Below the pieces are notes generated by a model, which ran no database searches, was not told where the DNA came from, and saw nothing but the letters and a program-made list of their open reading frames with translations. A DNA stretch of 37,468 bases from Myxococcota bacterium (GTDB lineage: Bacteria; Myxococcota_A; UBA796; UBA9615; JAKLKC01). The stretch lies in contig JAKLKC010000061.1 of the NCBI GenBank assembly GCA_023150875.1, forward strand, positions 1-37,468. The letters run 5' to 3'. Below, one piece after another: positions 1-37,468 of the stretch (position 1 is its first letter; each line of letters begins with the position of its first letter). A program made the position numbers and the translations under genes.

Positions 1-440
1 CGGCGCTCCCTTCATCCACCGACTCCCCTCCCCCACGGTCCGGTTCCACCTCGCGTCGACCGAGAAGAGCCGCACCCTTTACATTTCGCCCATGGTCCGA
101 GCGTGTCCGAGGGTGTCCGGCACCTCCACTTCTACATCTCGCCCATGGGATCGTCCGCCTTGACAGCCCGCCGGGCCCGACCGTAGTCTACGCTCCTGCG
201 TGGCGGGCGGGTCCTTGGAATCCGCTCTCGGGTCCCGGGTGCGCCCCGTGGCCAGGAGGTGGGCGGGAGGGTGCCGAGGAACGGCACGGCCGGAGACACC
301 CCACCGGGATCGGCGCGACGGCCCGGCCAGGCGCATGTGCGGGGGTGGCTCGCGGACGATCCGCCCCCGACGTCGGGTGACAGGGACCCAAGTACCCCCT
401 TCAGGCCGATCGAGGCGGGGCCTCGTCGGAGGAGAATGCG
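1..440. other. Leading non-coding region
   Basis: I see no credible gene here. The open frames that cross it are low-complexity Arg/Pro/Gly shadows with no start signal. It holds two near-identical 16-bp words at 80-95 and 133-148 and a GGTGTCCGGCACC hairpin-like word at 112-124, annotated separately. The last bases contain the ribosome binding site of the SRPBCC gene. The 3' end of some upstream gene could lie before the window. Confidence 0.6.
80..149 (-). repeat. REP-like short repeats, two copies
   Basis: Two 16-bp words, tacatttcgcccatgg at 80-95 and tacatctcgcccatgg at 133-148, differ by one base. Read on the minus strand, the second continues into GATGTAGAAGTGGAGGTGCC and ends in the palindromic word GGTGCCGGACACC (112-124). 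A third related copy lies after the SRPBCC gene at 900-929. Short repeats ending in a GGTGTCCGGCACC-like word resemble REP elements mobilised by REP-associated tyrosine transposases, but no transposase is visible here. The REP assignment is inference. Confidence 0.4.
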
Positions 441-884
441 ATGCCGAACGCCGTCCGGTTCCACCGCGTGCTGCGGGCACCTCCTGAACGGGTCTACCGT
501 GCGTTCCTCGATGGAGACGCGATGGCCAAGTGGCTGCCGCCCAACGGCTTCACCGGCAGGGTCCACCACCTGGACGCCAGGGTCGGTGGCGGGTTCAGGA
601 TGTCGTTCACCAACTTCACGACCGGCAAAGGCCACTCGTTCGGTGGGCGGTACCTCGAACTCGTCCCCCATGAGCGGATCCGCTACACGGACGCCTTCGA
701 CGATCCGAACCTGCCGGGCGAGATGCAGGTCACGGTGACCCTCGGGAAAGTCTCCGTGGGGACGGACGTCAGCATCGTGCAGGAGGGGATCCCGGATGTA
801 ATCCCCGTCGAGGCATGTCACCTCGGCTGGCAGGAGTCCCTCACGCTCCTGGCAAAGCTGGTGGAGGCCGAGATCCCGGAGTAG
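441..884 (+). CDS. SRPBCC (AHSA1/START-like) domain protein
   Basis: This is a 147-residue cytoplasmic protein of the SRPBCC helix-grip superfamily, AHSA1-like branch, which binds hydrophobic ligands or partner proteins. The sequence shows the family pattern: an N-terminal strand with the 'RAPPERVYRAF' helix, 'KWLPPNGF', a glycine-rich 'VGGGFRMSF' strand, 'GRYLELVPHERIRYTD', and a C-terminal helix 'HLGWQESLTLLAKLVE'. Its length is typical of a single-domain member. The ATG at 441 follows GGAGGAG with good spacing. It stands alone, with short REP-like repeats on both sides, so it may have arrived as a small cassette. The ligand cannot be told from sequence. Family call is firm; function is unknown. 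Confidence 0.88.
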   Translation: MPNAVRFHRVLRAPPERVYRAFLDGDAMAKWLPPNGFTGRVHHLDARVGGGFRMSFTNFTTGKGHSFGGRYLELVPHERIRYTDAFDDPNLPGEMQVTVTLGKVSVGTDVSIVQEGIPDVIPVEACHLGWQESLTLLAKLVEAEIPE

Positions 885-899
885 GAGTCCCGGGATGCA

Positions 900-929
900 G
901 GCACCCACACCTCCACATTTCGGCCCTCC
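900..929 (-). repeat. Third copy of the REP-like motif
   Basis: On the minus strand this reads GGGCCGAAATGTGGAGGTGT, matching the GGGCGARATGTRGA / GTGGAGGTG blocks of the copies at 80-95 and 108-149 apart from a short internal deletion. It has the same orientation as the left-hand copies, so the SRPBCC gene lies between members of one repeat family. The copy is diverged and its boundaries are approximate. Confidence 0.35.
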
Positions 930-998
930 CGCCCGGACGTCCGGAGGCGGCGGGCGGGGCCGGGCAGGACACCCGGCGGCGGGACCGCCGGGGGCGCG

Positions 999-1004
999 TA
1001 TAAT
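999..1004 (+). promoter_or_regulatory. Candidate -10 box (TATAAT)
   Basis: A perfect TATAAT occurs in an otherwise almost pure G/C stretch, 43 bases before the preferred methyltransferase start at 1047. No good -35 hexamer stands 16-18 bases upstream (the region is GGCGGC-like), so either an activator or an alternative sigma factor would be needed, or the match is fortuitous. A perfect -10 is rare by chance at this base composition. Confidence 0.5.
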
Positions 1005-1046
1005 CGCCCGGCGCGACGGCGGATGCTGGCGTCGGAGGCACGGGCG

Positions 1047-1811
1047 ATGGAGAGCAACGCGAAGGAGCCTGGGTTCGGCGATCCCGCGGACCTCCGGCGG
1101 GCCGTCGAGGCCGTCCGGTGGTTCCACCGGATCGGCCTCCCCGGCGGGATCGTGACCCCGGGGGTCGACGACACCCCGGCCAAGCTCGCCCGACTCGACC
1201 TGCCCGCGGACCTCACCGGCACGAGCGTCCTCGACGTCGGCGCCTGGGACGGGTTCTTCTCGTTCGAGGCGGAGCGGCGGGGGGCGAGCCGGGTCCTGGC
1301 GACCGACTCCTTCGTCTGGTCGGGCCGCACGTGGGGCTCCAAGGCGGGGTTCGACCTGGCGCGGGCGGCGCTGGGCTCCCGGGTGGAGGAGCGGCTGATC
1401 GCGCCCGGCGACCTGTCCGCCGATGCCGTGGGCCGTTTCGACCTCGTCCTCTTCCTGGGCGTGCTCTACCACCTCGAGGACCCGATGGGCGTCCTCCGCC
1501 GGGTCCGCGACGTCACGGCCAAGCGGCTCGTGCTGGAGACCGAGGTGGACCTCCTGTGGCACCGGCGCCCCGCCGCCGCCTTCTACCCTTCCACGGAGCT
1601 GATGGGGGACCCCACGAACTGGTGGGGCCCGAACCCGGCCGCGGTGGAGGGCATGCTCAGGGCGGTGGGCTTCCGGGACGTCCGCCTGGTGGGGGTGAGT
1701 CCGGGCCTGCCCCATCGCCTCGCCAAGGCCGCCTGGTTCCGGGCCATCGGCCGCCGCCCGTTCCGGGAGTCCGCCCAGCGCGCCCGGGCCGTCTTCCATG
1801 CCTTCGCCTGA
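1047..1811 (+). CDS. CmoB/DUF1698-like class I SAM methyltransferase
   Basis: This is a predicted S-adenosylmethionine-dependent methyltransferase of about 254 residues. Motif I is 'VLDVGAWDGFFSF', followed by an acidic post-II region 'LVLFLGVLYHLEDPMGVLRRV' and the late block 'NWWGPNPAAVEGMLRAVGF', an arrangement seen in CmoB-like (DUF1698) proteins and relatives acting on small molecules or tRNA. An in-frame ATG exists at 1023, but the ATG at 1047 has GGAGG eight bases upstream (1034-1038) and is preferred. CmoB itself carboxymethylates tRNA wobble uridine; this protein is shorter and stands next to a prenyltransferase gene rather than cmoA, so the substrate is open. A role in modifying a lipid, quinone or sugar is equally possible. 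Confidence 0.8.
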   Translation: MESNAKEPGFGDPADLRRAVEAVRWFHRIGLPGGIVTPGVDDTPAKLARLDLPADLTGTSVLDVGAWDGFFSFEAERRGASRVLATDSFVWSGRTWGSKAGFDLARAALGSRVEERLIAPGDLSADAVGRFDLVLFLGVLYHLEDPMGVLRRVRDVTAKRLVLETEVDLLWHRRPAAAFYPSTELMGDPTNWWGPNPAAVEGMLRAVGFRDVRLVGVSPGLPHRLAKAAWFRAIGRRPFRESAQRARAVFHAFA

Positions 1812-1901
1812 GCCGCGGGTGTCCGGTACCGACACTCAAGCCCTCCGCCGCCCTCGCCCCCGGCCGGGACGGCGGGCCCTGGGGCGAGGGAGCGCGGGAT
1901 C

Positions 1902-2774
1902 GTGAGGGGCCTGCTCGTGGCGGCCCGGCCGGTGTACCTCGTGGGGGCGGTGATGCTGTACGCCCTCGGGGTCGTGGCGGCCGGGGGAGGGGGCGGGCTC
2001 CCGGTGGCGCTGGGGGCGGCGGTGGTGGTGCTGGTGCACGTCCTCACCCACTTCGTGAACGACGCCGAGGACGTGGAGACCGACGAGAGGACCGAGAGGC
2101 CCACGGCGCTGACCGGCGGGAGCCGGGCGATCCAGAGGGGCCTCGTCATCCCGGGGGAGCTGCGGCGGGCCTCCGCCGGGATCGCCGCGGTGGTGCTGAC
2201 GATCGGCGCGTACGAGGCGGCGGCGGGGGATCCGGCGGGGGCCGCGCTGCACCTCGGGATCCTGGGGCTGGGCTACTCGTACAGCGGGAGGCCCCTCGCC
2301 CTCGGGAGGCGGGGCCTCGGCGAGGTGACGGCGGCGGCGGTGATGGGGGTGCTGGTGCCCCTGGCCGGGGCCCACGCGGCGGGGGGGATCCCGGCGCCCC
2401 TGTGGGGCGCGGCGGCGCTGCTGTTCGCGCTGACGGTGTTCGCGCGGCTCTGCACCTCCTGGCCCGACGTCGAGGCGGACCGGCAGACCGGCAAGCTCAC
2501 CCTCCTCGTGGTCCTGGGACCGCGGTGGCACGGGGCGGCGTTCGCCTGCGCCGGGGCGGCCGTCGCCGGCGTGGGCCTGGCCGCCGCGCCCTCCCTACCC
2601 GCGTCCGGCTGGCAGGCCGCCGCCGCCCTCGGCGCCGCCACCGTCGCCGCGGGGATCGCCTGGGCGGTCCGCACCGGCAGGGCCGAGCGGCGGCCGGTGT
2701 GGGTGCCGCTCGCGGGGCTGGGCGCCTACGGGGCGAGCCTCGGGGTGCTGCTGGTCGCCTACCTCGGCGGGTGA
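1902..2774 (+). CDS. UbiA-family prenyltransferase
   Basis: This is a 290-residue polytopic membrane enzyme of the UbiA superfamily, which attaches an isoprenoid chain to an aromatic or other acceptor. The first Asp-rich site is 'NDAEDVETDERTERP' near residues 54-68, followed by a MenA-like 'TGGSRAI'. The second is 'SWPDVEADRQTGK' near residues 186-198. Hydrophobic helices fill the rest, and the protein ends in 'LVAYLGG'. The start is GTG at 1902 with GGGCGAGGG upstream. MenA (naphthoate prenyltransferase) is the closest familiar pattern, but no menaquinone genes are present, so the substrate is not assigned. The gene converges on the tyrosine-kinase gene in the ancestral layout, and its last 170 bp are duplicated at 4852-5018. 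Confidence 0.85.
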   Translation: MRGLLVAARPVYLVGAVMLYALGVVAAGGGGGLPVALGAAVVVLVHVLTHFVNDAEDVETDERTERPTALTGGSRAIQRGLVIPGELRRASAGIAAVVLTIGAYEAAAGDPAGAALHLGILGLGYSYSGRPLALGRRGLGEVTAAAVMGVLVPLAGAHAAGGIPAPLWGAAALLFALTVFARLCTSWPDVEADRQTGKLTLLVVLGPRWHGAAFACAGAAVAGVGLAAAPSLPASGWQAAAALGAATVAAGIAWAVRTGRAERRPVWVPLAGLGAYGASLGVLLVAYLGG

Positions 2775-2793
2775 GCCCGCCCGGGGGGGCTCA
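2772..2793. terminator. Convergent-gene hairpin, left copy
   Basis: TGAGCCC at 2772-2778 and GGGCTCA at 2787-2793 form a perfect 7-bp inverted repeat around an 8-base GC-rich loop. The left arm contains the stop codon of the UbiA-family gene. In the intact copy at 5016-5037 the right arm contains the stop codon of the opposing kinase gene. There is no T-tract, so a bidirectional terminator role is plausible rather than certain. Confidence 0.5.
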
Positions 2794-2981
2794 GGGGGCC
2801 CGGGCGGCCCGGTCCCGGGGGGAGCGCTTGCGGCCGCCGCGGCCCTCGTCGCCCTCCTCGCTGGAGTAGTAGACGTAGTGGTAGGGTAGTAGCCGGCGGT
2901 GGTGTCCAGGTCGTTCATCACGAAGCCGATCACCCGGTCGCGGACGCGCGAGAGGGCACGCCAGGCGGCGCGGAGGTGGTC
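2791..2981 (-). pseudogene. 3' fragment of the tyrosine autokinase gene
   Basis: This minus-strand remnant corresponds to the last 64 or so codons of the BY-kinase encoded at 5035-7182, including the 'RDHLRAAWRALS' and 'DRVIGFVMNDLDTTAGYY' blocks. One G is missing in the Tyr-cluster codons (gtggtagggtag here, gtggtaggggtag in the intact copy), which shifts the frame and destroys the tail. Several substitutions cluster at its upstream edge near 2947-2959. It lacks a start, Walker motifs and membrane segments, so it is non-functional debris of the duplication. Confidence 0.85.
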
Positions 2982-3343
2982 ACGCGGCTCGGCGTGCCCA
3001 CGACCCGCCGCGCGAGCGACGGACCCTGCGGACCACGCCACACCGCGATAGCGTGAGAGGTGCTATCATGACCTGCGTAAGCGGGGAACGGGGTGGGCCC
3101 GGCTGCGGGCGCAGGCGGCTGCGCGGTCACGCGCCCCGATCAAGGCGACGCGAAGTGGAGCCGATGCCCCCTGATGGTACCCGGTTCGAGACATCGCGGC
3201 TGGAATGGCCGCAGCGCGTCGTGCTCCATGCCCGGGGCGGCGAATCGATGAAGCGCGTCAAGTGTCGGTGGCAGTCCTGGAGTCGAGAGCGGCTTGGTCC
3301 TCCGTCGGGTCCCACGCGCGGGGCTGGGCGAGGTCTTCCACCC
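2982..3343. other. Left non-coding part of the Hip-like island
   Basis: With the repeat and the kinase fragment ending at 2981, this stretch has no gene I can support. The kinase frame stays open back to 3053, but the upstream residues are Arg/Gly/Pro-rich and unlike any HipA domain. No helix-turn-helix (HipB-like) reading frame is visible on either strand. It contains the GATAGC/GCTATC inverted repeat at 3047-3067 and probably the island's promoter. Confidence 0.5.
3047..3067. promoter_or_regulatory. Inverted repeat, candidate operator
   Basis: GATAGC (3047-3052) and GCTATC (3062-3067) are perfect inverted repeats separated by 9 bases. The arrangement is like operators bound by small dimeric XRE/HipB repressors, whose E. 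coli sites also have short half-sites containing TATC/GATA about one helical turn apart. It lies upstream of the Hip-like genes and just before an ATG at 3068. No repressor gene is present in the island, so the binding protein would have to be encoded elsewhere or the site may be a relic. Confidence 0.4.
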
Positions 3344-4378
3344 GTGAGACGGGAGCTTAGGCCCGCGCAGGAATACTGTCTGGACGCCATTCCGACGCTG
3401 GCCCCGGGCTCGTTTCGGCTCTTCGGGCCGCGGCAATGGGCCATCGTGGGGGACGCCCCGAAGGACTTTCTGATCATGGGATCGGCGGACTCGATCGAGG
3501 GTGCCGGGCACGCCTACATCGCGAAGGCACCCAGGAAGGCGGGCGCATTGGAGTGCATCACCGAGCAGGTCATTTCGACCATCGGCCGGATGCTGCCGCT
3601 CAAGGTCGCCAAGTCCCGCCTCGTCCTGCTGCCGACGCTTCCAGGCGCCGCGCCGGATCTCCGGTTCATGTCCAGGTACTTCTTGCAGCAGGGTGAGGAA
3701 CAACTCGTACATGCGGTCGAACTCGTGTCCGAGTGGCTCGGAGCCGATCGACGGGAGATGGAAGAGGCGTTCCTCACAACGGAGAGAGCGGAGCGCAGCT
3801 TCTATACCATTGAGTTGGTTCGGAGTGTGTTGAGCGAGGTGCCGCGGTGGGGAGAGGGACCGGGGCTTCTGGCTGCGTTCGGCCGGATGATGGCCTTCGA
3901 TGCCCTCGTGGGCACCAATGATCGTCATGCATTGAACTGGGGAGTGATCCGCCAGGTACACTCCCCCGCCACTCCCCTGAGGTTCGCACCGATCTACGAT
4001 ACGGCACGAGGGCTCTTCTGGCAGCGCAGGGAGAAGGATCTAGAGCGAGCTGACTTCACCGGGGAGCGGGAGAGTTTCGTCGCGAAGTATGCCAGGGGCT
4101 CCCGACCGATCATCGGTTGCAGGCACGATGATCGGGGGACGACGCTCAACCACTTCGGCGTTATTGCCTACATGCTCGAGAAGTACCCCGGCGACTTCCG
4201 CGCACCCATCCGACGGATCGTCGACGCGTTCGATGCTGACAGGGTGCGATACGTGCTTGTGAAGGAGTTCGGCCGGATCGTCACTGGGCGCCGGATCGAG
4301 TTCATCGATGCCCTCTTGCGTTATCGGCACCGAGAACTAAGGCATATCCTTGATGAGTCGAGGAGTCGGCAACCGTGA
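3344..4378 (+). CDS. HipA/HipT-like Ser/Thr kinase
   Basis: This is a stand-alone HipA-fold kinase, the kind of protein that as a toxin phosphorylates an aminoacyl-tRNA synthetase or similar target. From the GTG at 3344 it is 344 residues. Visible elements are the nucleotide loop 'MGSADSIEGAGHAYIAKAP' with Ser47, Ser50 and Lys61, then 'RFMSRYFLQQGEEQLVHAVELV', the catalytic block 'GTNDRHALNWGVI' (Asp193, Asn198) and the metal-binding 'APIYDTARGLFW' (Asp219). It lacks the N-terminal HipA subdomain, which is encoded by the next gene as in HipBST systems. The frame is open to 3053, so the start is uncertain; GTG 3344 has GAGG upstream and removes an unrelated Arg/Pro-rich leader. Lower GC and more A/T-ending codons than its neighbours indicate transfer. 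The target is unknown. Confidence 0.85.
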   Translation: MRRELRPAQEYCLDAIPTLAPGSFRLFGPRQWAIVGDAPKDFLIMGSADSIEGAGHAYIAKAPRKAGALECITEQVISTIGRMLPLKVAKSRLVLLPTLPGAAPDLRFMSRYFLQQGEEQLVHAVELVSEWLGADRREMEEAFLTTERAERSFYTIELVRSVLSEVPRWGEGPGLLAAFGRMMAFDALVGTNDRHALNWGVIRQVHSPATPLRFAPIYDTARGLFWQRREKDLERADFTGERESFVAKYARGSRPIIGCRHDDRGTTLNHFGVIAYMLEKYPGDFRAPIRRIVDAFDADRVRYVLVKEFGRIVTGRRIEFIDALLRYRHRELRHILDESRSRQP

Positions 4379-4806
4379 GTACCGGACACTGGGGTCGGGC
4401 GATGAGGCGCGTCGTGCGGTCCATGGGACTACCGTTCTACGGTCCGCCCGCGGACCCGGAGCGGGGTGAGCGACCGCCCCGGGTCTACCTGCACGTAGCT
4501 TCGGGGAAGGGGGACCCGCAGCATGTCGGCGTGCTCTCGCAGGACGCAGGGGAGTACGTGTTCCGCTACGCGGACGAGTTCGTCCGCGACCCCGCATCGC
4601 GCCCGCTAGCGGCCTTCCCGGACAAGACGAAGGAGTACCGGTCGAAGACACTCTGGCCGTTCTTCGCCGCACGCATCCCCCCGACGGACAGGCCCGATGT
4701 GAAGGCCGCGCTGGAGGGCGTCGACCTCAACGACACGATCCTCGTGCTGGCGAGAGTGGCGCGAAAGTCCATCGCCAGTCCGTACTTCTTCGAACTGCAC
4801 TCATGA
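4375..4806 (+). CDS. HipS-like protein (detached HipA N-terminal subdomain)
   Basis: The 143-residue product matches the HipA N-terminal subdomain 1 (Couple_hipA) pattern: 'VGVLSQDAGEYVFRYADEF', then 'LAAFPDKTKEYRSKTLWPFFAARIPP' and the C-terminal 'SPYFFELHS'. In classical HipA this domain is fused in front of the kinase. In HipBST of enteropathogenic E. coli it is the separate protein HipS, which neutralises the kinase HipT. Here it comes after the kinase, starting at a GTG that overlaps the kinase stop (GTGA), so translation is probably coupled. An ATG at 4402 is an alternative start. By analogy it is the likely antitoxin or regulatory partner; that role is inference. No HipB-like DNA-binding domain is present in it. 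Confidence 0.82.
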   Translation: MSTGHWGRAMRRVVRSMGLPFYGPPADPERGERPPRVYLHVASGKGDPQHVGVLSQDAGEYVFRYADEFVRDPASRPLAAFPDKTKEYRSKTLWPFFAARIPPTDRPDVKAALEGVDLNDTILVLARVARKSIASPYFFELHS

Positions 4807-4851
4807 CGCGAGGACCCGGGAATCGGGCGTCGACCGCCCGCGCTCCTGCGC

Positions 4852-5018
4852 CCGGCTGGCAGGGCGCCGCCCTCGGCGCCGCCGCCGTCGCCGCGTGGAT
4901 CGCCTGGGCGGTCCACACCGGCAGGGCCGAGCGGCGGCCGGTGTGGGTGCCGCTCGCGGGGCTGGGCGCCTACGGGGCGAGCCTCGGGGTGCTGCTGGTC
5001 GCCTACCTCGGCGGGTGA
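4852..5018 (+). pseudogene. 3' fragment of the UbiA-family prenyltransferase gene
   Basis: This repeats the last 55 codons or so of the prenyltransferase gene ending at 2774, in frame to the same stop ('LGVLLVAYLGG'). It has lost one alanine codon and carries Gly-to-Trp and Arg-to-His changes relative to the intact copy. An ATG at 4803, just after the HipS-like stop, opens a 71-codon frame through it, but the result would be only the final membrane helices of the enzyme. I treat it as a gene fragment. Confidence 0.85.
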
Positions 5019-5037
5019 GCCCGCCCGGGGGGGCTCA
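5016..5037. terminator. Convergent-gene hairpin, right copy
   Basis: TGAGCCC (5016-5022) and GGGCTCA (5031-5037) are perfect 7-bp arms. The right arm includes the reverse-strand stop codon of the tyrosine autokinase, and the left arm includes the stop of the UbiA fragment. This is the same element as at 2772-2793. It probably ended transcription from both sides at the ancestral convergent junction. Confidence 0.5.
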
Positions 5038-7182
5038 GGAGGCCCGGGCGGCCCGGTCCCGGGGGGAGCGCTTGCGGCCGCCGCGGCCCTCGTCGCCCTC
5101 CTCGCTGGAGTAGTAGACGTAGTGGTAGGGGTAGTAGCCGGCGGTGGTGTCCAGGTCGTTCATCACGAAGCCGATCACCCGGTCGCGGACGTCGGAGAGG
5201 GCCCGCCAGGCGGCGCGGAGGTGGTCGCGGGTGGTCTGGGAGTGGCGGACCACGAAGAGGATGCCGTCGGACTGGCTGGCGAGGACCACGGGATCGGTGA
5301 CGGCGAGCACCGGCGAGGAGTCGCAGAGCACCAGGTCGAAGAGGCGGCGTGCCGGCTCGATGAGGCGCTCGGTGGCGGCGGAGGCCAGGGCCTCGGCGGG
5401 GTTGGGGGGCAGGGGGCCCGAGGTGAGCAGGTAGAGGCCGGGCACGCCGGTCTCCTGGATCGCGTCTTCCAACTCCACCTCGCCCATGAAGACGCTGGTG
5501 AGGCCCACGGTGTTGCGGACCCCGAAGATCTTGTGGAGGCAGGGGCGGCGCAGGTCGGAGTCCACCAGGAGGACCCGCTGGCCCCCCAGGGCGACGGTGG
5601 CACCCAGGTTGGCCGCCGTCGTGGACTTGCCCTCCCGGGGGGAGGCGCTGGTGACCACCAGCACCCCCGTCGGCCGGGAGAGGCCCACGAAGCGCAGGTT
5701 GGTGCGGACCACCCGGTAGCACTCCGCCGCCGGTGAGCGGGGCTCCGTCACCACGTCGGGGAGGCGGGGGGCCGTCTGGCCGTCGGGCTCGGCGGTGGGG
5801 CGGGGGACCGCCAGGGAGGGGATGGCGCCCAGGTGGGCGATCCCGAAGGACTCCAGCTCCTCGGGGCTCTTGATGGTGTTGTCCAGGTAGTCGAGGCCGA
5901 GGGCGGTGGCCACCCCGAGGCACAGGCCCAGGATCAGGGCCAGCACGATGTTCAGGGCCCACACCGGGCGCACCGGGCGCTCGGGCACCAGGGCGCGGTC
6001 GATGAAGGTGACGTTGTTGTTGCGGAGGAGGGCGCTGATGTCCGTCTCGGCGCGGCGGGTGTCGAGGGTCTCGAAGAACTTCTCGTTCCGCAGCACCTCG
6101 GCCGAAAGCACCCCCAGGTCCACGGAGCGGCGGGCCAGCTCGGTGACCTTGACCTTGGCCTCTTCCACCTCCTCGACCCGGCGCTTCATCTCGTTGGAGA
6201 GCAGCTCGTAGCGGGCCTTGGCCGTGTCCACGGCGCGCTGGATGGCGTCGTCGAGCTGGGCCCGGGTGGCGGCCATCTCGTCCTCGGCCTGGCGCCGGGT
6301 GGGCCAGTTCTCGCCGTAGCGGGCCTTGGCGCGCTCGAAGTCCAGCTCCGCCCGGGCGTGCTCCGAGAGGAGCTGCTCCATCGCCGGCATCTCCAGCAGG
6401 GCGGGCATGGCGTTGCGCCCCTCCGGGGTCCTGGCCAGCTCCTCGAGTTTGCGGTAGCGGGTCTCGGCCTCGGTCAGGCGCCGCCGGGTGTCGTCGAGGG
6501 CGGTGCTCACCGCGGTCAGGTGTCGCACGGCGATGGTCTGGCGGTCCTCCAGGTCGAAGATGTCCTGCTTCTCCTTGTAGTCCAGGAGCCTCTTCTCGGA
6601 CTCCAGGCGCCGGTGCTTCCACTCCTCGAACTGCCGGTCCAGGAAGCGCGCCGCCTGCTCCACCGTGCTGAGCCGCGCGGCGAGGTTCTGCTCGATGAAC
6701 GCGTCCCCGATGGCCACCGAGGCCAGGGAGGCCAGCTTGGGGTCCGGGTGCTCCACCTCGATGGTGACGAGCTGGCTCTCGGGCACGGGCTCGATCCGCG
6801 TCGCCCCCAGCAGCGCCGTGACGGCGTCGGGCGAGTCGGGGAAGAGGCTGACGCCGTGGTCCTCCCGGAGGGACTGGGTCGCCTTCTCGGCGATGCTCCG
6901 GCTTTTCAGGATCTCGTACTGGGTCTGGTAGAAGTGCTGGTACTGGAGGCGGTTGAACTGCCCCACCGGCGCGGTGACGTCGTCGAACTTGACGACCTGG
7001 GCGGCCGCGGGCTCGATGCGGATCGTCGACACCGCACGGAAGACCGGGACCTGGCGCCACGTCAGCGCCGCCGTCACCGCCACCACCACCGAAAGCACCA
7101 GCAGGATCGCCAGCCTGTGGGCCCGGACGACCCGCCAGATCTGGATGTGCTCGTCTCCCGCGAAACCGGTCGGCGTCTTCAC
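5035..7182 (-). CDS. Wzz/Wzc-type polysaccharide co-polymerase and tyrosine autokinase
   Basis: This 715-residue inner-membrane protein combines a Wzz chain-length domain with a cytoplasmic BY-kinase. The kinase normally cycles through Tyr autophosphorylation to control export of capsule or exopolysaccharide. A first membrane helix lies near residues 24-42 and long coiled coils near 170-380. A second helix, 'IVLALILGLCLGVATALGL', lies near 410-430. Walker A is 'ASPREGKSTTAANLG' near 514-528, with A' 'VLLVDSDLRRP' and B-like 'FDLVLCDSSP'. A C-terminal Tyr cluster 'YYPYHYVYY' is followed by a basic tail. The start is GTG at 7182 with GGAG five bases upstream. It closes the leftward polysaccharide operon, 60 bp after the TPR-tailed ligase-like gene. 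Its 3' end is duplicated at 2791-2981. Confidence 0.92.
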   Translation of the reverse strand: MKTPTGFAGDEHIQIWRVVRAHRLAILLVLSVVVAVTAALTWRQVPVFRAVSTIRIEPAAAQVVKFDDVTAPVGQFNRLQYQHFYQTQYEILKSRSIAEKATQSLREDHGVSLFPDSPDAVTALLGATRIEPVPESQLVTIEVEHPDPKLASLASVAIGDAFIEQNLAARLSTVEQAARFLDRQFEEWKHRRLESEKRLLDYKEKQDIFDLEDRQTIAVRHLTAVSTALDDTRRRLTEAETRYRKLEELARTPEGRNAMPALLEMPAMEQLLSEHARAELDFERAKARYGENWPTRRQAEDEMAATRAQLDDAIQRAVDTAKARYELLSNEMKRRVEEVEEAKVKVTELARRSVDLGVLSAEVLRNEKFFETLDTRRAETDISALLRNNNVTFIDRALVPERPVRPVWALNIVLALILGLCLGVATALGLDYLDNTIKSPEELESFGIAHLGAIPSLAVPRPTAEPDGQTAPRLPDVVTEPRSPAAECYRVVRTNLRFVGLSRPTGVLVVTSASPREGKSTTAANLGATVALGGQRVLLVDSDLRRPCLHKIFGVRNTVGLTSVFMGEVELEDAIQETGVPGLYLLTSGPLPPNPAEALASAATERLIEPARRLFDLVLCDSSPVLAVTDPVVLASQSDGILFVVRHSQTTRDHLRAAWRALSDVRDRVIGFVMNDLDTTAGYYPYHYVYYSSEEGDEGRGGRKRSPRDRAARAS

Positions 7183-7242
7183 CGCGTCTCCATTCGGCGG
7201 CCCTCGGGCCGCGTCCAGCCCCGGGAAACCCGGGGGATCCCT

Positions 7243-10068
7243 TCAGCGGGCCGGCCCTCCGGCAGCCGCTCCGCGCGCCCCGTGGCCGACGCGGCGGGCC
7301 ATCTCCGGCTCCCCCGCCGCCACCAGGCGCTCCCGCAGCGCGTCCCGCCCCCCAGGGGGGGCGTGGGCGAGCCACGACTCGATCTCCTTCCAACCTTCTT
7401 CCGTCCGCCCGATCCGGGCGTGGCAGGAGGCCAGCTCCGCGGGCCAGCGGGGGGAGGCGGGCGCCACCCGGGAGGCCCTCCGGAGCCAAGGCACCGCGTC
7501 GGAACACCGCCCCAGGGCGCGCAGCGCCGCGCCCAGCTCCCCGGCCCGCGCCCCGGCGGGATCCGCCTCGGCCATCGCCGCCAGGACGTCCTCCGCCCCC
7601 CGATCCCCGGTCCGCAGCCGCGCCTCGGCGAGCCGCCACCGCACGTCCTCGCGCCCCGGCCACTCGGCGAGGGCCCGGCGGAGGAGGGGGATCGCCTCGT
7701 AGGGGCGCCCGGTGTCCTGGAGCAGGGCGCCCAGGGTCGCCGGCGCCTCCCGGTGCCCGGGATCCGCTTCCAACAGCTCCTTCAGCACCGCCTCGGCCTC
7801 CTCCCGCCGGGCGCTGGCCAGCAGGGCCCGGGCCCGGAACCAGCGGAGGTCCGACGAGAGGGGGTGGAGCTCCAGGGCCACCGGCAGGGCGACGGCCGAC
7901 GACGCGGCGTCCCGGTCGTCGTCCATCAGCCGGACGAGCTGCACCGTGCGGGCCTCCCCCGCCGCACTGAAGACGGCGCGCCACGCCTCCCCGGTGGGAG
8001 ACCAGCCCCGGAGCTCGCGCCACAGGGCCCCCACCCGGGGGGAGGGCCAGAGGCGCAGCGCCGTGCCGAAGTGGCCCCAGGCCTCCCCCTCCCGGCGGGC
8101 GATCCGGAGGAAGCGGGCGAGGTAGAGGTGCTCGTAGGGGCCGGTGGGGAACAGGTCCAGCGCGGTGCGGAGGGACGCCTCGGCCTCGGCGAACCGCTCG
8201 CGGTACGTCCGGCACCAACCCAGCGCGACGTGGGTCGCCGAGTCGTAGGGGGCCAGCGCCACCGCCCGCGTCAGGTGGTCCTCCGCGGCGGCGAGGAAGG
8301 GCTCCCGGCCGTCGATGTCCTCCCGGGCGCGCCGCATCGCCTCCTCGGCGGCGGCCCGGTGGGGCGCCGGGGAGGAGAATGCGCCGAACCAGGGGGACAG
8401 CGCCGTGGGCGCCGGCCCCGGCGCCGCCTGGGCCTCCCGGGGAGGCGTCGCCGCGAGCATGGCCCCGGCCCCCGCCACCCCCAGCGCCAGCGCCGCCGCC
8501 CCCAGGGCCCGCCCGGGCCACACCCGGGGGAGCGCCGGGGAGGGATCCTCCTCCTCCCCGCCTTCCTCGGCCTCCGAAAGAGGCGGACCCGAGCGGCGCC
8601 GGGACCTCTCCCGCCCCGCGGTGGCCGCCAGGACCAGCAGGGTCGCCCCCCACAGGCGCAGCGCCCCGATGGCGAGGTCGAAGTCGAAGGCGGAGTGGAC
8701 CGCCAGGGCGATCAGGCCCACCCCGGGGCCCACCATCGCCTGGCGCCCCCGGGTGGTGCTCCCCCGCCACGTCCGCAGGAGGCCCCGGGCGAGCAGGAGG
8801 CCGGCGGCGGCCAGGGCGGCGGCGTAGACCCACCCGCCGGTGGCCAACACCTCGACGTAGGAGTTCTCGGCGTGGTCGAAGTGGAGCCAGGCCGGCGAGC
8901 GCTTCCACGCCGGGAAGACCGCGCTGAAGGTCCCGATCCCCATCCCCAGGGGGCCGGCGTCGGCGGCCATGGCCAGCGCGTCCCGCCACACCGGCAGGCG
9001 ATCGGCGAGGGAGTCCGCCAGGCGTCCCCTCCACAGCGTGAGGGGCCCCGCCAGCAGGGCGAGGCCCACCGCGGCCAGGGCCAGGGCCGTGGGGGCGAGG
9101 GCCGCCCCGCCCCGGGCGACCTGGTGGCCCAGCAACACCAGCGCCGACACCCCGAGGGCCATCCCGACGGCTCCGTCGGAGCCCGAGGCCACCATGCCCG
9201 CCGCCAGCACCGCCGCCGCCCCTCCCCACGCCGCCGCCGCCCCCACCTCGGCCCGGTCCAGCCGGCTCCCCCGGTGGAGGGCGTCGGCGGCACGGCCCAG
9301 CGCCAGGGCCAGGGCCATGGCCGCCATGGAGCCCCAGTGGTTGTCGCACACGAAGGTCCCGAAGAAGCGATCCGCCCGCTCCGGCACCGAGGAGATCCAG
9401 AAGATCCTCCGGGCGCCCAGCGCCTCCTGGGAGAATGCCAGCCCCGCGTTGGCCACCGCCGAGGCCACCAGGGCGATCTCCAGGGAGCGGCGCTCCGCGG
9501 AGCGCCGGGCGGCGGCGTACAGCCCCAGCAGGGCCAGGGCCGCCGCGGCGGGGACCGCGAGGGCCCGGAGGGTCTCCCCCGGCGCGGCGGAGACCGTGGC
9601 GAGGGGACCCGTCGCGAGGTCCACGCCCCCCAGGGCCCGGGCGAGGAGGTCCGCCCGCCCGGGGGACAGGGCGTCGGCGATCCCCCCGGGGAGGGGGACG
9701 AGCTGGAGGGTGCCCGCCGCCAAGGGAAGGGCCGCGGGCAGGACCAGCCAGCCGGGCGCGGGAGGAGCCCGCAGGGCGAGGGGCAGGCCGAGGGCGGCGA
9801 GGGCGAGCACGGCGGCGAGGAGGGGGGCGCCGTGGACCAGGCCGAAGGCGAAGGTGCTGGCGGCGACCACGCCCGCGAGCCCGGCGGCCAGCGCCCGCTC
9901 GCCGGGGGGGCGGTCCGCCCGGTCGCCCCGGCCCCGGCGGGAGCGGATCCGACCGACGGAGCGGGGGATCCCGAGGGGAGGCCCGCCCAGCACCCTCCCG
10001 GGGACCGGGCCGCCAGAGGCGGGAGCCCCCGCGTCCCATCGGCCTTCGGGGCCGCGCGCCGGGCTCAC
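7243..10068 (-). CDS. O-antigen ligase/polymerase-like membrane protein with TPR-like C-terminal half
   Basis: The 941-residue product has two halves. The N-terminal half (to about residue 480) is a string of hydrophobic helices with Wzy_C-family features: 'FVCDNHWGSMAAM', 'HAENSYVEVLATGGW' and 'VHSAFDFDLAIGAL'. The C-terminal half is soluble and made of alpha-helical TPR-like repeats rich in Ala, Arg, Glu and Trp ('LGWCRTYRERFAEAEASLRTAL', 'LGALLQDTGRPYEAIPLLRRAL'). Such proteins polymerise or ligate lipid-linked sugar chains, with the TPR part probably on the periplasmic side. The start is a GTG at 10068 overlapping the upstream stop as GTGA, behind GGGAG. It may act with the adjacent, TPR-less relative. 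Polymerase versus ligase cannot be decided from sequence. Confidence 0.83.
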   Translation of the reverse strand: MSPARGPEGRWDAGAPASGGPVPGRVLGGPPLGIPRSVGRIRSRRGRGDRADRPPGERALAAGLAGVVAASTFAFGLVHGAPLLAAVLALAALGLPLALRAPPAPGWLVLPAALPLAAGTLQLVPLPGGIADALSPGRADLLARALGGVDLATGPLATVSAAPGETLRALAVPAAAALALLGLYAAARRSAERRSLEIALVASAVANAGLAFSQEALGARRIFWISSVPERADRFFGTFVCDNHWGSMAAMALALALGRAADALHRGSRLDRAEVGAAAAWGGAAAVLAAGMVASGSDGAVGMALGVSALVLLGHQVARGGAALAPTALALAAVGLALLAGPLTLWRGRLADSLADRLPVWRDALAMAADAGPLGMGIGTFSAVFPAWKRSPAWLHFDHAENSYVEVLATGGWVYAAALAAAGLLLARGLLRTWRGSTTRGRQAMVGPGVGLIALAVHSAFDFDLAIGALRLWGATLLVLAATAGRERSRRRSGPPLSEAEEGGEEEDPSPALPRVWPGRALGAAALALGVAGAGAMLAATPPREAQAAPGPAPTALSPWFGAFSSPAPHRAAAEEAMRRAREDIDGREPFLAAAEDHLTRAVALAPYDSATHVALGWCRTYRERFAEAEASLRTALDLFPTGPYEHLYLARFLRIARREGEAWGHFGTALRLWPSPRVGALWRELRGWSPTGEAWRAVFSAAGEARTVQLVRLMDDDRDAASSAVALPVALELHPLSSDLRWFRARALLASARREEAEAVLKELLEADPGHREAPATLGALLQDTGRPYEAIPLLRRALAEWPGREDVRWRLAEARLRTGDRGAEDVLAAMAEADPAGARAGELGAALRALGRCSDAVPWLRRASRVAPASPRWPAELASCHARIGRTEEGWKEIESWLAHAPPGGRDALRERLVAAGEPEMARRVGHGARGAAAGGPAR

Positions 10069-11453
10069 GTCGCTCCCTTCGGGGCGGGGGCGGGGTCCCC
10101 GGCCTCGGGCATCCGCGAGACCGCGTAGCCCAGGCCGACGAAGAACCACAGGAGGTTCGACTTCTCGGTGCCGCCGTGGAAGTTGGTGGCGAGGAAGAGG
10201 CCGATCCAGGTCGCCAGGAGGGTGAACACCACCCGGCGCTCCGGTCCGGGCGCCGCGCGGCGCCAACGGGCATACAGGCGCCACGCCGTCCCCGCCATGG
10301 CGGCGGCGAACAGGAGCCCCGCCAGGATGCCCGCCTCGACGAAGACCGACACCAGGGCGTTGTGCACCGGGATCCCCTGGGAGCCCTGGGCCTGGAACTG
10401 TCCGAGGCCGATCCCGAGGACGGGATGCTGGGAGAAGAAGCGGATCGCGTCGGCGAAGGCCTGGTTGCGGGGATCGTCCTCCAACTCCTCCACGTCGTAG
10501 CGCGTGCCCGCGAACTCCGAGACGTGGTCCGAGAACAGGAGCCAGCCCACCGCGAGGGCCGCGATCCCCGCCACCACGCGCTTCGGGCGGAACGGCAGGA
10601 GCAGCATCATGGACGCCGCGATCACCACCCCCCCGAAGGCGCTCCGGCTCAACGAGTAGATCAGCGCCAGGACGCTGGCGCCGATGGCGAGGACCCACCC
10701 GTAGCGCCGCGACCGGGTGGTCGCCATCATGGCCAGGTGGAGCTGCAGGGGGACCACCAGCGCCATGGTGATCCCGAGGCCGTTGGGGTTGGCGGACAGG
10801 CCGTGGGCGCGGCCGGGCTGGCTCTGGGGCAGCATGTAGAAGGCGTCGCCGACCCAGGCCTGGAGCAAGGCCAGCACCGCCGCCGGCAGTCCCGACCAGG
10901 CCAGGAGGCGGACGAGGCGCTCCAGGTGCCGCGGCTGCCGGACGAACCAGATCGGGAACAGGACGCATAGGCCCAGGCCGATGAACGAGGTGAGCACCAC
11001 CAGCGACGACCAACCCGGAGTCCTGCCCCGGAACGATGCCAGGGTGTTCAGGGCGAGCCAGGACACCACCAGGAGGGTCGGGTTCCGGGGGAACTCGATG
11101 GTCCGCCGCCGGGTCGCCACTTCGTAGACCACCGCCACCAGCACGGTCAGGGCGAGCAGCTTGAACACCGACACGTAGGGGACGACCGCCACCGACTCGG
11201 TGCCCACCATCCACACCGCCACGAGGGTCCAGAAGGCGCGGTCGGCGCGGGCGAAGTAGGGTACGGCGAAGGGGAGGATCGCCAGCGCGGCGGCCATGGC
11301 CGGACCGCGGGGGACGGCGGCTCCCAGGACCGCGGCGTAGAGGACCGCCGCCCCGACGAACCCCGCGCGCCACAGGAGCGCGGAGTGCCCGATGCCCGTC
11401 CCGGCCGCGCCGGCCGTGGGACCGCCCGCCAGGATGGCCCTACGCCCGAGCAC
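10065..11453 (-). CDS. O-antigen ligase/polymerase (Wzy_C) family membrane protein
   Basis: This is a polytopic inner-membrane protein of about 462 residues with the Wzy/WaaL signature loop. 'LSANPNGLGITMAL' is the mid-protein block, followed by the periplasmic loop 'FFSQHPVLGIGLGQFQ', 'VHNALVSVFVEAGILAGLLF' and a last helix pair ending near 'NFHGGTEKSNLLWFFVGLGYA'. It probably joins repeat units or transfers polymer in exopolysaccharide synthesis. The frame is open to 11594, but that would overlap the glycosyltransferase by 155 bp with Arg/Pro-rich sequence. The GTG at 11453, behind GGGGAGG and overlapping the glycosyltransferase by 14 bp, is preferred. Translational coupling on both sides places it inside one operon. 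Confidence 0.85.
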   Translation of the reverse strand: MLGRRAILAGGPTAGAAGTGIGHSALLWRAGFVGAAVLYAAVLGAAVPRGPAMAAALAILPFAVPYFARADRAFWTLVAVWMVGTESVAVVPYVSVFKLLALTVLVAVVYEVATRRRTIEFPRNPTLLVVSWLALNTLASFRGRTPGWSSLVVLTSFIGLGLCVLFPIWFVRQPRHLERLVRLLAWSGLPAAVLALLQAWVGDAFYMLPQSQPGRAHGLSANPNGLGITMALVVPLQLHLAMMATTRSRRYGWVLAIGASVLALIYSLSRSAFGGVVIAASMMLLLPFRPKRVVAGIAALAVGWLLFSDHVSEFAGTRYDVEELEDDPRNQAFADAIRFFSQHPVLGIGLGQFQAQGSQGIPVHNALVSVFVEAGILAGLLFAAAMAGTAWRLYARWRRAAPGPERRVVFTLLATWIGLFLATNFHGGTEKSNLLWFFVGLGYAVSRMPEAGDPAPAPKGAT

Positions 11454-12639
11454 GCGCCTCCCCGCGGCGGGCCGCGAGGGCCTCGCGGTAGAGCGACGCC
11501 AGGGTCGCGTAGGCGTCCGGCCCCGGGTCCCCGCGGCCGAAGGAGGGATCCCGGGCCGCCGCCCGGAGGGCCTCCGCCAGGGCTCCCGCGTCACCCTTCC
11601 GATAGGCGGCCACCCCGGCCGGGCGGGCCACCACGTCGCTGGCGATGACCTGGCGCCCGAAGTGGAGGGCCTCCCGTACCGCCACCGAGTCCCCGTCCCT
11701 CTCGGTGGGGCGGAGGAAGGCGTCGCAGCGGGTCAGGGCCTCGGCGAACGTGTCCGGGGAGAGGTCCCGGAGGAACACGCACCGGAGCCCGGCGGAGCGG
11801 AGTCGCACCGCCCTCTCGTACTCGGGATCGATGGGGCCGTAGTGGGCGACCACCAGCCCCCAGAGGTCCGCCCCGCGGATGCGCAGCGCCTCCACCGCCT
11901 CATGGAAGCCGTAGAGGGGCAGGAACCCGCCCGCCACCAGGGCCACGCGGCCCCCGGGGGGCCGCGCGAGGTCGAACGCCGGGCCCAGTTCCCCCTCTCC
12001 CGCCGGCCGGGGCGGGAACAGGAACGCGGGCAGCTCCACGACGCGCTCCCCCGGGACGATCCCCTCGCTCCTCAGCAGGTCCGCGATCTCGCCGTTGACG
12101 GCGATCACCCGGCCCGCCGTCCGGCACAGGACCCGCACCGCGGCCCTGAAGGCGGCCCCCCCGTCGCGCCACCGGGCGGCGAACGAGCCGCTGTGCAGGG
12201 AGAGCAGGCGCCCTCCCCGGGGGCCGATCCGCAGCAGGGGCGCGCCGATCCACGCCGCGCGGTACAGCCACGACACGTGCAGGTGCAGCGCGTCGGGGCG
12301 GGCCCGGGCCGCGTGGCCGAGCATCCGCGCCGCGGCGGGGGCCGGAGCCCGGGGCAGGTCCACCACCCGGACCCCCGGGGAGGGGTGGCGCACCCCGGGG
12401 GAGGGCGCCACCTGGTTGAGCACGGTGACCCGCCACCCGTCCGCGGCGGCGCGGGCGGCCAGCCGGGCGACGTGGACGGTCACGCCGCCCAGGGGCGGAG
12501 GATGCCCTCCGGCGAGGACCAGGGAGGGGGCGGGATCCGCGGGCCTCCCCGGGAGATCGGCGTCGGGCGCACCGGTCCGCTCCGCTCCGAGTCCGAGCGA
12601 CGGCGACACCGCACCCGAGAGGGCTCCCGCTCCCGACAT
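11440..12639 (-). CDS. GT4-family glycosyltransferase
   Basis: This is a GT-B fold glycosyltransferase of family 4, expected to add one sugar to a lipid-linked repeat unit on the cytoplasmic face of the membrane. The N-terminal glycine loop 'LVLAGGHPPPLGGVTVHVARLA', 'LHLHVSWLYRAAW', a mid-domain 'GRVIAVNGEIADLLRSEGI' and the late donor-site block 'LRPTERDGDSVAVREALHFG' (E-x7-E type) are visible. The frame is open to a TTG at 12726, but the extra stretch contains two hairpins (12671-12688 and 12704-12719), has no ribosome binding site and looks like leader. I therefore start at the ATG at 12639, though no candidate has a good Shine-Dalgarno. It is the first gene of the leftward polysaccharide operon. 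Donor and acceptor are unknown. Confidence 0.82.
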   Translation of the reverse strand: MSGAGALSGAVSPSLGLGAERTGAPDADLPGRPADPAPSLVLAGGHPPPLGGVTVHVARLAARAAADGWRVTVLNQVAPSPGVRHPSPGVRVVDLPRAPAPAAARMLGHAARARPDALHLHVSWLYRAAWIGAPLLRIGPRGGRLLSLHSGSFAARWRDGGAAFRAAVRVLCRTAGRVIAVNGEIADLLRSEGIVPGERVVELPAFLFPPRPAGEGELGPAFDLARPPGGRVALVAGGFLPLYGFHEAVEALRIRGADLWGLVVAHYGPIDPEYERAVRLRSAGLRCVFLRDLSPDTFAEALTRCDAFLRPTERDGDSVAVREALHFGRQVIASDVVARPAGVAAYRKGDAGALAEALRAAARDPSFGRGDPGPDAYATLASLYREALAARRGEARARA

Positions 12640-13147
12640 CCTCGACCGCAATCCCATCCTGAGGGCCGGCCCGGGACGTCCATCCCGGCGCGACCCCATC
12701 ATCCCCGGTAAGAACCGGGCTTTCAACCAGGAGGGGACTCGGTCGGGCTCCCGACCCCGCCGCTCCTCCCCGCGCCGCGCCTCTTCGGACGTTCCCGCCC
12801 CGGCATGAGGGGCCGCGGGTCCCTGGAAGAGGGACGACCCCGCGCCCGTGCCCCCCGCTGTTCCCCCGGGGAGCCGAAGCGGGTTCTACACCCTTGGGGC
12901 GGTCCCGGTTACCCTTCGCGCTCCCCCGGGGCGGGACGGTCCCGGTCTGGAGGGGGCGAGGAGGAGCGGGCCGAAGGTGAGAAAGTCCCTATCGAAATCG
13001 TCCGGACATCCGATGGGAACCGCGCCGCTCCGGGATGTGGGAGAGTCCCGGGCGTGGACGGGCCGTCGCCTCCCCCCTCGGGGGGGCTCCCTCGGCGCGT
13101 CCGCAGGTGGGACGGTGCCGTTCACCGCGCCGCTCCCGGGAGGTGGG
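12640..13147. promoter_or_regulatory. Divergent control region of the polysaccharide cluster
   Basis: This gap of about 500 bp separates the leftward glycosyltransferase operon from the rightward export operon. I see no gene in it. It contains inverted repeats CCGGGA/TCCCGG (12671-12688) and CCCGGT/ACCGGG (12704-12719, 4-base loop), probably in the leader of the leftward transcript, and the compact palindrome at 12741-12756. A less GC-rich patch around 12985-13020 contains a perfect GTCCGGAC. No convincing -35/-10 pair or sigma-54 site was found by eye. Confidence 0.5.
12741..12756. promoter_or_regulatory. 16-bp palindrome, candidate operator
   Basis: GGTCGGG and CCCGACC form perfect 7-bp arms separated by only CT. 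The gap is too short for a stable RNA hairpin, so a site for a dimeric regulator is the better reading. It lies about 100 bp upstream of the glycosyltransferase start, in the divergent region, and could govern either operon. Confidence 0.35.
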
Positions 13148-13804
13148 ATGAGACCCTGGTTCCGCGGCGGCCCGGCGCGCCTTCGGCCCCCCATGGCGGT
13201 GGCGCTGCTCCTCCTCGCGTGCCTGGCGGCCTGCTCCCCCCGGGGGCGGGTGGCCGCGGTCTCGTGGGGCGCCGCGGACGAGGCGGGCCTGGCCCAGGCG
13301 CGGGAGTCGGTGCGCAGCGGCATCGTCGGTCCCGGCGACGTGATCTCGGTGCGGGTGTTCCAGGAGCCCGACCTGAGCGGCGACTACCGCGTGGAGGCGG
13401 ACGGCTCCCTCGTCTTCCCCTTCCTGGAGTCGGTGCCGGTGAAGGACCGCACCCCGGGCGAGATCGCCCAGGAGATCCAGACGCGCCTCTCCCAGGGGTG
13501 GATCCAGGCGCCGGTGGTCTCGGTGTTCGTCAAGGAGTTCAACAGCCGCAAGGTGTTCATCTTCGGCGAGGTGAAGCAGCCCGGCACCCTGCCCTTCACC
13601 GACGGCATGACCATCATCCAGGCCATCACCATCGCCGGCGGCTTCACGCCCGATGCGTTGCGGAACCGTACCAGCGTGGCGCGGACCATCGAGGGCAGCG
13701 AGAGCCGGGTGACGGTGCCGGTGGACCGGATCGCCGAGGGGGAGATCCCGAACTTCCCGCTGCGGCCCGGTGACATCGTGTTCGTCCCGGAGTCCCCGAT
13801 CTGA
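13148..13804 (+). CDS. Wza-type polysaccharide export outer-membrane lipoprotein
   Basis: This 218-residue lipoprotein belongs to the polysaccharide export (PES) family, whose Wza member forms the outer-membrane channel for capsule or exopolysaccharide. The signal peptide ends in lipobox 'LAAC' near residues 25-28. The PES motif 'GPGDVISVRVFQEPDLSGDYRVEADG' is followed by one SLBB domain ('KVFIFGEVKQPGTLPFTDGMTI', 'AGGFTPDALRNRTSV'). It is much shorter than E. coli Wza and lacks the C-terminal helix region, as do many short family members. The ATG at 13148 has GGGAGG just upstream; an open frame further upstream (from 12848) is non-coding in character. It begins the rightward operon, and its stop overlaps an ATG of the next frame. 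Its natural partner is the Wzz/Wzc-type kinase at 5035-7182. Confidence 0.9.
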   Translation: MRPWFRGGPARLRPPMAVALLLLACLAACSPRGRVAAVSWGAADEAGLAQARESVRSGIVGPGDVISVRVFQEPDLSGDYRVEADGSLVFPFLESVPVKDRTPGEIAQEIQTRLSQGWIQAPVVSVFVKEFNSRKVFIFGEVKQPGTLPFTDGMTIIQAITIAGGFTPDALRNRTSVARTIEGSESRVTVPVDRIAEGEIPNFPLRPGDIVFVPESPI

Positions 13805-13830
13805 TGCGCCCCCGGCGGGAGGATGACCCC

Positions 13831-15081
13831 GTGGACAGGCCCAGGAAGGTGCTGTGCGTCGTGGGCGCGCGCCCGAACTTCATGAAGATGGCCCCCATCC
13901 TGGAGGCCATGCGTCCCTATGGCGACACGCTGCGGCCGGTGCTGGTGCACACGGGGCAGCACTACGACGCCGCCATGTCCGACGTGTTCTTCGACGACCT
14001 GGACATCCCGGCGCCGGACCGCTTCCTGTCGGTGGGCTCGGGCTCCCACGCCGAGCAGACCGGGCGCACGATGATGGCGTTCGAGCGCTGCGTGGCCGAG
14101 GAGGCGCCCGACCTGGTGGTGGTGGTGGGGGACGTCAACTCCACCCTCGCCTGCGCTTTGGTGGCCGCCAAGGCCCAGGTGCCCCTGGCCCACGTCGAGG
14201 CCGGCCTGCGCTCCCGGGACCCGTCGATGCCCGAGGAGACCAACCGCCGGGTCGCCGACCTGCTCTCGGACCTGCTGTTCACCCACTGCCGCGAGGCCGA
14301 CGAGAACCTGCTCGGCGAGGGGATCGACCCGTCCCGGATCTTGTTCGCCGGCAACGTGATGATCGACTCGGTCCTGAGGTGGCGTTCCCGCGCCCGGGCC
14401 CCCCGGGGCTTCGCGGGGGCCGGCCTCCCGGAGGGGGGGTACGGCCTGGTCACCCTGCACCGCCCGGCGCTGGTGGACGACCCGTCCAAGCTGGTCCCCT
14501 TCGTGGGCACCCTGGTCGGGCTCTCCCGCGAGGTCCCGTTCCTCTACCCCGTCCACCCCCGCACCCTCGGGAAGATGCGGGAGTTCGGGCTCGTCCCCGA
14601 GGGCTTCGAGGCCGACCTCTCCCCCCTGCCGGGCTCCCGCCTCCACCTGTGCCCGCCCCTGCGCTACCTGGAGTTCCTGTGGGTCATGGACCGCGCCCGG
14701 CTGGTGGTGACGGACTCCGGCGGGATCCAGGAGGAGACCTCGGCCCTGGGGGTGCCCTGCCTGACGGCCCGGGACAACACCGAGCGGGGCGTCACCCTGA
14801 CCGAAGGCACGGCCCGCCTCGTCGGCACGGACCCCGCGGCCCTGCCCCGGGCGGTGGCCGAGACCCTCTCGAGGCCCCGCCCGGGGCCCCGACTCCCGGA
14901 GCGGTGGGACGGGAGGGCCGCCCGGAGGATCGCCGCCCTGCTGGACGCCTGGGCCCGGGGGGAGCCCGACCTGGGGGCCGTCCTCCAGCGTCTCGTGACC
15001 CCGGCGGCCACCCGCGCCGCCCCCGCCCCGGGGCCGACCGCCCCCGGACATCGCCCGAGCCGCCCGGAGGCCCCCGCATGA
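13831..15081 (+). CDS. wecB: UDP-N-acetylglucosamine 2-epimerase (non-hydrolysing)
   Basis: This enzyme interconverts UDP-GlcNAc and UDP-ManNAc in the cytoplasm, feeding ManNAc-type sugars into surface polymers. Diagnostic blocks are 'VLCVVGARPNFMKMAPIL', 'HTGQHYDAAMSDVFF', 'HVEAGLRS' with 'PEETNRRVAD', 'AGNVMIDS', 'YPVHPRT' and 'VVTDSGGIQEE'. The usual 'HRRENVG' is replaced by 'HRPALVDDP', a variant. The GTG at 13831 (GGGAGG eight bases upstream) gives a family-like N-terminus; an ATG at 13804 overlapping the previous stop (TGATG) is the alternative and adds nine residues. The C-terminus has a Pro/Ala-rich tail beyond the catalytic fold. It is followed by an overlapping ATGA start. Confidence 0.9.
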   Translation: MDRPRKVLCVVGARPNFMKMAPILEAMRPYGDTLRPVLVHTGQHYDAAMSDVFFDDLDIPAPDRFLSVGSGSHAEQTGRTMMAFERCVAEEAPDLVVVVGDVNSTLACALVAAKAQVPLAHVEAGLRSRDPSMPEETNRRVADLLSDLLFTHCREADENLLGEGIDPSRILFAGNVMIDSVLRWRSRARAPRGFAGAGLPEGGYGLVTLHRPALVDDPSKLVPFVGTLVGLSREVPFLYPVHPRTLGKMREFGLVPEGFEADLSPLPGSRLHLCPPLRYLEFLWVMDRARLVVTDSGGIQEETSALGVPCLTARDNTERGVTLTEGTARLVGTDPAALPRAVAETLSRPRPGPRLPERWDGRAARRIAALLDAWARGEPDLGAVLQRLVTPAATRAAPAPGPTAPGHRPSRPEAPA

Positions 15082-17057
15082 GCGAGCCGAAGCACCTCGC
15101 CCCCGTCGGCGCCGACCGCACCATCGAGCTGCTGCCCCGCCCCCTCCTGCAAGGGCGCCGCTCCATCGCGTTCCTGGTCCAGGCGGGGCTGTTGGCGGCG
15201 GCCTACGTCCTGGCGTTCATGGTGCGCTTCGACTTCCGGGTCCCCGAGGCGTACGCCCGCACCCTCTGGCTGTCCCTGCCGGGGGCCCTGGCGGTGAAGC
15301 TGGTGGTGTTCACCATGTTCCGCCTCCACCAGGGCTGGTGGCGCTACGCGGGGCTCCGGGACCTGGAGACCCTGGTCAAGGCCTCCGCCGTCGCCGCCGT
15401 CGGCGCGATGACCATCAACTACATGGCGCTGGAGATGCGGACCGTCCCGCGTTCGATCTACCTGCTGGATCCGCTGCTGAGCGTGATCCTGGTGGGCGGG
15501 ATGCGCCTCGCGGTGCGGATCTTCCGGGAGCGCCTCATGGCCTCCCGGCATCCCCAGGGCCCGGCGATCCGGGTGCTGATCGTGGGCACCGGCGACGCCG
15601 CCGAGGCCCTGCTCCGCGGGCTCGGGAGGCCGTCGGGGACGCGGTACAAGGTGGTGGGTCTGCTGGACGACGACGACACCCGTCACGGCCTGCGGATCCA
15701 CGGGGTGCCCGTCCTCGGGGGGACCGACCGGATCGGCGCCGAGGTGCAGAAGGGCAACGTCCAGGAGGTCGTCTTCGCCCAGGCGTCCCTGACCCGGGTG
15801 GACATGCAGCGCATCGTCGCCCGGTGCGAGGGCCGGGGGGTGAGGTTCCGGGTGCTCCCCAAGGACTCGGGCTCCCTGGTGGACCACCGCATGATGCAGG
15901 CGCTTCGGGACGTGCAGCTCGAGGACCTGCTGGGGCGCGCCCCCGTCCCCCTGGAGAGCGAGTCCGTCCGGGACCTGGTCCAGGGCAAGGTGGTCCTGGT
16001 CAGCGGCGCCGGAGGCTCCATCGGCTCGGAGCTGGTGCGCCAGGTCGTCCGCCACCACCCCGCCCGCCTGATCCTCCTGGAGCGCGCCGAGAACGCCCTG
16101 TTCCTCCTGACCGAGGAGCTGACGGAGAAGGAGCCGGGCCTCTCGTGGGAGCCGGTGGTGGGGGACGTGACCGACGAGCCCCTCCTGGACGCCGTCTTCG
16201 CCCGTTCCCGCCCCCACGTGGTGGTCCACGCCGCGGCCCACAAGCACGTCCCCATGATGGAGCACAACGCCAGCGAGGCGGTGCGGAACAACGTCTTCGG
16301 CACCCTCTCCCTCGCCCGCGCGGCAGCCCGGCACCGGGCCGACACCTTCGTGCTGATCTCCACCGACAAGGCGGTGAACCCCACCTCGGTGATGGGCACC
16401 ACCAAGAGGGTGGCGGAGCTGGTGGTCCAGGGGATGGCCTCGGCGCACCCCGAGACCCGCTTCGTGGCGGTCCGCTTCGGGAACGTGCTGGGCTCCAACG
16501 GCAGCGTGGTGCCGACGTTCAAGCAGCAGATCGCCCGGGGGGGGCCGGTGACGGTGACCCACCCCGACATGCGGCGCTACTTCATGACCATCCCCGAGGC
16601 GAGCCAGCTCGTCCTGACCGCCGCGGCCCTGGGCCAGGGGGGGGAGGTCTTCATCCTGGACATGGACGAGCCGGTGCGGATCGTGGACATGGCCCGGAAC
16701 CTGATCCGCCTGGCGGGCCTCCGCCCCGACGAGGACGTCAAGATCGTCTACACCGGCCTGCGCCCGGGCGAGAAGCTGTTCGAGGAGCTGAGCGTGGAGG
16801 GGGAGGGCACCCGCAAGACCCGCCACGAGAAGATCTTCATGGGCAAGGTGGCCTCCCTGCCCACGGACGTGCTGGCGGAGGGCCTCCAGGCGCTCCGCCA
16901 GGCGGCGGACGACCACCAGGAGCGGGCGGTGCGGGAGTGCCTGGAGGCGCTGGTGGCCGAGGCCCGGCTCTCGCCAGCGCCGGCCCGGGCCGCCGAGCCC
17001 CTGCTGCCCGCCGCCGTGGCTGCTCCTTCGCCCAAGGTCTCCCGGTCCCACCACTGA
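15078..17057 (+). CDS. CapD/FlaA1-type membrane-bound nucleotide-sugar epimerase/dehydratase
   Basis: This 659-residue protein has an N-terminal half with four or so membrane helices and a CoA-binding-like Rossmann domain ('RVLIVGTGDAAEALLRGLG'). Its C-terminal half is an extended short-chain dehydrogenase domain of the WbpM/CapD/PglF type. The NAD motif is 'VSGAGGSIGSEL' near residues 309-320. The active-site block 'STDKAVNPTSVMGTTKR' near 428-444 has Met in place of the usual Tyr, as in the Ser-Met-Lys-type enzymes of this family. Such enzymes make 4-keto-6-deoxy or C5-epimerised UDP-HexNAc for surface glycans. The ATG overlaps the epimerase stop as ATGA and has GGAGG upstream. It ends the rightward operon, 31 bp before a convergent gene. 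Confidence 0.92.
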   Translation: MSEPKHLAPVGADRTIELLPRPLLQGRRSIAFLVQAGLLAAAYVLAFMVRFDFRVPEAYARTLWLSLPGALAVKLVVFTMFRLHQGWWRYAGLRDLETLVKASAVAAVGAMTINYMALEMRTVPRSIYLLDPLLSVILVGGMRLAVRIFRERLMASRHPQGPAIRVLIVGTGDAAEALLRGLGRPSGTRYKVVGLLDDDDTRHGLRIHGVPVLGGTDRIGAEVQKGNVQEVVFAQASLTRVDMQRIVARCEGRGVRFRVLPKDSGSLVDHRMMQALRDVQLEDLLGRAPVPLESESVRDLVQGKVVLVSGAGGSIGSELVRQVVRHHPARLILLERAENALFLLTEELTEKEPGLSWEPVVGDVTDEPLLDAVFARSRPHVVVHAAAHKHVPMMEHNASEAVRNNVFGTLSLARAAARHRADTFVLISTDKAVNPTSVMGTTKRVAELVVQGMASAHPETRFVAVRFGNVLGSNGSVVPTFKQQIARGGPVTVTHPDMRRYFMTIPEASQLVLTAAALGQGGEVFILDMDEPVRIVDMARNLIRLAGLRPDEDVKIVYTGLRPGEKLFEELSVEGEGTRKTRHEKIFMGKVASLPTDVLAEGLQALRQAADDHQERAVRECLEALVAEARLSPAPARAAEPLLPAAVAAPSPKVSRSHH

Positions 17058-17061
17058 GCGT

Positions 17062-17090
17062 GAACCGAAGGAGGTCGGCGCCGCCGGTTC
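17062..17090. terminator. Weak inverted repeat between convergent genes
   Basis: GAACCG (17062-17067) and CGGTTC (17085-17090) are perfect 6-bp arms with a 17-base intervening segment. The right arm runs into the protease stop codon. It lies between two convergent genes, the expected place for a shared terminator, but the loop is long and there is no T-run. Confidence 0.3.
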
Positions 17091-18366
17091 AGCGCCCGCC
17101 GCGCCGCCGTCCCGCCCAGGCGAACGCCACGAGCCCGAGGGCCGCCCCCGCGCCGGGCCCGCCCGAGGTGGCGCCGTCGCAAGAGCACCCCCGGGCGCTG
17201 CGGCCGCCGCCGTCCCCGACGTCATCGTCGTCATCGTCGTCGGCCGCGTCGTCGTCCCCCGCGGCGTCGTCGTCGGAGGGGGACTCGGCGGGGAGAACCT
17301 CCACGGAGACGGTCACCACCGACGAGGCGGGGGGGACGCCGTCGTCGGTCACCCGGACGCGCACCTCGTCCTCGCCCTCCACGTCCTCGGCGGCGGTGTA
17401 GACCACCAACCCCGCGGCGTCCACGGTGGCCTCCCCGAGGGCCGGGGCGTTCTCCACCGCGTAGGTGTGGGTGTCCCCGGCGTCGGGGTCGTTGGGGTGG
17501 ACCTGGCTGCTGGACGTGTCCCCCTCCCGCACCGAGATGGGCTCGGCGGAGGGCACGGGCGCCCCGTTGGGATCGCAGTCGGGCTCCTCGAGGATCCTCC
17601 CCGAGGTCTCCTCGATCCAGTCGACGATGGCGTCGGGGCGGGCGTAGATCCCCCCGTCGCCGCAGGGATGGGACGAGCCGTTGACCGCCCGGGACGTGAT
17701 CCCCACCAGGAAGGGACCCTCCTTGGTCATCAGGTAGAGGGGGCCGCCGGAGTCGCCGAAGCAGGAGTCCACGCCGTCGCCGCCCGCGGTCAGCTCTCCC
17801 CCCGGGCTCACGTTGCGGTTGCATCCCTGGGACAGGTCGTCGCAGTCGGCGTCGTCGATGGCGGTGATCGCCTCCCGCAGCTTGCTGTCGTACTGGGTGC
17901 CGTTCTGGTTCGTGGCGCCGTAGCCCACGATGGCCACCTCGGCGCCGTCGGCGAGGTAGCGGTCGAGGATGCAGCTCCGGGCGATGGCCCGGGGCGCGAC
18001 GCTGGAGGGGGACTCCAGGATCAGCAGCGAGACGTCGTAGGTGGACCAGGAGTTGGGGTACTCCTCGGTGACGGCGACGTCGATGCTCTCCCCGGGCTCG
18101 GTGTAGTCGTCGACCCCCAGCTTCACCTTCGAGATCCCCCCCGCGCAGTGGCCGGCGGTGAGCACGACGTCGGGGGCGACCAGCACCCCCGTGCACCCCG
18201 GCTGGTTGCCGAAGTACACGGCGGCGGTGTCGGGCCAGCGGTTGTCGTTCACCACCTGCCCCCCGACCACGCCCGCCACCGGCGGGTCCTCGGCGGGGGG
18301 AGCGGCGTGGGCCGCGCCGGGCAGGGCGGCGGCGATGAGGGGGGCGAGGGCTCGGGTCCAGGGCAT
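17089..18366 (-). CDS. Secreted trypsin-like serine protease with MYXO-CTERM-like anchor
   Basis: This is a 425-residue exported S1 protease. It has a signal peptide to about residue 21 ('PGAAHAAPP'), an activation-like site 'VVGGQVVNDNRWPDTAAV', and the catalytic triad His73 ('LTAGHC'), Asp111 ('STYDVSLLIL') and Ser206 ('GDSGGP'). A cadherin-like beta domain spans about 305-375. An Asp-rich stalk follows, and then 'GCSCDGA', a hydrophobic helix and a terminal 'AGRRRGGR'. That tail looks like the MYXO-CTERM sorting signal used for surface anchoring in myxobacteria. The ATG at 18366 is behind GGAG and begins the signal peptide; the frame is open to 18432. A possible -10 (TACCAT, reverse strand at 18474-18479) lies about 110 bp upstream. 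The substrate is unknown. Confidence 0.88.
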   Translation of the reverse strand: MPWTRALAPLIAAALPGAAHAAPPAEDPPVAGVVGGQVVNDNRWPDTAAVYFGNQPGCTGVLVAPDVVLTAGHCAGGISKVKLGVDDYTEPGESIDVAVTEEYPNSWSTYDVSLLILESPSSVAPRAIARSCILDRYLADGAEVAIVGYGATNQNGTQYDSKLREAITAIDDADCDDLSQGCNRNVSPGGELTAGGDGVDSCFGDSGGPLYLMTKEGPFLVGITSRAVNGSSHPCGDGGIYARPDAIVDWIEETSGRILEEPDCDPNGAPVPSAEPISVREGDTSSSQVHPNDPDAGDTHTYAVENAPALGEATVDAAGLVVYTAAEDVEGEDEVRVRVTDDGVPPASSVVTVSVEVLPAESPSDDDAAGDDDAADDDDDDDVGDGGGRSARGCSCDGATSGGPGAGAALGLVAFAWAGRRRGGR

Positions 18367-18645
18367 GGGGGCTCCGGCTCGGACGGGGCCCGCGGGGGGG
18401 AAGGGCGGGCGAGGTCGCACCGGGGGCCGCACCGCCGACCCCCTCGGCGGGGTCCGGCACCCGGGACTCGCGCATGGTAGCGCCCGGATCGCGGATCAGG
18501 AAGGAGGGATTCGGGGGCCGGAGATCCGGAGGCGCGGGCAGGGCTCCGCCATCGCCGAAGCCCCGTCGTGCGCGCTCGGGCACGGGCAGGGGCACGGGCT
18601 CGGGCACGAAGTCGGAGAGGACCCCCGAGGTTCGTGCTCCGGACG

Positions 18646-18906
18646 TCACACCGAGTCGGCGATCACCTCCCAGTTCGTCACCCGGCGGTCGCAGGCGCCG
18701 CAGTCCGGCAGGCGCAGGCCCTTGCGGACGGCGTGGACGACGCCGCAGTCGAAGCAGCGGTAGCGGGCGGTGAAGGGGGCCGCGGTGCCGGCGAGCAGGA
18801 GCAGGTGCCGGGCGGCGGCGAAGGCGGCGGTGAACTGCGGGGCGTCCGTGCCCCTACCGGTGGAGCCGGTGGAGACGCCCCGGGGCGTCGGGTTCGCGGA
18901 GATCAT
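18646..18906 (-). CDS. Small zinc-ribbon protein
   Basis: This 86-residue protein has a Cys-rich C-terminus: 'YRCFDCGVVHAVRKGLRLPDCGACDRR', with two CxxC knuckles typical of a rubredoxin-like zinc ribbon. The N-terminal 50 residues are low in complexity apart from an Ala/Leu-rich helix. The frame is open to 19008, but the ATG at 18906 has a strong GGGAGG five bases upstream and is chosen. It is transcribed away from the eRF1-like protein gene, which also ends in a zinc ribbon. No function can be named; a role in binding RNA or a protein partner is only a possibility. Confidence 0.75.
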   Translation of the reverse strand: MISANPTPRGVSTGSTGRGTDAPQFTAAFAAARHLLLLAGTAAPFTARYRCFDCGVVHAVRKGLRLPDCGACDRRVTNWEVIADSV

Positions 18907-19093
18907 GTTCCTCCCATTCGCGGATCGAGGCCCTACTTCTCGGCATTCGCCAGCGGATCTGCAATCGACACGCCGGGCTCCCCTGGGGTGGGCGGTGGGA
19001 CTCCCCACGGGGGGAGCGCGGCGCGGTGCCGGGCGGCTCCGGGGAAGTTAACGCCGGGACCGGGCGTGGCCAGGGGCTGGGGCGGCCCCGGCG

Positions 19094-19109
19094 TGGCGCC
19101 CCCCTTGCA
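19094..19109 (+). promoter_or_regulatory. Candidate sigma-54 promoter
   Basis: TGGC at 19094-19097, exactly seven bases, then TTGCA at 19105-19109. This is the -24/-12 geometry of sigma-54 promoters (consensus TGGCACG-N4-TTGCA). Transcription would start about 12 bases downstream, near 19121, leaving a leader of under 30 bases before the ATG at 19149. Sigma-54 promoters are abundant in Myxococcota. An activator site was not identified in the gap upstream. Confidence 0.55.
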
Positions 19110-19148
19110 GCCCCCCGTTCCGGGGGCCGGGACCCCCGCGGAGGAGCC

Positions 19149-20408
19149 ATGGACCTGCTGCGGATCGACGAGCCGGGGGAGGCCATCAGCCCCACCTTCC
19201 TCCTGGACGCGAAGGTGAGGGAGCTGGCGGGGATCGAGGCCGACAGCCCGCGGATCCTCAGCGTCTACCTGGACCTCACCATCCGGGACGCGCCGCGGCG
19301 GGAGCGGGCCCGGATCGACGCCAAGACCGGGCTGGCCCGGGTGGACCGGGTCGCCGAGGCCCGGGAGGCGGGGGGGATCGACCGGGGGGTGGCCAAGGTC
19401 GACGTGGACAAGGCCCGGGAGCGGATCGGGTCCTGGACCGCCCCCGGCGCCCAGGCCCCCGGGCGGGGGGTGGCGATGTTCCTCTCCGCGGAGGACGGCC
19501 TCGACCTGCTGGTGGCGGCTCCCGAGCCCTTCACGAACGAGGTCCGGGCCTCCCGGGGGGCCGTGCTGGTGCCCCTGGTCCGCTTGATGGACGAGGGCTC
19601 CGACGCCGTGCTGGTGCTGGTGGACCGCGACCGCTCCCGGATCGTCCACTTCGCCCTCGGCGCCGAGGTCGCCACGATGCACCTGGAGTTCGACGTCGCG
19701 CCCCGGCACCGGCAGGGGGACTGGGGCAACCGCACCCGCCCCCGCTACTCCGGCGGTGCGCTGAACGCGCCGGGCCTCGCGGCCCAGGGGCCCTGGTCGC
19801 GGCAGCCGACCCCCCACTACCAGGAGCACATGGAGTCCGAGGTCGCCGAGCACCACCGCGCCCTGGCCGAGGAGGTGATGCGCCTGTACGCCGGGATCGG
19901 CACCCCCCGCCTCGTGGTGCACGGTCCCGAAGGCGTGAAGGAGGCGTTCGAGCGCCACCTGCCCGACGAGGTGCGCGGGCGGGTGGAGCACGTCCGGGGC
20001 CTCGACCCCGCCCACCCCCAGGGGGACCTGAGGGCCTGGATCACGCGCTACGTCGCGGAGAAGCGCTCCCAGGACGTGCGGGACGGGCTCGCCCGGGCCC
20101 ACGGGGCGGCCCTCGCCGGGGGGCACGGCGCGATGGAGCCCCAGGCGGTGTTGGACGCCCTCCAGGGGCGGCGGGTGATGGACCTCTACTTCGACGCGCA
20201 GATGGTCGCCGAGGCTCGCCAGTGCTCGGACTGCGGCCACCTCCAGCTCGCCGGCACGGAATGCGCCGCCTGCGGGGCGGACACCGGGTCCGTGGACCTG
20301 GGGGAGGCCATGGTCCGACTCGCCCTGGAACAGGACGCGGGCGTCCACCCCGTGGAGGGGGACGAGACCATGCGGCGGTTGCAGGCGGTGGCGAGGCTGC
20401 GGTTCTGA
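19149..20408 (+). CDS. Bacterial eRF1-like (baeRF / Vms1-type) protein
   Basis: This is a 419-residue cytoplasmic protein with the layout of bacterial relatives of archaeo-eukaryotic release factor eRF1 and the peptidyl-tRNA hydrolase Vms1/ANKZF1. An N-terminal domain contains 'SPRILSVYLDLT'. The central domain contains 'VLVLVDRDRSRIVHFALG', the polar segment 'APRHRQGDWGNRTRPRYSGG' and 'HYQEHMESEVAEHHRALAEEV'. Next come 'LVVHGPEGVKEAFERHLPDEV' and a C-terminal zinc ribbon, 'CSDCGHLQLAGTECAACG'. The family is suspected of acting on stalled or non-productive ribosomes, but bacterial members are poorly characterised. The ATG at 19149 follows GGAGGAG; the open frame to 19026 is leader. A sigma-54-like promoter sits 40 bp upstream. 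Confidence 0.78.
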   Translation: MDLLRIDEPGEAISPTFLLDAKVRELAGIEADSPRILSVYLDLTIRDAPRRERARIDAKTGLARVDRVAEAREAGGIDRGVAKVDVDKARERIGSWTAPGAQAPGRGVAMFLSAEDGLDLLVAAPEPFTNEVRASRGAVLVPLVRLMDEGSDAVLVLVDRDRSRIVHFALGAEVATMHLEFDVAPRHRQGDWGNRTRPRYSGGALNAPGLAAQGPWSRQPTPHYQEHMESEVAEHHRALAEEVMRLYAGIGTPRLVVHGPEGVKEAFERHLPDEVRGRVEHVRGLDPAHPQGDLRAWITRYVAEKRSQDVRDGLARAHGAALAGGHGAMEPQAVLDALQGRRVMDLYFDAQMVAEARQCSDCGHLQLAGTECAACGADTGSVDLGEAMVRLALEQDAGVHPVEGDETMRRLQAVARLRF

Positions 20409-20525
20409 GCCGGCCGGGCCGGGACGTGCCCGGGGCCCGTGGGCCCGCCGCCGCCGGGGTGATTATCCTCCGGGACGGAGGCGAGGCCGCCCCGCGGGGG
20501 CCCGCGCCGGGGGTGGGCGACGCGC

Positions 20526-23057
20526 ATGGACCCGACCTGGGAGAGACGTCTGGAGGAGTTCCGGCGGTTCGGTGAGACATCGCCGATCCGGACGGACCTA
20601 GACGACCTGCTGGTGGACCGCATGGCCCGCGTGCAGCGGCTCCTCTCCGCCCACACGGCCAGCGTCTTCCTCGTCGATCCCGAGGGGAGGGAGCTGGTGG
20701 CCCGGGCGTCGCTGGGGTTGGAGGGAGAGGTCGCCCGGGGCCTCTCCATCGCCCTGGGCGAGGGGGTCGAGGGTCGGATCGCCGGGAGTCCCGGCCCGGT
20801 GCGCCTGCCGGACCTCGAGGCGTCGGGCGTCCCCGGCGCCACGGGCCGGGAGCGGAGGGTCCGGTCGCTGCTGGGCGCTCCCATGCGGGTGGCGGGGCGG
20901 ACGGTGGGGGTGCTCCACGTGGGGAGCGTGGCGCGGAGGGAGTGGTCCGACGCCGACGCCTGGCTGATCCAGCTTGCCGCCGGGAGGATCGCCGGGGAGG
21001 TGGAGCACGCCCGCCTCCACGAGGCCGCCCGCTCCACCCTGCGCCAGGTGTCGGCCGCCGCGGAGCGCCACCGGGAGCTGGTCGAGGGGCTGGACCACAC
21101 GCTGGTGTGGGAGGCGGAGGGGCCGTCCCTGCGCGTCACCTACGTCTCCGGGCGCGCCGTGGACCTCCTGGGGATCCCCATCGAGGCCTGGTTCGAGGCG
21201 GAGGGGCTGGTCGGCCGAGTACACCCCGAGGACCGCGCCCGCTTCGAGGAGACGGTCCGGGAGTGCGCCGAGGCGGGAAGCGACCGCCACGTCGACCACC
21301 GCTTCGTGGCGGATGCCGGCTCGTGGCGGTGGTTCCACACGGGGATTCGGTGCGCCGCCTCCGATGGCGACGGGCCCCGGGTGCGGGGGATCTCCGTGGA
21401 CGTCACCGCGCTGAAGGCGGCCGAGGAGTCCTTGCGCCAGAGCGAGGACCGCTTCCGCCGGCTGGTGTCGTGGGTGGAGCCCTACGCGATCTTCGGAGTG
21501 GACGTCGAGGAGCGGATCTCGAGCTGGAACACCGGAGTCCAGCGACTCTTCGGCTACGGCGAGGCCGAGATCGTGGGGATGAGCTTCGGGAAGCTGTACC
21601 CCGAGGATGCGGCGCGGCGCGGGGTGCCGGCCCAGGACCTCGCCCGGGCGAGGGAGGCGGGCTCCCACGAGGCCGAGGGGCCTCGGCTCCGCGGGGACGG
21701 CACCACCTTCCTGGCCCGCTGCGTCATCACCGCCCTGAGGGGCGAGGACCGGGAGCTGCTGGGGTACTCCACGGTGGTCCAGGACGTCACCGCCGACCGG
21801 CGGCGGGAGGAACGGCAGCGGTTCCTGGCCCAGGTCACCGCGGAGTTCGTCTCGACGGCGGACGCGGAGGAGATCCTGCCCCGCCTGGTGGAGGGGGCGG
21901 TCCCGGTCCTTGGGGACCTGTGCGCGGCGGAGCTCTCCGACGGCGTCGGGCCGGGCCGGATCGCGGTGGCCCACGCCGATCCCGAGGTGGCGGAGGCGCT
22001 GAGGAGCGCGTGGGGGGTGCGGCCTCCCGGGCCCGGGCCGGCCTCCGCCCCCGCCGTGCTCCGCGCCGGGGCGCCCGCGCTGTACGAGGCGGCGCCGGAG
22101 GACCTCCTCGCCCCGCCGGCCCCCGGGGGCGGGGCCCCGTCCGCCGCCCGGGACCTGCGTCCCCTCTCGGCCCTCGTCGTCCCCCTCGCCGCCCACGGGA
22201 GGGCGCTGGGGACGCTGCTGGTCGCCACCACCGCGGCGTCGGGTCGCCACCTGGACGAGGGGGACCTGGCGTTCGCCCGGGAGGTCGCCGGGCGGGCGGC
22301 GCTGGCCCTGGACAACGCCCGGCTCCACCGCGAGGCCGAGGAGGCCAACCGCCGCAAGGACGAGTTCATGGCCTTCCTCGCCCACGAACTGAGGAACCCC
22401 CTGGGCAGCATCTCCCTCGCGCTCCACGTGCTCGACCAGCTCTGCGGGCCCGATCCCCGCGTGGTGCGGCATCGGGAGATCATCGGCCGCCAGGTGCGGA
22501 GCCTCTCCCGCCTCGTGGAGGACCTGCTGGACGTGGCGCGGATCACCCAGGGCAAGATGGTCCTGCACCGCTCCCGGGCCGACCTGCGGGACATCGTGGA
22601 CCACGTGCTGGCGACCCATCGGCCCCGGGCCGAGTCGAGGCGCCAGTCGCTGGGGGCCCGCGTCGGCGCCGAGGAGCTGGCGGTGGACGGGGACCCGGTG
22701 CGCCTGGAGCAGATCGCGGGGAACCTGGTGGAGAACGCCATCAAGTACACGCCCGAGGGCGGGAGCGTCCGCGTCGAGGCGCGGCGGGAGGGGGACGAGG
22801 TGGTGCTCCGGGTCGCCGACGACGGGACGGGGATCTCCGCCGACCTCCTCCCCCGGGTCTTCGACATCTACTCCCAGGCCCGGTCGGGTGGGACCTCCCG
22901 GGCCGGGGAGGGAGGGCTCGGCCTGGGGCTCGCCCTGGTGAAGCGGCTGGCGGAGATGCACGGAGGCCGCGTCGCCGCCCGGAGCGAGGGGCCGGGCAGG
23001 GGCAGCGAGTTCGAGGTGCGCCTGCCCGCGGCCCCCCCCGCGTCCCGGGGAGATTGA
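20526..23057 (+). CDS. Soluble multi-sensor histidine kinase (GAF-PAS-PAS-GAF-HisKA-HATPase)
   Basis: This is an 843-residue sensor kinase with no membrane segment, so it senses a cytoplasmic signal. Domains in order are GAF (about 25-175), two PAS domains (about 185-300 and 305-430, with '[16 protein letters not shown]' and '[16 protein letters not shown]'), a second GAF (about 435-600) and HisKA with the phospho-accepting His620 in '[13 protein letters not shown]'. HATPase_c follows with '[14 protein letters not shown]', 'VADDGTGIS' and '[19 protein letters not shown]'. The ATG at 20526 lies in a GC-rich leader with a CCTCCG-gga-CGGAGG hairpin at 20467-20481. It ends 19 bp before a separate receiver ORF. 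Its kinase core is paralogous to that of the hybrid kinase at 23594. Confidence 0.9.
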
Positions 23058-23076
23058 GGAGGGGCGGGGACGGCGG

Positions 23077-23478
23077 GTGCTGGTGGTCGAGGATCACGAG
23101 GACGCCCGGGAGGCCGTCCGGAGCCTGCTGGAGATCCGGCGGTGCAGGGTCGACGTCGCCGAGGACGGGGAGAGGGGCCTGGAGCGCGCCCGGGCGGCGG
23201 TCCTCGGCGCCGCCGTGGGGGACCTGGGCCTGCCGGGCATGGACGGGTGCGCCCTGGCGCGGCGGCTGCGGGAGGAGCTGGGCCCCGGCGTGAGGCTGGT
23301 GGCGCTCACCGCCTGCGGCCAGCCCACGGGCCGGCGGCGGACGCGGGAGGCGGAGGTCGACGCCCACCTCCTCGAGCCGGTGGACGCCTCGGAGCTGGAG
23401 CGCGCCCTGGAGGGCGGGAGCGCCGCGCGGGCGAGCGCCAGCGCAGGAGAGCCGGGGATCCCTCCAACTTCCCCTTGA
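23077..23478 (+). CDS. Degenerate receiver-domain protein
   Basis: This is a 133-residue CheY-like receiver following the kinase in another frame. It has the acidic pocket '[10 protein letters not shown]', Asp49 in '[10 protein letters not shown]' and Thr78 in 'VALTACG'. The invariant lysine is replaced by glutamate (Glu100, 'HLLEPVD' where the paralogue has 'FVVKPVD'). Without that lysine normal phospho-signalling is usually impaired. The GTG at 23077 is the first possible start near the domain, with GAGGAGGGG about 12 bases upstream. Upstream in this frame the codons read '[15 protein letters not shown]', resembling the linker of the fused paralogue, so this may be a hybrid kinase split by a frameshift. 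It may instead be a functional stand-alone partner. Confidence 0.72.
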
Positions 23479-23593
23479 CGGGTCCCGGAGCGGGCCCGAG
23501 AGTCCATGCGCCGTTTCGGGGGCGGGCAGGGGACCGCACCCGGCGGATCCGGCCGCGGCCCCCCACGACAGCACTCCCCCGAGGATCCCGGAC

Positions 23594-25762
23594 ATGCCCA
23601 ACGGCGAGGCGGGGCGCCGCCACGGCGCGCTCTCACCGGTCCGCGGGGGCGCTCCGACCCGGAGCGTTCCCCGGCGGGCCGGCGGCGCGGCCCTGATGGC
23701 CCTCCCCGCGCTCCTGCTCTGGCCCGCGGCCTGGCGCGCCCTCGCTGCCCTTCTCAGTGGCGCCGCCGCCAGATCTCGGGAATTGGCCGCCGACCGGTCC
23801 CGGTCCGAAGAGGCCCGGCGCGTCAGCGAGGGTCGCCTCGCGGCCATCATCGAGTCGGCCATGGACGCGGTGATCACCATCGACGAGGACCAGCGGGTCG
23901 TGGTGTTCAACCGGGCGGCCGAGCAGATGTTCCGTTGCCCGGCGGCGGAGGCCCTGGGTCGGCCCCTGGACCGCTTCATACCCGCAGGGGCCCGCGCCGC
24001 CCACCGGGAATACGTCCGGGCCTTCGCCGCCACCGCCCGGACGGCCCGCCGCATGGGGGCTCTGGGCGCGGTCCGGGGGGTGCGCGCCGACGGCGAGGAG
24101 TTCCCCGTGGAGGCGGCGATCTCCGCGATGGACACCGGGCGGGGCCGCCTGCTGACGGTGGTCCTCCGGGACGTGAGCGAGCGCATGGCGGCCGAGGAGG
24201 CGCTCCGGCGCAGCGAGCGACGCTTCCGCGCCCTGGCCGACGCCATCCCCCAGATCGTCTTCGCCGCGGGGCCCGACGGCAGCACCGAGTACCTGAACCG
24301 CGTGTGGGGGGAGTACACGGGCCTGGCGGCGGAGGAGGGGCTCGGGGACGGGTGGCGATCGGTCCCGGTCCACCCCGACGACGTCGCTCGGGCCGGGGAG
24401 GCGTGGGGGCGAGCGGTGGAGGGGGCGGAGCCCTTCGAGGCGGAGGTCCGGATCCGCAGGGCCTCCGACGGGGCCTGGCGCTGGCACCTGGCCCGGGCGC
24501 AGCCCCTGCTGGACGCCGAGGGCAAGGTGGAGCGGTGGTTCGGCACCTGCACCGACATCCACGACGGGCGGGAGGCCCTCACCGTGCTGCGGGAGGCCGA
24601 CCGGCGCAAGGACGAGTTCCTGGCGATGCTCGGCCACGAGGTCCGGAACCCCCTGGCGGCCATCGTCAACGCCCTGCAGGTGCTCGACCGCGCGCCGGAG
24701 TCCGACACCATGGCGAGGCGGCACCGGGAGGTGATCGGCAGGCAGGTCCGGCACCTGTCCCGCCTGGTGGAGGACCTGCTGGACCTCTCGCGGATCCGCT
24801 CGGGCAAGATCGCGCTGCGCCTGGAGCGCCTGGACCTGCGGGAGGCGCTGGAGCGGGCCTGCGAGGGCCACCGCCCCGCCGCCGAGGGGCGCCGCCAGTC
24901 CCTTACCGTCGCCCTCCCCGGGGAGCCCCTCCCCGTGGACGGGGACGGCGCCCGGCTGGAGCAGGTGGTGGGCAACCTCGTGCAGAACGCGGTCAAGTAC
25001 ACGCCCCCCGGCGGGAGGATCCACGTCTCGGCGGAGGCGGTGGAGGGGCGCGCCGTGGTGCGGGTCCGGGACGACGGGCAGGGCATCGAGCCCGGGAACC
25101 TCGCGGGGATCTTCGACCCCTTCGTGCAGGAGGAGAGGAGCGCCGGGCAGTCCCGGGCGGGGGGGATGGGCCTGGGGCTGCCCCTGGTCCGCCGCCTGGT
25201 GGAGATGCACGGCGGCGAGGTGTCGGCGCGCAGCGAGGGGAGGGACCGGGGGAGCGAGTTCTCGGTTTGGTTGCCGCTGAGGGAGGGCCTGCCGATCCCG
25301 GAGGAGGAGCCGGGGGGGGCGGTCCCGGCGGAGCCTCGTAGGGTGCTGGTGGTGGAGGACAACCCCGACTCCCGGACGACCCTCCAGGACCTGTTGACCC
25401 TGGAGGGGCACGAGGTGGAGGTGGCCGAGGACGGACTCCAGGGCGTGGAGCGGGCCCTGGCGTGGTCCCCGGACGTCGCGCTGGTGGACATCGACCTGCC
25501 GGTGCTGGACGGCTACGAGGTGGCGCGGCGGCTGCGGCGCGAGCCGCGGGGGCGGGCCGTCCGCCTGGTGGCCCTGACGGGGTACGGCCTCGCCGGGCAC
25601 CGCGAGAAGGCGAGGGAAGCCGGCTTCGACGCCTTCGTGGTGAAGCCCGTGGACCTGGGCGAGCTCCGCCGCCTCATCGCCTCGGCCCCGCGGGGGATCC
25701 CCGGGGAGGGCCGCGGCGACGGAGCGGAGGGAACTCCGGGAGTCCCTCCCACACGCGGTTGA
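23594..25762 (+). CDS. Hybrid histidine kinase (PAS-PAS-HisKA-HATPase-receiver)
   Basis: This is a 722-residue hybrid sensor kinase. A single hydrophobic segment near residues 33-57 may anchor it to the membrane. Two PAS domains follow (about 80-200 and 208-335). HisKA has His348 in 'MLGHEVRNPLAAI', HATPase_c has 'NLVQNAVKYTPPGG' and 'GGMGLGLPLVRRLVEMHGG', and a complete receiver carries Asp632 ('LVDIDLPVLDG') and Lys684 ('VVKPVD'). The ATG at 23594 has GAGG nine bases upstream. The kinase core and receiver are close paralogues of the preceding gene pair, so tandem duplication with sensor swapping is likely. With no output domain, a separate response regulator or phosphotransfer protein would be needed. 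Confidence 0.9.
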   Translation: MPNGEAGRRHGALSPVRGGAPTRSVPRRAGGAALMALPALLLWPAAWRALAALLSGAAARSRELAADRSRSEEARRVSEGRLAAIIESAMDAVITIDEDQRVVVFNRAAEQMFRCPAAEALGRPLDRFIPAGARAAHREYVRAFAATARTARRMGALGAVRGVRADGEEFPVEAAISAMDTGRGRLLTVVLRDVSERMAAEEALRRSERRFRALADAIPQIVFAAGPDGSTEYLNRVWGEYTGLAAEEGLGDGWRSVPVHPDDVARAGEAWGRAVEGAEPFEAEVRIRRASDGAWRWHLARAQPLLDAEGKVERWFGTCTDIHDGREALTVLREADRRKDEFLAMLGHEVRNPLAAIVNALQVLDRAPESDTMARRHREVIGRQVRHLSRLVEDLLDLSRIRSGKIALRLERLDLREALERACEGHRPAAEGRRQSLTVALPGEPLPVDGDGARLEQVVGNLVQNAVKYTPPGGRIHVSAEAVEGRAVVRVRDDGQGIEPGNLAGIFDPFVQEERSAGQSRAGGMGLGLPLVRRLVEMHGGEVSARSEGRDRGSEFSVWLPLREGLPIPEEEPGGAVPAEPRRVLVVEDNPDSRTTLQDLLTLEGHEVEVAEDGLQGVERALAWSPDVALVDIDLPVLDGYEVARRLRREPRGRAVRLVALTGYGLAGHREKAREAGFDAFVVKPVDLGELRRLIASAPRGIPGEGRGDGAEGTPGVPPTRG

Positions 25763-25788
25763 AAAGCACCGGCGTACCCGACTAGGCT
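25759..25788 (+). promoter_or_regulatory. Candidate sigma-70-type promoter of the acylation genes
   Basis: TTGAAA (25759-25764) and TAGGCT (25783-25788) are separated by 18 bases, at the end of the hybrid kinase gene and 91 bp before the preferred MBOAT start. The -10 keeps the TAnnnT pattern. The A-run in the -35 region is conspicuous at this base composition. The -10 resembles TAGGTT in the M16 gene promoter of this window. Confidence 0.5.
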
Positions 25789-25878
25789 ACCGCGGCCCCT
25801 CGCCCCGGGATGCGGCGGACGGGCCCGACGCCCGTGGGCCGCCCGCGCCTCCGGGCCCCCATGCGAGGGACCCGCGCC

Positions 25879-27297
25879 GTGCTGTTCCAGTCCCTCGACT
25901 ACCTGCTGTTCCTCCCGGCGGTCGCCCTCCTGTACTGGTCGGTGCCCCCGGGCGGGCGGCTGGCGGTCCTGGGCCTCTCCTCCGCCGTCTTCTTCGCGTC
26001 CTGGCACCCCCGGGACCTGCCGGTGCTGGCCCTGGCCATCGGCCTGTCCTGGGCGGGAGGGGGCTGGCTGGCCCGGCGCCGCGCCGCGGGGCTCCCCACC
26101 CGGGCGGCGCTGTGGGTGGTGGGCGTCGCCATCGCCCTGCCCCTGCTGGTCTTCAAGTACTGGAACTGGCTCGCCGCGGACGCCGCCCGGGCCGCGTCCG
26201 CCCTGGGGTGGGAGGTCTCGCCGCCCCGGGTGGAGTGGGCCCTCCCCATCGGGATCTCGTTCTTCACCTTCCAGGCCCTGGGCTACGCGCTGGACGTGGG
26301 CCGCGGCGCGCCCCCCGAGCGGTCCCTCGGGCGCTTCGCCACCTACATCGCCTTCTTCCCCCAGCTCGTCGCCGGTCCGATCCTGAGGGGCCCCCAGCTC
26401 CTGCCCCAGCTCGCCCGCGCGCCGCTGCTGGGGGAGCACCAGGTTGGGGCCGGGCTGTTCCGGATCGGGCGGGGGCTGGCCAAGAAGCTGCTGTTCGCCG
26501 ACGTGGTGCGCCTCGGGCTCGTGGACCCCGTCTTCGACGACCCGGCGGCCTTCACCACGGTGGAGCTGCTCCTCGCGCTCTACGGATACTCGCTCCAAAT
26601 CTACTACGACTTCTCGGGCTACACCGACATCGCCATCGGCTCGGCGCGCCTGTTCGGGATCCAGCTCCCCGAGAACTTCCGGCGGCCCTACCTCGCGACC
26701 TCGGTGGCGGGCTTCTGGCGCCGCTGGCACATCACCCTGAGCGACTGGGTCCGGGACTACGTGTACTTCCCCCTGGGAGGGGCGAGGGGCTCGGACCTCC
26801 GGGTCTACGCCAACATCATGCTGACCCTGCTGATCATCGCGGTGTGGCACGGGGCGGCGTGGACCTTCGTGCTCTACGGCGCGCTCCACGGGGCCGCGGT
26901 GGGGATCAACCGCTGGCGGCGCAAGCGCACCGGCCGCCGGCCCGACGACCCGCTGCCGGGCGCCTGGGCCTGGCTGTGGAGGGTAGCCCTCACCTTCCAC
27001 TTCGTGGTCTTCGCGCGCCTGCTGTTCCGCGCCCCCGACTTCGAGAGCGTGGGCGCGTTCCTGTCCTCCCTCGGGAACTTCGCCCTGGTGGTGCCGAGGT
27101 TCTCGCCCCTGGCCCTCGGGGCCATGCTCCTGGGCTACGCCATCCACTTCAGCCCCGAGTCCTGGCAGCGGCGCTCCGAGGCGTCGTTCTCCCGGGTCGG
27201 CCCGGTGCGGTGGGCGGTGGCGCTGCTGGCGCTGGGGGTGGCGTGTACCCTGCTGGGCACGGGCGAGCAGCTCTCGTTCGTGTACTACCAGTTCTGA
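25879..27297 (+). CDS. MBOAT-family O-acyltransferase (AlgI-like)
   Basis: This is a polytopic inner-membrane acyltransferase of the MBOAT family, AlgI/PatA-like branch, which passes an acyl group, usually acetyl, across the membrane to a periplasmic polymer-modifying partner. Typical features are the N-terminal 'FQSLDYLLFLPAVALLYW', 'FPQLVAGPILRGPQLLPQL', 'YDFSGYTDIAIGSARLFGI', 'FWRRWHITLSDWVRDYVYFPLGG', and the catalytic-site region 'VWHGAAW' (His324) with His337 in 'YGALHGAAVG'. The GTG at 25879 is preferred because it gives a family-like N-terminus and has GAGGGA eight bases upstream; ATGs at 25861 and 25810 are alternatives. The stop overlaps the next ATG as TGATG. Its polymer target could be the exopolysaccharide made by the cluster at 5035-17057, which is inference. 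Confidence 0.9.
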   Translation: MLFQSLDYLLFLPAVALLYWSVPPGGRLAVLGLSSAVFFASWHPRDLPVLALAIGLSWAGGGWLARRRAAGLPTRAALWVVGVAIALPLLVFKYWNWLAADAARAASALGWEVSPPRVEWALPIGISFFTFQALGYALDVGRGAPPERSLGRFATYIAFFPQLVAGPILRGPQLLPQLARAPLLGEHQVGAGLFRIGRGLAKKLLFADVVRLGLVDPVFDDPAAFTTVELLLALYGYSLQIYYDFSGYTDIAIGSARLFGIQLPENFRRPYLATSVAGFWRRWHITLSDWVRDYVYFPLGGARGSDLRVYANIMLTLLIIAVWHGAAWTFVLYGALHGAAVGINRWRRKRTGRRPDDPLPGAWAWLWRVALTFHFVVFARLLFRAPDFESVGAFLSSLGNFALVVPRFSPLALGAMLLGYAIHFSPESWQRRSEASFSRVGPVRWAVALLALGVACTLLGTGEQLSFVYYQF

Positions 27298-28817
27298 TGG
27301 CCGATCCCCGGCCTGCGAGGCCCCCTCTGGAACCGACCTCGGACCCGGCGATCCACCGCGCGGAGCTGGCGCGCTTCGCGGCGTTCCTGGCCCTGACCGC
27401 CGTCCTGTGGGGGGCGACCTACCTCGCGCCGTGGGCGGAGCCCCTGCGCCCCTGGGCCCCCGGCGATCCGGTGCCCCTGGCGCGCCTCGCCCGGGGGGAC
27501 TCCCAGGTGCGGGAAGACCGCGAGGGGGTGGTGGAGCGGATCCCGGTGGCGGTCCCGGCGCCGGCTCCCGCGCCCGCGCCCCTCCTCGCCGCCGGTCCGG
27601 AGCCGGCCTGCGGGGGGGCCCAGGACCTTCCCCCCCGCGACCCGGCGCTGCCCACGCCCATCGAGGCGCCGCCGGGCTCCCTGGACGCGGCCTTCGGCGC
27701 CTTGGCGCGGGCCGAGCCCGGCGGGGTGGGGCAACTCGTCCGGATCCTCCACTGGGGGGACTCCACCATCGCCGCGGACGGGATCGTGGGGACGGCGCGG
27801 CGGCGCCTCCAGGAGCGGTTCGGGGACGGCGGGCCGGGCTTCCTCGCCGTCCGGGTGGACCCCCGCTGGTCGGTGCGCCACGACGTGGATCGGCGCGGCG
27901 GTGGGGACTGGACCACGTTCAACCTCACCGAGGGGGACGCTCCGGGGCGGCGCTACGGCCTCGCTGGGGTCGTCGCCGTCGCCGGGGGTGCCGCGTCGGT
28001 GACGCTGGGGGGGCGGAAGGTCGGGGAGGGCGTCCGCCAGGGACTCCACCGCTTCGACCTCCACTACCAGGTCCAGCCCGGTGGGGGCACGCTGGAGGTG
28101 TCCGTGGGAGGGACCCGCCGGGCCACCCTGCGGACCGCCGCGCCCCGGCGCGGGGAGGCCTTCCACGAGGTGCGCGTCTCCGAGGGGGCGCCCTCGGTGC
28201 GGGTGGCGGCCCGGGGGGACGGGCCGGTCACGGTCTACGGCGTGGCCCTGGAGACGGCGGGGGGGCTGACCTGGGAGAACTTCGGCGTCGCCGGCTCCTC
28301 CGTCGCTTCCATGGGCCGCCAGCGCAAGGAGGCCCTGGCCGAGCAGGTGCGCCGCCGCGACCCGGCCCTGCTGATCTACCAGACCGGCGGGAACGAGCTG
28401 ACCTGGCCCAGCGTGGTGGAGGGGGACGGGGAGGCCTACCGGCGGGCCTACCTCCAGGTCCTCGCCACCCTCAGGGCGGGCGCGCCGGGCGCCTCGTGCC
28501 TGGTGGTGGGCCCCATCGACCAGGCCACCCGCACCCGGAAGGGCCCGGCGAGCAAGCCGAAGCTGGGCAAGATGATCGACCTCCAGCGGAGCGCGGCCCG
28601 GGAAGCGGGCTGCGCGTTCTGGGACGCCCGCCACGTCATGGGGGGCGAGGGAGGCTTCGCCCGGTGGCTCGAAGCGAAGCCGCGTCTCGCCCTGAGCGAC
28701 CTGATGCACCTGACCCGCCCGGGCCTGGACCTGGTGGGCGAGTCTCTCGCGGACGCCCTCCTCGCGGCCTACGACTGCCGGAAGCGGTCGCCCCGTCCCC
28801 TGCCCGCGAGCCGGTGA
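27297..28817 (+). CDS. Membrane-anchored SGNH-hydrolase-fold protein, MBOAT partner
   Basis: This is a 506-residue protein with one N-terminal membrane helix near residues 27-45, a Pro/Ala-rich linker and a periplasmic SGNH/GDSL domain. Block I is 'ILHWGDSTIAADG' (Ser156), block III is 'YQTGGNEL', and block V is 'LSDLMHLT' (Asp468, His471). A beta-rich insertion of about 130 residues sits between blocks I and III. It is translationally coupled to the MBOAT gene (TGATG), the arrangement of acyl-transfer pairs such as PatA/PatB or AlgI with AlgJ/AlgX, where the SGNH partner carries out the final transfer to, or removal from, the glycan. Transfer rather than hydrolysis is suggested by context only. 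The gene ends 7 bp from a convergent second SGNH-type gene. Confidence 0.85.
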   Translation: MADPRPARPPLEPTSDPAIHRAELARFAAFLALTAVLWGATYLAPWAEPLRPWAPGDPVPLARLARGDSQVREDREGVVERIPVAVPAPAPAPAPLLAAGPEPACGGAQDLPPRDPALPTPIEAPPGSLDAAFGALARAEPGGVGQLVRILHWGDSTIAADGIVGTARRRLQERFGDGGPGFLAVRVDPRWSVRHDVDRRGGGDWTTFNLTEGDAPGRRYGLAGVVAVAGGAASVTLGGRKVGEGVRQGLHRFDLHYQVQPGGGTLEVSVGGTRRATLRTAAPRRGEAFHEVRVSEGAPSVRVAARGDGPVTVYGVALETAGGLTWENFGVAGSSVASMGRQRKEALAEQVRRRDPALLIYQTGGNELTWPSVVEGDGEAYRRAYLQVLATLRAGAPGASCLVVGPIDQATRTRKGPASKPKLGKMIDLQRSAAREAGCAFWDARHVMGGEGGFARWLEAKPRLALSDLMHLTRPGLDLVGESLADALLAAYDCRKRSPRPLPASR

Positions 28818-28824
28818 CGGGGGC

Positions 28825-30324
28825 CTATGGACTCCCCGGGGCGGTACCCGCCGCCACCGCGTCCAGCGCCGCCACGAAGCGGTCGGCGATGGCGCGGTAG
28901 CCGGCGGCGGTGTGGTGGATGAGGTCGGGTGCCGCAAGGGGGGGATCGTGCAGGAGCCAGGCGATCTGGGAGCCGGGGCCGCCGCTGGCCTGCTGCCAGT
29001 CCCAGGAGGCGCACCCGAACTCCGGGGCCACCTCCCGCTGGACCTGGGCGACGGGCTGGGTGCGGTCCCAGATCGCGTAGCGGGAGCGGCGCAGCTTCAC
29101 GCCGCGGTCCGAGGGGCCCACCAGGATGCAGGGCACGTCGGGCAGGGCGCGGCGGAGGTCCCCCAGCACCGCCCGCAGCTCCGCCCGGTAGAGGTCCATG
29201 GGGTAGCGGCGGTCGGCGGCCTCGTTGGTCCCGTAGGCCAGCACCACCAGGTCCGGGTCCAGGGTGGCGAGGCCGCGGGCCGCCATGTCCCGGTCCCACT
29301 TGAGCCAGGAGCTGGCCTTGGCGCCGCGGATCCCGATGGCGTCGACGATCACCCCCGGCCCGTTCCGCTCCATGGAGATCCCGAACACCCGGACCGGGCC
29401 GTCCCCCTTGGGGGAGACCTTCAGGCGGTGGGGGCCGTCGGGGACCTCCAGGCGGACCCGGGACAGGGCGACGTCGTCGGACCGGGTGGGGACCTCCTTG
29501 GGAGGGAGGCCGTCCACCTGGAGGAGCAGGGTGCCGCCCCGGGGCTCGGAGAGGTAGAACACGTCGAAGGCGCTCACCGCGCCGCCCTGGGGGTTGGTGC
29601 GGGTGGTCTCGACCCACCCGAACTGGCCGGGGTCCTCGCTGCCCACGCTCACGCCGCCCGGGCCGAGCAGGCCGTCGCCGTGCCCCTTGGCGCGCCCCCC
29701 CCAGTCGCCGAGCCACTGGCCGGTGTAGCAGAGGTTCACGTCGGTGGCGCGGTAGCCCTTCACCGGGCCCGCGGGGAGCACGAAGCCGTGCCCGCGGTCG
29801 CCGTGGCGGGCCTGGAGCACGCGCCGGATCTGCCCGGTCCAGTGGTCCCCCTCGGTGTGGGAGGCGCCGAAGAAGGAGAGCCGGACCGGCTCGGTGGAGG
29901 CGCGGCGCAGCACCGCCCCGATCCGGGCGAGGGCCTCGGGCGGGCCCTCCAGGGGCTGGGGCGGCAGGTCCTCGGGGGTGGCGCCGGGCAGGGAGCCCGC
30001 TCCCGGGGCGTCCTTCCCGACCTCGACCTCCACCAGCGCCTCGGGCTCGGCGGGCGGGCGCGGAGAGGTGTCGCCGGGGGGAGGCGGCGGGCGGGCGGGG
30101 GAGGGGGCCGGGTCCGGAGCGCGGGGGACCTCCTTCAGCGCGTCGGCGCAGGACTGCTCCGGCGGGCCGCCGCCGTCGGGGAGCATCACGATCCACGGGT
30201 CGACGGGCCTCGCCTCGGCGCGGGCCCCGGGGAGGGCCGCCGGGCCGGCCGCCCAGGCCGCGGGGACGGCGGCGAGGGCGAGGACCGCCAGCCCGAGCGG
30301 CCTCGGAGCGCGGGGCCGCCTCAC
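28825..30324 (-). CDS. Second secreted SGNH-hydrolase-fold protein
   Basis: This 499-residue protein has a signal peptide or N-terminal helix ('LGLAVLALAAVPAAWAAG'), a Pro-rich linker, and an SGNH domain built like that of the convergent neighbour. Block I reads 'FFGASHTEGD', with Ala where GDS has Asp, and the Ser lies near residue 154. 'VLAYGTNEA' supplies the Asn block, and 'APDLIHHTAAGY' the Asp and His. A beta-rich insertion with 'GPVRVFGISMERNGPGV' parallels the neighbour's 'GPVTVYGVALETAGGL', so the two are probably paralogues. The start is a GTG at 30324 overlapping the lipoprotein stop (GTGA), with GAGGTGA upstream. It is probably periplasmic and may act on the same glycan. The enzymatic direction is unknown. 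Confidence 0.83.
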   Translation of the reverse strand: MRRPRAPRPLGLAVLALAAVPAAWAAGPAALPGARAEARPVDPWIVMLPDGGGPPEQSCADALKEVPRAPDPAPSPARPPPPPGDTSPRPPAEPEALVEVEVGKDAPGAGSLPGATPEDLPPQPLEGPPEALARIGAVLRRASTEPVRLSFFGASHTEGDHWTGQIRRVLQARHGDRGHGFVLPAGPVKGYRATDVNLCYTGQWLGDWGGRAKGHGDGLLGPGGVSVGSEDPGQFGWVETTRTNPQGGAVSAFDVFYLSEPRGGTLLLQVDGLPPKEVPTRSDDVALSRVRLEVPDGPHRLKVSPKGDGPVRVFGISMERNGPGVIVDAIGIRGAKASSWLKWDRDMAARGLATLDPDLVVLAYGTNEAADRRYPMDLYRAELRAVLGDLRRALPDVPCILVGPSDRGVKLRRSRYAIWDRTQPVAQVQREVAPEFGCASWDWQQASGGPGSQIAWLLHDPPLAAPDLIHHTAAGYRAIADRFVAALDAVAAGTAPGSP

Positions 30325-30869
30325 GGCGTCGTCACCTCGGCGTCCTCGTCCCCGCCGTGGAAGGTGAGGCGAAGGTACTGGACGTCGTCCAGGGTGGAGC
30401 CTGCGGGGCCGTCGTCGCCTCCCGGGCCGGGCACGTCGAGGAAGGTCAGGGTGAGGGAGGCGGAGCCCTCGTCGGTGGCGGCGAAGGCGAGCCCGAAGGT
30501 GGCGCGGCGGCCGTGGGCGCCGTCCAGCTCGTCCTGGGGGCCGGACTCCCCCAGGTCCGACAGGGTCCAGGCCCCCACCTGGTCCGGATCCCCTTCGGGG
30601 AGGCGGTCGGGGGCGGGCTCCAGGTCGGAGCCGGCGATGGAGGCCAGGCCGGCGGGCCCCGAGAGGCTCGCCGTCACCACCACCGCCCGCCCCTCCCCGG
30701 GGACGAAGGCGTCGGGCAGGACGTAGTCCAGGTCCAGCGCGGCGCCGTCGGTGGGGATCTCGGGGACCTCGAAGCCGCGCACCGCCAGGGTGGGGGCCGG
30801 ATCCCCGGGCTCCTCGCCGCAGGCGAGGAGGCACAGGGCGAGGAGGGCCGGGGGCGGCGGTCGGCGCAT
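30321..30869 (-). CDS. Small lipoprotein of unknown function
   Basis: This is a 182-residue predicted lipoprotein. A short signal peptide ends in lipobox 'LLACGEE' (Cys near residue 17). The mature part is beta-rich and acidic, with 'LDLDYVLPDAFVPGEGRAVVVTASL', a middle low-complexity segment and 'ASLTLTFLDVPGPGGDDGP' near the end. I do not recognise a family; an immunoglobulin-like beta sandwich would be compatible. The ATG at 30869 lies five bases after the M16 peptidase stop, and its own stop overlaps the SGNH gene, so the three genes form one transcription unit driven from the promoter near 33600. Confidence 0.75.
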   Translation of the reverse strand: MRRPPPPALLALCLLACGEEPGDPAPTLAVRGFEVPEIPTDGAALDLDYVLPDAFVPGEGRAVVVTASLSGPAGLASIAGSDLEPAPDRLPEGDPDQVGAWTLSDLGESGPQDELDGAHGRRATFGLAFAATDEGSASLTLTFLDVPGPGGDDGPAGSTLDDVQYLRLTFHGGDEDAEVTTP

Positions 30870-30874
30870 GGGGC

Positions 30875-33559
30875 TCACTCGGCGTCGTAGGGGACGACGG
30901 TGACGTCCTCGATCCCCGTCGCCGCCACCAGGGGACCGCGGATCCGGTCCGCGGTCCCGACGACGACGGCGACCAGGTGGTCGGGGTCGTACACCTCGCC
31001 CAGGACTCGGTTCACCGCGTCGGGATTCACGCCCTTGGCTTCTTCGATGGCCCGCAGGGAGTCGTGCCCGGTCAGCAGCTTCGTCACCTGGAGCCCCAGG
31101 CGCTTGGCCGCCGTGTCCTGGAGGAAGGCCGCCGTGTTCACCAGGGCGTTGCGGCCGAAGGCGATCTCCTCGGGGAGGAGGCCGCCCCGGGCGACCCGGG
31201 CGTACAGGTCCAGCACCAGGGCGAGGCAGTCCGGGGCCTGGTCCTCGGCGGGGAAGATCCACATGGAGTAGGAGCCGCCGTGGAGGCCCTGGCGCAGGGA
31301 CCCGTAGGCGCCGTAGCTCCAGCCCCGCTTGACCCGCACCTCGTCCATGAGGCGGGTGGTGAAGTTGTAGCCCCCGAAAGCGTTGTTGCCGACGGCGAAC
31401 GCGGGGAAGCGGGGATCGCCGATGGCCAGGGCCGGGTGGCCCACGAACATCTGGGTCTGGGTGCGCTCGGGCTTGTCCACGATCACCAGGCGGCGGCCGG
31501 GGAGGCGCTCCGGCGGGGCCGGCACCGGCAGGGGCTGGGCGAGGCGGGGCAGGCCGTCCAGGAGGGAGGCGGCGTCGGCGAGGCAGTCGTCGTCCACCTG
31601 CCCCGAGAGCCCCACCACCGCGCCGGTCCCCCGCAGGGTCCCGCTCCAGAACTCCGCCGCGTCGGAGGCCCTCGCCGCCCGGACGGTGGCGGTGGTGCCC
31701 CGCACCCCCCGGCCGTAGGGGTGGGCGCCGTACACCTCCCGGCGGAAGCGGTCCGAGGCGAGGGAGCGGTCGTCGTTCCGCTGCTCCTGGATCGAGGCCA
31801 GGACCTCGTCCTTGAGCAGCTTGAACTGGGCCGGGTCGAAGGCGGGCTCGTGGAGGGCCTCCCGCAGCAGCTCGGCGAAGGCGGGCCAGCTCCGGGCCAG
31901 CGTGGACCCGCCGAACACCACGAAGTCCGACGATACCGACACGTCCAGGCTGGCGCCCATGCGCTCCAGGTCGGTCTCGAACTGCTCCCGGGTGCGGCGG
32001 CGGGTGCCCCGGAGCATCGCCTCGGCGGTCAGGGAGGCGAGGCCCGCCTTGCGGTCCCGGTCGACCCGGGCCCCCGCCGCGAAGGCGACCTGGACCTCGA
32101 TGACCGGCAGCGCGGGATCGACGCTGGCGAGCACCTTCACGCCCGAGGCGGCCTCGGCGACCCGCACCTCCCCCGGGCGGGCCGCCGGGGGCCGCGGGTC
32201 GCGGGGGCCGGGGAGGGCGGGGCCCGGGGCCGGGGCGGGGGGGGCGGCGGGGAGGGCGCGGGCGCGGCGGCGGGGCGAGGGGCGGGCGCTGGGGTAGGCG
32301 ATGGCCGCGGTGGCGCGCTCGGGGGCGAAGTAGCGGGCGGCGACCCGGGCGACGTCGTCGGAGCCCACGCGCCGGAGGGACTCCAGGCGGCCCAGGCCGT
32401 CGCGCCAATCGCCGCCGATCACCTGGTACCAGCCCAGGAAGTCGGCCTTGCCGGAGGCGGAGTCCAGCCCCTCCCACGAGGACTTCAGGAGCTGGTTGCG
32501 CGCCCTGTCCAGGTCCGCCTGGCCCACTCCGTCCCGGGCGATGGAGGCGAGCATGTCGCGGATGGCCGCCTCGGCGCTGGCGGCGGCCTTGCCCTCCCGC
32601 ATCGTGACGGTGAACTGGTAGAGGGAGGGGTGGAGGAAGGGGGGCAGCGAGCCCTGAGCGCTGGCGGCGAGGCCCGAGTCCACGAGGCGTCGCTGGAGCC
32701 AGGCGGCGTTGCCCGCGGTGAGCACCCCGTCCAGGAGGGTGAGGGCCGGCCAGTCCTCGTGGCGGAAGCCGGGGATCTTGTAGCCCAGGTCCAGGATCTC
32801 GCTCTCCACCTGGAGGGGCAGGGCGACGCGGCGCGCCCGGTCCTGGGGTGGCTCCTCGGGCTTGGGGGGCCGCCGGACCTCCGAGGCGGGGATGGGGCCG
32901 TAGAAGCGCTCGATGGAGCGGAGCGCGTCCTCGGTGCGGAAGTCGCCGACGACGATCACGGTGGCGTTGTCGGGGGCGTAGAAGTCCCGGTAGAAGTCCC
33001 GGGCGTCTCCCACGGAGATCGCCTCGATGTCCTTGCGCCAGCCGATGGTGGGCCAGCGGTAGGGGTGGACGTCGAAGGCGAGGGCCCACAGCGTCTCCCC
33101 CAGGCGGCCGTAGGGGTCGTCCTCGGAGCGGAAGCGCCGCTCGTTCAGGACGACCTCCCGCTCCGCCTCGAGCTGCTTCTCGTCCACCACGAGCCGCTCC
33201 ATGCGGATCGCCTCGAGGCGGGCGATCATCTCGAGCTTCTCGGCGGGGAGGCTCTGGGTGTAGACCGTCTCGTCCATCCAGGTGAAGGCGTTGTTGTCCG
33301 GGGACCCCGCCTCCTCCACCTGCCGGCTCCAGTAGCCGTCGGGGTACTCGGTCGTCTCCTTGAACATCATGTGTTCGAAGAGGTGGGCGATCCCGGTGAT
33401 GCCCTCCCTCTCGTCCGACGAGCCCACCCGGTACCAGGTGTGGAAGGACACCACCGGCGCTCCGTGGTCCTCGGCGAGCAGCACCTCCAGGCCGTTCCGG
33501 AGGCGGTGGTGGGAGACCTCGACGGAGCCGACGAAGGGACGGATGGACAGGGTGTTCAA
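30875..33559 (-). CDS. M16-family zinc metallopeptidase, two tandem domains
   Basis: This is an 894-residue pitrilysin/insulinase-family peptidase made of an active and an inactive M16 half, which together form the usual clamshell chamber. Zinc ligands are visible as His59-x-x-Glu62-His63 ('GIAHLFEHMMF') with Glu140 ('VVLNERR') at the expected distance. The second half (from about residue 470) lacks HxxEH, as expected of the partner domain. A Pro/Ala-rich linker near 430-460 joins the halves. The start is TTG at 33559, behind GAGGT and only about 18 bases from the predicted transcription start. No signal peptide is seen, so it may be cytoplasmic or exported by another route. Its likely substrates are peptides. 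It heads an operon with a lipoprotein and an SGNH protein. Confidence 0.92.
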   Translation of the reverse strand: MNTLSIRPFVGSVEVSHHRLRNGLEVLLAEDHGAPVVSFHTWYRVGSSDEREGITGIAHLFEHMMFKETTEYPDGYWSRQVEEAGSPDNNAFTWMDETVYTQSLPAEKLEMIARLEAIRMERLVVDEKQLEAEREVVLNERRFRSEDDPYGRLGETLWALAFDVHPYRWPTIGWRKDIEAISVGDARDFYRDFYAPDNATVIVVGDFRTEDALRSIERFYGPIPASEVRRPPKPEEPPQDRARRVALPLQVESEILDLGYKIPGFRHEDWPALTLLDGVLTAGNAAWLQRRLVDSGLAASAQGSLPPFLHPSLYQFTVTMREGKAAASAEAAIRDMLASIARDGVGQADLDRARNQLLKSSWEGLDSASGKADFLGWYQVIGGDWRDGLGRLESLRRVGSDDVARVAARYFAPERATAAIAYPSARPSPRRRARALPAAPPAPAPGPALPGPRDPRPPAARPGEVRVAEAASGVKVLASVDPALPVIEVQVAFAAGARVDRDRKAGLASLTAEAMLRGTRRRTREQFETDLERMGASLDVSVSSDFVVFGGSTLARSWPAFAELLREALHEPAFDPAQFKLLKDEVLASIQEQRNDDRSLASDRFRREVYGAHPYGRGVRGTTATVRAARASDAAEFWSGTLRGTGAVVGLSGQVDDDCLADAASLLDGLPRLAQPLPVPAPPERLPGRRLVIVDKPERTQTQMFVGHPALAIGDPRFPAFAVGNNAFGGYNFTTRLMDEVRVKRGWSYGAYGSLRQGLHGGSYSMWIFPAEDQAPDCLALVLDLYARVARGGLLPEEIAFGRNALVNTAAFLQDTAAKRLGLQVTKLLTGHDSLRAIEEAKGVNPDAVNRVLGEVYDPDHLVAVVVGTADRIRGPLVAATGIEDVTVVPYDAE

Positions 33560-33583
33560 GGTTGACCTCGCGCGGGGACCGTG

Positions 33584-33612
33584 AACCTAGCGGCGTGGGA
33601 GGGGGGCGTCAA
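33584..33612 (-). promoter_or_regulatory. Sigma-70-type promoter of the M16 operon
   Basis: On the minus strand, TTGACG (33612-33607) and TAGGTT (33589-33584) are separated by exactly 17 bases. The predicted start of transcription lies near 33577, about 18 bases before the TTG codon at 33559. This is the best -35/-10 pair I found in the window, and its position supports the unusual TTG start. Confidence 0.65.
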
Positions 33613-33657
33613 CGGCCGCGCCCCCCGCCGGGGACGGCGCGGCGCTCGAGGGCGGCC

Positions 33658-33686
33658 TTGAAGTGGCGGCCGAACGCTGATAGACG
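33658..33686 (+). promoter_or_regulatory. Candidate promoter of the MopE/LTD lipoprotein gene
   Basis: TTGAAG (33658-33663) and TAGACG (33681-33686) are separated by 17 bases, pointing rightward and leaving a leader of nearly 60 bases before the ATG at 33752. The -10 is weaker than that of the divergent M16 promoter about 45 bp away. Confidence 0.4.
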
Positions 33687-33751
33687 GAAGACCGGCGCGG
33701 GGCCACGGCCCGGCTGGGGACGACGCCCCGGACGCGCCCGCCGGAACGACG

Positions 33752-36700
33752 ATGCCCATCCGCCTTCTCCTGCTCGCCTCCCTCGCCTCGCTGACCCTCC
33801 TCGCCGGGTGCGAGGCGCCCGAGGAGGACGACGACGCGACCCTCGACGACGACACCTCGCCGGACGACGACACCGCCCCCGACGACGACACGGGTCCGGA
33901 CGACGACACCGCCCCCGACGACGACACGGGTCCGGACGACGACACGTCGCCGGACGACGACACGGGCCCGGACGACGACACGGCCCCCGACGACGACACG
34001 GGTCCGGACGACGACAGCGCTGCCGACGACGACAGCGCCGCCGACGACGACACGGTGCCGGACGACGACACCTCGCCGGACGACGACACCGCGCCCGTGG
34101 ACGCCGACGGCGACGGCCACACCGTGGACGGCGGGGACTGCGACGACGCCGATCCCGCGCGGCACCCCGGGGCTCCGGAGGTCGCCAACGGGCTGGACGA
34201 CGACTGCGACGGCCTCGCCGACGAGGGGCTCGGGGCAGGGGGGCTGGTGATCAGCGAGGTCATGTACAACCCCGTGGCGGTCTCGGACTCCAGCGGGGAG
34301 TGGATCGAGGTCCAGAACGCCGGCGCCACCGACGTCGAGCTCTCGGGCCTGGTGGTCACCGTGGACGGCGCGTCCTACGCCCTGCCCTCGGGCTCCCCCG
34401 TGCTGGCGGCGGGGGCGGCCATCGCCCTGGGTCGCAGCACGGACCTCGCCACCAACGGCGGGGCCGACGTGGCGATCTCCTACGGGACCCTCTCGCTGTC
34501 GAACTCCGGCGGCACCGTCTCCATCGGCTTCGACGAGACCATCGACACCGTCGTCTACGGCTCGGGCGTCGGACTGGACTCCGCCGCCGGCGCCTCCATC
34601 AGCCTCCACCCCCTCGCCTTCGATGCGGGCCGCAACGACGACCCGATCTGGTGGTGCGACGCCGTGGCGACTTACGGGGACGGCGACAAGGGCACCCCCG
34701 GCGCGCCCAACGGGCTGTGCGCCGGCGCCCCCACCGACGGGGACGGAGACGGGCACACCGCCGAGGCCGGCGACTGCGACGACGCCGATCCCGAGGTCCA
34801 CCCCGGCGCGCTGGAGGCGTGCAACGGCGTCGACGACGACTGCGACGGGGCGATCCCCTCGGACGAGACCGACGACGACATCGACGGCGCCCGCCCGTGC
34901 GACGGCGACTGCGACGACGGGGAGCCCGCCGCCTTCCCCGGCGCCTCCGAGGTCCGGGACGGCATCGACAACGACTGTGACGGCTACGCGGACCTGGGCC
35001 TGATCGGGGCCGGGGACCTGGTGATCGCCGAGATCCTCTACGACTCCGCGGGCGCCGACACCAACCGGGAGTGGTTCGAGCTGTGGAACGCCACCGACGT
35101 CGACGTGGACCTGCGGGGCTGGGAGGTGTGGGGCTCGGGGGGGCTCGCCTTCACCGTCGCCGGCGCGGCTCCGGTCCTCGTCCCGGCGGGGGGGAGGGCG
35201 GTCCTGGGGGCATCGGCCGACACCGGCCAGAACGCCGGCGCCCCCGTCGCCTACGCCTACGGGATCTCCCTGGTGCTGGACAACGGCGGGGACGCCGTCG
35301 AGGTCCGCTTCGGCAGCGAGGTCGTGGACCGCGTCGAATACGGCGCCGGCCTCGGCTTCCCCCCCGCCTCCGGCGCCTCCCTCCAGCTCGACGCCTGGCG
35401 GCTCGACGCCACCCTGAACGACGACGGCGACTCGTGGTGCGCCTCGGTCCTCCCCTTCGGCGCGGGCATCAACCTGGGCAGCCCCGGGGAGGCCAACTTC
35501 GCCTGCGGTGCGCCTCCTCTGGACATGGACGGCGACGGGGTCACCGCCGCCGACGGTGACTGCGACGACACCGATCCGGCGATCCTCCCCGGCGCCGTGG
35601 AGGCGTGCGACGGCCGCGACACCGACTGCGACGGCTTCTTCCCCGCCGAGGAGGCCGACGAGGACGGCGACGGATCCCTGCCCTGCGGGGGGGACTGCGA
35701 CGACCTGGACCCCGCCCGTTTCCCGGGGAACCCCGAGGTGTGCGGCGACGGCGTCGACGAGGACTGCGACGGGACCCTCGACAACGGCTTCGACGTGGAC
35801 GGCGACGGGGTGACCACCTGCGGCGGCGACTGCGACGACGCCGATCCGTCGGTCTCGCCCATCGAGCCCGAGGTGCGGGACGCGGCCGACCAGGACTGCG
35901 ACGACGTCGCCGACGAGGGCCTGATCGGATACGGGGACCTGGTGATCACCGAGGTGATGTACGACTCCGCCGCCGTCGCCGACAACACCGGCGAGTGGTT
36001 CGAGGTCTGGAACGCCTCCGGGGCACCCATCGAGCTGAAGGGCCTCACCGTGACCGACGGCGAGGCCACGGCGTCGATCCCCACCAGCGTCATCCTGGAG
36101 GACGGCGCCTACGCCGTGCTCGGCCGCAGGGACGATTCGGCCCTGAACGGGGGCGTCGACCTGGACGCCGCCTACGGCCTCACCCTGTCCTTCGAGAGCA
36201 CGGGGGACTCGGTGGAGGTGTGGATCCTCGGAGACCTCCTGGACGCCGTGCAGTTCGGGGACGCCGCGGGGGTGGTGGCCGGCGCGGGAGCTGCCGTGTC
36301 CCTCTCCCCCGCGATCCTGGACGCCGACGACAACGACGACCCCTACGCCTGGTGTCCCGCCTCCACGCCTTACGGGGACGGGGACCTGGGGACTCCCGGC
36401 TCCGAGAACCCCCCCTGCCCGGAGCCCGACCTCGACGGGGACGGGTACGGCAACGACGTGGACTGCGACGACCACGACCCCTCGGTCAGCCCCGGGTCGC
36501 CCGAGCTGTGTGACGGGCTGGACCAGGACTGCGACGCCCTGGTGGACGAGGACGGCGACGGGGACGGATCCGGCGTGTGCGACGACTGCGACGACGACGA
36601 TCCCGGGCTCGGGCCCCTGATCGGGGAGGTCCGGGACGGCGCGGACCAGGACTGCGACGGCCTGGCGGACGAGGGGGTCCTCCTGCCGGGGGAGCTGGTC

Positions 36701-37180
36701 GTCACCGAGGTGATGGTGAACCCCAAGACCCTCCTGGACGTGAACGCCGAGTGGTTCGAGGTGTGGAACGCGGGCGCGGTGGAGATCGACCTCATGGGCT
36801 GGCGGATCGCCGACGCCCTGGGATCGGCGACCGTGGCCGCCCACGTCGTGATCGCCCCCGGCGACTTCGCCCTGCTGGGGACCTCGTCCAGCCTCCTGCT
36901 GAACGGAGGGCTGGTGCACGACTACGTGTACGGCGCCGGGCTCCTCTTCGACCTCTCCGACTCCCTGACCCTCTCCCTGGACGGCGTCCCCATCGACGGC
37001 GTGGCGTGGGGGGCCGCGGCGGGCCTGGAGTCCACCGAGGGGGCGTCCCTCCAGGTGGACGCCCTGCTCCTGGACGCCGAGCTCAACGACGACCCCGGTG
37101 CCTGGTGCGTCGGCACCGGCGCGTACCACGCCGACAACCTGGGCACGCCGGGGAGCGCCAACGAGGAGTGCCCGATGTGA
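33752..37180 (+). CDS. Surface lipoprotein alternating MopE-type metal-binding motifs and lamin-tail domains
   Basis: This is a 1142-residue predicted lipoprotein (lipobox 'LLAGC', Cys20). After an acidic linker of fifteen six-residue units (DDDTxP type, residues 26-115) comes a regular mosaic. One MopE-type motif (near 116) precedes lamin-tail domain 1 (about 164-326). Two motifs (near 329 and 376) precede LTD2 (about 421-585), three (near 590, 635 and 681) precede LTD3 (about 727-890), and two (near 893 and 932) precede LTD4 (about 983-1140). The motifs follow 'DxDGDGxxxxxGDCDDxDP...PGxxExxxGxDxDCDG', rich in Asp and Cys and likely to bind calcium or copper. Each LTD starts like 'GDLVITEVMYDS'. 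It is probably anchored in the outer membrane and exposed outside, and may act as an adhesin or matrix protein; the role is inference. Confidence 0.88.
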   Translation: MPIRLLLLASLASLTLLAGCEAPEEDDDATLDDDTSPDDDTAPDDDTGPDDDTAPDDDTGPDDDTSPDDDTGPDDDTAPDDDTGPDDDSAADDDSAADDDTVPDDDTSPDDDTAPVDADGDGHTVDGGDCDDADPARHPGAPEVANGLDDDCDGLADEGLGAGGLVISEVMYNPVAVSDSSGEWIEVQNAGATDVELSGLVVTVDGASYALPSGSPVLAAGAAIALGRSTDLATNGGADVAISYGTLSLSNSGGTVSIGFDETIDTVVYGSGVGLDSAAGASISLHPLAFDAGRNDDPIWWCDAVATYGDGDKGTPGAPNGLCAGAPTDGDGDGHTAEAGDCDDADPEVHPGALEACNGVDDDCDGAIPSDETDDDIDGARPCDGDCDDGEPAAFPGASEVRDGIDNDCDGYADLGLIGAGDLVIAEILYDSAGADTNREWFELWNATDVDVDLRGWEVWGSGGLAFTVAGAAPVLVPAGGRAVLGASADTGQNAGAPVAYAYGISLVLDNGGDAVEVRFGSEVVDRVEYGAGLGFPPASGASLQLDAWRLDATLNDDGDSWCASVLPFGAGINLGSPGEANFACGAPPLDMDGDGVTAADGDCDDTDPAILPGAVEACDGRDTDCDGFFPAEEADEDGDGSLPCGGDCDDLDPARFPGNPEVCGDGVDEDCDGTLDNGFDVDGDGVTTCGGDCDDADPSVSPIEPEVRDAADQDCDDVADEGLIGYGDLVITEVMYDSAAVADNTGEWFEVWNASGAPIELKGLTVTDGEATASIPTSVILEDGAYAVLGRRDDSALNGGVDLDAAYGLTLSFESTGDSVEVWILGDLLDAVQFGDAAGVVAGAGAAVSLSPAILDADDNDDPYAWCPASTPYGDGDLGTPGSENPPCPEPDLDGDGYGNDVDCDDHDPSVSPGSPELCDGLDQDCDALVDEDGDGDGSGVCDDCDDDDPGLGPLIGEVRDGADQDCDGLADEGVLLPGELVVTEVMVNPKTLLDVNAEWFEVWNAGAVEIDLMGWRIADALGSATVAAHVVIAPGDFALLGTSSSLLLNGGLVHDYVYGAGLLFDLSDSLTLSLDGVPIDGVAWGAAAGLESTEGASLQVDALLLDAELNDDPGAWCVGTGAYHADNLGTPGSANEECPM
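33827..34096 (+). repeat. Fifteen 18-bp coding repeats (DDDTxP)
   Basis: Fifteen consecutive 18-bp units encode DDD followed by three variable residues (TSP, TAP, TGP, SAA, TVP, ATL). The Asp codons are nearly all GAC, so the DNA is itself highly repetitive and prone to length change by slippage or recombination. The repeats act as an extended, strongly acidic stalk between the lipid anchor and the first folded module. Confidence 0.9.
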
Positions 37181-37224
37181 GATCCCAGGGTTCCAAGTGC
37201 GAAGGCCCCGGCCGGGGGGGAGCG

Positions 37225-37468
37225 ATGGGGATCCGTTCGGCATGGCCCCTGATCGCCGCCGCCCTCGCGCTCGCGGGGTGCCTGGCCGAGCCCGAGGTTC
37301 CCACCGACGACGACGGCACGCCGGTGGAGGACGACGACACCGGCCCCGACGACGACGACGGCACGCCGGTGGAGGACGACGACACGGGCCCCGACGACGA
37401 CGGCACGCCGGTGGAGGACGACGACACGGGCCCCGACGACGACGGCACGCCGGTGGAGGACGACGACA
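37225..37468 (+). CDS. Start of an acidic-repeat lipoprotein (cut by window edge)
   Basis: This is an open frame of 81 complete codons with no stop before the window ends. The signal peptide 'SAWPLIAAALALAGC' ends in lipobox LAGC (Cys19). The mature protein begins 'LAEPEVPT' and enters a repeat of 'DDDGTPVEDDDTGP'. The ATG at 37225 has GGGGGAG four bases upstream and lies 44 bp after the previous lipoprotein gene, in the same direction. Its architecture so far matches that of the neighbour: lipid anchor plus acidic stalk, with a different repeat unit. The folded part lies outside the window, so function is unknown. Confidence 0.8.
   Translation, partial: MGIRSAWPLIAAALALAGCLAEPEVPTDDDGTPVEDDDTGPDDDDGTPVEDDDTGPDDDGTPVEDDDTGPDDDGTPVEDDD
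37306..37468 (+). repeat. 42-bp tandem coding repeats
   Basis: Nearly four copies of a 42-bp unit encode DDDGTPVEDDDTGP. The second copy has one extra GAC codon, and the array continues past the window end. Copies are almost identical at DNA level (one acc/acg difference), which points to recent expansion. Confidence 0.9.

Follow-up and report, generated by a model that had tools for sequence, protein, structure and literature searches.

Organization of the locus

The window, meaning the whole stretch of DNA analysed, is one entire contig of 37,468 bases from a draft genome of 6.9 Mb. Two genes are arranged divergently across a 242-bp gap (18907–19148): a minus-strand gene for an 86-residue zinc-ribbon protein (18646–18906), and a plus-strand gene for a 419-residue, Balon-like protein of the baeRF (aeRF1) type (19149–20408). 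A gene caller based on codon usage, which had been trained on 20-kb pieces of this genome, independently gave the bounds and starts of both genes, and both are preceded by GGAGG-type ribosome-binding sites that can be read from the sequence, the one ahead of the larger gene being GGAGGAG (19140–19146, plus strand). An earlier note on this DNA had described a divergent pair with a gap of this size and a zinc ribbon in each product. The pair and the gap agree with both the sequence and the gene calls, and the ribbons were found as two C-x2-C pairs, at residues 359, 362, 372, and 375 of the larger protein (residues 359–375 in the C-terminal eRF1 domain 3, encoded at 20223–20273, plus strand), and at residues 51, 54, 69, and 72 of the translated smaller protein (C-x2-C-x14-C-x2-C, encoded at 18691–18756, minus strand). 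Rfam gave zero matches across the window.

Directly 3′ of the 419-residue gene, positions 20526–25762 (plus strand) encode a GAF/PAS histidine kinase, a lone receiver protein, and a PAS hybrid kinase with a receiver. A gap of 117 bp, in which a terminator was not found, separates these genes from the 419-residue gene, and co-transcription is a possibility. On the other side, positions 17089–18366 (minus strand) encode a protease of the trypsin type that carries a bacterial Ig domain; its tail is Asp-rich, contains Cys, and is hydrophobic and Arg-rich, and we take this tail to resemble a MYXO-CTERM sorting signal. An exopolysaccharide gene block occupies positions 5035–17057, and its products include a GNVR/AAA chain-length protein, two O-antigen-ligase-like proteins, a polysaccharide export protein, a UDP-GlcNAc 2-epimerase, and a polysaccharide-type epimerase. 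Positions 25879–30324 encode an MBOAT acyltransferase and, after it, two proteins of the GDSL/SGNH type, a set that presumably resembles polysaccharide O-acetylation modules. Positions 33752–37180 (plus strand) encode a protein of 1142 residues, with seven stretches of the MopE metal-binding motif and four lamin-tail domain stretches.

Family placement of the 419-residue protein

The Pfam model of baeRF family 10 (PF18854) matched the 419-residue protein with an E-value of 1.9e-16 (61 bits, compared with a gathering cut-off of 27.1). The NCBIfam model of the MSMEG_1130/Balon ribosome hibernation family (NF052288) aligned with residues 20–407 (model positions 5–372 of 387; E 1.9e-25), scoring 89.7 bits where the equivalog cut-off is 480, which indicates a homologue and not that equivalog. 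A single-sequence search of the PDB retrieved Balon (8v9j; E 1.7e-6), and a four-sequence profile of the protein and three relatives retrieved the same structure with E 4e-29 (positions 3–375), together with Rv2629 (E 1.6e-19) and archaeal aRF1 (E 1e-13). Balon structures, 8v9j first, were also the top Foldseek matches of an AlphaFold model, which was built from only three sequences; its overall pLDDT is low (48.5, with values of mostly 74–88 in the C-terminal domain), and the fold ranking is therefore used as support only.

Homology over its whole length to aeRF1-type and Balon proteins identifies the 419-residue protein as a complete protein of the aeRF1 type, belonging to the bacterial baeRF clade, in line with the eRF1-type, ribosome-associated protein type that the earlier note had proposed. 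Its more specific label, baeRF/Vms1-like, stood in the first part, PF18854 being over cut-off, and fell in the second: the VLRF family models, acVLRF1 included, gave zero matches at E ≤ 1. A Vms1-like identity was rejected on these grounds, and on the absence of the GxuQ/GGxSQ motif.

A pairwise protein search of 57 other genomes of the order and class returned no orthologues. Across the phylum, PF18854 matched in 35 of 377 genomes at E 0.001, 16 of them over the cut-off. Full proteins were compared only for the four strongest of these places (the genome under study and G244, G134, and G108), all of which carry the ribbon; many of the weaker matches lie in frames some 150 residues long. The 419-residue protein shares 19–25% identity with these relatives, which are remote homologues and not orthologues. 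Within the class (71 genomes), NF052288 recovered a further two proteins, which have no ribbon and belong to a different baeRF-like type. Of two scans of an 84,980-species collection, one yielded 0 loci and the other 2, both already among the four strongest places; these scans require short conserved peptides, and absence there is weak evidence. In that collection, a Bradymonadaceae MAG carries a relative of the gene. A plasmid collection held zero records for the 419-residue protein itself, and gave 12 when searched with a relative, archaeal aRF1 for the most part. The gene for an Azospirillum plasmid homologue is located directly 3′ of a sigma factor gene and has a stress-gene setting, its surroundings encoding DnaJ/CbpM, DegQ, and a universal stress protein.

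Catalytic loop and zinc ribbon

A motif scan of the 419-residue protein revealed none of the GGQ, NIKS, and GGxSQ motifs. The loop that holds GGQ or GGxSQ in release factors reads GPWSRQ in this protein, and alignment with the three relatives showed it to be about 25 residues longer than theirs (approximately residues 184–219, encoded at 19698–19805, plus strand). The glutamine of GPWSRQ stands one residue further on than in GGWSQ, the GGxSQ form kept by two of the relatives (L007, 1147–2274, and L009, 1168–2274). Both of these score over cut-off for acVLRF1 as well as for baeRF family 10, and they might be active hydrolases that bridge the two clades. In PMC6514570, GGxSQ is the form given for archaeal and actinobacterial VLRF, family 10 is singled out for keeping a catalytic glutamine, and loss of the glutamine, with a free loop length, is tied to lost hydrolase activity. 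We place the 419-residue protein within the baeRF clade, close to family 10 but not as a typical member of it, because the catalytic glutamine motif is not preserved (GPWSRQ, in a lengthened loop).

These features bear directly on the possibility that the protein acts in ribosome rescue or release, namely as an active peptidyl-tRNA hydrolase of the family-10 or VLRF type that frees stalled chains. Such an activity would fit the two relatives that keep GGWSQ and match acVLRF1 over cut-off, and also the family-10 glutamine emphasized in PMC6514570, given that a glutamine is found here one residue further on. However, GGQ and GGxSQ are absent, the loop is some 25 residues longer, acVLRF1 does not match the 419-residue protein, and the closest solved structures are those of Balons, which have no release motif, so that we regard a rescue factor as unlikely. 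Peptidyl-tRNA hydrolysis, for which the earlier note had suggested an assay, is not supported as the likely activity, the GGQ/GGxSQ motif being missing. Since the glutamine motif is lost and the loop is lengthened, blocking of the ribosomal A site is taken as the likelier function than peptide release.

The four ribbon cysteines are conserved in all four aligned proteins. Profile alignments against the PDB placed them on the ribbons of archaeal aRF1 (3ir9, 4af1), within domain 3; Msmeg1130 and Rv2629 have no corresponding cysteines. According to PMC6514570, two strands replace the ribbon in many baeRF families, so a retained ribbon is within the known range. The dipeptide HP occurs in the 419-residue protein at residues 289 and 400 only, and thus not in the N-terminal domain, although the published HP motif of the decoding centre may not be a literal dipeptide. 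Very probably, judged by homology and motif content, the gene encodes a diverged, zinc-carrying relative of the hibernation protein Balon.

A very probable sigma-54 promoter before the 419-residue gene

The sequence TGGCGCCCCCCTTGCA (19094–19109, plus strand) is an exact TGGC-N7-TTGCA match to the −24/−12 promoter of sigma-54, with GG at −24, GC at −12, and exact spacing, and lies 39 bp from the ATG of the 419-residue gene. When the dinucleotides of the gap were shuffled 20,000 times, the exact pattern, with a final A or T, appeared on the plus strand in 0.055% of the outcomes (probability 0.00055). Matches with one mismatch allowed are unremarkable in number (three in the window, compared with 3.1 expected), and weight was therefore placed on the exactness of this match, on where it lies, and on a genome-wide test.

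For this test, all genomic TGGC-N5..9-TTGCA (41) and -TTGCT (57) sites were listed, and the surroundings of each were classified automatically. A site was counted as upstream when it was correctly oriented and no more than 300 bp ahead of the start of a gene, with genes taken from the codon-usage script rather than from curated annotation. The 45 sites with N7, the spacing of sigma-54, comprised 20 upstream of genes, 19 inside genes, and six in other gaps, whereas the 53 sites with wrong spacing (N5, N6, N8, and N9) comprised four upstream, 38 inside genes, and 11 others (20/45 vs 4/53; one-sided p 2e-5). Within 120 bp, the counts were 15/45 and 0/53 (p 2e-6), the 300-bp and 120-bp limits being self-set and the latter picked after the distances had been seen. 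The excess was weaker for sites ending in A alone (5/11 vs 4/30, p 0.04). With the wrong spacings as background, approximately one of the 20 upstream N7 sites would be false. The genes behind these sites include motA, and flgB at the head of a flgB-flgC...fliG stretch; the flgB cluster and motA are known kinds of sigma-54 targets. The genome has one copy of rpoN and 34 matches to the activator domain PF00158, 28 of them strong, none of which is on the contig of the window. The exact match reported in the earlier note was recovered at 19094–19109, and its assignment to sigma-54 gains support from the in-genome enrichment and from the shuffles.

The same data can be read with the site as a chance match, the Balon-like protein being expressed from some other promoter. 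In keeping with this, none of the three remote homologues has a sigma-54 site matching 8 or more of the 9 consensus bases in the 300 bp ahead of the gene; the spacer consensus of sigma-54 sites, ACG, is only partly met by the GCC found here; an activator site was not found in the gap, the search for palindromes giving one 6-bp inverted repeat only, which is attained in 77% of shuffles; and each wrong spacing yields, on average, about one upstream site that is false (four over four spacings). The enrichment statistics argue against it, as does the distance of 39 bp, given that 0 of the 53 wrong-spacing sites fall within 120 bp of a gene. A sigma-70-like alternative, or a terminator, was not found in 18300–20800, although such a search has little power at this high GC content. 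A chance match is, in our estimate, quite unlikely, and TGGC-N7-TTGCA at 19094–19109 very probably represents a genuine sigma-54 promoter.

Other genes behind such sites

The genes preceded by N7 sites further include those for a ClpB-like ATPase and an RpoD/RpoS-like sigma factor. On contig C180 of the same genome (L256, 3788–6878), an N7 site is found 40 bp before a Tll0287-like gene, which is followed by the cbb3 oxidase genes ccoN and ccoO. On contig C77 (L250, 4757–5948), TGGCACGGCCGTTGCT lies 48 bp before the gene for an M50 peptidase with CBS domains, a protein that we liken to the mycobacterial hypoxia response. Others have no evident link to stress (a MATE transporter, a helicase, a ComM-like protein, and a protein of the glucosamine isomerase/6-phosphogluconolactonase family), and several match no family. 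The composition of the set suggests a possible stress or low-oxygen regulon; the Balon-like gene, the cbb3-type oxidase cluster, the M50 protease with CBS domains, the ClpB-like chaperone, and the sigma-70-family factor all stand behind sites of this one class. A mycobacterial Balon homologue near Hrp1 is described in PMC10901736. A broader proposal, that this sigma-54 stress or low-oxygen regulon includes ribosome hibernation, as a counterpart of the mycobacterial hypoxia response, with the divergent zinc-ribbon protein as a co-regulated partner acting on the ribosome, is decidedly doubtful.

The small zinc-ribbon gene

The 86-residue protein matched no Pfam or NCBIfam family over cut-off, and homologues were not detected in the 57 other genomes of the order and class. 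A possible, weaker sigma-54-like site, CGGCGTGTCGATTGCA (18960–18975, minus strand), has one mismatch and is directed at the small gene from 53 bp. Of the CGGC-type sites of this kind among the matches listed (108 sites were counted), 7 of 29 with the right spacing and 5 of 50 with the wrong spacing lie upstream of genes, for a one-sided p of 0.09; when one stretch-edge artefact among the five wrong-spacing upstream sites is omitted, p is 0.054 among the matches listed. These counts are no more than suggestive of a real divergent site.

The two genes could form one system, with a common activator region, back-to-back sigma-54 promoters, and a small protein that is the partner of the hibernation factor. 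The one-mismatch site directed at the small gene, the upstream share of CGGC-type sites, and the joint occurrence of both sites in 0 of 20,000 shuffles are consistent with such an arrangement. Its improbability is indicated by the post hoc character of the comparison, with p at 0.09 among the matches listed, by the lack of a homologue of the small gene in the 57 genomes, and by the absence of such a zinc-ribbon neighbour at the loci of all three relatives. A divergent control region common to both genes is possible, and partnership of the two proteins is argued from position and the weak divergent site only; most simply, the 86-residue gene is an unrelated or unproven neighbour.

Proposed mechanism and significance

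The reading that we favor, with a probability of roughly two in three, is that the 419-residue protein is a diverged hibernation factor of the Balon type, switched on by a sigma-54 activator at the promoter at 19094–19109. The activator firing this promoter would be a bacterial enhancer-binding protein whose gene lies on another contig; the aeRF1 homologue would then be made and would enter the ribosomal A site, and the ribosome would be idled without release of the nascent chain. We infer ribosome binding, hibernation, an inducing signal, and transcription from the 19094–19109 site. Several observations speak against this reading: the score far below the NF052288 equivalog cut-off, the 19–25% identity to relatives, the lack of a literal HP in the N-terminal domain, the location of the gene away from hpf, and, for the promoter, its absence from the three remote homologues, the weaker excess among A-ending sites, and the lack of a significant palindrome in the gap. 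Elsewhere in the genome, on contig C103, rpoN is followed by hpf, the same adjacency as the rpoN-hpf neighbourhood noted in PMC3162934. A link of the 419-residue gene to hpf was rejected, hpf being on that other contig, 3′ of rpoN.

If sigma-54 control is true, ribosome shutdown would be coupled to a signal through an activator dedicated to it, forming a tight switch, and the trigger could be sought among the 28 strong activator candidates of the genome. The mode of switching on is known for few Balon-type factors. The retained ribbon would make this a bacterial hibernation-type factor that is nearer to archaeal aRF1 in layout, and could show what the loss of the ribbon served in other Balons.

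Comparison with known systems

The earlier note had called the bacterial eRF1-like families poorly characterised, which is partly outdated: the structure of Balon was solved on the ribosome in 2024 (PMC10901736). In that paper, Balon-type factors are reported in approximately 20% of bacteria, the family is placed in stress operons, and homologues are linked to the mycobacterial hypoxia response.

The Vms1/VLRF release factors belong to the same superfamily as the 419-residue protein, and two of its relatives match acVLRF1, but the protein itself is unmatched by VLRF models at E ≤ 1 and has neither GxuQ nor GGxSQ. Archaeal aRF1 has the fold in common, and a zinc ribbon at the equal place in domain 3 (3ir9, 4af1), whereas the 419-residue protein is without GGQ and NIKS, and a role in termination at stop codons is not expected. 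With family 10 of the baeRF-1 clade (PF18854), as described in PMC6514570, it shares a model score over cut-off and the domain order, but has GPWSRQ instead of GGWSQ, the catalytic glutamine motif being unpreserved.

The nearest known system is Balon (of Psychrobacter urativorans, with Msmeg1130 and Rv2629 of mycobacteria), which is the best match by both sequence and fold, has the same three-domain aeRF1-type layout over the full length, and likewise is without GGQ and NIKS. The 419-residue protein differs in its four-cysteine zinc ribbon in domain 3, which Msmeg1130 and Rv2629 do not have, in its longer central loop and probable sigma-54 promoter, and in its divergence, with 19–25% identity even to relatives of the same phylum. 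Sigma-54 control of a Balon homologue was not found described in the open-licence PMC literature, as judged by titles. The type of protein is already known, and its probable control by sigma-54 would be the unusual mode.
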